A stretch of 64,000 bases of DNA from Shewanella dokdonensis. GTDB taxonomy: Bacteria; Pseudomonadota; Gammaproteobacteria; Enterobacterales; Shewanellaceae. Shown here in pieces: positions 1 to 64,000 of this stretch (its first letter is position 1; each line of letters begins with the position of its first letter). Both the position numbers and the translations under genes were made by a program. Where the stretch lies: assembly GCF_018394335.1 (NCBI RefSeq), contig NZ_CP074572.1, forward strand, positions 2,418,001 to 2,482,000. Direction: 5' to 3'. The notes under the pieces are model-generated. The model saw nothing but the letters and a program-made list of their open reading frames with translations, was not told where the DNA came from and ran no database searches.

Positions 1-177
1 CATATGGCACCAGAACTGCTGCAATGGCTGCAACTGCTGAATCCCGCCAGTGGCTTTCGATTACTCAATCAACACCCTCGCCAGTTGCCGTCATTACTGC
101 TATACCTGCAACCTTGGTTGTGGCTTGCCGGGTTATGGTGGCTGGCGCTAAGAGCATTTCGCCAGCGGCAGTTGTGA
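1..177 (+). CDS. C-terminal end of a membrane protein, possibly an ABC-2 type permease (partial)
   Basis: An open frame enters from the left edge and stops at TGA 175-177. The visible 58 residues end in a Leu/Trp-rich hydrophobic stretch (QPWLWLAGLWWLALRAF) followed by a basic tail RQRQL. That is the usual shape of a last transmembrane helix with a cytoplasmic tail. The NPASGFRLLNQ segment before it would fit an ABC-2 type permease, but too little is present to assign a family. The upstream part lies outside the window. Confidence 0.5.
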   Translation, partial: HMAPELLQWLQLLNPASGFRLLNQHPRQLPSLLLYLQPWLWLAGLWWLALRAFRQRQL

Positions 178-324
178 CCGGGTTAACGCTGCGATGTTTA
201 TCCATGTTAGCCAAAGGGGTATTTGCGCAAATCATCACATTATCTGGGTGGTTCTACCGTTACTATGCGCCGTTGTATATCTGGCTCAAGGAGCCGAGTC
301 TGCTAAAATTATCAAGGAGTTATG

Positions 325-1606
325 ATGCAACCGCTCACTCCCTATTTGGCGCTCGATAACAAGGCTCAGCAGTTACTGGATCAGCGGGATAACTCGGTGA
401 TCCCATTGTCTTATTCGGAAGCGCAGATCCTGCATTGTTTGCTGGAAAAGCCTGAGGCGATTTTCAGTAAAGAGGCATTGCTGGCCGTCGGTTGGCCCGA
501 CCGGGTCGTGGCTCTGACTTCTCTGACGCAATGTATTAGTACCTTGCGGAAAAAGCTGGAACCTTATCCCGAGATCCAGCTAAAGACGGTGGCGCGCCGT
601 GGTTATGAACTGACCATCTCCGCTAGTTCTCATGTGCATATGCTGGCGCTCAACGATGGTCGGGCGATCCGCAAAGCATTGGTGGGTGTGTCCTGGTCGG
701 TGAAACTGTTTGGTATCACCTTGCTGACGCTGGTTTTATGTCTGTGGTGGTACTTCAGTGATGCCCATGTCATGCTCAAACATCTGCATCATTGGCCAGG
801 CTGATAGGCAAATTCTGCTGAATGTCGGTGGTTTTCACGGCATGGCACGGCTGTATCATCTCGACAGTGTTACCTCGTTACATCCGTCAATGTGGCAGAA
901 GCATCTGGCACCGGAAGGTAACCAAATTGAGGGGATGACCCACTTCGGTGCTTTTGCCGCAACAGATGGCAATAACTATTCCTTCACTATCTGCCCCGGT
1001 GCTGATACCGGTGAATGTGCTGGCGAGGGCATTATCAATATCACTGCGATCAAGGCCGAGCCTGCCGGGCTGAATATGCAGCAGTTTATTCCGCTCAGTA
1101 AGCAGATGGAGCAGCGCATTCGCTATAACCGGATTATTTTGCCGCCAGCTGAAAGTAACGCTGAAGTTACTGAACATAACTACCATGCCGATATCTATTT
1201 CCCGGTGGCGGGCGAACTGTTGGTACGTACCGATCTCAGCATGTCGCTGGTGTATGAAAATAGTGATAGCGGCCAGTTCTATTTTTCTGCCTGTCTGACC
1301 GATCAGAACTGCATCACTACCCCTATCAAATACCAGTTGCGTGGCCGTTTTCAGCAGTATCGTAGTGAAATTTCCGGCCAGCCAGCGGATGTGTTCCAAG
1401 TGACAGTGACCCAAAAAGAGCTGATTAAGCCAGATAACGTCAGTCACTCAGCAATGGATTTTTACCGGGAGATCCGCAAACACGATATCCGCGATGAAGA
1501 GCTGTATTTTTACCGTATCTATAGCGACCAGAAAACCGCCGTATGGCTGGTGCCATTGATGGGCAATATTGTGGCTTGGACGACTTACAACCAGGTGAGT
1601 CTCTGA
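325..1606 (+). CDS. ToxR/CadC-like membrane-anchored transcriptional regulator (one frameshift)
   Basis: The N-terminal ~95 residues form an OmpR-type winged helix: SYSEAQILHCLL, a recognition helix around TSLTQCISTLRKKL, and the wing VARRGYEL. One transmembrane helix follows (VKLFGITLLTLVLCLWWYF, about residues 134-152), then a periplasmic domain of about 260 residues that I do not recognise. This is the ToxR/CadC layout: cytoplasmic DNA binding, periplasmic sensing. The frame breaks at the CC of 796-797; removing one C joins LKHLHHW to ADRQILLNVGG. Two ATGs stand side by side at 322 and 325. The AAGGAG at 314-319 is better spaced for the second. The sensed signal and target genes are unknown. 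Confidence 0.7.
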
Positions 1607-1608
1607 TA

Positions 1609-1637
1609 ACACCAAGGCCCATTTAGGGCCTTGGTGT
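1609..1637. terminator. Hairpin between convergent regulator gene and uvrA
   Basis: A perfect 12-bp inverted repeat (1609-1620 pairing with 1626-1637, loop ATTTA) lies between the stop codons of two converging genes. Neither side has a clear T-tract, so it is a probable shared transcription end rather than a textbook terminator. Confidence 0.6.
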
Positions 1638-1653
1638 GCACAGCAAAAAAACG

Positions 1654-4479
1654 TTATTGCAACAGTGGTTTGAGGAAGCGGGCGGTATGTGATTCCGCAT
1701 GCTCGGCCACCTGTTCCGGTGTGCCCGCTACCAGAATGGTGCCGCCGCCTGAGCCGCCTTCTGGCCCTAAGTCTACAATCCAGTCTGCGGTTTTGATCAC
1801 ATCCAGATTATGCTCAATCACCACAATAGTGTTGCCTTGGGCTTTCAGTTTATGCAGTACATCCAGCAGCATTTGGATATCGGCAAAGTGCAGCCCTGTG
1901 GTGGGTTCATCCAGAATATACAGGGTCTGGCCGGTATCGCGTTTAGACAGTTCCTTGGCTAACTTCACCCGCTGCGCTTCACCGCCAGACAGCGTGGTGG
2001 CGCTCTGCCCGAGTTGCACGTAAGAAAGCCCCACATCCATCAAAGTTTGCAGTTTGCGGGCAATGGCCGGCACAGCATCAAAGAAGGTGCGGGCTTCTTC
2101 TACCGTCATGTTCAGCACTTCATGAATGCTTTTGCCCTTGTATCTCACTTCTAAGGTTTCGCGGTTATAGCGCTTGCCTTTACACACATCACAGGGCACA
2201 TACACATCCGGCAAAAAGTGCATCTCTACCTTGATCAAACCGTCACCCTGACAGGCTTCGCAGCGACCGCCTTTAACGTTAAAGGAGAAACGCCCTGGCT
2301 GATAACCGCGAGTACGCGCTTCCTGCGTGCCAGAAAACAGCTCACGGATCGGCGTAAAAATGCCTGTGTAAGTGGCAGGATTGGAACGCGGAGTGCGACC
2401 AATCGGGCTCTGATCGATATCCACCACTTTGTCGCACAGTTCCATGCCTTCAATACGGTCATAAGGCGCGGGTTCGTTGGCGGTGGCGCCGTTGAGCATC
2501 TTATGGGCAATACGGAAGAAGGTGTCGTTGATCAGCGTCGATTTACCAGAGCCAGATACCCCGGTGATGCAGGTCAGCAGCCCAATGGGAATTTCCAGAT
2601 TAACATTCTTGAGGTTATTACCGCGGGCGCCATACAGCTTGATCATCTTGTTGGGATCACATGCAGTACGGGGGCCGGGCACAGTAATTTTTTGCTTGCC
2701 AGACAGATATTGCCCGGTAAGTGACTGCTCACATTGCATGATGGTATTCAGGTCACCAGCGCAGATCACTTCACCACCATGAACCCCAGCACCGGGGCCA
2801 ATATCCACAATATAATCGGCACTGCGGATAGCATCTTCATCGTGTTCTACCACAATCACGGTATTGCCGAGATCGCGCAGATGGGTCAGGGTGCTCAACA
2901 GCCGTTCATTATCGCGTTGATGCAAACCAATGGACGGTTCATCCAGCACGTACATCACGCCCACTAACCCGGCGCCAATCTGGCTTGCCAGGCGGATACG
3001 CTGAGCTTCGCCGCCTGAGAGAGTATCGGCAGAGCGCGACAGCGTAAGATAATTCAGTCCAACATTGACCAGAAACCCGAGTCGATCCTGGATCTCTTTC
3101 AGTACCTTTTCGGCAATCTGCGCTTTCTGCCCATCAAATTTCAGCTCGGCAAAATAACGGCTGGTATGGCCGATAGACCAATCGGTCAGTTGTGGCAGGC
3201 TAACATCGCCGATAAACACATTGCGCGCTTCTTCACGCAAACGCGAGCCGCCACAGGTTTTACAAGGGCGGTTGCTGATGTATTTAGCCAGTTCTTCACG
3301 CACCGCGTTAGATTCGGTCTCGCGATAACGGCGATCCATATTGTTGAGGATGCCTTCAAATGGATGATTACGTATCACCACATCGCCACGGTCATTGATA
3401 TAACGGAAGGCGATTTTCTCCTCCCCAGAACCGTGCAGCACAATATCGCGGATTTTTTCCGGTAACTCGCAAAACGGGGTTTCCACTTTGAAGTGGTAGT
3501 GTTCTGCCAGCGAGGTCAGCATCTGGAAGTAATAGAAATTACGTCGATCCCAACCGCGAATTGCACCACCCGCCAGCGACAGTTCATCATTGGTAATGAC
3601 TCTTTCTGGATCGAAAAACTGCTGGACTCCCAGACCATCACAAGTAGGACAAGCGCCCGCCGGATTGTTGAAGGAGAACAGCCGAGGTTCCAGTTCCGCC
3701 ATAGAGTAGCCACACTGGCTACAGGCAAAGTTAGCGGAGAACAGCAACGGTGCCGCTGCGGTGTTGTCCATGCTGACAACCGTTGCAATACCGCCCGAGA
3801 GTTCCAGTGCGGTTTCAAAGGATTCAGCCAGACGCTGTTGCAGATCGGCGCGGACTTTAAAGCGATCCACCACTACTTCAATGGTGTGTTTGACTTGCAG
3901 TTCCAGCTCTGGCGGATCGGAAAGGTCACACACTTCACCATCGATACGGGCGCGGATGTAGCCTTGTGCCGCCAGATTTTGCAGCAGTTTGACATGCTCA
4001 CCTTTACGGCCTTGTACCACGGGCGCCAGCAACATCATGCGCTCACCTTCTGGCAGTGCCAGCACCTGATCCACCATCTGGCTCACGGTTTGCGCGGCCA
4101 AGGGTTCGCCGTGGGTCGGGCAGCGCGGCTCGCCAACGCGGGCATACAACAAGCGCAGGTAATCGTACACCTCGGTAATGGTGCCGACGGTAGAGCGCGG
4201 GTTATGGGATGTTGATTTCTGCTCGATGGAGATCGCCGGGCTCAAGCCTTCGATATGATCCACATCGGGCTTTTCCATCAGGCTTAGGAATTGTCGGGCA
4301 TAGGCTGACAGGGATTCTACATAGCGGCGCTGACCTTCGGCGTAGAGCGTGTCGAACGCCAGTGAGGATTTGCCGGAACCAGATAACCCGGTGATAACAA
4401 TCAATTTATCGCGGGGAATGGTGAGATTGATATTTTTTAGGTTATGGGTGCGGGCACCGCGGATTTCTATCTTATCCAT
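1654..4479 (-). CDS. uvrA: UvrA, excinuclease ABC subunit A
   Basis: ATPase that scans DNA for bulky lesions and loads UvrB in nucleotide excision repair; it acts as a cytoplasmic dimer. Both ABC modules are visible: Walker [10 protein letters not shown] near residue 31 and GVSGSGKST near 640, two LSGGEAQR signature motifs, and zinc-binding Cys pairs (CSQC...CPTC; CEAC...CDVC). Length from the chosen start is 941 residues, matching the usual 940. An in-frame extension to 4542 exists, but the conserved protein begins at [14 protein letters not shown], so I place the start at 4479. The gene is intact although many neighbours are broken. I saw no convincing LexA box just upstream. Confidence 0.98.
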
Positions 4480-4628
4480 CGCTGAAATTGCTGACTGCTG
4501 GCCGAAGAAAAAGACGATCAGTATCGCATAAATTGCCGCCATCTCCTAGTGATTGCCCGCTATTTTAACAACTAGCGAGCCGTCATGGCCTGGCGCTAAA
4601 TCCCTATCAAAGTAACGGTTTTTAAACG

Positions 4629-5519
4629 CTATTCCGGTTCATCTACGGTACAATGTAACGCCTGCCGCAGGTAACACACCACTTTTTCCGCACGGCTGGA
4701 TAAGGGCCATTCCTGACGGTGGATCAGCCATAGTGTATCGACCACGGATACCGAGGTTTCTACGACCTTAATGGCCTGTTGGTTGGCAAAAGATATCCGC
4801 GCAAAATGAGGCAGTACCGTAAATCCTAAGCCCCTGGCGACCGGCTCCAATAACAGGCTTACCTGATTGCTAAAGCCGGTGACAGGTAAACTGCTAATGC
4901 CGGGATTACCAGGAAAACAGCGGCTTAACAGGCGGGTCGCCATGGCGCGACCATCAGGATGATCGATAAACCCCAGTTGCATTAAGTCTTGCCAGTGTTC
5001 AATCGTTTTGTTGGCGGGGATCACCAACTCTAACGGCTCTTTGGTAAAACAGCTGGCATTGAGGCGGGCATCGTCCGGTTTGGTACTGGTTAAACCAAGC
5101 TCATAGTGATTACTCAACACAGCTTGCAGCACTTCGGTATCGGGAGCAAAACGGTGACGGATGATCAGCCCCGCATGCTGCTGTTGCAGATCTAATAACA
5201 GCGGATACAAGCGCAGACCGATACTGCCAGGCGAAACAATACCAATGTCACCGCAAGTGGCTTCCGCCTCCGTTAAGCGCATCTGTAAACGGTTTTCGGC
5301 CGTTTCCATCTCTTGCTGATAGTGCAGCAGTGCTACACCGGCGGGCGTTAGCTGCATCTCGCGGCCACGGCGGATCAACAAGGTGCCAAACTGCCGTTCC
5401 AGTTGTCGCATCTGCTGGCTGACCGCTGCTTGCGTAATCCCCAAACGTTCGGCGGTGCGAGTAAAATTTTTCATCTCACTCAGTGCCACAAATGTGCGTA
5501 ACCACAGTGGATTAATCAT
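4629..5519 (-). CDS. LysR-family transcriptional regulator
   Basis: At 296 residues this has the normal LysR length. The N-terminal helix-turn-helix is clear (NFTRTAERLGITQAAVSQQMRQLE, residues ~18-41), followed by the LTPAG motif and a periplasmic-binding-protein-like effector domain. It is transcribed away from the ene-reductase gene starting at 5628, with a ~108-bp AT-rich gap between them. That divergent layout is typical of a LysR activator controlling its neighbour. The effector is not predictable from sequence. Confidence 0.9.
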   Translation of the reverse strand: MINPLWLRTFVALSEMKNFTRTAERLGITQAAVSQQMRQLERQFGTLLIRRGREMQLTPAGVALLHYQQEMETAENRLQMRLTEAEATCGDIGIVSPGSIGLRLYPLLLDLQQQHAGLIIRHRFAPDTEVLQAVLSNHYELGLTSTKPDDARLNASCFTKEPLELVIPANKTIEHWQDLMQLGFIDHPDGRAMATRLLSRCFPGNPGISSLPVTGFSNQVSLLLEPVARGLGFTVLPHFARISFANQQAIKVVETSVSVVDTLWLIHRQEWPLSSRAEKVVCYLRQALHCTVDEPE

Positions 5520-5627
5520 AAGTAAAATTTATTGAAGCCATAATTTAATACCGGTTCATATTATAGTTATAACTTCCTAGACTGATACGATTAAATTTTT
5601 GGTATTGCATCCGTTGATGAGGTAGTT

Positions 5628-6742
5628 ATGACTGCAATTTTTTCTCCTTACACCCTAAAAGGTGTGACACTGCGTAACCGTATTGCCGTGCCTCCTATGT
5701 GTCAGTACAGCGCTGTCAATGGTTACACCACCGACTGGCATGAAGCGCATTATGCCGCTATTGCTCGCGGCGGTGCTGGGCTGGTGATTGTTGAAGCTAC
5801 TGGGGTTTCTCCTGACGGCCGGATCACTCCTGCTTGTACCGGACTTTGGGAAGATGGGCAGATCCAGGGGATGGCGCGGGTTGCCAAAGCGATAAAAGCT
5901 GGTGGCGCGGTTCCTGGAATTCAAATCGGTCATGCTGGGCGTAAAGCCAGTGTTAACCGACCTTGGGAAGGGGACGATCATATTCCGTCTGATCAGCCCA
6001 ATGGTTGGGACACCATTGCGCCATCAGCCATCGCGTTTGGCGGTGGGTTATCCAAGGTGCCAAAGGCCATGACCCTTGATGATATCCAGCGGGTTAAAGC
6101 GGACTTTGTCGCGGCTGCCCAGCGGGCGCTTGCTGCCGGTTTTGAGTGGCTGGAACTGCATTTTGCCCACGGTTATCTGGCGCAGACCTTTTTTCACGTG
6201 CAGCTAATCAGCGTACAGATGCTTATGGCGGTGATTTTGCCGGACGTAGCCGCTTCTTACTGGAAACGCTGCAAGCCGTGCGTGAAGTTTGGCCTGAGCA
6301 TCTGCCACTGACTGCCCGTTTTGGGGTGATTGAGTTCGATGGCCACGATGAAGAAACCTTAGCGGAGTCTATTGAGTTAACCCGGCAGTTTAAACATGCT
6401 GGTTTGGATATGCTCAATGTCAGCATGGGCTTCTCCACCCAGAACGCGAATGTCCCGTGGGGGCCAGGTTTTATGGTGCCAATTGCAGCCAAAGTCGGGC
6501 GTGAAGCCGAACTGGCCGTAGCCACTGGCTGGTGTCTTGATAATCCGTTAATGGCAGAAAAGGCCGTGGCAGATAAACAGATTGAATTGGTGATGATTGG
6601 GCGTGCCCATCTTGTTAATCCTCATTATCCGATGCAGATAGCCCAAGCTCTCGGCGTTGAAAAACCCGCCTCAGTGCTGCCAGAGCAGTATGCCTATTGG
6701 TTATCCCGCTATCATGGTTCGGGGACTGGTTCATCCCTGTAA
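5628..6742 (+). CDS. NADH:flavin oxidoreductase, YqjM/xenobiotic-reductase class of Old Yellow Enzymes (one frameshift)
   Basis: An FMN-dependent ene-reductase that reduces activated C=C bonds of unsaturated carbonyls or nitro compounds. The N-terminus IAVPPMCQYSA carries the class-typical Cys. IQIGHAGRKAS and the catalytic LHFAHGYL follow, then NQRTDAYGG and the FMN-phosphate end MIGRAHLVNPHYP. The frame breaks at the T6 run 6189-6194. A seventh T gives AQTFFSRAANQRTDAYGG, the family sequence, so the gene is probably intact in the organism. It is divergent from a LysR gene that likely regulates it and ends just before a terminator hairpin. The natural substrate is unknown. Confidence 0.88.
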
Positions 6743-6761
6743 GCGTGTGATATTGCCAGCA

Positions 6762-6786
6762 ACACCCGCGCCATGCGGGTGTTTTA
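6762..6786 (+). terminator. Rho-independent terminator after the ene-reductase
   Basis: An 8-bp stem ACACCCGC/GCGGGTGT with loop GCCAT (6762-6782) is followed by a short T-tract. It lies 20 bp after the stop codon. Confidence 0.75.
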
Positions 6787-6994
6787 CTCTGGCCACTGCG
6801 GTGTTGCAGCTTGGCTGATAAGGGCAATAACATTAACGCAATTTAATCAAACTATCTTTTTGATAACTCGCTAATTTATCTTTTACTACCGAATCGTGAT
6901 CGCAACGGTGGGATTTCCCTTTGGGCGGGAAAAAGCTTCGTGTTAAACTGCACCTCCTTTCCTTAAATAAAACTGAACTCAGGGCAAAAACAAC

Positions 6995-8360
6995 ATGGCC
7001 AATGCTGGACTTTCCGGAACTGAGAAAAAGTCGCCTTCTCTTTAGCCAGTGTGTTTGGATTACGCATGCTGGGCCTGTTTATGATCATGCCGGTGTTTGC
7101 ACTTTATGGGCAGCACTTACAAGGATTTTCACCACTGTGGGTGGGAATTGCCATCGGCGCGTACGGGTTGACACAAGCATTACTGCAAATCCCAATGGGG
7201 ATACTGTCCGATAAAATTGGCCGCAAACCCGTGATCCTCGGTGGCCTAGTGTTATTTGCTATCGGCAGTGTGGTGGCGGCCATGTCCACTACAATTTACG
7301 GCGTGGTGGCGGGACGAGCCATACAAGGCATGGGCGCTATTGCCGCAGCGGTGCTGGCCTTGGCTGCCGACCTCACCCGTGATGAGCAGCGCACTAAAGT
7401 GATGGCCATTATCGGCATGTGTATTGGTGGCTCTTTTGCGGTTTCCTTACTGTTGGGGCCAATCGTGGCGCAACATCTGGGGCTCGCTGGCTTGTTCGCA
7501 CTCACTGGCGTGCTGGCACTTGTTGGTATGGGGATCATGCAGCTGTTGGTGCCTAATCCGGTACACCATGCACCTGCGGGGATACTTCGGCGCAGGCCGG
7601 TAAACTGTGGCAGATGCTGAAAGATCCACAACTGTTCCGCTTGGATGCCGGGATTTTCTTGCTGCATCTGGTCTTAACCGCGGTGTTTGTGGCGCTGCCG
7701 CTGGATTTGGTGGACGCCGGACTTGTGAAAGAAAAACACTGGTTGCTGTATTTCCCGGCGTTTGTCTGTTCCTTTATGTTGATGGTGCCGATGATCATCA
7801 TCGGGGTGAAACGGCAAAATACCAAACAGATGTTCCAGATAGCCTTGGTGATTATGGTGTTAGCCTTGGCGCTGATGGCATCCTTGCCGCACAATCTGGT
7901 GGCGTTGAGTGTCGCCGTTATTGCCTTTTTTACTGGCTTCAATTACCTAGAAGCCTCACTGCCAAGCTTAATCTCCAAGTTTTGTCCAGTAGGCGCTAAA
8001 GGCTCCGCAATGGGCGTTTACTCCACCAGTCAGTTCCTCGGGGCATTCTGTGGCGGCCTTTTTGGTGGTGGTGCTTACCAATGGTTGGGGTCTACTGGCG
8101 TGTTTATGGTAGCTGTGGTGCTGATGTTGATCTGGATTGGACTTACCTTTGGTATGCGTAATCCCAAACTGCTCAAAAGTTACACGCTGGAAGCCGCAGT
8201 TAAGGGACGTGAGCAAGCGCAGCAGATGGCCGCCAAATTGTCTCAACTTGAAGGGGTTGCCGAAGCTATTGTTGTGCTTGAAGAAAAGGTTGCTTACCTC
8301 AAGGTCAACGATCAATTCGATTTAACGGCAGCGCGAGCTGTGCTAGGCTCTGCCAATTAA
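6995..8360 (+). CDS. MFS transporter with C-terminal YAM-type domain, YajR-like (two frameshifts)
   Basis: A twelve-helix major facilitator with the drug:proton antiporter loop motif GILSDKIGRKPVI between helices 2 and 3. The C-terminal ~60 residues after helix 12 form a small soluble ferredoxin-like segment (KLSQLEGVAEAIVVLEEKVAYLKV). This extra domain is the hallmark of YajR. The frame breaks at TTT 7041-7043 (one more T gives SPSLLASVFGLRMLG) and at the G4 run 7578-7581 (a fifth G gives APAGDTSAQAGKLW). Start ATG 6995 was chosen because it is the only Met in the correct frame upstream of helix 1. It lies 37 bp before ssb. YajR substrates are uncertain. Confidence 0.85.
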
Positions 8361-8397
8361 GCTCAACATAAAAGATTAAGAATCGCAGGAGATTTTC

Positions 8398-9063
8398 ATG
8401 GCCAGTCGTGGTGTTAACAAGGTAATTCTGGTAGGCAATCTGGGGCAGGACCCCGAAGTGCGCTATATGCCAAACGGCAATGCTGTAGCAAATATCACCG
8501 TGGCGACCAGTGATACCTGGAAGGATCAGCAGGGACAGCAACAGGAACGTACCGAGTGGCATCGTGTGGTCATCTTCGGCAAGCTGGCTGAAGTGGCCGG
8601 GGAATATCTGCGTAAAGGTTCGCAAGTATATCTGGAAGGTCGCCTGCAAACCCGTAAGTGGAAGGATCAAGGTGGTCAGGATCGCTACACTACCGAGGTG
8701 GTTATCGATATGCAGGGTAGCATGCAGATGCTGGGTGGTCGTCAGCAGAATCAAGGTGGCGCACCAGCGCAGGGCGGTAATATGGGCGGTGGTTATACTG
8801 CGCCTCAGGGCGGTAATCAGTATGCTGCTCCACAGCAATCCCAGCCACAGTACGCGGCACCACAGCCGTCAGCACCGCAGTACAATGCTCCGCAACAGGC
8901 GGCTCCGGCTTATCAACAGCCACAGCAGAACAGTGGTTATGCGCCTAAACCGCAATCGCAGCAGCGCCCTGCACCACAACCTCAGCAGCAACCACAACAG
9001 CAGCCACAGCAGAATTACACACCAGATCTGGATGATGGCTGGGATGATGATATCCCGTTCTAG
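8398..9063 (+). CDS. ssb: Single-stranded DNA-binding protein SSB
   Basis: A tetrameric OB-fold protein that coats single-stranded DNA in replication, recombination and repair. Residues 1 to ~110 are the OB fold ([42 protein letters not shown]). A long Gly/Gln/Pro-rich linker follows, ending in the acidic tip DDDIPF that recruits partner proteins. It is 221 residues because of the extended Q/P linker, which contains many CAGCC-type codons. GGAG lies 6-7 bases before the ATG, and a strong terminator follows. In many gammaproteobacteria ssb adjoins uvrA; here three genes intervene. Confidence 0.98.
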
Positions 9064-9102
9064 GATGGGGTTGGTGAGTATTCACCGTGTCAGTTTCTAT
9101 GG

Positions 9103-9130
9103 AAAAGCCACTGTTCGCAGTGGCTTTTTT
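9103..9130 (+). terminator. Rho-independent terminator of ssb
   Basis: An 11-bp stem AAAAGCCACTG/CAGTGGCTTTT with loop TTCG is followed directly by T residues, 40 bp after the ssb stop. Confidence 0.9.
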
Positions 9131-9245
9131 GTCGGGTTAATCCAGACCCAAACTTTGTTTAGGGCGCCGCATATCATTCGATGTGAAGATAATCTCAGGC
9201 AGAAAGCTCAAATGCCTTGGCGGACATAGATGTCCAAGAATGGCC

Positions 9246-9417
9246 TCTCAGCTACACCATTTCTCAGCAACATCCTCGCGTCGCCAGGGTCGCGTTGTCT
9301 GCATTTGCGGAGTAATACAGCTCTTTTGCCCCATTCTGTGCTGCTTTGGTAATGGTGAGTTCCAAAGCCTATTGAGAAAATTTTAGTGATGCTACAGAGT
9401 AACGGTGGCGATTCACA
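9246..9417. repeat. Dispersed repeat type A, copy 1
   Basis: About 170 bp that recurs at 9641-9811 with small differences. Shared blocks include CACCATTT.TCAGCAACATCCTC, GCGTTGTCTGCA.TTGCGGAGTAAT, TTTGCCCCATTCTGTGCTGC, and GTGATGCTACAGAGTAACGG. No gene reads through it. The stretch 9131-9818 holds only these repeats. Confidence 0.8.
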
Positions 9418-9604
9418 TCGTTCTATTCTGAGTCAAAGGAATAGGCTATGCCTATGCAAACTGCGTTTGCTAAAGTCGTGAGCTACCGCGCTCACAATGC
9501 GGCCAAAGGGCGATGCTCGTCCATCGCCCCTTGGAACCCCGAGGACGCCCCACGCCACTGACAACTCTTCGGTTTTATGCTGAAAATGGCTACACTCAGG
9601 ATTC
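9416..9604. repeat. Dispersed repeat type B, copy 1
   Basis: This segment matches 10344-10577. Both begin CATCGTTC(T/C)ATTCTGAG, continue through GGAAT...CTATGCCTAT and CCGCGCTCAC, and share the core CCCCGAGGACGCCCCACG followed by CACTGACAACTCTTC and GCTGAAAATGGCTACACTCA. The end of the unit (GCTGAAAATGG) forms an imperfect inverted pair with CCATTTTTCAGC at the start of the neighbouring A unit, so an RNA or cruciform could fold. Confidence 0.75.
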
Positions 9605-9640
9605 GCGTCCTGCTCAACCTTCGCGCTTCGGCATCCATGC

Positions 9641-9811
9641 CTCAGCCACACCATTTTTCAGCAACATCCTCAGCTGTGCCGAAGGGGAAATGGCGTTGTC
9701 TGCACTTGCGGAGTAATCACCTTTGCCCCATTCTGTGCTGCTTTGGTAATGGTGAGTTCCAAGTCTATTGAGCAAATTTTAGTGATGCTACAGAGTAACG
9801 GTGCGATTCAC
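9641..9811. repeat. Dispersed repeat type A, copy 2
   Basis: Direct repeat of 9246-9417, in the same orientation. It ends a few bases before the 3' end of the SMR gene at 9819, so the efflux gene has repeat sequence on both sides (this copy, and the B copy at 10344-10577). Confidence 0.8.
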
Positions 9812-9818
9812 TGTTGGC

Positions 9819-10151
9819 TCAATGAGTGCTAGTTTTAGACAGCAGATTAAGTACAGCAACACCACATACGATTAATCCGATGCCAAAAAATCCCCATGCG
9901 TCCATTTTCTGTCCATAGACAATCCACGCAATCACAGTGACGCAAGCTACCCCTAAGCCAGCCCAAACCGCATAGGCAATGGCAACGGGTATCGCTTTAA
10001 GGGATAACGATAGGAAATAAAAAGAAATAACGTAGCCAAGGCAAACAACAAAGGAAGGAAGTAGTTTAGTAAAACCATCGGTAGACTTTAATGTTGTCGT
10101 CGCCATTACTTCACCGAGTATCGCAATAGTTAAGAACAGCCAATTTTTCAC
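9819..10151 (-). CDS. Small multidrug resistance (SMR) family efflux protein, EmrE/QacE-like
   Basis: A 110-residue, four-helix inner-membrane protein of the SMR family, which works as a dimer exchanging protons for cationic compounds such as quaternary ammonium dyes. The essential membrane glutamate is visible near residue 14 in [13 protein letters not shown], and the helix-3 signature region [15 protein letters not shown] is present. The start codon is GTG (10149-10151). The gene stands alone between copies of a dispersed repeat, close to an integron-type cassette array, and has an 18-bp palindrome ~140 bp upstream. Its substrate could be a drug, guanidinium or a polyamine; the sequence alone does not settle this. 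Confidence 0.88.
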
Positions 10152-10290
10152 AAAAACACCCTTATGTAGGATTAGATCAAGGCTAAGTATAAGGAGCGTT
10201 GTGATTAAATATCAGTCTTGTTAAAACACTAAATATCTGTGCAATACTGCCCAGTTAAAGTCAGCGCAGTCTACCGTACCCATAGTAGTC

Positions 10291-10308
10291 ATGAGTCAGT
10301 TGACTCAT
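10291..10308. promoter_or_regulatory. Perfect palindrome upstream of the SMR gene
   Basis: ATGAGTCA-GT-TGACTCAT is an 8-bp perfect inverted repeat with a 2-bp spacer. The size and symmetry suit a dimeric repressor site. It lies 140 bp upstream of the SMR start, so a link to that gene is only positional. Confidence 0.35.
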
Positions 10309-10343
10309 AGTAATGTAATAGAGTGACTATCGTAATGGGGGAT

Positions 10344-10577
10344 TCATCGTTCCATTCTGAGCTGAAGGAATCTATGCCTATACTGCGTTGCTTAAGTCGC
10401 GAGCTTCCGCGCTCACTCTGTGGCCAAAGGGTGATACTCGTCCTTCGAACGACATCCTTGGCTCACGCTCATAAGCTCACTCATCGAAGATGAATATTTG
10501 CCCTTATAACCCCGAGGACGCCCCACGTCACTGACAACTCTTCTGCTTTATGCTGAAAATGGCTACACTCAGGATTC
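10344..10577. repeat. Dispersed repeat type B, copy 2
   Basis: Second copy of the 9416-9604 unit, in the same orientation. It is longer because of an insertion around 10450-10505 that includes GCTCACGCTCATAAGCTCACTCA. The shared core CCCCGAGGACGCCCCACG is at 10510-10527. After 10577 similarity to the other copy fades. Confidence 0.75.
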
Positions 10578-11098
10578 ACGGTTTTCTATCCTTGAAAGCA
10601 TCACCCTTGTCGATCCTGGCCTCACACATACAGATTCAAGACGTTGTCTCGTTCGCCCATGCTCAACCTTCGTCGCTCGGTATTTGCCGGGCAGGATGCC
10701 CAAATGCCGTGGAGCAGCCCAGTTCAGCTACTCCGCATTTCAGTAGCGCGGCTGGGGAGATTGGTGTCGTTTACATCAAATTTAATTCAGGGTTATTTTC
10801 CAATGTTGGGAGCGCACGACATAGTCGCATGTTTGCCCGAAAGTGAGTTAGCAGGGTGTTGGTGGAGCAAGCAACAAACGGACTTTATGCCCCAAAAATT
10901 CTCATCTATATACCGTTTAGTGGAAGTTTCCAGCCATGTGTTAAAACTGGATAGATATACTGTATCGTCCAGATGTCGCAAAATAGGCAGATTTCAGACA
11001 TTTCGACGTATTTTGATGTACGAATCATTGCTCAAAAAATAAAAATATTTTTATTTATCAAAAGAATGTCAGTAATATCTCTTTATGTAAATTCACGA
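10578..11098. other. Gene-poor stretch between repeat region and cassette array
   Basis: Short open frames exist on both strands but none has a ribosome binding site or recognisable family content. The GC-richer part to about 10,900 probably belongs to the repeat family; from about 11,000 the sequence turns strongly AT-rich (poly-A/T around 11,037-11,060), marking the approach to the cassettes. I find no integron integrase gene here on either strand. Confidence 0.5.
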
Positions 11099-11156
11099 AT
11101 TTGGACAAAATGTCGGAATTAAACACGACATTTTGTCGTCTAATACACTGTTAGGC
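11099..11156 (+). other. attC-like right half with hairpin, left boundary of first cassette (weak)
   Basis: A 12-bp perfect inverted repeat GACAAAATGTCG/CGACATTTTGTC (11104-11115, 11126-11137) is followed by TCTAATACACT and then GTTAGGC at 11150-11156, which matches the attC R' core GTTRRRY. I cannot find a matching R'' box upstream, so this could be a degenerate attC or another recombination boundary. The first cassette would begin at 11151. Confidence 0.45.
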
Positions 11157-11179
11157 TTTATCTATAACCAGAGGTCGTA

Positions 11180-11734
11180 ATGGAAATCAGGAAGGGTTCA
11201 AGTAGTGATCTACGCTGGATAGTAAAATTATTAAAAGAAGGCGCTAGAGACGGACATTTTTTACCAACAATGCAAATGCAAGCCGAAGGTTATTTAAACT
11301 CTGTTATTGAGCATGGTGGAGTTCAGATGATCAAACTTCGTAACAGTATTCAAGCTCCAGTATTTGTACCAATGGAGTTGTCTGTAGCTGAAATTGATGG
11401 CTCTCCTTCGTCATTTCTTGTTTGTTGCAAAGAAAATAACGAAGTTGAAGTTCATTTGGCTGGAACAAAAACGCCTTTCAAACAAAAAGGCTGTTTTACT
11501 TATTTAGTTCAAGACACTATTTCTAAAAATCAAAATAGTAAAATTTATGCTCGTTGTTACAGAAAATCATCAATAGCTATCGACGCCTTAAAAAAGCTAA
11601 ATTTTGAAATTGCAGCTGGCGGTGATCCTATTGAATTGGTTCATACTAAAATAAAGCCTAACAAGCAAATCAACGGGACTCGAAAAACTTGGCTTTCCTC
11701 CCTTTGGTCGTCAATTGTAGCCAAGTTTTCTTAG
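11180..11734 (+). CDS. GNAT-like N-acetyltransferase, integron cassette gene
   Basis: 184 residues, AT-rich codons unlike the flanking genes. The N-terminus MEIRKGSSSDLRWIVKLLKEG resembles the first strand and helix of the GNAT fold. FKQKGCFTYLVQDTI sits where the acetyl-CoA loop would be, and SSIAIDALKKLNFEI matches the last helix and strand. These features suggest an acetyltransferase but the family is divergent and the substrate unknown. Its last ~26 codons overlap the cassette's own attC (from 11656), so the C-terminal tail is recombination-site sequence read as protein. AGAGGT precedes the ATG. The gene lies in cassette 11151-11749. Confidence 0.6.
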   Translation: MEIRKGSSSDLRWIVKLLKEGARDGHFLPTMQMQAEGYLNSVIEHGGVQMIKLRNSIQAPVFVPMELSVAEIDGSPSSFLVCCKENNEVEVHLAGTKTPFKQKGCFTYLVQDTISKNQNSKIYARCYRKSSIAIDALKKLNFEIAAGGDPIELVHTKIKPNKQINGTRKTWLSSLWSSIVAKFS

Positions 11735-11757
11735 CCCGTTATTTGGTCGTTATGTAC
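11656..11757 (+). other. attC recombination site of the GNAT cassette
   Basis: R'' is GCCTAAC (11656-11662), within TAAAGCCTAAC, which is the exact complement of the cassette start GTTAGGCTTTA. L'' CAAATCAACGGGACT pairs with L' AGCCCGTTATTTGG, leaving extrahelical bases as expected of attC. The inner stem AAAACTTGGCT/AGCCAAGTTTT is perfect. R' is GTTATGTAC at 11749-11757, with the crossover after G11749. All attC elements are present. Confidence 0.85.
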
Positions 11758-11769
11758 TAGGAGTAAAAA

Positions 11770-12875
11770 GTGACAAACAAGTATTTTTTGGATGAAAGTG
11801 GAAATACAGGCGATTTAGTAAAATTACCTGCTGATATTAACTTTGCTAATCAACCATTTTTTTCGCTATCTTGCGTTAAGGTTGAAAGCTGTGAAGATCT
11901 AAATGAATACATAGAAGCCTTGAAGAAAAAACATAAAGTTCAAGGTGATGAGTTAAAATCAAAAAATTTGTATAAGTCTAAACCAAAATTTATAATTGAT
12001 TTGTTTCATTACATAAAACAGGAAAATCTTCCTTTCTATGTTGAAGTTGTAGATAAAAAATATTGTATTACAACTTCGATGGTTAACCACCAAATTGTCC
12101 CTCCATATTTTCAACAATTTGATAATGAGCAGCAGGCTATTGGTTTTGGAAATGAACTGGCTGACTATTTGGCCGAGCATTTACCTTTAAAGTGTTATGA
12201 TGCATTTTTGAAGCATGTATAGATAAATCTGAATCAAAACTTCTTAACTCAATGAAAGAGTTGAGGAATTATTTCAGAAGTAAGGAGTGTACATTCCAAT
12301 ATAAGAGCAAAGCTCTAAATTGTGTACAAGAAACCATCAAGTTTTATCACAATAATAAATCGCATAAGGCTGATTTAGTTAAAAATTTAATTCCAATACC
12401 AGATATAAGTAAAAGAGGAAGTGATATTCATCTTCTTCCTCATGTGCATTGCTGGTTTAATATTATGGCTAAAGTGAACAAACACCACAAAGGAGATATG
12501 TCAGATGTTGCATTCTTTCATGATCAGCAAGATCATTTTGATGATATTTTAGTATATTGTACCGAACAAATTAGAAATTTTAGTGGTGAAAATCAATTCG
12601 ATCCTACAACTGACTTTAATATAAAGGATGAGATATCTATTCATTTTCCTGACTCTAAAAAAGTATCAGGAGTTCAATTGGCTGATGTATTAGCAGGATT
12701 TATGTCCAGATATGTTATGGATTTCATTTATAATGATGACGTAATTGATGATGTGTATCATGATGTTTTTGCGAAACTGTTAGAGTCTTACAATCCCAAA
12801 GTGAACAATTTTAGTGTTAACTTTGTTCTTCCTATTAGTAGAAGAAATAAATTGTTCAAAAAATTTAAGTTGTAA
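11770..12875 (+). CDS. DUF3800 domain protein, integron cassette gene (one frameshift)
   Basis: The DUF3800 hallmarks are the N-terminal YFLDESGNTG with its acidic residue, and near the C-terminus SGVQLADVLAGF with the conserved Gln-Leu-Ala-Asp. The fold is thought to be RNase H-like; the role is unknown, though family members often occur on mobile DNA. Start is GTG 11770 with AGGAG at 11759-11763. The frame breaks at the T5 run 12205-12209; a sixth T gives DAFFEACIDKSESKLLNSMKE, for about 368 residues in total. The gene is very AT-rich. It fills cassette 11750 to ~12997 together with the attC at 12878. Confidence 0.75.
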
Positions 12876-12877
12876 GC

Positions 12878-12997
12878 GTACATAACAAATTGCTTAAGCC
12901 GACTGCTAACGCGTGGCATTTTCAGTTCCAAAAAGTTTTGTGCTTACAGTGCATTGCTGTAAGTTAGGTATTGCGTTAGCAGCAGCTTAGCAAGGCG
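12878..12997 (+). other. attC site of the DUF3800 cassette, resembling Vibrio VCR repeats
   Basis: R'' GTACATAAC (12878-12886) is the exact complement of the cassette start GTTATGTAC at 11749-11757. L'' TTGCTTAAGC pairs with L' GCTTAGCAA with one extra base. An inner 10-bp stem CTGCTAACGC/GCGTTAGCAG is perfect. The block CTAACGCGTGGCATTTTCAG resembles the VCR sequence of Vibrio as I remember it. The expected final R' core is missing: the site runs into an IS10-like end at 12998, exactly where the crossover triplet should start. Confidence 0.85.
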
Positions 12998-14319
12998 CTG
13001 GGGGATCCCCTCATAATTCAGGCAATGCGGTAACGTGAACTCTCCGGATGTAATAAGTTATTGCCCATCGAATTTCAGAGATTGCAACGGGGTAATTCTG
13101 CCGTCGTTTTCTAACTTCTCTACCTAGTCTTATTAGTGATAGGACCGGACGGTTCCGGATAGTATTAGCCTGAAAGTCGCGCTGCCAATTATGCTTATGC
13201 GCAATTATTCCAATAAGCCTTAGTAGCCATTCGGCAAGCATTGCAATGAGCAACAGGATATCGAACCGTTTAGGGCAACGTGTTCTGCTGTGACGCAATC
13301 CTAGTCCGTATTGTGGGCTTTTAATATCGCGGAAGCTTTCTTCTATTTGCATTCGCTTGGCGTAGAGATTGACGAGTTTCTTTGATGTCAGCGATTCTGC
13401 GGGGATATTCGTTGCGAGTAGCCAGGGCTCTTTACTGCTGTCACGATAATTTTGTTGTGCATTGTGATGACGCCCTGCTTTGGAGGAACGCTGGTCTTTA
13501 CGTCCTTTGGATTTAGCTTTAAACAGGTGTAAACAGGCTTTAATGGGGCTTTTCCGACCCAGATCACCCATACCGAGATAACGTGCTCTGGCGTTGGCAG
13601 AAGGATAAAAGGACTTGTTGCTACGCCATTTGGACTGACCATGTTCACGAAAGCCGACTTCACCACGGACACGTCCAAGCCAGAACCACCCAAGTTTTTC
13701 AACTTCACGAAACCAAGTGTTGCGATAGCCCGCATCGGTGATTATTAGAGGACAACATCGTTCAGGCAATATGGCAGCCAATTCTCGTAGAAAGGGATTG
13801 TGACTGACCGGGGAATTGTATTGAGAAAATGGAAATACCCGCTCATAGAGGATGACTGAACGCCCTTCAAAGCTCACAGAAGCACGCAAGGTTTGATGGC
13901 GCATCTGTTCTCTTACATCAGACCAATCAATAAGAATTATCGGCATCGGATTTGCCCCGCAGAGCAGTTGGGCATGCCACCGATAAATATCGAGTCTTTC
14001 GTTGTGCAACGCGCGATTACCAAGCAATCGGTCGATACGTTTAATGTTGTGCTTAGCCGCAACGGGTCCAGTGATATTTCGGCCCAGTTCGGTAAGAGAA
14101 AGTTGCTGTCCATCAAGCAACGATTGCACAGCCAACATCAGAGAGGAAAGCCGTTTATGATACAAATTAGCGCATTGATTTTTAAGCAAATCATGTAAGA
14201 TAGAGATATCACGCATGGTGTATTGTTCTGGTATGTTTTTGGCGAGATGAATTAGATCAAATTGCACCATGCGTGTCTATATCATTGAATCTGCTTTAAT
14301 TTATGAGGGGATTCGTTAG
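12998..14319 (-). mobile_element. IS4-family insertion sequence, IS10-like
   Basis: About 1322 bp with one transposase gene. The ends are related inverted repeats: left CTGGGGGATCCCCTCATAATT and right (reverse complement) CTAACGAATCCCCTCATAAATT. Both resemble the IS10 outer end containing GATCCCCTCATAA, and the length is close to that of IS10. The 9-bp flanks AGCAAGGCG and ACGCGGGCG are not identical, so there is no clean target duplication; a deletion or recombination next to the element is likely. Confidence 0.85.
13011..14270 (-). CDS. IS4-family (IS10-type) transposase
   Basis: A 419-residue DDE transposase that cuts and pastes the element. Conserved IS10 segments are visible: LTELGRNITG, KHNIKRIDRLLGNRALH, IDWSDVREQ (first catalytic Asp), LIITDAGYRNTWF (second Asp), and YAKRMQIEESFRDIKSPQYG (catalytic Glu in the YREK-type motif). 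Length exceeds Tn10 transposase by a modest margin. The frame is intact, so the element may be active. It is transcribed against the cassette genes. Confidence 0.93.
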   Translation of the reverse strand: MVQFDLIHLAKNIPEQYTMRDISILHDLLKNQCANLYHKRLSSLMLAVQSLLDGQQLSLTELGRNITGPVAAKHNIKRIDRLLGNRALHNERLDIYRWHAQLLCGANPMPIILIDWSDVREQMRHQTLRASVSFEGRSVILYERVFPFSQYNSPVSHNPFLRELAAILPERCCPLIITDAGYRNTWFREVEKLGWFWLGRVRGEVGFREHGQSKWRSNKSFYPSANARARYLGMGDLGRKSPIKACLHLFKAKSKGRKDQRSSKAGRHHNAQQNYRDSSKEPWLLATNIPAESLTSKKLVNLYAKRMQIEESFRDIKSPQYGLGLRHSRTRCPKRFDILLLIAMLAEWLLRLIGIIAHKHNWQRDFQANTIRNRPVLSLIRLGREVRKRRQNYPVAISEIRWAITYYIRRVHVTALPEL

Positions 14320-14336
14320 ACGCGGGCGTTATATGG
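14316..14336 (+). other. Right end of a truncated attC beside the IS
   Basis: TTAGACGCGGGCG followed by GTTATATGG has the look of an attC L'/R' end (compare the VCR end ...TTAGGCGGGCGTTA). The left part of this attC is absent, replaced by the IS10-like element. The next cassette starts at 14329. Confidence 0.55.
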
Positions 14337-14371
14337 TCAGTTACTGATACTCACGAATTGTAAGGACTTTT

Positions 14372-14941
14372 ATGAAAGTTGCATTCATCATTTTCGATCA
14401 GATGACCACATTGGACCTGATCGGAGCCTATGATCCGCTAACCCGTTTGAAATCTATGAACATTCTTCCCGAGTTCGAGTGGGATATTTGTTCATTCACA
14501 AAAGAGGTAACCGACGATAAGGGGCTACGGCTTTTTCCTGACAAGGTTGGGGAAACATTGGTTGGGTATGACCTTATCTTTGTGCCCGGTGGTTTTGGAA
14601 CTCGTTCCCTTCAATTTGACCGTGGTTTTACGGACTGGTTGAAAACGGGCAGTTCTGCGAAATTAAAGGTTTCGGTTTGCACCGGGGCTCTCCTATTGGG
14701 TTCAGCCGGGTTTCTTGCCGGAAAGCGTGCGACAACCCACCCGAATGCGTTTGGTGAGTTGGAGACCTATTGCGACACTGTAGTTGACCAGCGCGTGGTT
14801 GATGAAGGTGATGTGGTGACTGGAAGGGGCGTGTCGTCATCTATTGATTTAGGCCTCTTTCTTGTTGAGCGATTGGCTGGTGTGGACGCCCGAATTAGAA
14901 TTTCGAAACAAATGGACTATCCATATTGGTGTGGGAGTTAA
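14372..14941 (+). CDS. DJ-1/PfpI family protein, integron cassette gene
   Basis: 189 residues of the class I glutamine-amidotransferase-like DJ-1/PfpI superfamily. Seen are the N-terminal MKVAFIIFDQMTTLDLIGAYD, the FVPGGFGTR loop and the nucleophile elbow VSVCTGALLLGSAG with the reactive Cys near residue 110. HPNAFGELE follows, and TGRGVSSSIDLGLFLVE near the end. The family includes isonitrile hydratases, chaperone-like and glyoxalase III enzymes, and the exact activity cannot be read here. GTAAGGAC lies before the ATG. Its base composition is higher in GC than the other two cassette genes. It occupies the cassette beginning at 14329. Confidence 0.85.
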   Translation: MKVAFIIFDQMTTLDLIGAYDPLTRLKSMNILPEFEWDICSFTKEVTDDKGLRLFPDKVGETLVGYDLIFVPGGFGTRSLQFDRGFTDWLKTGSSAKLKVSVCTGALLLGSAGFLAGKRATTHPNAFGELETYCDTVVDQRVVDEGDVVTGRGVSSSIDLGLFLVERLAGVDARIRISKQMDYPYWCGS

Positions 14942-14947
14942 GGAACC

Positions 14948-15025
14948 CCATATAACAAGGTAAATTAACTCGGATGCAAATTCCGCTGCGCTCCATTTGC
15001 ACCGGTTATTTGCAGCATTGATATG
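14948..15025 (+). other. attC site of the DJ-1/PfpI cassette
   Basis: R'' CCATATAAC (14948-14956) is the exact complement of the cassette start GTTATATGG (14328-14336). The inner arms TAAATTAACTCGGATGCAAAT and ATTTGCACCGGTTATTT pair except for extrahelical T bases, with a central TCCGCTGCGCTCC. The right core is degenerate: TTGATATG at 15018-15025 in place of GTTATATG. The array appears to end here. Confidence 0.75.
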
Positions 15026-15354
15026 ATTCCCTCTGTCAATAGGCACATAGCTTTCTTGTCCAGAAGCCTTGTCTGGCCAGAAAGAACCTGAATGAGTGAT
15101 CTTTGGCAAATCAGTTTCGGCGGTTGACCTTGCTCTCTTCATTGCCAATAAAAGTCGCGGGTTTGGTTATCCGCATGACTTGTTTACGCCGTTGGAGCCT
15201 TGCCTCTGTCTAGAGACGCGAGTTGATATCGCTTAACGCTGTCGAGGGTTGCTCGCACCGCTGCCGCCAATCGCTCTCATTCAGGTTGCAACTTTTACCT
15301 GCTTTACCGCTTAGATAGTACGCTGCCAAAGTGGTGTTTGCTGTATCCAGTTGT
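15026..15354. other. Gene-less stretch after the cassette array
   Basis: No open frame with family content or ribosome binding site on either strand, and I see no further attC core. It marks the border between the cassettes and the tetR region. Confidence 0.5.
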
Positions 15355-15399
15355 GGCCATTGAGACCGCTATAGTTGCAGCGGTCTTCTGTGTCGCTGA
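15355..15399. repeat. Short repeat downstream of tetR, copy 1
   Basis: GGCCATTGAGA, then after a short variable part GCGGTCTTCTGTGTC.CTGA. The same blocks recur at 17120-17164. In this copy GACCGCT and AGCGGTC form a 7-bp hairpin, so it may act as a terminator-like end for tetR, 39 bp beyond its stop codon. Confidence 0.6.
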
Positions 15400-15437
15400 A
15401 GACTGATGGGCTGTGACTCATAAGTCACGGCTATCGA

Positions 15438-16052
15438 TTAGCTTTCTGCGTGTTTGAGGGCGGGCAACAAAATATGGTCCAGTAAGGTGCCATAGTCTTC
15501 TTTGCTAAAAACGCGGTGCTCGATGCGACTGTGATAGGCCACCATGGCGACAATTATTTCACACGCCATATCAATATCTGCCTGAGGCGAAATTTCCCCT
15601 CTCTCTTGAGCCCGTAGCATCAATGTTCGGTTGAGTACGCTCCATGGCTCGAAAATTCCCTGCATGGCATCTTCCGCTATTTTCTGGTAACCCGCGTAGA
15701 AAGACCCCAGCCCCGCAAGTACCTTCAGTTTTCGCTCGCTATATTCTAGTGAATGCGGCTTGAGCAGCGCCATCAGGTCGTTTTTGAGTGTCCCTGTATC
15801 GGGGAGATGTTCGGTATTAAGGGAATTTCGACTCATGTGAACCATGGCATCACGTACGAGTTCCGCTTTGGAAGACCAGCGACGATAGACCGTTGCTTTA
15901 CCTACTTTTGCCTGGGTGGACACCATATCCATGGTCATACCATCAAAACCCGCTGCGGCGAGGATATCGATAGCGGACTCAAGAATAGCCTCATCCAGTT
16001 TGTGATTGCGTTTTCGCCCTACTGTCGCTGTGGCTTTTTCTGGGGGAGTCAT
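15438..16052 (-). CDS. TetR-family transcriptional repressor
   Basis: 204 residues. The N-terminal helix-turn-helix is standard (ILAAAGFDGMTMDMVSTQAKVGKATVYRRW, residues ~32-62 with the TVYRRW recognition helix). The C-terminal ligand domain is variable. It is transcribed away from the SDR gene at 16165, with a 14-bp palindrome in the gap. The likely arrangement is a local repressor controlling itself and the dehydrogenase. The ligand is unknown. Confidence 0.9.
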   Translation of the reverse strand: MTPPEKATATVGRKRNHKLDEAILESAIDILAAAGFDGMTMDMVSTQAKVGKATVYRRWSSKAELVRDAMVHMSRNSLNTEHLPDTGTLKNDLMALLKPHSLEYSERKLKVLAGLGSFYAGYQKIAEDAMQGIFEPWSVLNRTLMLRAQERGEISPQADIDMACEIIVAMVAYHSRIEHRVFSKEDYGTLLDHILLPALKHAES

Positions 16053-16079
16053 GCATGCCTCTTTTAATTCGATACTTGT

Positions 16080-16093
16080 TAGTTTCGAAACTA
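16080..16093. promoter_or_regulatory. Candidate TetR operator
   Basis: TAGTTTCGAAACTA is a perfect 14-bp palindrome in the 112-bp gap between the divergent tetR and SDR genes, 28 bp from the tetR start. Position and symmetry suit an operator; no binding evidence exists here. Confidence 0.55.
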
Positions 16094-16164
16094 TAATGTA
16101 TCGTAATTGTGTTTGTTACTAAAAATGCTTTCTAAACATTCATTTTTCAGCCGGAGTTTACCAC

Positions 16165-16923
16165 ATGAAAACCGTTATGATTACCGGATGCTCTTCAGGG
16201 TTTGGCCTTGAAATTGCCAAGTATTTCCTTGCGCGCGATTGGCAGGTCATCGCGACTATGCGTACCCCTTGCGATGGTATTTTGCCCAATTCTGATAGAC
16301 TAAGGATCCTGCCTTTGGATGTTACTGACATCGATTCAATCCATAAAGCGGTTGCAGCTGCGGGGACAATTGATGTGCTAGTGAATAATGCCGGAATTGG
16401 TTTCTTGAATGCATTGGAGGGGACGCCACTACAAAAAATCCGCGAGATTTTTGAAACCAACACTTTTGGCACTATGGCAATGATTCAGGCGGTATTACCG
16501 CAATTCCGCGCGCAGAAATCCGGTGTGATTGTGAATATCACATCCAGCGTTACTCTGAAATCACTGCCACTCTTATCTATCTATACGGCGAGTAAGGCGG
16601 CAGTGAATGCTTTTACAAAGTCGCTCGCGTTAGAGCTAGCACAATTTAACATTAGGGGCGGGGCGATATTACCTGGCCGTGCTCCAAGTACACGTTTTGG
16701 CGAAAATGCCAGTGTGCAAATGCTGGAATTTCCAGAGCCATACTTGGCGTTAACTCAGGACGTATTTTCTGGGTGGCAAGAATCGACTGAACCTGTCACT
16801 TATGCTGAAGATGTTGCCAAGGCTGTGTGGCACCTAGTCAATACGCCGACTGCGCCAATGTTGTTACCCGCAGGGGCAGATGCTATTGCATGGGCAGGAG
16901 CGGCAAACCTAGAGATGGTGTAA
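16165..16923 (+). CDS. Short-chain dehydrogenase/reductase (SDR)
   Basis: 252 residues of the classical SDR family, NAD(P)-dependent oxidoreductases of the cytoplasm. The cofactor motif TGCSSGFGLEIA starts near residue 7 and the structural NNAG motif near residue 75. The catalytic residues appear as the Ser of NITSSVTL and YTASKAA (Tyr-x3-Lys). It is divergent from tetR, with a candidate operator between them. The substrate cannot be inferred. Similar TetR/SDR pairs are often responsive to small lipophilic or carbonyl compounds, which is only inference here. Confidence 0.9.
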   Translation: MKTVMITGCSSGFGLEIAKYFLARDWQVIATMRTPCDGILPNSDRLRILPLDVTDIDSIHKAVAAAGTIDVLVNNAGIGFLNALEGTPLQKIREIFETNTFGTMAMIQAVLPQFRAQKSGVIVNITSSVTLKSLPLLSIYTASKAAVNAFTKSLALELAQFNIRGGAILPGRAPSTRFGENASVQMLEFPEPYLALTQDVFSGWQESTEPVTYAEDVAKAVWHLVNTPTAPMLLPAGADAIAWAGAANLEMV

Positions 16924-17119
16924 TGACGGGATTGTCACTGCCAATTACTAAAGGTGGTGACAACGCACTTCTCATTTTGCTGTGCCTGTATTGACGGTTG
17001 TTTGCTTGGCCTAAGCGTTTGTTGTTGCTGATGCTGTACCGCGTGCACTTCTCGTTAGTCGCAACGGCGTGGCCTGTAGTGTAACTGTGGTATAACGGTA
17101 TGCATCAACCAGGTGTTAA

Positions 17120-17164
17120 GGCCATTGAGATAGAGCATGACTGCTGCGGTCTTCTGTGTCACTG
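17120..17164. repeat. Short repeat downstream of marR, copy 2
   Basis: Second copy of the 15355-15399 element, 49 bp beyond the marR stop codon. GGCCATTGAGA and GCGGTCTTCTGTGTC are identical between copies; the part between them differs and the hairpin is lost. The 289 bp between the SDR gene and marR (16924-17212) hold no gene. Confidence 0.6.
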
Positions 17165-17212
17165 ATAACGGGGATTGATGGTAATTGGCTAAGTGCTCGT
17201 GGCGCGATTAGC

Positions 17213-17680
17213 TCAAGACGATGATTCAGGGTCGTTATTGTTTTCAAAAGCGTCCAAGCGTAGTTGCAAGCGATCAAACAAGGTTTTTATCACCTCGATT
17301 TCATCGTCATTGATGTCGATCAGCATGGTTTCTTCGAAACGGCACAGTTCGCCACGGATACATGCCACCCGCTGCTCGCCTTTCTCCGTCAGGAAGAGTT
17401 GTTTGGAGCGGCCATCGGCAATATCACGCTTGCGTTCTACAACGCCGTCACGTTCTAGTGCGTCAATAACGCGCACTAGGCTAGAACTGTCAACGCCTAC
17501 TCTCAATGCGAGTGCTTTTAGGGTAAGTCCTGGGCATTCGTTGAGGTGCACCAGTGGTACCCAGGTGGTATCGGTGAGGCCGATTGACGTTAACTGAGTT
17601 TGCATCACCCGGCGCCATTGGCGGGCGATCAAGGAAAAATGCAACCCAAAACGGGAGCGGGTAGTGGTAAATGTTGTCAT
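17213..17680 (-). CDS. MarR-family transcriptional regulator
   Basis: 155 residues. The winged helix is clear: LTLKALALRVGVDSSSLVRVIDALERDGVVERKRD, then the wing DGRSKQLFLTEKG. The LTDTTWVPL start and the SSSLVR recognition helix resemble SlyA-type members. It precedes an aldehyde dehydrogenase/GMC oxidoreductase pair on the same strand further upstream and may regulate it, but there is a 218-bp gap and no operator I would vouch for. Confidence 0.88.
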   Translation of the reverse strand: MTTFTTTRSRFGLHFSLIARQWRRVMQTQLTSIGLTDTTWVPLVHLNECPGLTLKALALRVGVDSSSLVRVIDALERDGVVERKRDIADGRSKQLFLTEKGEQRVACIRGELCRFEETMLIDINDDEIEVIKTLFDRLQLRLDAFENNNDPESSS

Positions 17681-17898
17681 GGGGCCATTATTAACAACTG
17701 GGGTTGGAATGTAAATCGAATAAGAGTAAGCGGAGCAAGGTCGTCATGTTTGGCATCGTAATGTTGTTGAGTGTTGAAAAACTATTGAGGTGTTGCGCGG
17801 TCATGACACTGACTTCGCTAAACTGCGCCCCGGCACCAATGCGTGGGGCGCTTGTTTAAGGCGTAGATGACAATATCCACGCCACTCACTGCTGCTTT

Positions 17899-19388
17899 TT
17901 AGTAGCGGATCATTACTGATTTCAGCTCGGTATAATCCTCAATAAAGGCGGAACCATATTCACGGCCGATACCTGAACCTTTGGCACCACCAAAGGGCAC
18001 ACCTGGATCGACGATGGTATGCATATTCACCCAAACTGTACCTGCTTCAACCTGTGGCACTAATCGCAACGCCTTAGACAAATCATGTGTCCAAATAGAG
18101 GCTGTCAAACCATACGGGGTGTCGTTCATTTTGTGGATCAGTTCTGCTTCGGTGTCATAGGTGGCAAGCGTTGCCACTGGGCCAAAGACTTCTTCACGCC
18201 ATGACGCATTGTCGAGGGATTTTGCACGGATCACCGTTGGTTTAACGTAGAAGCCTGGGCGATTGTAAGTTTCACCGCCGACAACAAAACGGTCACCTTG
18301 GGCGGTGGCAGTTTCAAAGGCTTCAATCACTTTTTGTACTGATCTTCAGTGGCTACTGGGCCAAACTGGGCGTTTTCATCCATTGGATCGCCAGCTTCAA
18401 TACCTTCCAAACGGGCACGGATAGCCGCTTCAACCGCATCGATTTGGCTGGTATGCACCAAGAAACGTTCGGCAGAGGCACAGATTTGCCCTGTATGCAT
18501 AAAGCCTGGCTTCGAACATGCCGTTAACTATCTCTTCCACACTCATATCGGGCAGAAATCCGGCGGCATTCTTACCACCCAGTTCGAGGGTAACGTGTTT
18601 CAGGTTCGCTTTCATCGCCGCATCGGCAATGATATGCCCAGTACGTACTGAGCCAGTCAATGACACTTTAGCGATACGGTCATCAGGGATGATTTGGTCG
18701 CCTAATTTACCGGGGCCATTGATGACATTAAGGACACCGTCAGGCAGACCCGCTTCTTTACCCAGTTCAGCGACACGCAGCAGTGAAAATGGCGTCGGAG
18801 AGGCAGATTTCAGCAGTGCGGTGTTACCTGTGGCTAAGGCTGCGCCGAGTTTCCAGATAGGGATCATCACTGGGAAATTCCACGGAATAATCCCGAACAC
18901 CACGCCCAGTGGTTGGCGCAGGGTCATGGCAGTGTATTTTTCACCGTTTGCCGATGGCACTGATGGGGTCAGCGTTTGCCCCGCAATTTTGGTGGCCCAT
19001 CCAGCGTAATAACGCAGGAATTGTGCGGCCCAACCCACTTCAATCATCCGCGACAGCGACAGCAATTTACCTGATTGCAGGGTTTCCAATTGGGCAATTT
19101 CTTCGCCGTGCTGTTCAATCAAGTCAGCAAAGCGCAGCAAAATGCGTTCTTTTTGTGCGGGGTGGTGTCTGCCCAGGCACCTTTGAAGGCGGCATGGGCA
19201 CTGGCAATGGCTTGTTCCACTTCATCGTGAGTGGCGCGGGCAACGGTCCCCACTAATTCACCATTAGCGGGGTTACGGATCTCTTCGCGGTCAACGGCTG
19301 AACCGGGAACCGCTTTACCATTGATAAAATGACCTTGCTGACGCGCTAGAAACGCTTTGACTTCAGGCAGTAGCTGTACTTTAGCCAT
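17899..19388 (-). CDS. NAD(P)-dependent aldehyde dehydrogenase (three frameshifts)
   Basis: About 496 residues after correction, oxidising an aldehyde to its acid. Seen are IIPWNFPVMIP, the cofactor Lys region, SLTGSVRTG, the general-base Glu in LELGGKNA and the C-terminal EEVFGPVA and PFGGAKGSGIGREYG. The catalytic Cys (GQICASAE) is readable only in the shifted frame near 18,485. Breaks: T5 19150-19154 (one more T on the plus strand gives KKERILLRFADL), GG 18508-18509 (one fewer gives FEAGFMHTGQICASAE), T5 18331-18335 (one more gives YKKVIEAFETA). It is 28 bp downstream of the GMC gene, so alcohol and aldehyde oxidation are likely coupled. Confidence 0.88.
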
Positions 19389-19416
19389 AATATTATGTCC
19401 TTATGGTCGTTAAAAA

Positions 19417-21087
19417 TTAATGGGTTGCCACGGCAGCATCGGCATTGCTACGAGTGCCGGTTTTAGCTGCGGTGGTGTTGCTAAATGGGTCGCTGATGCC
19501 ACAGAGCAAATCGCTGGCTTTTTCAGCAATAGCGATAGTTGGGGCATTGGTGTTGCCGGATGGAATATGTGGCATCACTGAGCTATCGGCGACACGGAGT
19601 CCTTTAATGCCGTGTACGCGCAGTTCTGGGTCAACCACAGAAATCGCAGGGTCTTGACCGATACGACAGGTACCCACTGGGTGATAAACCGTGCGGGATA
19701 CGCGGCGTACATATTCCTCAATGGCGGCATCGTCATCGGCAGAACAGGTGGGGTTAAACACTTCAACTACGTGTTCTTTCAGTGCTGGTTGTTCAAAGAA
19801 TTTCAGCGCTAGTTTAGTGGCTCGAATTTGGCCTTGAACGTCTTCTTCTTTTTCCAAATATGCGGCGCGAATGCGTGGTAACTCTTCGGGATCTGCCGAG
19901 CGAATTTCTACTTCACCGCGAGATTTTGGCTGTAAGTGACCAGTTTTAATGGTGATGCCGTGAGTGTGACCTTTTTGGTTCAGATCTGGGTCATCCCAGG
20001 TGTCTAGGATTGGCAAAAAGTGGAATTGCACATCGGGGTGGCCTGAACCTGTACTGTCGATAAAGGCGAAGGCTTCCAGAATTGGAGAAGTTAAGACCCC
20101 GGAGCGGCTAAACACCCATTCGATGCCATGGCCTAGAGCTTTCAATCCCTTGTCTTCACCATAAAGCGAAATCGGTTCTTTGATGGTGGCGTTCACTGAC
20201 ATATGTAAGTGGTCGTGGAAGTTTTTACCTACTGGCAGCTCAAATTTTTGTTTTACGCCAGCACGTTTTAGTACATCGGCAGGGCCAACACCTGACAGTT
20301 GCAGCACTTTGGCTGAACCGATTGCACCGGCACAAACAATCACCTCTTGTTTGGCATTGGCGGTCACTTCTTTGCCATGCACTTTGTAAGTCACGCCAGT
20401 GGCGCGGCCATTGTCGATTTCTACGCGAGAAACCATGGCATTCAGTTCAAGGGTGAGGTTTTTATCATCGCGTACCCGTTTCAGATAAGTACGCGCAGTG
20501 GAAGCACGTTCCCCGTTATGGGTTGTGGTTTGGTAGAAGCCAACACCTTCCATTCGGGCGCCGTTATGATCGACGATATAGTCGTACCCGGCCTGTTGGC
20601 CCGCACGTACAAACGCATCACTCATGGGGTGACGATAACGGTTTTCGGAAACATACAGTGGGCCGCTGTTGCCATGGTATTCATTGGCCATGGCTTCGTT
20701 GTTTTCGGCTTTTTTGAAGTAGTGCAACATGGTGTCGCCATTCCAGCCAGTGGCACCAAAGTCGTTTTCCCACGCATCGTAGTCAGAACGTTGACCGCGC
20801 ACATACACCATGCCGTTGATAGAGGAACCGCCACCGAGCACTCTGCCTTGTAGCACATCCATAGAGCGGTTTTTGGTATAGGGTTCTGGTTCAGCCTTAT
20901 ATGGCCAAGATTTTTTAGGGATCACCAGCGCCATACCGCCTGGTGCCTTGATAAACAGGTTATTGTCGTTACCACCGGCTTCGAGCAACAGTACCGAACC
21001 TTTGCCTCGAGTTAACAGGTTATAAGCGATAACACATCCGGCAGAGCCGGCGCCGATAATGATATAGTCGAATGTTTGTGTAGACAT
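19417..21087 (-). CDS. GMC-family FAD oxidoreductase, choline-dehydrogenase-like
   Basis: 556 residues from the chosen start. FAD-binding [14 protein letters not shown] near residue 7 and LLLEAGG, the GMC signature [18 protein letters not shown], and the C-terminal [15 protein letters not shown] with the conserved His are present. Such enzymes oxidise alcohols, passing electrons to FAD and then the respiratory chain. BetA-like sequence and the following aldehyde dehydrogenase suggest alcohol-to-acid oxidation, but other GMC/ALDH pairs act on terpenoid or aliphatic alcohols, so betA is not assigned. An upstream extension to 21168 lacks family similarity. AGAGGAAG precedes the ATG at 21087, which decides the start. 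Confidence 0.9.
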
Positions 21088-21414
21088 ATTTACTTCCTCT
21101 TTAGGCTCTAAAGCGACGACCAATAGGCGCGATCTTGCCGGTATCCATTGGTATGCCGTGGTATCCATTCATGGATTGCTTTACCTGAAAAACATCTAGA
21201 ATTCGTTATTGCATACATCCACCTGTCGATCTAATTTATTGTTTTTAAATGTTATTTTTTATGTCCATTGCTATCATAACCCCCAACGGGGTGACTGCAT
21301 CTGGGCATGGTTAATATCCCTTCTGCTCGCCACATTGTGTTGTGATGGCAAACATCAGTTATTGATGTGGCAGCGAACTGATAAATCCGGCAATTAGCTG
21401 GCATAGCTTCTCCG

Positions 21415-22559
21415 TTACGCTTGTTGCTCGCCGGACGTGCGGCGCAGCCGGTCGAGGTAACGGCGGTCATCCATAGTCGAAAGAACCACCGCGACCACCA
21501 TGCCAATACAGGCGCCGATCACTGTGTCCAATACCCGTTCTGGCACCATGGTGTCGCTGGGGATCCATGGCGCGGCCAGATGCGTTACTAACAATGCGGT
21601 GGGGGCAACAAACATCTGACCAAGGGCGTAGTTTTTGCCAATCACCATTTCAGTCACGGTTTGGAACACGCCAACAAAAGCGATTAAGCCCCAAATGTTT
21701 GGTTCAAGCTGCAATACTCCCCAGGCCATCATGGCGCCAATCGTGGTGCCAACCATACGTTGCAGCGCGCGGTTCATACTGACATGCAGGTATGCCCCTT
21801 GAGTCACCGCCAGTGCGCCCATGCCAGCCCAAGCGGGGTAGTGAACATCAAAGCCATAGCGCACAATAAACATGGCAACAGCTGTACTGATAACGGTGCG
21901 GGTAGATGCAATTAATCGATGGCTGACGGGCGGTGCCGGAGGCGCTTTGGGAAAGCTCGCCCAGGGCTTGGCACCTCACGTAAAAACGCAGTAGCCATGC
22001 AGATAAACCAACCCAGTAGCGTCGCGCCACCTGTTACTAATGTGCGTTCCAGGATCACTTGCGGGGTAACATCACCACCAATGCAGGAGCCGGCGGCGAA
22101 GACAAAAATCAGTGGCCCAGGTGCGCCATAGCGGCCAGTGACACAGATAAACAGGTAGATGCCGCACATGAACGCCAGCAGCAGAAGCAACCCCGCTTCT
22201 GGCAGCCCGGCGAATTTAGCAGACGATACAATCAGCACTGAGGCGGTCTGGATCGCCGCTGCTTGGAGCAGCATACGATTACGCCCAGCAGGTGATTCAA
22301 AGCGACCATACAGCGCAATCAACGAACCAATCCCGGCAAAGCCAACCATATGTGACCACGGTGACAAGTACACAACTATCAGCGCAATGACCGCAGTCAG
22401 GCCAGTTTGTGCCCCGGCCAGAAACTCATTGCGGAATGAAGCTAAAGGGGTCACCTGCAAGCTGCTTTTAACCTGCTGGCAATGCAACAGATACATAACG
22501 GTGCGCAGGAGCCCAACATTAGCTGTTGTTATTTGTTGTGTTTCGTTAGCTTGTCTCAT
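21415..22559 (-). CDS. FUSC-family (YccS/aromatic-acid exporter-like) membrane protein (one frameshift)
   Basis: About 380 residues in two hydrophobic blocks. The second, FIVRYGFDVHYPAWAGMGALAVTQ...MNRALQRMVGTTIGAMMAW, is the FUSC signature (RxxGTxxG), seen in AaeB and YccS exporters. The frame breaks near the TTT/GGG of 21956-21961 (plus strand); adding one base joins PGRAFPK to APPAPPVSHRLIASTRTV. Only the membrane part is present, without the large cytoplasmic domain of AaeB. It is upstream of the GMC gene on the same strand but separated by ~330 bp with no gene. Substrate unknown. Confidence 0.75.
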
Positions 22560-23210
22560 TGCTTTTGGCTTGCCTCGAACAAATTCGAGTCTGGGAAATT
22601 AATGGTGGTGGTGATGACTGTGAACGCAGTGCTCATCCTCTAGGGCGTGACAATGGACGCGGTGGAGCCTGACCCGAATGAGGCTATTATTTGCCCATAT
22701 AATTTGAATATCAAATCAAATTATTGCTAAAAAAGAGCAACATTTTCGAAAGAAATCGTCCGGTAATTTTGCAAATGGATGATGTGCTATTGACTCGCCA
22801 GCGCAGCTGTCCTTTGGCAAAGCAGCGCGGTGTGGTGACAAATTTGAATATAGATGAGTGCACTTTGGATGTTAGCGCTGCGTTAAGTATTTGCTGCCAT
22901 GAGGCTGAATTGGGGGCAATGTGCTCGAGTCCAGCTTGGTGGCGCAGGAATTGTTGCCCACTTAATCGCTGGTGTTTAATCGACAAGTGTCAGAACACTT
23001 TGGGCGCGAATGTTTACCTCGCTACATCGCGCGTAGTAGTTTCGTGATGATGTGGTCACCGTTATTTTAATACTTGTTATTTTTTGAAAATATTTATTTT
23101 AATGTCAATGAGTTACGTTTTTATTGGGGCTGATGTTAGTCATCTTGGATTTCGGCTCGAAACTGTTGTTGCCCAACTTACTATTCAGTATTCCCCTAGG
23201 CATTTAAGCC
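22560..23210. other. Gene-less 650-bp stretch
   Basis: A 107-codon frame (22724-23047, plus) and a 91-codon frame (22711-22986, minus) overlap each other, lack ribosome binding sites, and have Cys/Trp-rich composition unlike real neighbours. I call neither. The right half (23,040-23,160) is AT-rich. Confidence 0.5.
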
Positions 23211-23240
23211 ATCAAAAAATGGGCCATGAAGGCCCATTTT
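23211..23240 (-). terminator. Rho-independent terminator of the M14 peptidase gene
   Basis: A 10-bp stem AAAATGGGCC/GGCCCATTTT (23216-23225, 23231-23240). Read on the minus strand it ends in six T residues. It starts 18 bp after the peptidase stop codon. Confidence 0.85.
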
Positions 23241-23257
23241 ATCCTTGAAATGTTTGG

Positions 23258-26005
23258 TTACCGCAGCGGTGTGGCGTGAGCAGCGGCGCGGAAGATGGTG
23301 TTCATCAGCATCACGTTGAGGCCATCGAGATAGGCGCGGCTGGTGGGATCTTCGGTGTAGCCAATGACCATGCCTTTGCCGCTGGGCTGGTAAATCAAAA
23401 ATGGTTTATAAGCTAGTTGTTGCAGGTTTTCCTGCCACAAATAACCGCTGGCGAGCAGGTGTTTTTCATCGGCAAACCAGGCGACATTTTTACCCGAAGC
23501 CAGTTTAATTGGTGTGTAAATATCATGGCCACTGACCAGCGATACCACTTGCGGATTAACCCCAGCCGTCAGCCAATGCTCCTGATCCACCTCGACGTTA
23601 GCGAGCACTCCGGCCACGTTATCTGGTGTTTCCTTGTCATTTTCAATGGCGCTGATAAGTTCGGCATTTGACTTGAGCAACTGCCCCGGTACGCGGTTAT
23701 CTTTACTGTCTTTATCGTCTGCGCCGTTTTTGCTGGGGGTCGCCGCGGATTTTTCGGCTGTAGCCGGCGGTGCTTTATAGGCGAGTTCCTGTTGCACATC
23801 CAGCAAGCTGATTTTGGGCTGGGTGGCAAAGCGGGTGGCATCCGCAAAGGTGATCAACACACCGCCCTGTTTCACCCATGTTTTCAGATTAGTTGCACCT
23901 GCTTCACCCAAGGCGCTGCTGTAATCGCCGGATGGCAGAATCAACACCTGATAATGGCTGAGATTGGCACTGGCGAGTTTGTCGGAACGAATGGCGGTCA
24001 CTGGCCAGTGGAATTCCTGTTCCACCACAAAACGGGCGGCACCCGCGCTGAGTGAACTGACGGGCTCATCCCATGCCATAGCAACATTGGGGGCGGTCAT
24101 GGTGATGGTGTTTTCGCTGCCAAAACTTGGGCCTTGGCTGACCCAACTGCTATCAACGCCTGTGACTTGGGCCCCACTGTTATGGGCGATATGATTGACG
24201 AGCTCGGCGATATTTTCAGGATTAGCTTTCACTTCCACAATCAATGAACCCGCCGGATAGTGCTTATTGTCACCGGTGACAAAGGCTTTATCGGCGCTTT
24301 TAACGGTTAAGCCTGCTTGTAGGGCAGCCGTTAGAAAACGGCCCGCGGCCATATCGCCCCACGGTACCAGATATGCAACTTTGGCATCTGCGTGGGTGAC
24401 CTTGCCCAGCAAAGGTGTGTCAGCGGTCAGTTGATGGCTGCTGACGGCAACGGCCTTGCCGCAGGCATCGGTATCGATATTGAACATCAGCGGTAGCGAC
24501 CAGGCGGTGACATCATAGATTTCGTCATCCAGTTTGCGGGCGCGGCGCCGTTCCTGCTCTTTCAAGAAATCCTGCGCCATATCCACCTGTTTGGTAAAGG
24601 TGGTTTTAACAAAGCGGCCGCGTGGCTGAGCGGTATCAATAATATAAGCGCCCGCCGCATAATCTTTACCGCAGGCACTGAACGGTTTGTCAGCCTGTTG
24701 CACTTCTACCCCATGTTTTGCCATCAGCGTTGCCAGCTTGTAGCTGCCGGCCGCATCACGCACAGCGGGGATGATAAAGGTGCGCTCCTTGCTGTCATCT
24801 TTGCCAGCGCTAATCGCCTGTTGCTGATACTGATAAAAATCGCTCAGTAGTTTCTGGCGGTTATCCGCTGCCATTTCGGCCGTGGCAATAGCAGCAACAA
24901 AGTGTTTTTGTACCGTTTGCGGATAGGTAATGGTGTTACCGGTAACGGTGCGGAAGCTATCGCCACGGGCGGAAGCCACCTCGTAAGTAGCGGCAGAAGC
25001 GCCATAAAAGGTTGGCCAACTATCACCATATCCGGGATAAAAAGCATCGAAGACTTCATGGGTGAAGTAATCAAAGCCGAAGTGGTCAAAGTATTTGGCG
25101 TTGTTTTTGCCGACTAAGGTGTTATTGGCGATCTGCGCCTGATTCATATGGGGATTAAACGGGTTGGCAGCGGGCACAAAGAAGTAACTGGAATCACCGC
25201 CCATTTCATGTAAGTCAATGACAATATTGGGTTTGTAATGCAGCAGGGCACTAACTCGTCCGGCGGTTTCCGGCTGGGTGATTGCCAGCCAGTCACGATT
25301 CATGTCGAACAGGTAATGGTTACTGCGGCCACCGGGCCAAGGCTCGTTGTGCTCAACACTCAGACGGTCGCTGCTCGGCACCATTCCCACACTCTGATAG
25401 TAATAGTTTACGAAACGATTGCGGCCATCAGGGTTTTGCAGTGGGTCAATAAACACCAGCGTGTTGGCAAAAATCTTATCTATCACTGCGTCGTGTTGTG
25501 CTGCCAGCAGGTGATAAGTGGTCATCATGGCGGCATCGGTGCTGCTGATCTCATTGCCGTGCACACTATGCTCCAGCCACACAGAGGAGGGCAACTTATC
25601 GATCAGCGCTTTAGCTTGCTGGTTATTAAGCTTGCGGGGATCGGCCAGTGTTTGCATATCTGCGGCAAATTGTTCGAGGTGGGCGATAGTTTCTGGCTTG
25701 CCAATCACCGCATAAATTAATTTGCGGCCTTCCCAGCTCTGACCATAGTTGAAGATTTTGATGCGCTCTGGTGCGGCTTGTGCCAGCGCGTCGAAGTAGC
25801 GCAGCATGTCTTCATTACTGGTAATACGCTCGCCAATCTTGTAGCCAAGTATCTGTTCAATGGTGGGGATCTGGCTGTCGTATTGGGCACCGGGCCACAT
25901 GGCAATACTGGTAGGTACATGGCTCAAAGGCTGTGGCGCGGCCTGGGCAGGTAACTGCAAGGCGAAAGCCAGCGGTATTAGAGGTAACAGGTTGGGTATC
26001 TTCAT
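23258..26005 (-). CDS. Secreted M14-family zinc carboxypeptidase
   Basis: 915 residues with a signal peptide (MKIPNLLPLIPLAFALQLPAQA, cut after AQA). The M14 zinc site is visible as HSVHGNE (HxxE, ~residues 150) with the distal His likely in the IVIDLHEMGG segment, and substrate-binding NPDGRNRF. The C-terminal ~400 residues contain a glutamine-amidotransferase-like fold (LILPSGDYSSAL, WVKQGGVLITFADA) seen in large M14 peptidases of marine bacteria. A Lys/Asp-rich linker (DDKDSKDN) lies between. The longer start at 26074 adds residues that would precede the signal peptide, so ATG 26005 is chosen. It likely trims peptides in the periplasm. Confidence 0.9.
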   Translation of the reverse strand: MKIPNLLPLIPLAFALQLPAQAAPQPLSHVPTSIAMWPGAQYDSQIPTIEQILGYKIGERITSNEDMLRYFDALAQAAPERIKIFNYGQSWEGRKLIYAVIGKPETIAHLEQFAADMQTLADPRKLNNQQAKALIDKLPSSVWLEHSVHGNEISSTDAAMMTTYHLLAAQHDAVIDKIFANTLVFIDPLQNPDGRNRFVNYYYQSVGMVPSSDRLSVEHNEPWPGGRSNHYLFDMNRDWLAITQPETAGRVSALLHYKPNIVIDLHEMGGDSSYFFVPAANPFNPHMNQAQIANNTLVGKNNAKYFDHFGFDYFTHEVFDAFYPGYGDSWPTFYGASAATYEVASARGDSFRTVTGNTITYPQTVQKHFVAAIATAEMAADNRQKLLSDFYQYQQQAISAGKDDSKERTFIIPAVRDAAGSYKLATLMAKHGVEVQQADKPFSACGKDYAAGAYIIDTAQPRGRFVKTTFTKQVDMAQDFLKEQERRRARKLDDEIYDVTAWSLPLMFNIDTDACGKAVAVSSHQLTADTPLLGKVTHADAKVAYLVPWGDMAAGRFLTAALQAGLTVKSADKAFVTGDNKHYPAGSLIVEVKANPENIAELVNHIAHNSGAQVTGVDSSWVSQGPSFGSENTITMTAPNVAMAWDEPVSSLSAGAARFVVEQEFHWPVTAIRSDKLASANLSHYQVLILPSGDYSSALGEAGATNLKTWVKQGGVLITFADATRFATQPKISLLDVQQELAYKAPPATAEKSAATPSKNGADDKDSKDNRVPGQLLKSNAELISAIENDKETPDNVAGVLANVEVDQEHWLTAGVNPQVVSLVSGHDIYTPIKLASGKNVAWFADEKHLLASGYLWQENLQQLAYKPFLIYQPSGKGMVIGYTEDPTSRAYLDGLNVMLMNTIFRAAAHATPLR

Positions 26006-26179
26006 GATTGTTATATAAAAGCATATTGATGTTGCAATGATGCTAACGACATTTATCCCTGGCGACAAACGCAATATTGTCAGAGGTTATTGCTGTGATT
26101 GATGGTGTAAGGTAAGTATCAGCATACGGGATAACCCGTTATAATCGCGGCAAATAAGCCGCCAATTGATGAGAGTAAG

Positions 26180-26878
26180 GTGAACGGATTACAAAGTCGC
26201 AGGCGTAACACTAACCGCTGGCACCGTTTAGCCGTGTTGGTATTCGGGCTGGTTACGGCTAGCGGGCAAGCGGCGCAGACGCTGGATGTATATGCCATTC
26301 CGTCTAAACCGATAGTGCAACTGGTGAGTGACACCAGCAAGCAATTAGCCACTTATGGCATGCAGAGTTTTTATCAGCAGGGGCGCCCGGTACACATCAC
26401 GCTGTATCTGACGACTTTCCCTGATGATAGTGACGCTGCCATCAAACAGGTGGTGCAGCAACTGAGTCAGCAATATCAGCCCGTGCCGCTTAGCGCCAAA
26501 GGATTTACCGTGACCAAAGGTAACTGGGCATTTATTGATGTGGCGCGCAGCCGAGAGCTGCAACGGCTTGCTGATAAAGTGACGCTGGCACTAGAACCTC
26601 TGCGCGATCCCCATCCTGCGTTGCCCGAATGGGTGAAAGCTTACCCCGGTAAACTGGCGGCATTTGAGCGTTATGGCAGCCCTAATGTGTTCCAGAATTT
26701 TGAGCCACATCTGACGTTGCTGGCCGCCGAGAAAAATCCACAACTGGCAACATTCCAGCAGTTGATGCAGCAGCAAGTACCGAGTGCTAACGGTGAAATC
26801 ATCGGCTTAGGTATTGGTGTTACCGATGAATGGGGTCAGCAGCGGCAAGTGTTGGCAGAATATTTTTTCAAACCTTAG
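26180..26878 (+). CDS. 2H phosphoesterase superfamily protein with signal peptide
   Basis: 232 residues starting at GTG 26180. An N-terminal hydrophobic segment (LAVLVFGLVTASGQAA) predicts export. Two HxT motifs, VHITLYL (~residue 73) and PHLTLLA (~residue 175), are spaced as in 2H phosphoesterases such as RNA ligase-like and cyclic phosphodiesterases. An exported member is unusual, since most act on cytoplasmic RNA or nucleotides. The substrate could be a periplasmic cyclic nucleotide or RNA fragment, which is inference. It is divergent from the M14 peptidase. Confidence 0.75.
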   Translation: MNGLQSRRRNTNRWHRLAVLVFGLVTASGQAAQTLDVYAIPSKPIVQLVSDTSKQLATYGMQSFYQQGRPVHITLYLTTFPDDSDAAIKQVVQQLSQQYQPVPLSAKGFTVTKGNWAFIDVARSRELQRLADKVTLALEPLRDPHPALPEWVKAYPGKLAAFERYGSPNVFQNFEPHLTLLAAEKNPQLATFQQLMQQQVPSANGEIIGLGIGVTDEWGQQRQVLAEYFFKP

Positions 26879-26977
26879 TCGCGGTGATGCCGGCGGTAAA
26901 GAACTTGCCACCGTTAGTAAGTCGGTAGCAAGTTCAAGCCTATAGCATGGCTTAAGCACCTGTGGTTGTGCCGCGTC

Positions 26978-28086
26978 TTAATATCCGCTTTGTGCTAGTG
27001 TCGGGTAGTCGGTCAGCCCTGCGGCACCGCCGCCAAACAAGGTTTCGCGCTGATATTCATTGAGCGGTGCCCCTGTTTGTAATCGCTGTGGCAAATCTGG
27101 ATTTGCAATAAATGGCCGACCAAAGCCAATAAGATCGGCCCAGCCTTGTTCTAGCGCCTGCCGTGCACGCTCGGCGGTATATTTTCCGGCATAAATCATC
27201 AGCCCAGGAAATACTTGGCGTAGCGTCTGTCGAAATGCCAACGGCATGTCTGGTGCGTCATCCCAGTCAGCCTCAGCAATGTGCAAGTAGCCGATACCAA
27301 TCTCCCCTAAGCGTTTGGCTGCCGCCGTATACGTGGTTTGTGGATCTGCATCCACACAACCGTTTAGCGTAGTCAATGGGGCTAAACGCACACCAACTTT
27401 ATTGGCTTGGCCGGTAGCCTCCACCAGCGCCTGTGCAACTTCATCCAGAAAACGCAGCCGGTTTTCCAGTGAGCCACCATATTCATCGGTGCGGTTATTG
27501 GCGTTGGAATCTAGGAACTGGTTTACCAGATAACCGTTAGCCGCGTGCAGCTCTACACCATCAAAACCTGCTGCCATGGCATTGCGTGCCGCCTGTGCAT
27601 ATTGGTTGATAACCTGCTGAATTTCGGCCACCGATAACGCACGGGGCATCGAAGCTTCTACAAATCCTTTGGTACTATTGTCATCAATAAAGACTTTTAC
27701 TCCAGGTGCCTGAATCGCTGAGGAAGACACAGGTGCTTCACCGTCCAGCAGGCTAGTGTGACTCAGTCGACCCACATGCCATAATTGCGCGAAGATTCGC
27801 CCCCTGCGGCATGCACAGTATCAACCACTTTGCGCCAGCCAGCGATTTGCGCATCGCTACAGATCCCTGGCGTCCAGGCGTAACCTTTGGCTAATGCTGA
27901 AATATAAGTGCCTTCGGTGATGATCAATCCAGCGCTGGCACGTTGGGCATAGTAAGTGGCCATCAACTCGTTGGCGATATCTCCAGGCTGGCTGGATCGA
28001 GAACGAGTCATTGGTGGCATTACCACCCGGTTAGGCAGTTGTAATTCTCCGAACTGTAAAGGGCTAAACAAGGGATCTTGCTGCAT
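26978..28086 (-). CDS. NemA-like Old Yellow Enzyme ene-reductase (one frameshift)
   Basis: FMN-dependent reductase of N-ethylmaleimide, nitroesters and enones, classical OYE class. Features: FSPLQFGELQLPNRVVMPPMTRSR, catalytic HAANGYLVNQFLD, NRTDEYGGSLENR, and the FMN phosphate end FGRPFIANPDLP. The frame breaks at the C5 run 27800-27804 (G5 on the coding strand); a sixth base gives AGGRIFAQLWHVGRLSH, the family sequence. About 369 residues, normal length. It is downstream of dkgB and the MFS gene, all minus strand; a LysR gene is divergent at 30292. Confidence 0.9.
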
Positions 28087-28158
28087 AATTTACTCCAAAT
28101 ATATTGATGTGTGGCCGCAGTGCATCGCGGTATTCACTGCGGATGATGAGTTAACGGG

Positions 28159-28961
28159 TTAGTCCCAAAGCGGGGCGAGATCTTCTGGGTCGACTTCGCG
28201 GCCATTGCGCTCAAGGGTGGCAATCTGTGCCATCTGCTGGTCAGTAAGTCGCAGTTTTTGTGCTAGCAGGTTACTGGCTAGATTGGCGCGTTTAGTCGAG
28301 GATGGGATAACGGCATATCCCAGTTGCATCGCCCAAGCCAGCGCGATTTGCGCCGGGGTTGCTTGATGTTGACGGGCAATCTCGGCTAATAGCGGATCGG
28401 CTAACACTTTGCCGTAAGCCAGCGTCATGTATGAGGTCACTGGGATCTGCTGTTGCTGCATAAAGGCCGTTAACTGGCGGTTCTGTAAGTAGGGGCTCAG
28501 TTCTATCTGATTGGTCGCAATTGTTTCACGGCCAACCACATCAATCGCCTGTTGTAACAAGGCAATATTGAAGTTGGAAACCCCAATCTGTCGGGTAAGA
28601 CCAAGGTTTTGCGCTTGCTGCAATGCCGTCATGTACTCGGTAAGTGCCACGCCATTTCCGGGGCTGGCCAATGAATGAGCGTCAGATCAACATAATCAGT
28701 CCCCAGTTTGCGCAGGCTTTCTTCAAGACTGGCAATCAACTTGTCGTGGCGGTAGTTTTCCGTCCAGATCTTGGTCGTAAGAAACAGCTGTTGCCGCGGG
28801 ATACCACTGGCAGCAATTGCGGTTCCAATCTCGGCTTCATTACCGTAAATCTGCGCAGTATCAATGGCGCGGTAACCGAGCGCTAAAGCGGTCGATACTG
28901 AATCAATCACTACTTGGTCTTTCAGGCGGAAAGTACCAACACCAAAAAGAGGAATGGTCAT
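28159..28961 (-). CDS. dkgB: DkgB, aldo-keto reductase (2,5-diketo-D-gluconate reductase B type; one frameshift)
   Basis: NADPH-dependent reductase of small aldehydes and ketones such as methylglyoxal. Close to E. coli DkgB throughout: [33 protein letters not shown] with catalytic Asp and Tyr, [48 protein letters not shown] and the ending LAPLWD. The frame breaks at the G4 run 28660-28663 (C4 on the coding strand); a fifth C gives [14 protein letters not shown]. Start 28961 gives MTIPLFGVG, matching the family, rather than 28976. Confidence 0.92.
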
Positions 28962-28988
28962 ACTAAGATGCTCCAATTGCTGTGATTA

Positions 28989-30174
28989 TTAAGACACTTG
29001 ACTGTCGAGTTGCAGATTGTTGCGCCGATCTAGTCGACCGCTAAGTTGCGTGAGCAACAAGGCAACCAATGTCACCACTGCGGCAATCCAGGGGGTATGT
29101 GTCAGGCCAAGATGGGCCACCACTAGCGAACCACCCCATGAACCAGCGGCAACCCCCACATTAAAGGCGGCGATATTAAAGCCTGAAGCGACATCGACGG
29201 CTTGTGGTGCCACCTTTTCTGCCTGCTGTACCACATAAGCCTGGCAATCCCGGTACATTACCAAAGGCCACTGCGCCCCATACCAAAACCGTCAGTACCA
29301 CTAGCAGCGGATTGGTGGCGGTAAATGTTAGGACTAACAGCACTAGGGCTAACGCTAGGAATATGGTGTTTAAAGCACTCACTGGCCCATGACGATCTGC
29401 CAGTCTGCCGCCCCAGATATTGCCGAACGCCACCGAAATACCGTAGGCCAGTAGCACCAAACTGATGGCATTGTCACTGAGCCCCATGCTGCTGTAGGAT
29501 TGGCGCAAGGAAAGTGAAGGCGATGAGTGAGCCACCGTAGCCGATTGCGGTCATGGCATACACCAGCAGTAATCTTGGGTGTAACAATTTACCAAGCTGG
29601 CGATGCAGCGCTGCCGGTGGCTTATGGGCAATGTGGTTAGGTACCAGTAATAACGTGCCCAACAACGCCAATAGGCCAAATAATGCAACCACCAGGAAGG
29701 TGACGCGCCAACCAAAATGCTGCCCAATAAATGTACCGAGTGGAATGCCCACCACAAACGCAACGGTCATGCCACTGAACATGGTGGCGATAGCGCTGGC
29801 TGCTTTATGTTTTGGCACAAGGCTGGTCGCAACGATTGATCCCACGGAGAAAAAGACACCATGTGCCAGCCCGGTAACGATCCGCGCCATAATCAGGCTG
29901 TAGTAACCCGGCGCCTGCCATGCGAGCAGATTACCCAAGGTAAACAGTAGCATTAGCGCCAGTAATAGTGGTTTCCGGGGATGCGTCCTGTCGCCGCCGT
30001 CAATAATGGTGCACCAACGGCAACGCCAATGGCATAGAGGCTGACCAGCAGACCGCTAGCGGGCAAACTTACTTGCAGATCTGCTGCAATAGTGGGCAGC
30101 AAACCGACAATCACAAATTCTGTGGTGCCTATGGCAAATGCTGCCAGTGTCAGCGCTAAAAGAGCTAAAGGCAT
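28989..30174 (-). CDS. MFS exporter of the DHA1/AraJ-YdhP type (three frameshifts)
   Basis: About 395 residues with twelve helices. The start FAIGTTEFVIVGLLPTIAADL and LPASGLLVSLYAIGVAVGAPLL are typical of the AraJ/YdhP group of sugar or drug efflux pumps. Breaks, plus-strand coordinates: G4 29977-29980 (one more gives TGRIPRKPLLLALMLLFTLGN), C4 29482-29485 (one fewer gives ILQQHGLSDNAISL), GG 29243-29244 (one fewer gives NVPGLQAYVVQQAEK). Each correction restores family sequence. It leads a minus-strand run MFS-dkgB-nemA and is divergent from a LysR gene, so the four probably form a stress-response unit. Confidence 0.88.
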
Positions 30175-30291
30175 AAAGCTGATTCCTGAAATCTAATGAA
30201 AGTTGACAAGAGTTTGCCTGCTAGATACTTTTCTAAAAAGTCACATTTAATCCAAACATATTTGATAAAAAGTCAAAAATAACAGGTGCAA

Positions 30292-31194
30292 ATGAAAGCT
30301 ACATTAGATGAAATGCAAGTATTACTAACGGTGGCAGACAGCGGCACTATCAGCGCCGCAGCTGAACGACTGGATCAGACGGTATCGGCAACCAGCCGTA
30401 CCTTAGCGAAATTGGAAAATAAGCTGGGCACGACCTTGCTTAACCGCACAACTCGGCGGTTGGAACTGACGGAAGAAGGCGCGGCATATCTGACAGAAGT
30501 GCGGCAGATTGTACAAGCAGTAGAGGCCGCAGAAGAGATGTTAGCCCTCCGAAAAGGCCAGCCATCAGGCTTACTGCGAGTGGATGCCGCGACACCGTTT
30601 ATGCTGCATGTGATTACGCCATTAGTGAAACACTATCAACAGCAGTATCCGCAAGTAGTGCTAGAACTGAACAGTAATGAAGGCATTACCGATCTGCTGG
30701 AGCGGCGCACTGATGTTGCATTTCGTATCGGCCAACTTAAGGATTCAACCCTGCATGCCCGGCCCATCGCCAGTAGCCGTATTCGCATTCTTGCCAGTCC
30801 TGACTACCTAGCCAGCACCGGAATGCCAACGCAGCCAAGTGAGTTGCAACAGCATTGTTTGCTTGGCTTTACCCAGCCGGACTCACTGAATTTATGGCCA
30901 TTACCGGGGGATGATGGGCAGTTATTGAAGATTGTTCCCAGTATTGCATCGTCCAATGGCGAGACGTTGCGGCAGTTAGCGCTGCAAGGCGTGGGGATTG
31001 TGTGTCTGTCGGATTTTATGACGCGTAACGACCGACAAACCGGTCAGCTGGTCGAGTTATTTGAGGAGCAGACGCTGGAAATTCGCCAAGCGATCAATGC
31101 GGTGTATTATCGCAATACCGCATTGTCTACGCGGATTAGTTCGTTTATCGATTTCCTGATTGCGGCCTTGGGCCCCCGCAACTTTGCTGATTGA
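30292..31194 (+). CDS. LysR-family transcriptional regulator
   Basis: 300 residues. The N-terminal helix-turn-helix has SGTISAAAERLDQTVSATSRTLAKLE and NRTTRRLELTEEG, typical of the DsdC/AaeR-like branch; the effector domain follows. It is divergent from the MFS-dkgB-nemA group with a ~115-bp AT-rich gap, and is the probable regulator of that group. The reading frame is open back to GTG 30286, but ATG 30292 begins the conserved MKATLDEMQVLLTV. Confidence 0.9.
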   Translation: MKATLDEMQVLLTVADSGTISAAAERLDQTVSATSRTLAKLENKLGTTLLNRTTRRLELTEEGAAYLTEVRQIVQAVEAAEEMLALRKGQPSGLLRVDAATPFMLHVITPLVKHYQQQYPQVVLELNSNEGITDLLERRTDVAFRIGQLKDSTLHARPIASSRIRILASPDYLASTGMPTQPSELQQHCLLGFTQPDSLNLWPLPGDDGQLLKIVPSIASSNGETLRQLALQGVGIVCLSDFMTRNDRQTGQLVELFEEQTLEIRQAINAVYYRNTALSTRISSFIDFLIAALGPRNFAD

Positions 31195-31236
31195 ACGCCT
31201 AGCAATGTGGTTTCATAGCCATACATTAGCGACACG

Positions 31237-32589
31237 CTAGCCGAAACATACCTCGGCCCAACGCGCCAACCCAGCGGTGACTGAGCCAAAGTCGTTACCG
31301 CTCACCAAAGGCACCTGTGGTAACACTTCGGCTACTGCTTGGCGCAGGACGGGTGACCGCGCGGAACCGCCGGTCATAAAGATCACATCTGGCGTACAGC
31401 CCCCTAAGGTTAAGGCCTCTCGCACCAGTTTTATGATCTGCTGTTTGGGGCCATCTAACGCTTGCAGCATCTCATCGTAATGGATGGTGAGTGGTAGCGC
31501 TTCAGTCGCCAACTCCAGCGTACTGTGAAATTCCGGCAGTTGTGACAGCGCAATTTTAGCTTCTTCGGCGCGGCGTACCAGGCTATAACCGAGGGTGTCG
31601 TGATACACCTGTAACAGGCGTGCCAGCTTTTGTGGTTCTTGTGCTTCTTTGTGTAGCAGTTTGAGTTCTGCCAGATTGCGCTGAGCGTAAAAATCGTTTT
31701 GTGCTGACAGATCGTTAATTGCTACTGGATTCCACAGCTGTTTCATTGGCATTTCTAGCCCAGAGTCCAGCAAACTGCCCAAGCCGAAATATGGCATCAG
31801 TTGCCGAAACGCCAGATGAATATCCAAGTCGTTACCGCCAACACGTTGGCCACTGTGTGCCAGCAAACTGCCACTGCGATCTTTTTGTTTACGCCAGTTA
31901 GGCCCCATTTGCAGCAAGGAACAGTCGGTCGTACCACCACCGATATCCACCACCAGTACGGTTTGTTGCTGCGTCAACCCGGCTTCATATTCCAGCCCGG
32001 CGGCGACCGGTTCAAACTGAAATTCAATCTGCCGGAATCCGGCTCGAGTGGCAGCTCGGCGCAAAATGTTCTCTGCTTGGCGGTTAGACTCTTCGCCGCC
32101 GCTGCCTTGGAAGTTAATTGGCCGACCAATAACGGTATCGTCGATGACTTGCTGGCTAACCTGTTCCGCCCGCCGTTTGATGTTAGCCATCATGGCGCAC
32201 ACTAGATCTTCAAAAAAGCTTAGCTGAACCTCATGCAAGCCCATCGCACCGAGAAATGATTTAGGGGATTTGACGTAATATAAGTCTTGCGGATGCGCCA
32301 GATACAAGTCCAATGCCGCCTGACCAAACAGCAGATCATCCGCTTGCAGGTCGATACCTTCTTCGCGGTTGGTTGCAACGGCACGGCGCAGCAACTGTTG
32401 ACCAACGGCATCCAGCGGCTGGATCTGATAATGCCGCAACAGGTACTCAGAGACTGAATCGCGGGTCGGTGCTGCCAGCGTTGATGGCAGATAGAAGCTG
32501 GCATTTTCCAGTGGTAACAGCCGTGGCTCGCCATCTTGCATATGTGCGACCGAGCAGTTGGAAGTGCCGTAATCAAACCCGATAAACAT
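31237..32589 (-). CDS. yegD: YegD, Hsp70-like protein
   Basis: 450 residues, the same length as E. coli YegD. The Hsp70/actin-type ATPase motifs are present: phosphate 1 FIGFDYGTSNCSVA at the start, phosphate 2 VVDIGGGTTDCSLL near residue 205, and the adenosine motif FMTGGSARSPVLRQ near 410. The substrate-binding domain of DnaK is missing, which is normal for YegD. Its cellular role is not established. The following gene-less stretch contains its promoter. Confidence 0.93.
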   Translation of the reverse strand: MFIGFDYGTSNCSVAHMQDGEPRLLPLENASFYLPSTLAAPTRDSVSEYLLRHYQIQPLDAVGQQLLRRAVATNREEGIDLQADDLLFGQAALDLYLAHPQDLYYVKSPKSFLGAMGLHEVQLSFFEDLVCAMMANIKRRAEQVSQQVIDDTVIGRPINFQGSGGEESNRQAENILRRAATRAGFRQIEFQFEPVAAGLEYEAGLTQQQTVLVVDIGGGTTDCSLLQMGPNWRKQKDRSGSLLAHSGQRVGGNDLDIHLAFRQLMPYFGLGSLLDSGLEMPMKQLWNPVAINDLSAQNDFYAQRNLAELKLLHKEAQEPQKLARLLQVYHDTLGYSLVRRAEEAKIALSQLPEFHSTLELATEALPLTIHYDEMLQALDGPKQQIIKLVREALTLGGCTPDVIFMTGGSARSPVLRQAVAEVLPQVPLVSGNDFGSVTAGLARWAEVCFG

Positions 32590-32965
32590 CAGTTATTCCC
32601 GTATTGCCGCAAACAAAGCCGCATAAACTAACGCAAATCGCGTGCGAATGCCAATGCCGTTACCAGCATCTTTGTGTTTACCTTGCCCCAGGTGAGCATC
32701 ATTGGTGACTCTGCAATAAAACCGCCAACATTTGCGATATAAGACAGCCTTCCCTGAACAATAATGTTGCTATTTTTGAAATTTACCCACTGAAAATATA
32801 AGAAATTTTAACTAAGATACATGCTCTTATGGCTTGCGGGTGGCATATCGCAATAGCTAAATCGGGCCCAGCATGCGGGCATGGGTAATGTAATCCTTCA
32901 ACGTCAAATTGCTATATCATCGGCACAGTGGCGCTGGTAGACGATGAAAACATGGAGCTGTATAC
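32590..32965. other. Gene-less 376-bp stretch with divergent promoter region
   Basis: No frame with coding character. An AT-rich core (about 32,765-32,815) could serve the divergent yegD and the small membrane protein gene. An imperfect palindrome GCCCAGCATGCGGGC lies at about 32,867-32,881. Confidence 0.45.
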
Positions 32966-33316
32966 ATGGATTGGAAAGCATTTTTTGTTGTAGGTGCGGT
33001 GACTTTGGTACTGGGCGTGGTATTGCTAGTCCCAGGATTGATGCTGGGACGGAAGTTAAGTAAAACGTCGTCCAATGAGTTTGTTACCAGCGTCATTACC
33101 AAACATGGGCTGGTATTTGGTGTTGTATTTGTGGTGAGCTTGCTGCTGGCATCTACCGCACGGTACTTTGCACCTAATTCATTTATCGGCCATTGGACAG
33201 CAACAGATGAAGGTTTATACAGCTTTATTGTCGTATTGTCGGTACTGGCGATAGTGATTGAAAAACTATTGCTGTTGTTTGGCATTAATTTGGTGAGCAA
33301 CAAGCGTAGGAAATGA
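32966..33316 (+). CDS. Small membrane protein, unknown function
   Basis: 116 residues with three hydrophobic segments (residues ~5-26, ~47-65 and ~86-108) and a basic end SNKRRK, so it is an inner-membrane protein. GGAG lies about ten bases before the ATG. I do not recognise the family. It stands alone between yegD and a VOC-domain gene. Confidence 0.65.
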   Translation: MDWKAFFVVGAVTLVLGVVLLVPGLMLGRKLSKTSSNEFVTSVITKHGLVFGVVFVVSLLLASTARYFAPNSFIGHWTATDEGLYSFIVVLSVLAIVIEKLLLLFGINLVSNKRRK

Positions 33317-33574
33317 TTTTTTCTCATTTTCTTCTTGTTAAATTGCGTTCGGGCAAATGCGAGCTGTCTTAGGCTTATGCTCAATAATAGGGAAGTAATT
33401 GCGCCAGATATACCGAGCCGTAAGATGTGAGCTGAAGCCAATCCAGATTTTGAGGCGACTTCGTCAATCGTGTACGTCAGTAGTGTACGTCAATAGTGTA
33501 ATAGCCCAGCGACTTATTCTCGATGCGTGCATCGGATTGTTTGTGTACATAAACGGATAATCGCTACAAAACAA

Positions 33575-33945
33575 CTATGCAAACGTAACCACTTCTATCC
33601 GATTACCATCATAATCACCAATAAATGTAGCGTAATAGTTAGCACCATACTGCTCTCTATATCCAGGTGCGCCATCTGCTACTGCACCAAGCTCCATTGC
33701 GATTTTGTAAAATGTATCAACCATATCAATAGATTTAGCTCTCAGACACACATGAAACCCGTCACTAACCTGACCTGTAGAGATATTTTTCCGTTCATTA
33801 ATCCAAAATTCTGGATATTTTTCCCGAATCCTACCGTGCCCGTCTTTTTCTCTAGTACTGTATAGCCCAATACAGCGAGCACGGTTGAGTAGAAGTTTTC
33901 ACTACGTTTTAAATCTCTGACTGGTATTGAAATATGGTCGATCAT
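33575..33945 (-). CDS. VOC/glyoxalase-superfamily protein (one frameshift)
   Basis: About 124 residues in two beta-alpha-beta-beta-beta modules. The start MIDHISIPVRDLKRSENFYSTVL carries the first metal His, GFHVCLRA the second, and the end GNYDGNR-type motif is seen as GDYDGNRIEVVTFA with the metal Glu. The frame breaks at the T5 run 33845-33849 (A5 on the coding strand); a sixth A gives EKKDGHGRIREKYPEFWINE. The family includes glyoxalase, dioxygenases and resistance proteins, and the activity here is unknown. Confidence 0.8.
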
Positions 33946-34189
33946 AGATTTCACCCGCTCCAAGTGTGTAGTTAAGCAAATACACTAACATTATATTAGT
34001 GCACATGCGCGTTTTCCTCGTTACCTTGATTACTCCTGTTCTGACGGTAGCTAAAGTTTGCTACAGCAAGGCTTGAAAGGCGGTGTCCATCACAGCAAAG
34101 CCTTTGAGCGATATAAATCCAGACGTTCAAGCCAGACTTGAATTCTCCACTTGTTATTAAATATTCTTTCTTTATTATTATAAAAACGA

Positions 34190-34974
34190 TTAACCATTAT
34201 AATTAATGCCGAAATTTTTAATTGCACGATTTAATGTCGGTAACAATGTATCCATATCACAATAATAGGTAGCATGGCTATAATCTTTTTTATCACCAAC
34301 AAATAATGAAATTGATGAACTTCCTAACATTTTGAAATCGTTTTTGTCATTGCCTAATGATATTGTATGGTTAAAGTCAATCCCTAATAACTTAAGAGTG
34401 TTCTCTTTATCTGTGTGCTGGGGAGTAATATCAAAAATTCCTTCATTTTTATGGAAATTAATCTCATTGAGTATTTTATTATTTTCAAGATGTTCTTTAA
34501 TTAAATTGCTATATTTTCCATCTAATATAAGAATTTTAGTGATACCTAGCTTTATCGCTTCTCTTTCCTCTATCTCACCTAAAGAAAGCTGACGTATATA
34601 GTCGTGGAATTCGTGAGCTTTAGTTGAAAATGAGTAATTCCAGTCAGTGTCTAGAACATATGACATATCAATATGATTCAATAACTCTAAAATTTTATTT
34701 ACATCATCATTTTTAAAGTGATTGGAAATAATTATTTTTCCGTTATACCATGCCTGTCCGCCATTACATCCAACTAATATAGTGTTATGTAAGGTATTAG
34801 GAATTAAAGGTAACATATCTCTAACCGGACGAGCTGATGCAAAAAAACGTTAAAATATGTTGATAAATTCAGTATGTAATCACTAATCGTATCATGCATT
34901 TTTACGCCATTTTTTATTACAGTCCCATCCAAGTCAAAAACAATATTTAATTTATTATTTAAAGCTACTTTCAT
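34190..34974 (-). CDS. HAD-IIB (Cof-like) phosphatase (one frameshift)
   Basis: About 261 residues. The nucleophile motif NIVFDLDGTVIKNG is at residues 10-23. Motif IV follows in the SLGNDKNDFKMLGSS segment, with the lysine motif before it (TDKENTLKLLGI). Cof-type enzymes hydrolyse phosphosugars or flavin phosphates. The frame breaks at the A7 run 34841-34847 (T7 on the coding strand); an eighth gives NVFFASARPVRDMLPLIP. The gene is much more AT-rich than the surroundings, as is the AraC gene next to it, suggesting joint acquisition. Confidence 0.8.
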
Positions 34975-35122
34975 ATGTTTATTTTACCCATTAAGTTAAA
35001 TCCAAAATTCTTGCTTATAATTTCTTAAATAAGAAAGTCGTGTTTAGGATTGGCTATAGACTAAAATGTAAAACATGTTAGTATCGGCAGTATTAGCTCG
35101 ATTACTAGAAGAATTAGCTCAA

Positions 35123-35971
35123 ATGGCGAAAATTCAACTTACTAAGTTTGCCCCTAACAGTTCGATTCGGGTACATCATCTAAGGGATAGGGCTCCCATC
35201 TTTGATTGGCATGCTCACGATTGCTTTGAGTTGTTGATGTTGATTGGTGGTTCAGGTAATCGCTACATTGGTGATGATGTGTCCAAAAGCAGTAAAGACG
35301 AGTTAATTCTTATCCCACCTTTTATGCCTCATACTTGGGACTCAACTTATAATGCCGAACATGTGGTTATCATTTTATTTAGTCAGGAATTATTAAACCT
35401 CAATATTCCAGAAATGTACTCATTAAAGCATTGGCTAAATGATATACATAACGGTGTATCGCTAACACTAGAAAAAAGTATTCATTATGATTGTTATATC
35501 GAGCCACTGATAAAATTAAAGAAAACCTCATCTTTTGAAAGAGTAACAACCCTACTATCAGTGTTAAATAAATTTTTCAATGATACTCAACTGTACAATG
35601 AAGTTTTTATGTACCATCCTCACAGAAATGTGACAAAACTGATTGATTTTTTAGAAGGTCAAAACGAGAAATCTCTTTCTAGTTGTGCTAAAGCCTTAAA
35701 CATGAGTGAATCCACATTAAAGCGCTGGATAAAGAATGAATTAAACACTACTTTTACTGACCTGTATCGCCAGGTTAGGTTGAAAAAAGCACAAAACTTA
35801 CTTGCCTGTTCACAAATACCTATCCCAATCATTGCCGAACAAAGTGGTTTTAATAGTATTAGATCTTTTAATGATGCTTTTAAAATAAGTTTAAAAATGA
35901 CTCCGATTCAATTTCGCAATAAATATAAATGGAGAAAATCTAACACTGTAACTTTTCGTGAAGTTAAATAG
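35123..35971 (+). CDS. AraC-family transcriptional regulator with cupin domain
   Basis: About 282 residues from MAKIQLTKF. The N-terminal cupin holds DWHAHDCFELLMLIGG and PPFMPHTWDS; the C-terminal double helix-turn-helix holds LSSCAKALNMSESTLKRWIKNELN and IPIIAEQSGFNSIRSFNDAFKISLKMTPIQFRNK, the family hallmark. An upstream in-frame ATG at 35075 is possible but has no family support. AT-rich, divergent from the HAD gene, which it may control. Confidence 0.85.
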   Translation: MAKIQLTKFAPNSSIRVHHLRDRAPIFDWHAHDCFELLMLIGGSGNRYIGDDVSKSSKDELILIPPFMPHTWDSTYNAEHVVIILFSQELLNLNIPEMYSLKHWLNDIHNGVSLTLEKSIHYDCYIEPLIKLKKTSSFERVTTLLSVLNKFFNDTQLYNEVFMYHPHRNVTKLIDFLEGQNEKSLSSCAKALNMSESTLKRWIKNELNTTFTDLYRQVRLKKAQNLLACSQIPIPIIAEQSGFNSIRSFNDAFKISLKMTPIQFRNKYKWRKSNTVTFREVK

Positions 35972-36178
35972 TGTAATAATTTAATGTTTTTTGGTTGTAA
36001 CTTATTTATATATAATATATTTTCATGTTTTTAAACATTGTCTAACATTCTTTAGCAAGTAAATACCTAATTCTCAGTCCTTGTTAATATTACTGAACAA
36101 ATATATCTGATATCTATCACTACCAATCATTTTACCTCATTAGAAAGGTGGGGCGAAACATGTGGTGACGTGTAAATT

Positions 36179-36477
36179 TTAAGGAACCACTACCCGCGAA
36201 TTCAACTCCGAAAATACAGACAACGCCTTTTCTTCTTCGGAATTGCCAAGGCTTTTACTGAAAGATGCCGTAGTCGAGATAAGCCGTGCTTGGGCATCCA
36301 TATTCTCCACAGCATTAGGGAGCAGACAGATACGAGTTACACCTCGGCCTTGTTTTGTAAGCTTTGGGGCAGTGCCTGTAACTGGGATGCTGCATTGCCA
36401 CTGGGAGCTATGATGCTATGTTTGAAATATTTCTCAATATTGGCGGCGGTTATCTCAGTGGTGTGCGGGTTATACAT
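36179..36477 (-). CDS. Possible small protein of about 99 residues, unknown (one frameshift)
   Basis: Reading from ATG 36477 gives MYNPHTTEITAANIEKYFKH, then IIAPSGNAASQLQALPQSLQ. After a one-base shift near 36,340-36,352 the frame continues VTRICLLPNAVENMDAQARL and ends SELNSRVVVP at TAA 36179. The Ala/Gln/Ser-rich content, AAGG about ten bases before the ATG, and a total length that becomes a multiple of three after one base is added all favour a real gene. I do not recognise it. Confidence is low because the frame must be repaired to read through. Confidence 0.35.
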
Positions 36478-36743
36478 GCTGTATAGACCTTATGTCGCGA
36501 GAACAAGGTCATCTACTTCTTTTCTTTTCCAATACACACATTTTAGGTCATTTCGTTTTAAACAGATTGCCGCGCCAGTGGCAATGTAATGCCAGTTTGG
36601 TGTCAGCGTGATGGGTAGCGCGACAGGCATTGCGCTACCACCTTAACAGACTCAAGGCGGCAATATTCCTCATCAGTAAGGGGCGTGCGGAGTTATCGCA
36701 GTTGCATCAGCAGCAGCGTAGGCGTATATTCGTTTTTATTTAA

Positions 36744-36755
36744 TTGCCTAGGCAA
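36744..36755. promoter_or_regulatory. Candidate MarR operator in front of the emrRAB-like operon
   Basis: TTGCCTAGGCAA is a perfect 12-bp palindrome ending eight bases before the MarR start codon at 36764. A nearly matching AT-rich flank continues on both sides. The position suits autorepression of the operon. Confidence 0.6.
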
Positions 36756-36763
36756 ATATTCGC

Positions 36764-37231
36764 ATGGCATACTTTACCGCCGACAAGATAGAACAAACCC
36801 AATTTTCGCTGGGTCACCTGTTGCATCTGGTGAACCAATACAAAGACCGGGTACTCACCCGGCACTTATTGCCGCTGGATATCACGGCGCAACAGTTCAG
36901 AGTGATGATGTTGCTCCACCGCGATCATGTTGAAAGCTGCCAAGTGCTGAGCCAGCGTCTTTCTATTGATGGCGGCGCGATTACTCGCATGTTAGATCGG
37001 CTGGAACAGAAACAGCTACTACAGCGGGTACGACATGACGATGACCGGCGACGCATTGCACTGCAACTTACCGACAGTGGCCATGCTTTGTGTCAGCAGA
37101 TGCCAGAAGTGATTGCCGAAGAGTTGAACGAATTCACCCAGGGACTGGATGACCAAGACATTGCACAGTTGGAACACTTGCTGCGCAAAATTCTTATCGC
37201 CGGTGGTGTGCTGGAGCCGCAACCGGAATAA
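36764..37231 (+). CDS. emrR: MarR-family repressor, EmrR-like
   Basis: 155 residues with a MarR winged helix: ITAQQFRVMMLLHRD, CQVLSQRLSIDGGAITRMLDRLEQKQLLQR and the wing HDDDRRRIALQLTDSG. In EmrR-type systems it represses the operon until a drug or uncoupler binds. It is followed 35 bp later by emrA and then emrB, the classic order. A palindrome sits directly before its start. Confidence 0.85.
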   Translation: MAYFTADKIEQTQFSLGHLLHLVNQYKDRVLTRHLLPLDITAQQFRVMMLLHRDHVESCQVLSQRLSIDGGAITRMLDRLEQKQLLQRVRHDDDRRRIALQLTDSGHALCQQMPEVIAEELNEFTQGLDDQDIAQLEHLLRKILIAGGVLEPQPE

Positions 37232-37266
37232 CCCTTTATCTGAATATCGAACGAGACATTTCATTT

Positions 37267-38484
37267 ATGGTTGAGCAAACAACAGACAAACAGCCAGCAG
37301 CACCTTCCTCGGCAAAACCCAGCAAACGTAAGACATACCTGTTGGGATTGTTGCTGGTTGCTGCCGCAACAGGCATTGGGGCATACGTCTACCATCAGGA
37401 ATATGGCCGGTTTTATGAGGACACTGATGACGCTTATGTCCAAGGTAATCTTATCTCTATTGCCCCTAAAATTGCTGGGACGGTAACTCAAGTCTTTGCC
37501 GACGAAGGGGATTATGTGGAGAAAGGGCAGACGCTGGTAAAGCTGGATCCCAGTGATGCTAGGATTGCACTGGACAGCGCCGAAGCAAGCCTAGCCAATG
37601 TGGTGCGTCAGACTCGTGGTTTGTATAACGATGTCGACAACTACCAGGCTCAGGTGCAGGTGCAGGAAGTCAATTACCGGCAGGCGCAAGCCGATTATCA
37701 GCGGCGGGTTAAACTGGCGAAAAGTAAGCTGATCTCTGATGAAGAAGTCATCCATTACCATGACAGCCTGAAAGCCGCCGAGAATCAGTTAACCGCGGTA
37801 AAACAGGCTCTGAACGCTAAGCTGGCACTCACCGAAGGTGTCACTATTGCCAATCATCCGGCGATTAAGAGTGCGATTGCCCAGTTGCAGAATGCCTATC
37901 TTAACTTGCAGTACACCCAGATTAAGGCACCAGAGTCTGGCTATATTGCCAAACGTGCGGTGCAGGTTGGGCAACAGTTGACCGTTGGCAATGCGTTATT
38001 GGTGGTGGTGCCATTGCAGCAGGTTTGGATTGACGCCAATTTTAAAGAAAGCCAGATGGCGGATATGCGCATTGGTCAGCCGGTGGATATCGTGGCGGAT
38101 CTCTATGGTGATGATGTGCATTTTAATGGGCATATCGCTAGCCTAGGGCTTGGTACCGGCAGTGCCTTTGCGTTGTTACCGGAACAAAATGCCACTGGCA
38201 ACTGGATCAAAATCGTGCGGCGTCTGCCGGTGCGGGTCGTGCTGGATGATGTGCAGCAGCTTAAGCAACATCCGTTGCGTATTGGGCTGTCAACGTTAGT
38301 GACTGTGCACCTCAAGGATGAAAATGGTCCATTGCTGGCGCAAACACCAGTGACTAAGCCGCGTTTCAGCACCGATATTTACGACGATCAACTGCAACAT
38401 GCCCATAAACTGGTTAACCAGATCCTTCAGGAAAATGGTATCAACCTTGATGTAGCCGTCACCGCTGAAAGTAAGGGCAACTAA
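37267..38484 (+). CDS. emrA: EmrA-like membrane fusion protein
   Basis: 405 residues. One N-terminal membrane anchor (TYLLGLLLVAAATGIGAYVY, residues ~24-43) is followed by the lipoyl/barrel-sandwich halves DDAYVQGNLISIAPKIAGTV and IKAPESGYIAKRAVQVGQ, split by a helical hairpin. The end has a beta-barrel with VVPLQQVWIDANFKE. It bridges the EmrB pump and an outer-membrane channel such as TolC, which is not in the window. It is separated by three bases from emrB. Confidence 0.92.
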   Translation: MVEQTTDKQPAAPSSAKPSKRKTYLLGLLLVAAATGIGAYVYHQEYGRFYEDTDDAYVQGNLISIAPKIAGTVTQVFADEGDYVEKGQTLVKLDPSDARIALDSAEASLANVVRQTRGLYNDVDNYQAQVQVQEVNYRQAQADYQRRVKLAKSKLISDEEVIHYHDSLKAAENQLTAVKQALNAKLALTEGVTIANHPAIKSAIAQLQNAYLNLQYTQIKAPESGYIAKRAVQVGQQLTVGNALLVVVPLQQVWIDANFKESQMADMRIGQPVDIVADLYGDDVHFNGHIASLGLGTGSAFALLPEQNATGNWIKIVRRLPVRVVLDDVQQLKQHPLRIGLSTLVTVHLKDENGPLLAQTPVTKPRFSTDIYDDQLQHAHKLVNQILQENGINLDVAVTAESKGN

Positions 38485-38487
38485 CGG

Positions 38488-39992
38488 ATGAGCAACTATC
38501 AGTTCCGGCCGCAGAGTTTGGCGCTGGCGACACTGGGATTGTCGTTGGCGACCTTCATGCAGGTACTGGATACCACCATTGCCAACGTGGCATTGCCCAC
38601 CATTGCGGGTAACCTCGGGGTATCATCAGATCAAAGTACCTGGGTGATCACTTCTTTTGCGGTCTGTAATGCGATTGCGCTGCCGTTGACCGGCTGGGTA
38701 TCGCGTACGATTGGCGAAACCAAGCTGTTTCTTATCTCAGTGATCATGTTTGCGATTACCTCGTTCCTGTGTGGTATCGCGCAGTCAATGAATGAGCTGA
38801 TCCTGTTTCGGGCATTGCAGGGGTTTTTCTCAGGGCCGTTGTTCCCGATGTCACAGACGCTGATGATGGCGATTTTCCCGCGAGATAAGCGGGGGTTAGC
38901 ACTAGCGTTGATCGGCATGGTGACTGTGGTTGCGCCGATCGTTGGGCCAATAACCGGCGGCTGGATCACCGATAATTACTCTTGGCGCTGGATCTTTTAT
39001 ATCAATGTTCCCATTGGGATTTTTGCTGCATTGCTGGTGTTTATTCAACTCCGTGGTCGCCAAGAAGACACGGTGCGCAACCCCATCGATTTTGGCGGGC
39101 TGTCGCTGCTGGTCATTGGCGTCGGAGCATTGCAGATCATGTTGGATAAAGGCAATGACCTCGATTGGTTCTCGTCCAATTTTATTGTGTCATTGGGACT
39201 GATATCGCTGGTGTCGCTGGTCGCTTTTGTTATCTGGGAGCTCACCAGTGATCATCCTATTGTGAATCTGTCGCTGTTCCGTGACCGTAACTTTACTGCG
39301 GGTACCATTGCGCTGGTGCTGGGCTACGCGGCCTTTTTTGCTATCGCGCTTATCTTGCCTCAGTGGTTGCAAATCAACATGGGCTATACCGCCATCTGGG
39401 CGGGATTAGCGGTAGCACCAATGGGCGTTATTCCGCTATTAACGTCGCCACTGATGGGAAAATATGCGCACAAGTTTGATCTACGGCTGCTGGTGACGGG
39501 GTCCTTCATTGTGATGGGGGCGTCTAGTTTTATGCGGGCCGGCTTTAATTTGCAGGTGGATTTTGCCACGGTGGCGTTAGTGCAGTTATTTATGGGCATC
39601 GGCGTGGTGTTGTTTTTCATGCCGCTGACCACCATTTTAATGTCAAATCTGGAACACCATGAGATTGCCGATGGTTCTGGGCTTGCCACTTTCCTGCGGG
39701 TGTTGGGGGCAGTTTTGCTTCGTCGCTCAGTATCTGGTTGTGGGATCGGCGCGAAATATTCCATCGGGCGCAGCTCAACGAAAATATCAGTTTGTTAAAT
39801 GATAAAGCACAGCATTATTTACAGCAGCTGGGCGGGGTTACCCAAAGTAATCTGGCACAAGTTGAACGCTTGCTGCAACAGCAGGCGGTAATGATGTCAA
39901 CCATCGACTACTTCACGCTGCTGGGCTGGATGTTTGCGGGGTTGATAGTGATTATCTGGTTTGCTAAACCACCTTTCTTTCATAGTCATTAA
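38488..39992 (+). CDS. emrB: EmrB-like MFS multidrug transporter, DHA2 family (one frameshift)
   Basis: About 500 residues with fourteen helices. LATFMQVLDTTIANVALPTIAG, the loop WVSRTIGETKLF, and VVAPIVGPITGGWI with WRWIFYINVPIG are DHA2 signatures. The frame breaks at the G5 run 39705-39709; a sixth G gives LRVLGGSFASSLSIWLWDRREIFH, the family sequence, and the last helix WMFAGLIVIIWFAKPP follows. Together with EmrA it would export hydrophobic drugs using the proton gradient. Confidence 0.92.
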
Positions 39993-40116
39993 GCGTTAGT
40001 ACCAAGGACGGTACACATCTGCTAACGAAGTTTAGCTGACAAAATATTGTATAAAATATGTGATTTATGTTAATGAATAGCTGATTCTTTCAGTAATAAA
40101 TTCAATAACAAAACTC

Positions 40117-42423
40117 ATGAATATCTATAAATCTCTACTATGTGTTGCGCCCTTGCTACTGGGTCTTGGTGGTTGTGCCGCTTCTGGCACTGCCACAGAC
40201 AGCAGCGCTGCACTCACCCTCAAACGTATTTATCAAGATAAAGCATTCAAACTGCAACGTGCGCCTTACTTTCGTTGGCTGGATGATGGCAGTGGTTATA
40301 CCGTGCTGGAGCCCCGCGATAAACAAGCCGACGCCAAGCCCAACGTAGCTGAAGAAGAACACGGCGTCAAAGGTAGCGACATCGTGTTTTATCAAGCCGA
40401 TGGTAGCGGTCGAAAGGTGTTGGTGTCGCTGGAACAATTAACGCCAAAGGGGGCCAAAGAGGCGCTCACCATTGAAGATTATCAGTGGTCAGATGATGGT
40501 CAATGGTTGCTGGTGTTCACCAATGGACAAAAGGTATGGCGCAGCCGTTCCCGCGGTGATTTCTGGGTGTTAAATCTCAAGAGCAACACATTGTACCAAT
40601 TGGGCGGTGCACAACCCGCGGCTAAAAAGCTGATGTTTGCTAAATTCTCGCCCGACAGTAAACGCGTGGCGTATGTTCAAGATAACAATATCTACCTAGA
40701 GGCGCTGGGCAGCAGCAAGGTAACGCAGCTCACTCATGATGGCAGCGATACCTTAATCACCGGCCATTTTGATTGGGTCTATGAAGAGGAATTCAGCATC
40801 AAGGATGGTTTCCTCTGGAGCCCTGACAGCCAGAATATCGCCTATTGGCAGCTCGATAGCAGCGGCGTGAAGTTATTCACCATGATCAACAACACCGCCG
40901 GGCTGTATCCAACGATTACCCAGTTCCCTTATCCGAAAGCCGGTGAACAGAATTCCGCCGTGCGTATTGGGGTGGTGAATGTTAAGGACGGCAAAACCCG
41001 CTGGGCACCTTTGCCGGGGGATAACCGTGACCGCTATGTGCCGCGCATTAGTTGGGCTGGCACCAGTGAAGCGGTGTTGATCCAAGATGTGAATCGGCCA
41101 CAGAACACCAATGTATTGCGCTTGTTTGACTGGCAAAAGCAGCAACTGCACACCATTATGACCGAACATGATGCGGCGTTTTTGGAGTGGTTTTATCCAG
41201 CCGAGTGGGAAAAAGACGGCAGTCATTTTATCTGGCACAGTGAACGTGACGGTTGGCGCCACCTGTATCGAGTTTCCCGCGACGGCAAAAGCGTGGTCGA
41301 TTTAACGCCGGGTAACTATGATGTGGTCGAACTGCTGACCTTAAATGAAGCCACCAACAGTCTCTATTTCACCGCCTCACCCGATCATCCAGAAGCACGC
41401 TATCTGTTTAAGGCCAGTCTCGATGGCAGCGGCCAAGTGACCCGCATTACTCCAGAACAATTTAGCGGCAATAACCGTTACTACATTGCCAAAGATGGCA
41501 GCCTAGCGATGCACACTCACAGCCGCTTTGATGTGCCGCCTTCCAGCGAAATCATCAAAGTCGATGGTCATAAAACCATTAAAGCGCTGACCGATAATGC
41601 AGAGCTAAAGGCTAAACTCGCCAAACTGGATCTACCGCAACATCAGTTTTTCCAGGTCAAAGCGCGTGATGGCGTGGTGCTGGATGGTTGGGTGATGTTG
41701 CCGCCGCATATGGATAAATCCAAAAAATACCCGATTATTTTTTATGTCTACGGCGAACCTTGGGGCTCAACGGTGCAAGACGCCTGGGGCGGCGATAACT
41801 ATTTGTGGTCCAGCATGATGGCGCAGCATGGTTTTATCATGGTGTCGGTGGATAACCGTGGCACCCGTGCGCCTAAGGGCCGTGATTGGCGTAAATCCAT
41901 CTATAAGAAAATTGGCACAGTGACTGTGCGCGATCAGGTGGATGCGCTGGATGCCATGGCTAAACGCTGGCCGCAAATCGATACTGCGCGCGTGGGTGTT
42001 TGGGGGCATTCCGGTGGTGGTAGCTCAACGCTGAACTTGCTGTTCCGTCATGGTGATAAATTTAAGGTCGGCGCTGCATTTGCGCCAGTGGCGGATATCC
42101 GGCTGTATGACTCAATTTACCAGGAGCGTTACTCAGGCAATCCGAATACAGATCCCGCAAGCTATACCCAGAGTTCACCCATCAGCTTTGCCAAAAATCT
42201 CACTGGCAAGTTGCTGCTGGTGCACGGCACCGGTGATGACAATGTGCATTATCAGGGCACTGAAGAGCTGATCAACGAGCTGGTGAAATACAACAAGCAG
42301 TTTGAGTTTATGTCATACCCAAACCGCACCCACGCGCTTAAAGAAGGTGAGGGGACAAGCTTGCACCTGCAAACATTGAAGACCCGCTTCTTCGAAAAAT
42401 ATCTGTTGCAACCCACTCACTAG
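40117..42423 (+). CDS. Dipeptidyl peptidase IV, S9B family, lipoprotein
   Basis: 768 residues that remove X-Pro or X-Ala dipeptides from peptide N-termini. A lipoprotein signal peptide ends in LLLGLGGC, so Cys20 is lipidated. The N-terminal beta-propeller holds FDWVYEEEF, the double Glu that binds the substrate amino terminus. The alpha/beta-hydrolase domain has the nucleophile WGHSGGGSS, the acid in HGTGDDNVH, and the His in NRTHAL. The family often has GxSYGG, so the Gly after the serine is a small variation. Typical of protein-degrading marine gammaproteobacteria. It is a single gene closed by a terminator. Confidence 0.95.
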   Translation: MNIYKSLLCVAPLLLGLGGCAASGTATDSSAALTLKRIYQDKAFKLQRAPYFRWLDDGSGYTVLEPRDKQADAKPNVAEEEHGVKGSDIVFYQADGSGRKVLVSLEQLTPKGAKEALTIEDYQWSDDGQWLLVFTNGQKVWRSRSRGDFWVLNLKSNTLYQLGGAQPAAKKLMFAKFSPDSKRVAYVQDNNIYLEALGSSKVTQLTHDGSDTLITGHFDWVYEEEFSIKDGFLWSPDSQNIAYWQLDSSGVKLFTMINNTAGLYPTITQFPYPKAGEQNSAVRIGVVNVKDGKTRWAPLPGDNRDRYVPRISWAGTSEAVLIQDVNRPQNTNVLRLFDWQKQQLHTIMTEHDAAFLEWFYPAEWEKDGSHFIWHSERDGWRHLYRVSRDGKSVVDLTPGNYDVVELLTLNEATNSLYFTASPDHPEARYLFKASLDGSGQVTRITPEQFSGNNRYYIAKDGSLAMHTHSRFDVPPSSEIIKVDGHKTIKALTDNAELKAKLAKLDLPQHQFFQVKARDGVVLDGWVMLPPHMDKSKKYPIIFYVYGEPWGSTVQDAWGGDNYLWSSMMAQHGFIMVSVDNRGTRAPKGRDWRKSIYKKIGTVTVRDQVDALDAMAKRWPQIDTARVGVWGHSGGGSSTLNLLFRHGDKFKVGAAFAPVADIRLYDSIYQERYSGNPNTDPASYTQSSPISFAKNLTGKLLLVHGTGDDNVHYQGTEELINELVKYNKQFEFMSYPNRTHALKEGEGTSLHLQTLKTRFFEKYLLQPTH

Positions 42424-42441
42424 CGGGACACAGTAATCGCC

Positions 42442-42474
42442 AAAAGCAGTGCCGATGGGTGCTGCTTTTTCTTT
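42442..42474 (+). terminator. Rho-independent terminator after DPP4
   Basis: An 8-bp stem AAAAGCAG/CTGCTTTT (42442-42449, 42462-42469) is followed by a T-rich run, 19 bp after the stop codon. Confidence 0.8.
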
Positions 42475-42517
42475 TAACCAGATAGTTATCTAATCACTAA
42501 CCACAGATGTTCCAGCG

Positions 42518-42622
42518 ATGACTCTGGTGACTTTGGCGGTACTGTTGCTGGCGATTGTTCGTCGTCGACAGTGCCTGTCGCCTGCTGACAATAATGATGC
42601 AGTGTGGCGTCTGCTAGGGTAA
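42518..42622 (+). CDS. Possible 34-residue membrane peptide or gene remnant
   Basis: MTLVTLAVLLLAIVRRRQCL is a leucine-rich helix with a basic end, followed by SPADNNDAVWRLLG. There is no clear ribosome binding site, and the frame is closed by TAA just upstream. It could be a real small membrane protein or the remains of a longer gene. The rest of the 608-bp interval 42424-43031 shows no other gene. Confidence 0.25.
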   Translation: MTLVTLAVLLLAIVRRRQCLSPADNNDAVWRLLG

Positions 42623-42699
42623 AAATGTCCCATCAGTACTTTTTGGCCGATGCTAATGATGTTGAGCGTTTATGAATATCGGTTGAATTGGCATTTTTA

Positions 42700-42713
42700 G
42701 TGATCAATATCAC
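42700..42713. promoter_or_regulatory. CRP/FNR-like site upstream of the formate dehydrogenase operon, copy 1
   Basis: GTGATCAATATCAC fits the CRP half-site spacing GTGA-N6-TCAC and overlaps the FNR half-site motif. It lies about 330 bp before fdnG. A one-base variant recurs at 42887-42900. Confidence 0.5.
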
Positions 42714-42885
42714 ATTTAATATTAGTCATTTATCAATATGCGACATCTTTACCACTATAGCTAAGACAAAATGACTCATAGCAAATTTGTTAATAAATGG
42801 AGTTAAAATCTAAAATTAAGATATAAACAGTTTAATATTCTTAAATAAAACTATTTATCTATGTTTGATTCTGTCAAAAATCATA

Positions 42886-42900
42886 TGTGATCAATGTCAC
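42886..42900. promoter_or_regulatory. CRP/FNR-like site upstream of the formate dehydrogenase operon, copy 2
   Basis: TGTGATCAATGTCAC matches the CRP consensus TGTGA-N6-TCACA at nine of ten informative positions. It shares the core GTGATCAAT.TCAC with the copy at 42700. About 130 bp before the fdnG start, it could respond to cAMP or anaerobic signals. Confidence 0.55.
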
Positions 42901-43031
42901 TTGTCGTTATTTGTTATCTATTTTCCATTTGCGGATAATTAGATCACGGATAGTGGCGCTATTGGCTGCTTTCCGAACGGGTGGTCTGCGGACTGCCAAT
43001 CGTACTCATAACAACAAGTGTGAGATCTCCT

Positions 43032-46000
43032 ATGAACAGACGACAGTTTTTCAAACTGTGTGCAGCCGGGGCGGCAACTTCAGCGATTTCTGCGCTGGGG
43101 TTGATGTCTGACAAGGCCTATGCCGCAGTGCGAGAGTTCAAGCTGCTCAGAGCCAAAGAAACCCGCAATAATTGCCCTTATTGCTCAGTGGGTTGTGGCC
43201 TGTTGATGTACAGTCAAAACAGCGGCGGCAAAAACTCAGAACATGCAATTTTCCATATCGAAGGTGATTCAGACCATCCAGTAAGTCGTGGCGCATTATG
43301 CCCGAAAGGTGCTGGTCTGGTGGACTATGTTAACAGTCCTCACCGTCTGCAATATCCAGAGTATCGTGCTGCCGGTAGCAATAAATGGCAGCGTATCAGT
43401 TGGGATGAAGCGTTCAAACGCATTGCCCGCCTGATGAAGCAGGATCGCGATGCCAACCTGTTGCAGAAAGATGCTATGGGTGTCACCGTCAACCGTTGGC
43501 TCACTACCGGGATGATGACTTCGTCCGGTATGTCGAACGAAAGCGGTATTGCGACCCAGAAATTCGCCCGTGCTCTTGGCATGGTCGCGATCGATACTAT
43601 TGCGCGTAACTGACACTCCCCAACGGTAGCAAGTCTTGCTCCAACATTTGGGCGTGGTGCCATGACCAACCACTGGATCGATATCAAGAATTCCAATGTG
43701 ATCGTGATTATGGGCGGTAATGCTGCGGAAGCACATCCTGTCGGTTTCGGCTGGGTGACAGAAGCGATGCAACACAATAATGCCAAATTAATCGTGGTCG
43801 ATCCCCGTTTTAACCGTAGTGCCGCATTGGCCGATCACTATGCACCCATACGTTCCGGTACGGACATCGCGTTCCTGCTGGGGGTTATCCGTTATCTGAT
43901 CGACACCAAACAGGTGAACTACGACTACGTGAAAGCGTATACCAACGCCAGTTATATCATCCGCGAAGACTTTGATTTCCATGATGGTCTGTTCAGCGGC
44001 TTTGATGAAGAAAAAGGCGCTTACAACACCGAATCCTGGTATTACGAACTGGATGAACAGGGCTACGCGAAAGTCGATGACACCCTGCAACATCCTCGTT
44101 GCGTCTGGAACCTGCTGAAACAGCATGTGGCACGTTATGACTTCAAGACCGTCAGTAACGTTACTGGAACGCCGATAGATGATTACCAGACGGTGTGCGA
44201 AATGATCGGCAGCACTCACACCAAAGATCGGGTGGCCACCTTTATGTATGCGCTGGGCTGGACCCATCACAGCAAAGGTGCACAGAACATCCGTACTATG
44301 GCGATGGTGCAACTGTTGCTGGGCAACATCGGTCAGCTGGGTGGCGGCGTGAATGCGCTGCGTGGTCACGCTAACGTGCAGGGCGCTACTGACATGGGGC
44401 TGCTGGCACAAAGCCTGCCGGGTTATCTGAAACTGCCAAGTGATAAAGAACCGACACTGGCAGCGCATTTAACCGCACATACGCCTAAACCTTTACGTCC
44501 GGGCCAGACCAACTACTGGCAAAACTATCCGAAGTTCTTCGTGTCACTGCTGAAATCATTCTGGGGCGATGCCGCCACTGCTGAGAACGATTTTGGCTAC
44601 GACTGGTTGCCAAAATGGGATCAGATGTATGACTTCGGTAAGCACATCGACATGATGTACCGCGGCCAGGTTAACGGGCTGCTGGTGCAAGGGGTTAACG
44701 CCATTAACTCCATGCCGAACCGCAATAAGACGCTGAAGGCTCTGAGCCAACTGAAGTATCTGGTGGTGCTGGATAACCTGTCATCTGAGACTGCGACCTT
44801 CTGGCAAAATGAACCTGGCTTCAACGAAGTGAACACCGCGGAGATCCAGACCGAAGTGTTCCGTCTGCCAACTACCTGTTTTGCTGAAGAAGAAGGTTCC
44901 ATCGTTAACTCCGGTCGCTGGATGCAGTGGCACTGGAAAGGCGCTAATGCGCCGGGTGAAGCGATGGCCGACTCCGAAATCGTCTCAGGCATCATGTTGG
45001 AGCTGAAAAAGCTCTATCGTGACGAAGCTGGCGTGCTGCCAGAACCTGTGGCAGCGGTGAACTGGCACTATGCCGTTGAGCATAATCCAAGTTCAGAAGA
45101 ACTCACCAAAGAGCTGAACGGTTACGATGTTGCTAGCCGCCGTCAGGTCAGTGGTTTTGGTGAACTGAAAGCCGATGGCAGTACCGCATGTGGTTGCTGG
45201 CTGTATGCTGGTTCCTGGACCGAAGAAGGTAATAACATGGCGCGCCGTGATAACCATGACCCATCAGGGAAAGGGATCACGCCGGGATGGACCTTCGCAT
45301 GGCCGATGAATCGCCGGGTACTCTACAACCGCGCTTCTTGTGATATCAATGGTAAACCGTGGGATCCAGAACGTACCATCGTCGAATGGAAAGATGGTAA
45401 GTGGCACGGTATCGACGTGGGTGACTTCAACATGAAGCTGACCCCACAAGAAACCGCCAGTCCATTCATTATGCAGCCTGAAGGTGTGGGTCGTCTGTTC
45501 GCCCTGAAGCTGCTGAAAGAAGGACCGTTCCCGGAACACTACGAACCGGTTGAGTCTCCCATTGGTACTAACCCGCTGCATCCTAAGGTGGTGCACAGCC
45601 CAGTGTTACGCTGGTTTGAAGGGGTTAAAGAGACTATCGGCACCAAAGAGGAGTTCCCGTACGCCTGTACCACCTACTCGCTGACCGAACACTTTAACTT
45701 CTGGACCACACACTGCCGACTGGCTGCGATTTCCATGCCGGAAACTTTTGTGGAAATGAATGAAGTGCTGGCCGCCGAGAAGGGCATCAAGAATGGCGAC
45801 TGGGTGAAGGTTAGCTCCAAACGGGGTCATATCATCACCAAAGCGCTGGTGACCAAACGGTTGCGGCCACTGCAAGTAAACGGCCAGGTAGTGCACACTT
45901 TGGGTATCCCGCGTCATGGCAGTCACAACGCACTGATCAAGAAGGCTTACACCTGTAACGTACTGACCACCGAAATGGGGGATGCCAACACCGGCGTACC

Positions 46001-46049
46001 TGAGTACAAGGCGTTCTTGGTTAACGTAGAAAAGGCGGAGGGCATCTGA
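43032..46049 (+). CDS. fdnG: Formate dehydrogenase major subunit, selenocysteine-containing, Tat-exported
   Basis: Oxidises formate to CO2 on the periplasmic side using Mo/W-bis-MGD. 1005 residues counting the in-frame TGA at 43611-43613 as selenocysteine 194; the context ARN-U-HSPTVASLAPTFG is the family sequence and both sides are in one frame. The twin-arginine signal NRRQFFK is at residues 2-8 and the [4Fe-4S] motif CPYCSVGC starts at 48. E. coli FdnG has 1015 residues with Sec196. Start ATG 43032 begins the Tat signal; a longer start at 42981 has no support. First gene of fdnGHI-fdhE, two bases before fdnH. selA, selB and selC lie downstream, matching the need to decode UGA. Confidence 0.96.
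43611..43660 (+). promoter_or_regulatory. Selenocysteine UGA codon with bacterial SECIS element
   Basis: TGA is followed by CACTCCCCAACGGTAGCAAG and then TCTTGCTCC. The inverted arms AGC.../...GCT with an AAGTCTT loop sit about 20 bases after the UGA, the place of the SelB-binding hairpin in E. coli fdnG mRNA. The loop GU step and nearby U are present. The exact fold was judged by eye. Confidence 0.85.
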
Positions 46050-46051
46050 TT

Positions 46052-46957
46052 ATGGCTGAACAAGATATCATTCGCCGCTCTGGCACCACCGACATCACGC
46101 CTGCCTCGCAGGCGCGTGTTGGCGGCGTGAAGCAAGTTGCCAAACTGTTCGACGCGACCAAGTGTAATGGCTGCAAAGCCTGCCAGGTGGCCTGTTCAGA
46201 ATGGAACGATCTACGTGAAGAGGTTGGTGAGTTCAGTGGTTCTTACCAGAACCCACCATCACTGTCGCCAGAATGCTGGACCTTGATGAAGTACAACGAG
46301 ATTGAGGAGGCTGGCAAGTTACGTTGGCAGTTTACTCACTCGGCGTGTATGCACTGTGCCGATCCGGCTTGTTTGAAGGCCTGTTCTACCGCTGGCGCGA
46401 TTATTCAGCGCGCCAACGGCACGGTGGATTTTGATTCGGACAAATGCATTGGCTGTGGTTACTGTGCCAGTGCTTGTCCGTTTGATATTCCGAAGATCAG
46501 TGCCAAGGACAACAAGGCTTACAAATGTACCTTGTGTTCCGACCGCACCGCTGTTGGGCTGGAGCCTTCCTGTGTCAAGACCTGTACCACTGGCGCACTG
46601 CGTTATGGTACCCGCGAGGACATGCTGTTCTATGCGGAAAAACGGGTGGAGGAACTCAAGGCGCGCGGCCACAAAAATGCCGGATTGTATAACCCTGAAG
46701 GCGTGGGTGGCACTGCGATGATGATGATCTTCCATGATATCAATGATCCTGAAAGCTACTACATGCCGAAAGATCCCCAAGTGCCATTGGCAACCGAAGT
46801 CCGTCAGGACTGGCTCAAACCATTAGGCACCGCGGGGCTTATCGCTACTGCCGCCTTTGCGTTGATGCACCGCATCACCGTGGGGCGCAATATCGTGGAG
46901 GAAGATCAACCGGGCTACATTGATGCTGCGGCCGAGAACGAGGAGGACAGCAAATGA
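46052..46957 (+). CDS. fdnH: Formate dehydrogenase iron-sulfur subunit
   Basis: 301 residues that carry electrons from FdnG to the cytochrome b subunit. Four [4Fe-4S] cluster motifs are visible: KCNGCKACQVAC, CMHCADPACLKAC, KCIGCGYCASACPF and CTLCSDR with CVKTC. A C-terminal membrane helix (GTAGLIATAAFALMHRI, ~residues 257-273) anchors it. GGAGGG lies eight bases before the ATG. The TGA of this gene overlaps the start of fdnI. Confidence 0.95.
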   Translation: MAEQDIIRRSGTTDITPASQARVGGVKQVAKLFDATKCNGCKACQVACSEWNDLREEVGEFSGSYQNPPSLSPECWTLMKYNEIEEAGKLRWQFTHSACMHCADPACLKACSTAGAIIQRANGTVDFDSDKCIGCGYCASACPFDIPKISAKDNKAYKCTLCSDRTAVGLEPSCVKTCTTGALRYGTREDMLFYAEKRVEELKARGHKNAGLYNPEGVGGTAMMMIFHDINDPESYYMPKDPQVPLATEVRQDWLKPLGTAGLIATAAFALMHRITVGRNIVEEDQPGYIDAAAENEEDSK

Positions 46958-47582
46958 ACAAGCAAGAGATGATTGTGCGTCATAAGCTGTTTGACCGGTT
47001 ATGTCACTGGACCATTGTTGTGGTTGGGCTAGTGACCTTTCTTACCGGCTTTTCCTTCTTCTACCCGTCGTTTCAGTGGCTTGGTGGGATTGTGGGAACA
47101 CCGCAGTTAGCCAAAGTGCTGCACCCGTTTTTGGGATTGCGATGTGTTTGCTGCTGGGGTTGCTACTGATCCGTTATTACCACCATAACAAATGGGATAA
47201 GTATGACTGGCCTTGGATGAAAGCCGTGGTGTGGGTACTGTTGCAGAAAGAGGAAAACATTCCGCCGGTGGGACATTACAACCCCGGACAGAAGATGTTG
47301 TTCCGCGCTTTCGTTATCTTTGTGATCGCCTTTATCGTGACCGGCGTGATCATGTGGCAACCGTACTTTGCACCTCTGTTTGAGGCCTCCACTGTTAACT
47401 GGGCAACGCTAATCCATGCGGCCTGCGCCATTCTGATGCTGATTGCCATCGTGGTGCACTTCTGGATGGCGACCTGGATCGAAGGTTCCATTACCGGCAT
47501 GTTGTACGGCAAGGTTTCTAAAGCCTGGGCACGTAAACATCATCCGGCGATGTTGGACGATTTTAAAGAAGAGGAGAAGTAG
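46954..47582 (+). CDS. fdnI: Formate dehydrogenase cytochrome b556 subunit (one frameshift)
   Basis: About 210 residues with four membrane helices. It binds two hemes b and hands electrons to menaquinone. Heme-ligand histidines lie in RLCHWTIVVVGLVTFLTG, LHPFFGIAMCLLLGL and LIHAACAILMLIAIVVHFWMA; TWIEGSITGM is a family mark. The frame breaks at the T5 run 47128-47132; a sixth T gives VLHPFFGIAMCLLLG. The start ATGA overlaps fdnH, and fdhE follows three bases later. Confidence 0.93.
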
Positions 47583-47584
47583 AG

Positions 47585-48486
47585 ATGACATTTGCCAGTG
47601 AGATCCCGTTGAGTCTGGGTGATAAATCGCCCTTGGCACTCAAGCCGCTGTTGGCGGCCAAGCCACAGGACATTTATCGTCACCGCGCCGAACGGCTGGA
47701 AACATTAGCCGAGGGTCGCCGCTGGCAGACTATCTCAAGCTGTGCCGGTCGTTAGTGACCACTCAGTTAAAGCTAGCTCAGGCGGACGAATTCGGTCCGG
47801 CACCTGAGCTGGATATGACGCAGCCCATGCCGTTGTCGCTGCAATATACCGCCGATAACCGCTACTGGCTGGTGCAACTGCAATCACTGTTAAGTGAGAT
47901 GTTGCCATTGGCACCGGCAGCGGTTGCCGGGGTGATCCGCGAATTGATGGCGCTGACACCGGAGCAACAAGCCGCCTATGGTAACAGCTTGCGCCAAGGG
48001 CATCTGAGTGATGTTCCTGCTCAGTACAGCCTGTTTCTGTGGGCAGCTTTGTCAGCCTATTGGGCCCATTGGGCACCTATGGTGATTTCACGGATGGATA
48101 TAGCGGCTATCAAACAGACCGCACTCTGTCCGGTTTGTGGTAGTCATCCGGTGGCCAGTGTGATCCGCGAGGAGCCAAGGGAAGGATTGCGTTATCTGCA
48201 TTGCAGTTTATGCGAAACACAGTGGCATTATGTGCGCGCACAGTGTACTAACTGTGATGACGCCAAGCAGTTGTCGTTGTGGGCCTTTGATGATCACCAG
48301 GCAAACATCCGCATCGAAACCTGCGATCATTGCCATGGTTATACCAAGATGCTGTTTGTTGCCAAAGATCCGCGTATGGAAGTGGTGGCAGACGATCTGG
48401 CTTCGCTGGGACTGGATAGCCAACTGAGTGACAAAGGGTACAGTGCTACCACATTGAACCCATTACTGCTGGCGCATGAGTCGTAG
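47585..48486 (+). CDS. fdhE: FdhE, formate dehydrogenase assembly protein (one frameshift)
   Basis: About 300 residues. A cytoplasmic rubredoxin-like zinc/iron protein needed for assembly of Tat-exported formate dehydrogenases. Cys motifs: CPVCGSHPVAS, CSLCETQWHYVR, CTNC and CDHC, all from residue ~180 on. The frame breaks at the CC of 47719-47720; a third C gives EGRPLADYLKLCRSLV, joining the N-terminal 46 residues to the rest. It closes the fdn operon before a terminator. Confidence 0.92.
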
Positions 48487-48507
48487 GCACGGCAGCCTGG
48501 AATACCC

Positions 48508-48531
48508 GGGAGGGTCGTTGGCCCTCCCTTT
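48508..48531 (+). terminator. Rho-independent terminator after fdhE
   Basis: A 7-bp stem GGGAGGG/CCCTCCC with loop TCGTTGG is followed by a T-rich tract. It lies 22 bp after the fdhE stop and separates the fdn operon from selAB. Confidence 0.8.
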
Positions 48532-48556
48532 ATTGTTTTGCTATTTGTGACAGATG

Positions 48557-49972
48557 ATGACCCAAGTATTTGAGACTCCAGAAAAGCTCTACCGTGCATT
48601 GCCCTCTATGGATGCTTTGCTGACCATGGCGGCGCTGCAACCATTATTGCAGCAGTATGGTAAGGCGGCATTCAAACAGGCACTGAATCAGATGCTGGTA
48701 GCGGCGCGGGCGCAGATTGCTGCGTGCCAGCAATTACCTGCGTGGTTGCGTGACGATACGGAGATTTTCGAGTATTTAGCTGATCAATTGCAGGCGAGCC
48801 ATCGCCATAGTTTACAGCCGGTTTGGAACCTTACCGGCACGATACTGCATACCAATCTTGGGCGCTCGCAGCAGTCTGAGGCCGCAATTGCCGCCGTGGT
48901 TTCAGTGATGCGCTATCCCACACCGCTGGAATTTGAACTGGAAGCGGGTAAACGTGGGCATCGTGACACCACTGTCAGCGAACTTATCCACCGTCTGACG
49001 GGCGCTGATGCTGCTGTGTCGTCAACAACAATGCCGCGGCGGTGTTATTGATGCTGTCGGCGGTTGCTGCGGGTAAGGAAGTGATTGTTTCCCGTGGTGA
49101 GCTGGTGGAGATTGGCGGCGCATTTCGTATTCCTGACATTATGCGTCAGGCCGGATGTACGCTGGTGGAAGTTGGTACCACCAACCGTACGCATCTGCGT
49201 GACTATGAAGCGGCCATTACCGAAAACACTGGTGCCATTATGAAGGTACACACCAGCAATTATCATATCAGTGGCTTTACGGCGGCGGTGGATGAAGCCT
49301 CGCTAGCGAAATTGGCGCATGAGCGCGGTTTGCCGCTGCTGTCCGATCTCGGCAGTGGTGCGCTCACGGATATGCGCCGCTTTGGTCTGAAACCGGAACC
49401 AACACCACAAGCGATGCTGGCAGATGGCGTGGATTTGCTGAGTTTCTCTGGCGACAAACTTTTGGGGGCCGCAATCTGGGTTGATTGTGGGTAAACAATC
49501 GCTGCTTGACCAGTTACAGCGTCACCCACTGAAGCGGGCATTGCGCTGCGACAAGCTGATCCTGGCGGCACTGGAAGCCACATTACGCCACTATTTGAAC
49601 CCAGAAACCCTAGATCGCGAGTTGCCGATTATGGCGAAGTTCGCGCGCACCAAAGTGCAACTGCAATCTCAGGCTGAACGTCTGCTCGCGGCCCTTGCGC
49701 CCATTTACGCTCCGGTTTACCAGCTGCAGAGCATGGAATGCCACACTCAAGTGGGCAGTGGTTCACAGCCAGATACCTTTTTACCCTCAGTGGCATTAGC
49801 TTTTCAGGCAGCAGATGGCGGTTCTATTCTAGCGCTAGAGCGACATTTCAAAACGGCAACCCGCCCGGTGATCGGCCGCATTGCCAATGAACAGTTGTTG
49901 CTGGATCTGCGTGGCGCCGATGACTTTGATGAATTACTGACTGACCTGCAAACCCTGGGGACAGCCTTATGA
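48557..49972 (+). CDS. selA: SelA, L-seryl-tRNA(Sec) selenium transferase (two frameshifts)
   Basis: PLP enzyme that turns Ser-tRNA(Sec) into Sec-tRNA(Sec) with selenophosphate. Clear family sequence: [67 protein letters not shown], the PLP lysine in FSGDKLLG, and [12 protein letters not shown]. Break 1 is near 49011-49017 (one base added gives [15 protein letters not shown]). Break 2 is at the G5 run 49464-49468 (two added bases give [16 protein letters not shown]). Start could be ATG 48554 or 48557. The stop overlaps the selB start (ATGA). Confidence 0.93.
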
Positions 49973-51844
49973 TTATTGTCACTGCCGGCCATGTGGATCA
50001 TGGTAAGACCGCGGTGATCCAGGCGCTTACCGGCATGAATGCCGATCGGCTGCCAGAAGAGCAACGCCGTGGCATGACCATCGACCTTGGCTATGCTTTT
50101 TTACCTATGCCAGATGGCAGTCGGCTGGCATTTATCGATGTGCCAGGGCATGAGAAGTTTATCAATAACATGTTAGTTGGCGTCAGCCATGCGCGTCATG
50201 CCTTGCTGGTTATCGCTTGCGATGATGGGGTGATGCCACAAACCCGTGATCATCTGGAAATCTTGGCATTGTTGCCGCTGCTGAGTCTGACGTTGGTGCT
50301 GACCAAAATCGATCTGGTGGAACCGCCACGTCAGGCACAGGTGCTTAACGATGCTTTACTGTTACTGCAATCCCATGGACTGGAAGCCGCTGGTGTGTTT
50401 CCTGTCTCGGCGCTGACGGGCGATGGTATTGATGACCTGCGGCAGCATATTTATGGCTTATCGGCCGATCCAGCCGATGAACAACAGCTATTTCGGATGG
50501 CGTTAGACCGGGCTTTTACCGTGAAAGGCGCGGGTTGTGTGGTAACAGGCACGCTGATCAGCGGCCAGGTTACTGTCGGGGATGCTCTTTACAGCTCGGC
50601 GCAGCAAGGTGCGCTGCGGGTTCGAGCCGTGCATGCCCAGGGACAAGAAACGCCGTCGGCAACAGCTGGTAATCGGGTTGCATTAAATTTAGCGGGTACT
50701 GACAGCAATCGGCCGCCACAGCGAGGTGATTGGCTGAGCAGTATCCCAGTTCCGCCCCCAGTGAACGGCCAGTGGTGGTGATCCATGCGCGTGAACCTGT
50801 GGGGCATTGGCAGAGCGTGCATTGCCATCATGGTGCGGAACATACGCTGGCACACCTGTCGTTATTAGGTGAACCTGGCCCTCAAGGTCAGCAACTGGCG
50901 GAGTTAGTGTTAGAACAGCCGCTATTATTGTGTCAAAACGACCGGGTGATCCTGCGTCATGCTAATGGCAAGCAGACACTAGGCGCTGGCCGAGTATTGG
51001 CGCTCAGCGTGCCGAATCGTCGCAAACGGACACCGCAACGGCTGGGATCCTTATGGGCATTGGCGCAAGCTACCGATGCGGTTACCGCCTTGCAACAACT
51101 GGCGACAAGCGCAGCACTGCCTGTGGATGAGGTCATCTGGCGCTGGCAGTTGAGTGAAAACGGCTTACAGCAGTTACTGGCGCAGACCGGACTGCAAAAA
51201 ATTGCGCAATGGCTGGTTGCTCCCGCATTGCTGGAACAGGAAGCTGCGCGCTTTATTGAGGTATTGGCAGAATATCACCAACAGGCCCCCGATCAATTAG
51301 GGGTGGGATTAAGTCGGTTGCTGCGGATGTGCCACTGTACCTTGCCCGATGACGTGGCTAAAACCCTGGTGGCACAGTTAATCCACCAAGAACGTTTGTT
51401 GAATCGTGGCACTATGCTGCATTTACCGCAGCATAAACAGCAGTTATCCGCGGACGCAGAGGCCTTTTGGCAGCAGTTGTTGCCGTGGTTGTTGCAGCAA
51501 TCTGGCCCCGTGTGGGTAACCGATATGGCCGATGCGCTTGCGGTCGATTCAGACCATATTCGCCCTTGGTGTATCCAGTTGGTACAGCAAGGCTATATCA
51601 GTGCCATCGTCAAAGACCGCTATATGCTTAATTTTCGATTGTGTGAGATCGCCGATTCCATCCGTGAACATTTCCGTTACCATGACGCCTTGGAAACTGC
51701 GGAGTTTAAAGCGCTGGCAGGGCTTGGCCGCAAAGTGGCGATTCAGTTACTGGAATTTTTTGATCGCAGTGGCTTTACTCGCCGCAAGTATCGTTCGAAC
51801 AGCCGTGATATCCGGGATGGGGAATTATTTCGGGATCGAGGTGA
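49969..51844 (+). CDS. selB: SelB, selenocysteine-specific elongation factor (frameshifts)
   Basis: EF-Tu-like GTPase that carries Sec-tRNA(Sec) to UGA codons bound to a SECIS hairpin. GTPase motifs: [26 protein letters not shown]. The C-terminal winged helices that grip SECIS end in [15 protein letters not shown]. The frame breaks at the C5 run 50755-50759; a sixth C gives [16 protein letters not shown]. As read, the frame then runs on to 51974, straight through tRNA-Sec. If one more base is missing near 51,820-51,833 (GGGG or GGG runs), SelB ends at TGA 51842-51844, the normal length, one base before the tRNA. I choose that end as the likelier one. Confidence 0.9.
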
Positions 51845-51845
51845 G

Positions 51846-51940
51846 TGGCGGAAGAACATAGGAGTCGAACCTACCCGGGACTGCTGGCAGCCCCACCCGG
51901 ATTTGAAGTCCGGACGCCTCACCGGAGACGACGTTCTTCC
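51846..51940 (-). tRNA. selC: tRNA-Sec (UCA anticodon)
   Basis: 95 nucleotides including encoded CCA (51846-51848). The 5' end GGAAGAACGTCGTCTCCGGT, the extended acceptor arm, long variable arm and T-arm with GGTTCGACTCC closely match E. coli tRNA-Sec. The anticodon is TCA (complement of TGA at 51904-51906) in the loop CTTCAAA. It is transcribed towards the selB 3' end. Gene order selA-selB-selC (opposite strand) is compact and lies between fdhE and fdhD. Confidence 0.96.
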
Positions 51941-52079
51941 TCTGAAAGACACAGAGATAATAAATAATGATTGAACATTATTCAACGAAACTTTTATTTT
52001 CAGACATCCTTTGTGATCGGGATAATCATTTATATTTTTCACATAGCTTTTTAATTAAACAGTAGTTCATGGGGTGCTT

Positions 52080-52897
52080 ATGTACGATAATTGCGCAGAT
52101 GTTGTAGTTGAAAAAATATCACCCTTTTTGAACGTGATAAATGTTCAGAATTTACCGATAAACTCGCGAATGAAGTGCGGGTGGCATTGGTCTACAACGG
52201 CATTTCACACACAGTGATGCTTGCCAGTCCACAGGATTTGGAAGAGTTCGCCATCGGCTTTACTTTGTCTGAACGAATCGTTTCAAATATCAATGAAATC
52301 AAAGGTGTTGATGTTGAGTACGTTGAGAGCGGTATCATCATTTACATCGAAATCACTCAGCGTTGCTTTGCTGATTTGAAAGAACATCGGCGTAGTATGG
52401 CCGGGCGTACTGGCTGCGGCTTATGTGGTGTTGCACAACTTGATGATGCGGTAAAACCAATTAAAACTGTTGATTCAGATGCAGTTTTTAATATGGAACT
52501 GTTGCCATCTATTTTAGATAAGGCAAAAAAGAAACAGAGTAATTTTGAATTAACTGGGGCAACACATGCTGCCTTAGGGTTAAATAATCAAGGAGAAGTT
52601 ATCTATATATACGAGGACATTGGCAGACATATTGCCATGGATAAACTTATCGGGGCATTTTCCCGCCGTAATGCGGAGAAGCCTGTCGCTGTGTTGTTAA
52701 CCAGTCGTGCAAGTTTTGAAATGGTGCAAAAGGCCGCCAGTGCCGGTATTCAAATCCTGTTCGCCATGTCGGCCGTCACTGCACTGGCCGCGGATCTGGC
52801 AGAAAAGAGCAATATCACCCTCGTCGGTTTTTGCCGTAATGGCCGCGCCAACGTTTACTGCCATAGTTTCCGGCTACAAAACACGCTCGCCCGGTAA
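52080..52897 (+). CDS. fdhD: FdhD, sulfur carrier for formate dehydrogenase (one frameshift)
   Basis: About 273 residues. FdhD passes sulfur from IscS to the molybdenum cofactor and is required for formate dehydrogenase activity. Seen are LASPQDLEEFAIGF, the catalytic pair in GCGLCG, THAALGL, YEDIGRHIAMDKLIGA and SRASFEMVQKAA. The frame breaks at the T5 run 52125-52129; a sixth T gives EKISPFFERDKCSEFTDKLA, so the true start is ATG 52080 rather than the internal GTG 52175. GGGG precedes the ATG. It follows selC and is read with yedE. Confidence 0.93.
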
Positions 52898-52993
52898 AAA
52901 CCATCCAATCCGTATTCTCGTGTCGAGAAACCGTATGGGCAGCTGCATAAACGCAGCTGCCTTGGGAGTGTTGTACTTTTTGGGAGTCAATTT

Positions 52994-54208
52994 ATGACCT
53001 GGCAACAGTTTAAACAAGATTATCTGGTGCGCTTCTGGGCACCTATGCCTGCGGTGATTGCTGCGGGGATCCTTTCGACTTATTACTTTGGCCTAACGGG
53101 CACTTTCTGGGCGGTAACCGGTGAATTTACCCGCTGGGGCGGCCACTTGTTACAACTGGTGGGGATAGATCCCAGCAACTGGGGTTATTTTAAGATTATT
53201 GGCCTGAAAGGTACCCCACTTGACCGTATCGACGGCATGATGATCATCGGTATGTTTGGCGGTTGTATTGCGGCAGCGTTGTGGGCCAATAACGTTAAGC
53301 TGCGGCTGCCACAAAGCCGCATTCGTATCGCTCAGGCTTTGCTGGGTGGCATTATTGCCGGTTTCGGTGCTCGTTTAGCGATGGGCTGTAATTTGGCAGC
53401 TTTCTTTACTGGGATCCCACAATTTTCCTTACATGCTTGGTTCTTTGCGCTAGCAACGGCTGTGGGTTCTTACTTTGGTGCCAAATTCTCTTTGCTACCT
53501 ATGTTCCGTGTGCCGCTAAAACTGAAGAAGGTCGATAAAGCCAGTAACATTGCCCAAGATCAGCAGCAGGCTAAGCGGCGGTTCCGTATTGGTATGTTGG
53601 TGTTTGTCGCGGTGATCGGTTGGGGGCTGCTGACGATGGCTGACCATCCCAAACTCGGCATTGCGATGTTATGTGGTGTGGGCTTTGGTCTATTGATTGA
53701 ACGGGCACAAATCTGTTTTACCTCTGCTTTCCGTGATATGTGGATCACCGGCAGAACTCACATGGCGAAAGCGATCATTCTAGGAATGGCAGTAAGCGCC
53801 ATCGGCATCTACAGCTACGTGCAACTTGGTGTGTCACCTAAAATTATGTGGGCTGGCCCCAATGCCGTTATCGGTGGCTTGTTGTTTGGTTTTGGCATTG
53901 TGCTGGCGGGCGGCTGTGAAACTGGCTGGATGTATCGTGCCGTCGAAGGACAGGTACACTTCTGGTTTGTGGGGATTGGCAACGTGATTGGCTCCACCAT
54001 CCTCGCCTATTACTGGGATGATCTGGCAACACCGTTGGCAACCAGTTGGGATAAGGTAAACCTGTTACAGAGCTTTGGTCCGATAGGTGGCTTGTTGTTG
54101 ACTTACTTGCTGTTGGCGTTGGCATTTGCCGCTATGTTGCTTTGGGAAAAACGTTTTTTCCGTCGTAAGGGCGGGATGTCTGCCAAAATTGCTGCGGAGG
54201 TTGCATAA
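52994..54208 (+). CDS. yedE: YedE-family membrane transporter, selenium-metabolism type
   Basis: 404 residues with about ten membrane helices. Two repeated gates with conserved Cys are visible: FGARLAMGCNLAAFFTGI and GIVLAGGCETGWMYRAVEGQV, the YeeE/YedE thiosulfate/selenium transporter signature. The large cytoplasmic segment has KKVDKASNIAQDQQQ. In many genomes this type co-occurs with selD and yedF and is proposed to move a selenium or sulfur species. The position beside selAB and fdhD here agrees. The stop overlaps the yedF start (ATGA). Confidence 0.9.
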   Translation: MTWQQFKQDYLVRFWAPMPAVIAAGILSTYYFGLTGTFWAVTGEFTRWGGHLLQLVGIDPSNWGYFKIIGLKGTPLDRIDGMMIIGMFGGCIAAALWANNVKLRLPQSRIRIAQALLGGIIAGFGARLAMGCNLAAFFTGIPQFSLHAWFFALATAVGSYFGAKFSLLPMFRVPLKLKKVDKASNIAQDQQQAKRRFRIGMLVFVAVIGWGLLTMADHPKLGIAMLCGVGFGLLIERAQICFTSAFRDMWITGRTHMAKAIILGMAVSAIGIYSYVQLGVSPKIMWAGPNAVIGGLLFGFGIVLAGGCETGWMYRAVEGQVHFWFVGIGNVIGSTILAYYWDDLATPLATSWDKVNLLQSFGPIGGLLLTYLLLALAFAAMLLWEKRFFRRKGGMSAKIAAEVA

Positions 54209-54441
54209 TGACCCAATATATTCCTGACTATCAATTGGATATGGTGGGTGAACCCTGCCCATACCCGGCCGTAGCAACACTGGAAGCTATGCCGCAATTA
54301 CAGCCGGGGCAGATCCTCGAAGTGATCAGCGATTGCCCTCAGTCCATCAATAACATTCCGTTAGACGCTAAAAATCACGGTTACAAGGTGCTGCAGATCG
54401 AGCAGAACGGCCCGACTATCCGTTATCTGATCCAGCGTTAA
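54208..54441 (+). CDS. yedF: YedF, TusA/SirA-like selenium-metabolism protein
   Basis: 77 residues of the TusA-like fold. The conserved Cys-Pro-x-Pro sits in VGEPCPYPAVATLEAM near residue 15, then LQPGQILEVISDCPQS. TusA-like proteins carry persulfide; the YedF branch is tied to selenium use by genome context, and a mechanism is inferred. It is translationally coupled to yedE and followed by a terminator, closing the selenium module. Confidence 0.9.
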   Translation: MTQYIPDYQLDMVGEPCPYPAVATLEAMPQLQPGQILEVISDCPQSINNIPLDAKNHGYKVLQIEQNGPTIRYLIQR

Positions 54442-54469
54442 CGGCTGATTATTGGTAGAACACGACTTG

Positions 54470-54493
54470 GCACCGCAATGGCGGTGCTTTTTT
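54470..54493 (+). terminator. Rho-independent terminator after yedF
   Basis: A 7-bp stem GCACCGC/GCGGTGC with loop AATG is followed by six T residues, 28 bp after the stop. Confidence 0.9.
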
Positions 54494-54569
54494 ATGGCAA
54501 GTTACTGACGTATCCACAATGGCGCTGCTACAGTAGGGCTGAATGCTAATAGCACATTAAGGATATGAG

Positions 54570-55547
54570 ATGCGACAGGTACAGTTTGATAACCCAGGTG
54601 AACCTTCGGTGTTGCATGTGGCCGACGCGCCGGTGCCACAGCCAATGACCGGACAGGTGCTGATCAAAGTCGCGGCGGCAGGCGTGAATGGGCCGGATCT
54701 ATTTCAGCGTCAGGGCATTTATCCACCGCCACCAGAAGCATCACCAATCCTTGGCCTCGAAGTTGCGGGTGAAATTGTTGCGGTGGCGGAAAACGAAACC
54801 CGCTGGCAAGTGGGCGATTACGTGTGTGCCCTAGTGCCGGGCGGCGGCTACAGTGAATATGTATTGACCTGGGCGGGGCATTGCCTGCCGTTGCCGCAGG
54901 GCTGGAGTATGACAGAGGCGGCAGCTCTACCTGAAACGCTGTTTACCGTGTGGGGTAACCTGTTTATGCGCGGTGGCCTCAAACGGGGTGAAACCGTGTT
55001 GCTGCATGGCGGTTCTGGGGGAATTGGCTCAACCGCCATCATGTTGGCCAAGGCGTTTGGTTGCCGGGTGATAGCTACCAGTGGCACCGAGGAAAAACGT
55101 GACTACTGTTTGGCGCTCGGTGCTGATGCGGCATTTGATTATCACAATGGGGCCTTTGTGGAACCTGCGCTGGCCTTTACTGAAGGGCGTGGTGTTGATG
55201 TGGTGCTGGATATTACGGGCGGCAAGACTATCAATGCCGATCTGAAAGTGCTGGCGTTGGATGGCCGTTTGCTCTCTATTGCGACCCGAGAGGGCCGGAT
55301 GGCAGAAGTGGATGTGGCATTGCTGATGTTTAAGCGCATTCTTTGGACCGGCTCGACATTACGGCCGCAGTCGGTGGCCGCCAAAGCCGAGATTGCCGCC
55401 CAGCTGCGGCAGATGGTGTGGCCCTTGCTAGAACGCGGACAACTGAAACCTACCCTCCATAAAATCTTACCACTGGAACAGGCCGCTGCGGCTCATCAGT
55501 TACTGGAGTCTGGCATGCATATGGGAAAAGTGGTGCTGACATTGTGA
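54570..55547 (+). CDS. NAD(P)H quinone oxidoreductase, zinc-free MDR family (PIG3-like)
   Basis: 325 residues of the medium-chain dehydrogenase/reductase superfamily. The signature region GVNGPDLFQRQGIYPPPPEASPILG matches quinone oxidoreductase PIG3. The Rossmann motif is HGGSGGIGSTAIMLAKAFG near residue 149. The zinc-binding Cys residues of alcohol dehydrogenases are missing, which is normal for this branch. It probably reduces quinones or enals with NADPH. Monocistronic, with its own start region after the yedF terminator. Confidence 0.9.
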   Translation: MRQVQFDNPGEPSVLHVADAPVPQPMTGQVLIKVAAAGVNGPDLFQRQGIYPPPPEASPILGLEVAGEIVAVAENETRWQVGDYVCALVPGGGYSEYVLTWAGHCLPLPQGWSMTEAAALPETLFTVWGNLFMRGGLKRGETVLLHGGSGGIGSTAIMLAKAFGCRVIATSGTEEKRDYCLALGADAAFDYHNGAFVEPALAFTEGRGVDVVLDITGGKTINADLKVLALDGRLLSIATREGRMAEVDVALLMFKRILWTGSTLRPQSVAAKAEIAAQLRQMVWPLLERGQLKPTLHKILPLEQAAAAHQLLESGMHMGKVVLTL

Positions 55548-55880
55548 CACTGGATGTCTTTATTCCAGCAGTAATAGCTGAAAATTCGCCGCTTATAGCA
55601 ATTAAAAGATTTTTCTCGCACAAATTCGTTTGCGTTAGCGGCTTTTTAGGCTAAATTCCCATCTGACGCCAGAGAGCAGAAAAAACCGGGTGAAAAAAAC
55701 AGCATTTTTGCTTGAAATATCACCTTTTTGCCGTTGATTCTGTAAAAGATTCTGCAAGAATACGCTCTGGCTGAACGCTGGCGATAACCGGTGCACTGTG
55801 GCGGACGAAAACATCGGTTCAAGTGTGCATCTCTGGTTTATTCATTTGGTATATGTGTTGATTTAAGGGTATTGGCATAT
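55548..55880. other. Long 333-bp leader before an acidic-tailed protein gene
   Basis: No gene is visible. The segment has A- and T-runs (55,675-55,720) and repeated GATTCTG motifs (GATTCTGTAAAAGATTCTGC near 55,736-55,755). It could carry the promoter and an untranslated leader for the next gene; I see no known riboswitch. Confidence 0.4.
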
Positions 55881-56312
55881 ATGTATAACACTGCTAAAAA
55901 ACAAGTTTGGTATGGCGAACTGAGAACCGCGCGAGGAAACGCCATCGTCATCCATGACAATCAGTTACCCGAGGCCTCTGCTGGCCGTATTTACCTGTAC
56001 AATACACAGCGTAAAGCTATCGTCGAGTACGTGGAAGCTATCGTGAAGCCAAACCTCTACGAACTGAGTGATGAGCAGTTAAAAACTGCTGAAAGCGAGT
56101 TCGCTGGTGCTTGGAAATCTGCCCGCGCTGAATTTATGCAGAAACATTCTGCCCGCATCAATCTGGCTAACATCAAAGACACAGCTCCGGTGCGCAAAGC
56201 GAAACCTGAGCCGCAGCTCGATGATGAAGAAGGCGGTGGTGACGAAATCATCGGTGATGATTTTGAAGAAGATAGTGATGACAGCTGGGAAGATGAAGAT
56301 TACGAAGAGTAA
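55881..56312 (+). CDS. Conserved protein with acidic C-terminal tail, unknown function
   Basis: 143 residues. The start MYNTAKKQVWYGELRTARGN was chosen over the upstream frame at 55791 since the extra residues look non-coding. A folded region of ~100 residues (NTQRKAIVEYVEAIVKPNLYELS, AGAWKSARAEFMQ) is followed by a tail in which most residues are Asp or Glu (DDEEGGGDEIIGDDFEEDSD). Acidic tails of this kind mimic nucleic acid or bind basic partners; that role is only inference. I do not recognise the family. It stands alone between the quinone oxidoreductase and the gal genes. Confidence 0.75.
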   Translation: MYNTAKKQVWYGELRTARGNAIVIHDNQLPEASAGRIYLYNTQRKAIVEYVEAIVKPNLYELSDEQLKTAESEFAGAWKSARAEFMQKHSARINLANIKDTAPVRKAKPEPQLDDEEGGGDEIIGDDFEEDSDDSWEDEDYEE

Positions 56313-56322
56313 TCTGCACTAG

Positions 56323-56718
56323 TTATTCTTTGTCAAAACTGTCGACTATGATGGCACCCATTGAAGCGGGCATGGCAATCAGTAATGTCCGTTTCAATGC
56401 CAAGTAGGGCGCAGTGACAATCGGCCACTTATCCAATGCCAGCAGTACGATGCTGACGATGATAAGCGTCAAGGTGTAGGCCAACACAATCCGCAATAAA
56501 AAGACGGCTATACGGGTGCGGATCCGCGCTTGAAACACACTCTGATAAGCAAATAACGCAATAAATCCCAAGCTGAGGCACACCACTAGGATCATATTCC
56601 CTAGCGGCAGTGATGCGGCTAAATCCCAGGCTTCCTGTGAAAAGGCAATCGGTACCGACAGTGCAAATGCGCCGATACTGATCTGCCCCAAATCCTCACT
56701 ATTAAAATGCAGATTCAT
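56323..56718 (-). CDS. Small integral membrane protein, possibly DUF2391-like
   Basis: 131 residues with four hydrophobic segments. [28 protein letters not shown] and [14 protein letters not shown] recall the DUF2391/TIGR02587 membrane family, but the match is from memory. It follows galM with only one base between the genes, so it is likely cotranscribed. Function unknown. Confidence 0.6.
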
Positions 56719-56719
56719 G

Positions 56720-57733
56720 TCAACGAGTGGTCAATTCGTAGCGGCTGATATGGTGATAAGTCTGTCCCGGCAGTACCCAAGGGTTGCCCGGTAACAGTGG
56801 CTGATTGGGGGAGTCTGGCAGCATTTGTGGCTCCAGACACCAGCCTTGATAATCCTGTAGCACAGTGTCTCGACGCCCCGGGGTGCCGCTCAAGAAATTG
56901 GCAGTATAGAACTGCACGCCAGGCTGATTGGTATGCAGCGTTAATTGGCGCCCGGATAGTGGACTATAAACGGATGCTACCTGCTGCAATGTTTGTTGCG
57001 GATTATCAATGATGTAGCAATGATCATAACCTTTGGTGGCGGCCAGTTCTGGGTGTTGCAGGCGCTGGCCAATGCTGATGGGACGTTGCAGATCAAAAGC
57101 CGAATCTGCTACTGCCATGGTGCCGTGCGGGATGCCGAGTTCGTCAGGTAGCAGTACCTTATCGGCCATTAATTGCACCTGCTGCTGACGGACATCGCGG
57201 CTGCCGTCCAGATTGAAATAGCTGTGTTGAGTCAGGCTGATCGGGCACGGAGCATCGGTTGCCGCGACAAACTCGACATAGAGATTATTACCGGCTAAGC
57301 GATAATCGAGTTGGACCTGACAGTTTCCGGGAAATCCCATATCACCGTCTGGGCTGTTGAGAGTCAGGCGCAGGCCATCGGGTAAGGTGCCGATGTTCCA
57401 TAACTTGCGGCTGAAACCTTCGTGGCCGCCATGCAGGCAGTGACTGTGAAAGTTATCGTCCAACTGATAACTACGATCCTGCCAACTGATACGGCTGTTT
57501 GCGATGCGATTGCTGTAACGGCCAGCCACCGCGCCTAGATGGGCTGTTTGTGCTAAATAAGCGGCGGCTGAATCAGTGCCCAGCACGATATTGGCTCGGT
57601 TGCCTTCGCGATCTGGGCTCCACAGCGAGCGGATAATGCCACCAAGGCTGAGCACCTCCAGTGCCAGAATGCCGTTGTCGAGGCGGATACGTTCTATCTG
57701 CCCCCCGCGGGTCTTGCCAGGGTTCAAGTACAC
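56720..57733 (-). CDS. galM: GalM, aldose 1-epimerase (mutarotase)
   Basis: 337 residues. Interconverts alpha and beta anomers of galactose and glucose so that GalK gets its alpha form. Seen are [30 protein letters not shown] with catalytic His, [10 protein letters not shown] with the second His, YDHCYIID, and the C-terminal [14 protein letters not shown] with catalytic Glu. Start codon is GTG 57733. It lies 58 bp after galK on the same strand. Confidence 0.94.
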
Positions 57734-57791
57734 TGAATCTTACCGTTGTGCTCTGTCCTTGGTTCATTCCTTACGCCTTGTCTATATTGGA

Positions 57792-58946
57792 TTACTTGCC
57801 TATTCTGGCGGCGCCAGCGGTTGGGCTACACAGATAAATTTGTGCCTCTAGGCCGGTACTGCGGTGATATTCCTGCTCAACGGCAGCGATCACTTTGTCG
57901 GTATATTCGTGTTCAACCAGGGCGATAACACAGCCACCAAAACCTTTGCCGGTCATACGCACACCACCATGCGTTCCAAGCGGGCGGCGGATAATCTGCA
58001 CCAGCGTATCGATAGCTTCCGGCACAATGGCAAAATCATCCCGCATCGAGTCATGGGATTCTGCCATCAGTTGCGAAATCCGCTCGATATCGCCTTTGGT
58101 CAGTGCCCGGACTGCCCTTTGGGTGCGATTGTTTTCCGTAACTACATGATGTGCCCGGCGATAGGCGACGGGATCCAGTTGTGCTTGCTGCTGTTGCAGT
58201 TGCGCCAGTGTCAGGTGGCGCAAGGTATCCAGCCCAAAATGGGCGGCCACTTGTTCACATTGCTGGCGTCGTTCATTGAATTCTTCGCTGTGGCGTACTG
58301 AAGGCAGACCCGAGTTGATGATCAACAGGCTGAGACTGTCGGGGATGGGCACAGGTTGGCACTCAAGATCCATGCAGTCGATCAGCAGCGCGCAGTCTTC
58401 TTCCGCCATAGCGCAGGTGATCTGATCCATGATGCCACAGGCATGGCCCACATAATGATTTTCACCCCGTTGTGCTAACTGTGCCACCGCCAGCGGCGAC
58501 AGATGCAGTTGGCTGGTATCGTTAATTGCCGTACCAAAAGCGATTTCCAGTGAGGCGGATGATGCTAACCCGGCTCCGGCGGGCACATTGCCTACTACCG
58601 CCAGATCCAGCCCTTTAGCAGGTAGGCCACTCAGTGCTACTGCTGAGCTGAATCCCTTGAGATAGTTGATCCAGCCATCACCATCTGCCATCTGCCCTTC
58701 GGCACCATAACGCCATTGGCGGATGTCTGGATACTCATCGGCAACCGCACGAAACTGGTCGTCATTACGGACTTTTACCGCAATCACGGTATGGAAGTTG
58801 ATGGCCGCAGGTAATACAAAACCATCGTTATAATCGGTGTGCTCGCCAATAATATTGACGCGACCCGGGGCACTGAAAAGGACATCGGGTTTAGTACCAA
58901 ATGTTTTTACAAACAGCTTGGTGGCACTGGGTGCAGGGTTCGACAT
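57792..58946 (-). CDS. galK: GalK, galactokinase
   Basis: 384 residues, as in E. coli (382). It phosphorylates alpha-D-galactose. GHMP-kinase motifs: the galactokinase signature APGRVNIIGEHTDYNDGFVLP near residue 25 (read GRVNIIGEHTDYNDG), NVPAGAGLASSASLE near 120 and GGVRMTGKGFGGCVIAL near 335. The usual galT and galE are not next to it, so UDP-galactose formation must be encoded elsewhere or the pathway differs. Likely operon galK-galM-membrane protein. Confidence 0.96.
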   Translation of the reverse strand: MSNPAPSATKLFVKTFGTKPDVLFSAPGRVNIIGEHTDYNDGFVLPAAINFHTVIAVKVRNDDQFRAVADEYPDIRQWRYGAEGQMADGDGWINYLKGFSSAVALSGLPAKGLDLAVVGNVPAGAGLASSASLEIAFGTAINDTSQLHLSPLAVAQLAQRGENHYVGHACGIMDQITCAMAEEDCALLIDCMDLECQPVPIPDSLSLLIINSGLPSVRHSEEFNERRQQCEQVAAHFGLDTLRHLTLAQLQQQQAQLDPVAYRRAHHVVTENNRTQRAVRALTKGDIERISQLMAESHDSMRDDFAIVPEAIDTLVQIIRRPLGTHGGVRMTGKGFGGCVIALVEHEYTDKVIAAVEQEYHRSTGLEAQIYLCSPTAGAARIGK

Positions 58947-59077
58947 TTTCCAGGTGATTCCACAAAAACAACTTAATTATCAAAGTCTGGCACAGACTTA
59001 TTTACTCTGCTGTTATATCACGACTGTGGCGGCTAACGTTAGCGGGATTTATGGCTCCCGCCTCAGGCCATTGTCGG

Positions 59078-60691
59078 TCAGGCGGCTGGCGTATCATCCA
59101 CAGCATTCGCGTCCATTGGCAGCAGTTCAGTTGCCACATGGTCGACAAAACCGGCACCGGCTGCTTCATACAGGTTATAGACGCTATGAACCCCAAGCTC
59201 TCGTAGTGATTGGGCGTCTTCGCCGTATTGGATGATGGCGCTGATCTTGCCTTGATAATCCAGCTTCTTCAGTTGCTGTACTGAAAACAGATTACCGGCA
59301 TGATACGGCATCGCCAGCAGCACCAGTTCCAGGTTGGGGGCGCGGTCGAGTTTCTCCCAAAAGTCGGTATCGGCGGCATCGCCTTTGACCACATTACGAC
59401 CGTGCTGCCGATGGAAATCCACCAACTCCTGTTTATGTTCAATCCCGAGAATTTCACCACCAAAGCGGTTTTTCAGCTCATCGTAAGCGCCGCTGCCGAT
59501 ACGCCCCATACCGAGGATCAGAAAACGTGGATTACCAATGGGGATCGGGCGATCTTCTGGATGTAGTGGCTTGCGTTCCAGCCGCACCAGTTTTTTCTGA
59601 AAGCGCTGATAGACTTTGCCCACCAATGCATTGAGCGGTGCCGCCAATAAAAAGCTGATACTCAATGCCACAGCAATGATCACTAGCCAATGTGCCGGTA
59701 ACCAGCCCTTGGCTGCGGCGACCGCCGCCACTATCAAACCAAATTCACTGAAATTTCCCAGATTAAAGGCGCTGAGCATGGCGGTGCGCGAGCGCAGTTT
59801 GAAACGCGTCAGCAGCCAGACAAACAGCAGGATTTTCAGCGGGATCAACAGTGCCAGCAACAGCGCGAGCAGAATATCGCTAGCGCTAGGTAAGCCATTG
59901 AGTCCTATGGTGAGGAAAAACGCGACCAGGAAAAGTTCCTTAAAGTAAAACAGTGACTTGGCTAGCTCTGAGGCTTTTGCGTGTCCTGCCAGTAAAATCC
60001 CGATCACCAGCGCGCCGAGATCCGGTTTCAGTCCTACGGCTTCAAATAACCAGGCTCCGACTACCAGTGCCATCACCAGTCCGAACAATACCAGTAGTTC
60101 GCCATGGCCCACCCGATCAAAGGCGCGGTAAATCAGCGGCTTGGCCAGCGGCAGTAACAACAACGCCAATGCCCATGGCGACGGGAAATTGCCCTTAGAA
60201 ATGGTAAGAAACAATACCGCAAAAATATCCTGCATGATCAGGATGCCAATGGCGACCCGACCATAAAGGGTCTGCATATCACCTTTATCTTCCAGCACTT
60301 TTACCGCAAAAACCGTACTGGAAAAACTCAAGGCGAACGCCAGCAATGTCAGTTGTCCCACGCTAAGACTGGTGATCTGACTCAGACCGACTATGCCCAA
60401 AATCTTCAACAGTGGTACAAACAGCACTATCGATAAGAGTAGGTGTAGTCCGGAGCCGGCCCAGACTTCAGCTTTAAACAGGCTGCGAATATCCAGTTTT
60501 AGGCCAATAGCAAACAGCAGCAGTGTCACCCCAAGGCTGGCAAGGGCATTTAATAATGGCAGGCTGTCGCTCTGTATCCCCATGATGTAAAGCACAAAAC
60601 CAGCGGCGAGATAACCGATTAATGGCGGTAGATTGATCCGGCTGACCAGCAGACCACAGGCGAGGGTAATAACAAGAATGGCGGGTTCCAT
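59078..60691 (-). CDS. CPA2-family monovalent cation:proton antiporter with TrkA-N domain
   Basis: 537 residues. Twelve or thirteen membrane helices (PPLIGYLAAGFVLYIMGI, LALSFSSTVFAVKVLEDKG, LGALVIGILLAGH, FFLTIGLNG) are followed by a Rossmann TrkA-N domain (FLILGMGRIGSGAYDEL near residue 390). This is the KefB/KefC/YbaL architecture: K+ or Na+ efflux controlled by nucleotide or glutathione adducts. C-terminal regulatory partner genes (KefF/KefG) are not adjacent, so the exact type is open. Confidence 0.9.
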   Translation of the reverse strand: MEPAILVITLACGLLVSRINLPPLIGYLAAGFVLYIMGIQSDSLPLLNALASLGVTLLLFAIGLKLDIRSLFKAEVWAGSGLHLLLSIVLFVPLLKILGIVGLSQITSLSVGQLTLLAFALSFSSTVFAVKVLEDKGDMQTLYGRVAIGILIMQDIFAVLFLTISKGNFPSPWALALLLLPLAKPLIYRAFDRVGHGELLVLFGLVMALVVGAWLFEAVGLKPDLGALVIGILLAGHAKASELAKSLFYFKELFLVAFFLTIGLNGLPSASDILLALLLALLIPLKILLFVWLLTRFKLRSRTAMLSAFNLGNFSEFGLIVAAVAAAKGWLPAHWLVIIAVALSISFLLAAPLNALVGKVYQRFQKKLVRLERKPLHPEDRPIPIGNPRFLILGMGRIGSGAYDELKNRFGGEILGIEHKQELVDFHRQHGRNVVKGDAADTDFWEKLDRAPNLELVLLAMPYHAGNLFSVQQLKKLDYQGKISAIIQYGEDAQSLRELGVHSVYNLYEAAGAGFVDHVATELLPMDANAVDDTPAA

Positions 60692-60757
60692 GGTAACGCG
60701 ATACCGTAAGCAAGTAGAGTTCCTGCTCCCTACTATAAGGCATTCAATACCATAAAT

Positions 60758-60795
60758 AAAAAGGCGGAGTTGCTCGTAGCAGACGCCGCCTTTTT
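60758..60795. terminator. Terminator hairpin after dsbD
   Basis: A 10-bp stem AAAAAGGCGG/CCGCCTTTTT with an 18-base loop lies 15 bp after the dsbD stop codon. It has T or A runs on both sides and may work in both directions. Confidence 0.8.
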
Positions 60796-60810
60796 GGTAA
60801 AACGTTCGGC

Positions 60811-62626
60811 TTAGTTGAGCAAGTGATCCAGATGCGGCGCAAATTCACTTGGTGCCATAAAACCTGTGACCCTTAAATCATCGCGCAGTTGCCCATCCGC
60901 ACCTATCAACAACAAGGTTGGCAGCCCCAGTACATCGTAGGCATTCAGCAGTTCTTCGTCCTGCTTATTCATGGCGGTAACATCGGCGGTCAGCAGCACC
61001 ATTTGTGACATCCGCTGCTGTACGGCGGCGTCCTTAAAAGTGATATTGGCAAATTCTTTACAGGCCACACACCAATCGGCATAGAGATCCAACATTACTG
61101 GCTTGCTCTCAGCTTGGGCTTTGGCTATCTCACTCTTAAATTCGGCCAAGGTGCTGATGTGTTTAAATTCGACCGCACCTGTTTTGACAGTATTGCTGCT
61201 GTAACCATAACCTAGCGATAGCATTACCGATTGTACTCCGTAAGCAAAGCTACCAATCAGCAGTAGTTGCAGTAGTACGCCGCGTACGGTTTGTTTCCAA
61301 GTGAATGCTGTAGTCTTGTTTTCATGGATCAGATAACCCGCCAGACAAATGCCCCACAGCGCCCACAACAGATCAGATACCAACCCGGGCCAGATACGAC
61401 CCAGCATGATGATCGCCACCATGATGAGTAAGAACCCGAAGATATGTTTGATGATCTCCATCCAAGCGCCAGCTCGGGGTAGCAGTTTGCCGCCAGTGGT
61501 GCCAATCAGCAGCAATGGCAGCCCCATGCCCATACTGAGAATATAGAGTGTGATAAAGCCTTGCAGCAGATCACCACTTTGGGCCACGTAAACCAGTACT
61601 GCAGACAGAGGCGCTGTGGTACAAGGCGAAGCCACCAACCCGGAAAGCACCCCCATCATAAATACGCCAGTGAGCTTGCCACCCTGCTGTTTATTAGAAA
61701 GCGTATTCATCTTTTGTTGCCAAGATGAGGGCAACTGTAGTTCATAGACGCCGAACATGGACAAACTCAGCAGCACAAACAACAACGAAATGGCAATGAG
61801 CACTGGTGGACTCTGTAATGCGGCCTGATATTTCATGCCCGCTGATGCGACTACCAATCCGAGAATCGAATAGGTGAGTGCCATGCCTTGCACATAGGTC
61901 ATTGACAGCGTGAAGGCGCGTGCAGTCGATACTTTTTGCCCTTGCCCGACAATGATGCCGGACAGGATGGGATACATAGGAAACACACAGGGGTGAGTGC
62001 CAACCCAATGCCCAGTACAAAGAAGGTCAGCAATGTCAGCAGTTTACTGTCACTGTGCAGCAGTTTATTCAGCAGTGAATCCTGCTCGGTCAGCGGTTGC
62101 TTGGCGCTTGAATCAACGCTGGCTGCCGTTGCTGCGTTATCGCCACTCTGCGCAGTCGCCGCCGCGAGTGTGCCCGCGTTTTCGGCTACCGGTTTCAGCA
62201 CCAAAGCGCTGGTGGTCGGGGAAAACACAGTTTTCCTTCAGCACAACCCATGTAAGTGACTTTTAGTGTGGCTTCGGTGCCCGCCTGTTTGATGGCAACC
62301 GGGATCTCCACGTAACTGCGGTAAACTTCCTGGGTGCCAAAATAATCATCGTGATGACTTTCACCGCGAGGCTTGGCGATATCCCCTAATTCTCCGCCCT
62401 CTATCGCAAACTGCAATTTGTCGCGATACATGTAGTAACCATCAGCAATCACAAAACTGACTTTCACTACCTGCCCATCCTGCACCGCATCAAAGGCAAA
62501 CGCCTTATCCACTGGCATCAGTTCCGGTTCGCTTTTGAGAAAAGGGAATTTATCACTTAGGCCACTGGCATGTGCCAGTGGTAATAACATCAATGAGGCA
62601 AACAGCAGGGTGATGAGTCGTTTCAT
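60811..62626 (-). CDS. dsbD: DsbD, thiol:disulfide interchange protein (two frameshifts)
   Basis: About 605 residues that bring reducing power from cytoplasmic thioredoxin to the periplasm. N-terminal signal peptide and alpha domain (GYYMYRDKLQFAIE, YMGCAEGKLCFPP with the active Cys pair); eight-helix beta domain (LTPCVFPMYPILSG, SPCTTAPLSAVLVYVA, with the membrane Cys pair); gamma thioredoxin domain (LDLYADWCVACKEF). Breaks, plus coordinates: G4 62218-62221 (one more gives LCFPPTTSALVLK) and G4 61990-61993 (one more gives LTPCVFPMYP). Both lie at functional cysteines, so a real loss would disable it. Overlaps cutA. Confidence 0.94.
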
Positions 62627-62964
62627 AATCTTGTGTTGTCTTTTATCCAGTCCAGATACGCCGGTAGCCCTTGCTGGATATTCACGGCAATCAGCTCCGG
62701 TACTTCATAGGGATGTAGTTGCAGCACGCGTTGCTGCAGTTGCGGATAAACCGCCGCCAGACATTTTAGTTGCAAGCTGACCTCAGTGGCTTCACAGCTT
62801 TGCCCTTGCCAGTGATATACTGATGTCACCGTCGCAGAAATCTGCGCACAGGCCACCAGCTTTTCATCCACTAGCAATCTGGCAAGATCTAATGCCGTGT
62901 CATGATCGGGACAACTACAGAATACCAACAGGAATTCTGGCGTTATACTGTGCATCTGTGTCAC
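62623..62964 (-). CDS. cutA: CutA, divalent-cation tolerance protein
   Basis: 113 residues, a trimeric ferredoxin-like protein. Seen are VFCSCPDHDTALDLARLLVDEKLVACAQI, VYHWQGQ, and HPYEVPELIAVNIQQGLPAYLDWI, the family's core. Its role in metal tolerance is debated even in E. coli. The stop overlaps the dsbD start by four bases (translational coupling), the same cutA-dsbD order as in E. coli and Shewanella. Confidence 0.96.
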   Translation of the reverse strand: MTQMHSITPEFLLVFCSCPDHDTALDLARLLVDEKLVACAQISATVTSVYHWQGQSCEATEVSLQLKCLAAVYPQLQQRVLQLHPYEVPELIAVNIQQGLPAYLDWIKDNTRL

Positions 62965-63142
62965 TCTGTTAATTAACGGATGGCCGTCGGCAGGACAGTC
63001 CGAGCGCTTACTTTACGTGGTTTGTCCTGTTGTTGCATTAAGCAGTTGCTAAAACAGTGAACTTTGGCAGCAATGCTGGTCTTGAATTCAGACCGTGGTG
63101 GCCCCATAAAGTTTTTTCAAGTAGTAAGTAAACGAGATCTAG

Positions 63143-63661
63143 ATGCCTTTTTTAATCTTACTGGTGGCAGTGATATTTTTGCCGATGGTAGAACTGTCGG
63201 TGCTGATGCAGGTCGGTGATGTTCTGGGAACATTTAACACCGTTGCCTTGGTGATCCTGACCGCAGTGGTCGGTGTTTCACTGGTGAAAAGCCAGGGATT
63301 GAATACGCTGATGGCGGTACAACGCAAATTGGCGCAAGGGGAAGCTCCCGGGCAGGAAATTGTTGAAGGCATGCTGCTGGGCGTTGCCGGAATACTGTTG
63401 GTGATCCCCGGCTTTGTGACCGATTTTGTCGGTGTTGTGTTACTGACCCCCTTCTGCCGGGCACCCATTGCAGGATTTTTATATAAACGCATGCAGCTAC
63501 GCGTGGTGATGGCACCGCAGCATCGGCGACCACCTTTTAACTCGCCGCGACAGCGTAAAGATGATGTCATTGACGGCGAATACGAACATAAACCTGATCC
63601 ATCAGACAAACGGCCCGAAAGTCATCAGCTACACAACGGTGACGACGACAAACGGCAATAA
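63143..63661 (+). CDS. fxsA: FxsA membrane protein
   Basis: 172 residues with two to three N-terminal membrane helices (LLVAVIFLPMVELSVLMQVG, TVALVILTAVVGVSLVKSQG, LLGVAGILLVIPGFVTDFVG). The GFVTD motif is typical of FxsA, a suppressor of F exclusion of phage T7 in E. coli. The charged tail (RKDDVIDGEYEHKPD) is cytoplasmic. It is divergent from cutA-dsbD. In related genomes groES-groEL lie near, but they are not in the window. Confidence 0.93.
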   Translation: MPFLILLVAVIFLPMVELSVLMQVGDVLGTFNTVALVILTAVVGVSLVKSQGLNTLMAVQRKLAQGEAPGQEIVEGMLLGVAGILLVIPGFVTDFVGVVLLTPFCRAPIAGFLYKRMQLRVVMAPQHRRPPFNSPRQRKDDVIDGEYEHKPDPSDKRPESHQLHNGDDDKRQ

Positions 63662-63706
63662 CTTACATGCCAACACCTGAGAAAATAGCGCCTGACAGCG
63701 CTGTAT

Positions 63707-64000
63707 TTACTTACCGCTCCAATCGCTGTCTTGAAAATAACTGGGATGCGGCATGTTAGCCGGTTCTTTCATACGCAAGGCGATAAGGTAACTCACTAAT
63801 CCCATCAGTAAGTTACTTATGGGCAGTGCCAGCAATAAACCTTTAACTCCCATGCCCCAAGCACCTAATGCAGCCAAGGGTAACATCAACACAAACAGCC
63901 GACATAAGTTAAGCATCAGTGACGCCATCGGGCGGTGATAAGCGTTTAATGCGGTCGCCACAATGATCACCACGCCGAGCGGCCCATAAGCGAGTGGCAA
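63707..64000 (-). CDS. MATE-family efflux transporter, C-terminal part (partial)
   Basis: Only the last 97 residues are in the window; the gene continues past the right edge. Three helices are visible (VVIIVATALNAYHRP, LCRLFVLMLPLAALGAWGMGVKGLLLALPISNLLMGLVSY), and the NAYHRP with the following LNLCR is the family's late-helix pattern. MATE proteins export drugs or metabolites with Na+ or H+. Convergent with fxsA. Confidence 0.75.
   Translation of the reverse strand: MPLAYGPLGVVIIVATALNAYHRPMASLMLNLCRLFVLMLPLAALGAWGMGVKGLLLALPISNLLMGLVSYLIALRMKEPANMPHPSYFQDSDWSGK

Follow-up and report, generated by a model that had tools for sequence, protein, structure and literature searches.

An array of integron gene cassettes in Shewanella dokdonensis has kept its own insertion site in a place where no integrase gene adjoins it. 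The array lies in the window, by which we mean the whole 64,000-nucleotide stretch analysed here (positions 2418001-2482000 of a single 4.13-Mb contig), and it consists of a conserved left module (LM), an attI and three cassettes. Integrons are generally described as a single attI beside a single intI, and arrays that lack an integrase are usually put down to decay or to off-target insertion. Here the attI head, the attC sites, the lack of an adjoining intI and the place of the array within a family of dispersed LM-attI units are directly supported, and to judge from these sequences the array is quite probably an integrase-less integron platform, one that would have been filled in trans by an integrase (IntI) encoded elsewhere. 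By sequence, the components of a complete integron are represented in part: intI beside attI is absent, attI is present by identity, and cassettes with attC are present. The features are as follows, in window coordinates.

10833-10963, plus strand: left module, occupying the intI position, with a sharp left edge at TTGCCC (model R3: 59.2 bits, E 5.5e-17)
10966-11156, plus strand: attI, of the type found at this genome's broken intI, with core palindromes CGACANNNTGTCG, then CTAATACACT-GTTA; 91% identical over 208 nt to positions 11171-11378 of L009, the stretch with this genome's intI
11151-11749, plus strand: cassette 1, with an ORF at 11180-11734 (184 aa)
11656-11755, plus strand: attC of cassette 1 (model A1: 81.7 bits, E 6e-18; a training row of that model)
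11750-12999, plus strand: cassette 2, a DUF3800 gene in two pieces (11770-12222 and 12252-12875)
12880-12999, plus strand: attC of cassette 2, with an exact R'' box, interrupted by an IS4-family element; 78% identical over 92 nt to positions 8449-8540 of stretch L027
13000-14314, minus strand: IS4-family insertion sequence inside the second attC, transposase at 13011-14270 (419 aa; NF033591, 388.5 bits)
14329-15019, plus strand: cassette 3, with a DJ-1/PfpI-family gene at 14372-14941 (PF01965, E 6.7e-24)
14950-15023, plus strand: attC of cassette 3 (model A1: 27.0 bits, E 4.4e-4, held out), with a degenerate 3' core, ATT for GTT
15020-15314, no strand assigned: solo right end of an IS110/IS1111-attC-like element in the last attC core, 97.7% identical to positions 12907-13206 of L009

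The preliminary description had recognised integron-type cassettes without a nearby integrase on the basis of three exact pairs of R'' and R' boxes, and all three pairs are indeed present: GTTAGGCTTTA (11150-11160) with TAAAGCCTAAC (11652-11662), GTTATGTAC (11749-11757) with GTACATAAC (12878-12886), and GTTATATGG (14328-14336) with CCATATAAC (14948-14956). It had proposed that attC models would hit at 11656, 12878 and 14948. We used a covariance model (A1) built from 18 attC sites of the genus, among whose rows are the first site of the window and two sites from the intI locus of this genome. It found the outer two sites, at 11656 and at 14950, and gave a weak match at the middle one (12880-12981, held out, 14.7 bits, E 0.58), the site that the IS4-family element interrupts. 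Since the site at 14950-15023 was held out of the model, one attC is confirmed independently of training. The remaining match in the window (up to E 10) is solely the reverse strand of 11656-11755 (E 0.07). When the first attC was folded, its outer 25-nt ends were paired by 18 base pairs. The complete lack of structure-model matches, named beforehand as grounds for giving up the interpretation, was therefore not what we saw; nor was a gene order fixed in the core genome of relatives, as the attI region matched none of 35 other genomes of the genus (E 1e-3), a set not known to include S. fodinae, a carrier of the window's attI type.

As to the cassette genes, the product of cassette 1 had no Pfam, NCBIfam or PADLOC match at the cut-offs used, and the first piece of the DUF3800 gene had a weak PADLOC match to PDC-M04A (E 1.1e-6). 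A consensus scan for a cassette promoter Pc gave one match, on the opposite strand, which is no more than in shuffled sequences. In the IS4-family element, whose ends were read by eye in the sequence, no target duplication was recognised.

An intI elsewhere in the genome, for which the preliminary description had recommended a search, does exist. The sole IntI-like gene above the level of Xer lies at 143217-144144 of the contig, 2.28 Mb from the window, in three pieces in different frames, whereas the intI of S. fodinae is in a single frame. The first of the two suggestions made for the window, that it holds a cluster lacking an integrase, is accordingly true as far as it goes and incomplete, the insertion platform having been kept; the second, by which it would be a larger integron's far end, is contradicted by the attI head and the LM that the array has of its own. 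Neither the attI upstream of cassette 1 nor the LM before it had been mentioned.

The attI of the window can be compared with the intI-linked attI of the same genome, to which it is 91% identical over 208 nt. This identity is unevenly distributed: in the final 110 alignment columns 108 of 109 positions are identical, and in the preceding 90 columns 74 of 90. Between the intI-linked attI of this genome and that of S. fodinae the pattern is the opposite, with 105 of 110 in the final columns and 86 of 90 in the preceding ones. Because the core is nearly identical and the sequence before it is divergent, opposite to what is seen between the two intI-linked sites, the orphan attI core appears to have been homogenised with the resident intI-linked one. 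An exact 20-mer of the core matched, in the genome collection, solely two contigs of S. fodinae KCTC 22506 (the records nearest to this genome being possibly omitted from that collection), the first of which is collinear with this genome's integron locus at about 87% identity. A related attI core heads two further arrays in the same genome, at 2962966-2963037 (plus strand) and 2803382-2803454 (minus strand), and attC sites lie downstream of both (whole-genome attC scan, 150 of 973 candidates scored). In another genome an attI of this related, second type adjoins an IntI that has one stop in its frame and shares 71.6% identity with the S. fodinae enzyme.

The LM is what makes the window one member of a family. 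Model R3 was built from seven LM copies of two other genomes only, so that the window was held out, and it finds four copies in this genome. Besides that of the window these are at 818466-818599, 2398464-2398599 and 28789-28921, all on the minus strand; an attI-type core and attC lie downstream of each of the first two, whereas the third has neither. Altogether five integrase-less arrays with an attI head were observed in this genome, three with LM and two without an LM match. Under stricter filters R3 matched at least 39 of 129 genomes of the genus, a lower bound because 25 candidates were scored per genome, and across the order it matched seven of 295 sampled genomes, six of the seven being in this genus. 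The left edge is sharp across the 30 copies listed, and beyond it the sequence is unrelated or shared within a subgroup only. Downstream of the LM, 17 of 20 copies examined have an attI core within three mismatches (three have none within that limit), as against 0 of 123 control segments, and attC on the LM strand was observed at E ≤ 0.1 in 15 of 20 units, two of the five misses stopping at a contig end. One unit, L116, has an attC match on the LM strand and also scores on the other strand (E 0.0017). The window contains what we propose as the definition of an LM-attI unit, namely LM, then an attI core, then attC, although its core is of the TGTCG type and 17 of the 20 other LM units examined have the TGCGC type.

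Several other identities for the LM were considered and set aside. It does not behave as a structured RNA (consensus fold energy about 0, z of +2.7 for the window, no Rfam match). Nor is it the far flank of intI: no LM was found at 30 intI loci, searched about 1.5 kb to each side and drawn from 30 genomes among the 77 whose intI exceeds the cut-off, and R3 found none at the intI locus of this genome or at that of S. fodinae. A cassette trailing an attC is not supported either, as attC upstream of the attI or left of the LM was found in 0 of 35 stretches (18 of about 4 kb and 17 of about 1 kb); three attC matches in the same test fell in two additional stretches that run downstream. A serine recombinase left of the LM on a Vibrio furnissii plasmid had no relative next to any other LM among the loci examined, and what looked like a recombinase gene as first cassette in genomes G069 and G113 is, by our own reading, ORFs that resemble part of an IS91-like element.

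How widespread such insertion sites are can be estimated with the core pattern CGCATGCGCACTA-N7-GTTR, which stands beside many intI genes of the genus and is contained in the Shewanella-type attI printed in the available part of PMC9892861. With one mismatch allowed, it occurs at 330 sites in 86 of 129 genomes, up to 13 in one genome, a count that includes cores adjoining an intI and leaves orphan copies of other attI types aside; a reversed control pattern gave one match. An intI over the cut-off was found in 77 of the 129 genomes, and of the 52 without one, 40 carry one core or more. Two single-contig genomes, G090 and G099, have no intI over the cut-off (best E 2.8e-22 and 2.9e-22) and carry 11 and 9 cores, respectively. 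At all 19 cores examined of these 20, attC lies downstream on the same strand (best of each E ≤ 7.2e-4); five opposite-strand matches had E values of 0.087-0.62. Conversely, when 150 of 980 and 150 of 964 attC candidates in the two genomes were scored, 26 of 34 attC in G090 and 20 of 36 in G099 (at E ≤ 0.01) lay within 6 kb downstream of a core and none upstream, numbers that were reached in 0 of 2000 rotations (highest 19 and 15). The other 8 and 16 attC, respectively, have no listed attI nearby.

These two genomes also allow one to ask what has happened at an integrase-less unit over time. L082 and L091 are an orthologous unit of G090 and G099, with upstream flank pieces 93 and 94% identical and a distal array 98.7% identical over 1114 bp, and their leading cassettes are unlike, identity starting precisely at the attC core GGCG/TTAGAG. 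IntI activity yields just such turnover, at the attI end and broken at attC cores. Since the turnover breaks at an attC core, yet no IntI over the cut-off is present in G090 or G099 now, it would reflect an IntI that acted in the past or from another location. Another pair, L074/L083 (97.4% identical over 1683 bp), likewise switches at an attC core, with less clear orthology of the flanks. L077/L087 show no cassette change across 2.6 kb, and L075/L084 have little in common before the last attC, sharing mainly the sequence past it. In four of the eight G090/G099 pairs, which were paired by guess and are not known orthologs, the head region alone is shared.

LM-attI units are not confined to chromosomes. 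BLAST with one such unit gave 25 plasmid records, and the window's own LM and attI gave no plasmid match. On the five plasmids examined further, four LM matches are clear (E 5.7e-15 to 7e-7) and one, on a S. xiamenensis plasmid, is weak (E 0.0045). A Moellerella wisconsensis plasmid carries LM, attI, dfrA1 and attC, with no intI over the cut-off in the record, and an E. coli IncC plasmid carries LM, attI, fosG and attC, and some 95 kb from these a partial match to intI exceeds the cut-off. The Vibrio furnissii plasmid has LM and a core with three mismatches, and neither an attC nor an IntI match in the record, while that of Shewanella sp. LC6 has LM, a core with one mismatch and attC, with an intI elsewhere in the record. 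In viral contigs the exact core was found in eight stretches, seven of which have attC downstream on the same strand, which we give as description only.

Ordinary decay is the alternative that survives best, though we consider it unlikely. Under this explanation each array was once a complete integron or a partial duplicate of one, intI was lost separately each time, and nothing acts in trans. It would fit the 91% identity of the window's attI to an intI-linked attI and the broken intI of this genome, and the ancestors of G090 and G099 could have had an IntI that was lost later, which would also account for the cassette turnover. However, separate losses would be expected to leave varied edges or pieces of intI, whereas one LM with one left edge takes the position of intI in at least 39 of 129 genomes and is missing from all 30 intI loci. 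With up to 13 core sites per genome many such losses would be needed, and at the orthologous unit the leading cassettes have turned over where there is no intI. Very improbable, and already disfavoured, is off-target insertion, in which an IntI placed the cassettes in non-classical chromosomal sites (attG) that merely resemble attI: attG insertion is in print (cited in the available parts of PMC12901181 and PMC12444791), but it would not bring along an attI region together with an LM. At the window site 108 of 109 nt are the same as in the intI-linked attI, and in 18 of the 20 other units compared a stretch of 125-309 nt is 82-93% identical to an intI-linked attI (in L077 and L087 only pieces of 31-40 nt match).

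The insertion-sequence end at the right of the array bears on the remaining alternative. The solo right end has no IS110-type transposase alongside; the end point given in the preliminary description, 15025, lies on this element, which starts at about 15020. In all ten other places examined, of which this genome has two, such a right end adjoins a GCGTT core, as GGCGTT in nine and GCGTT in one. Matching right ends adjoin pieces of an IS110-type transposase in L030 and L031, and in L009 the right end continues into what reads as the end of a truncated transposase. One could thus imagine the window array as a displaced distal piece of a single chromosomal integron, the arrays at 144 kb, 2429 kb and 2963 kb having this right end in common, but this is hardly credible, because the window array, like each of the other two, has an attI head of its own, and the shared sequence is an insertion-sequence end that adjoins attC-type cores in other genomes too.

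We therefore return to the platform filled in trans. According to this explanation an IntI from elsewhere would recombine the orphan attI sites in trans, its specificity would be kept by conversion of the orphan cores to the resident intI-linked sequence, and LM-attI units would be carried about by plasmids and prophages as well as through homologous recombination. As the sole intI of this genome is in three frames, the window's platform is probably inactive at present, unless those frames are sequencing errors. Extended to the genus, these would be "satellite integrons", dispersed integrase-free LM-attI platforms on Shewanella chromosomes and plasmids that borrow any available IntI, keep their attI in step with it and take up cassettes at as many as a dozen genomic addresses at once. 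Much of what passes for CALIN in the genus would then be a multi-port integron served in trans rather than wreckage; we give this wider proposal about even chances. The integrase-less arrays described here do keep the insertion site and have a common module replacing the integrase. If they work in trans, a single integrase serves many addresses, genomes without intI remain loadable by an incoming integrase, and intI-based surveys overlook loadable platforms, some of them already on plasmids with dfrA1 or fosG. The old question of the nature of CALINs then becomes a simple assay.

Having no intI, the window is formally a CALIN, with at least two attC and no nearby integrase (by our own model A1 rather than that of IntegronFinder, the site at 11656-11755 being a training row). 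It differs from a plain CALIN by its attI, although absence of attI is no formal criterion of a CALIN. IntegronFinder 2 does not detect attI outside class 1, as far as the available text of PMC9024848 goes. The origins named for CALINs in the accessible part of PMC8618304 are off-target insertion, loss of intI and rearrangement; excerpts of other papers treat CALINs and lost IntI activity in Xanthomonas (PMC12444791) and attG and partial attI within cassettes (PMC12901181). Among the matches listed in a search that mostly left out subscription journals, we found no published report of the dispersed attI family or of the LM. What is new here is the kept attI together with a conserved module in the place of intI; the sites and cassettes themselves are those of an integron.

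The last attC core of the window recalls another known system. IS1111-attC insertion sequences are IS110-type elements placed in attC cores. In both cases an IS110-type end sits in an attC core, but the window copy is a solo right end without transposase. IS1111-attC elements are mentioned in the available part of PMC9229058. For Shewanella, that part describes CALINs and SALINs detected with IntegronFinder, with numerous attC at a distance from any intI, whether or not the genome has one; these very likely include LM-attI units, as we infer, and differ from the present analysis in that attI at CALINs is not analysed in the portion available. The complete chromosomal integron of S. fodinae (L034), whose integrase is of group A according to the same portion of PMC9229058, has the attI type and attC cassettes in common with the window, but it has an intI, in one frame, and no LM in its 8-kb stretch, whereas the window has an LM and no adjoining intI. 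The only relative met in print is in the Shewanella prophage M16-3, for which the available text of PMC9892861 describes a single CALIN that has an attI of its own and shares the prophage with a complete integron. The printed attI contains the core pattern that we scanned for, located at 600-622 of L167, and R3 found no LM there up to E 10 (stretches L165 and L167). Both the M16-3 CALIN and the window are thus arrays without intI headed by a Shewanella-type attI, with an LM in the window and none found at M16-3; M16-3 is a single case, dispersal and intI-free genomes not being described in that text, while the window belongs to a family of LM-attI units dispersed through the genus.

The left module, the stretch of about 130 bp that stands where intI would, has on its left side, about 0.7 kb away, an efflux gene of the SMR family. 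This gene is close to the Qac group associated with integrons and is flanked by two direct repeats. A second attI-like core lies elsewhere in the window, which also holds two selenocysteine features.

Positions 9528-9607 and 10501-10580: 80-bp direct repeats (two copies)
Positions 9819-10151, minus strand: SMR-family efflux gene (NF033137, 174.9 bits, below the cut-off of 188)
Positions 33986-34009, minus strand: TGCGC-type attI core copy with one mismatch (CGCATGTGCACTAATATAATGTTA), from a pattern scan
Positions 43608-43666: SECIS_3 element
Positions 51846-51940: selenocysteine tRNA

The attI core copy is followed by the apparent start of a VOC/glyoxalase-like gene, as judged by reading the sequence, and the window search with the attC covariance model gave no attC there; this copy is possibly a relic platform. 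Separately, the SECIS_3 element and the selenocysteine tRNA fall within one 64-kb window.

Outside the window, three further stretches carry attI.

L066 (S. dokdonensis), contig positions 2794000-2808000: a further attI-headed array
L035 (S. fodinae), positions 463-536: attI of the second type, near the contig end
L162 (E. coli IncC plasmid), positions 382-5680: four genes, two annotated integrases and two hypothetical, directly upstream of the left module-attI-fosG unit

The attI of L066 is preceded, at a distance of about 0.45 kb, by a gene for an IS110-family transposase of 377 aa. The S. fodinae attI, near its contig end, has no recognised adjoining cassette; on its cassette side there is a LexA-box-like sequence at a distance of about 50-60 bp. 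At the intI locus of S. dokdonensis (L009), where intI lies in three frames, the adjoining genes (14862-17289), read from the sequence as a LacI-type regulator and an MFS transporter, are likewise divided among frames, and it is therefore possible that the assembly contains sequencing errors.

Beyond the last attC, a repeat terminates six arrays (L074, L075, L081, L083, L084 and L089) of G090 and G099, two single-contig genomes of the genus, and it contains a AAATCGAAGAGACG motif, of which the inverted complement occurs on the left side of several left modules. These repeats may be either element ends or ordinary genome repeats. A possible vehicle for left module-attI units is the four-gene set on the IncC plasmid, whose genes we take to resemble strand-biased circularizing elements.
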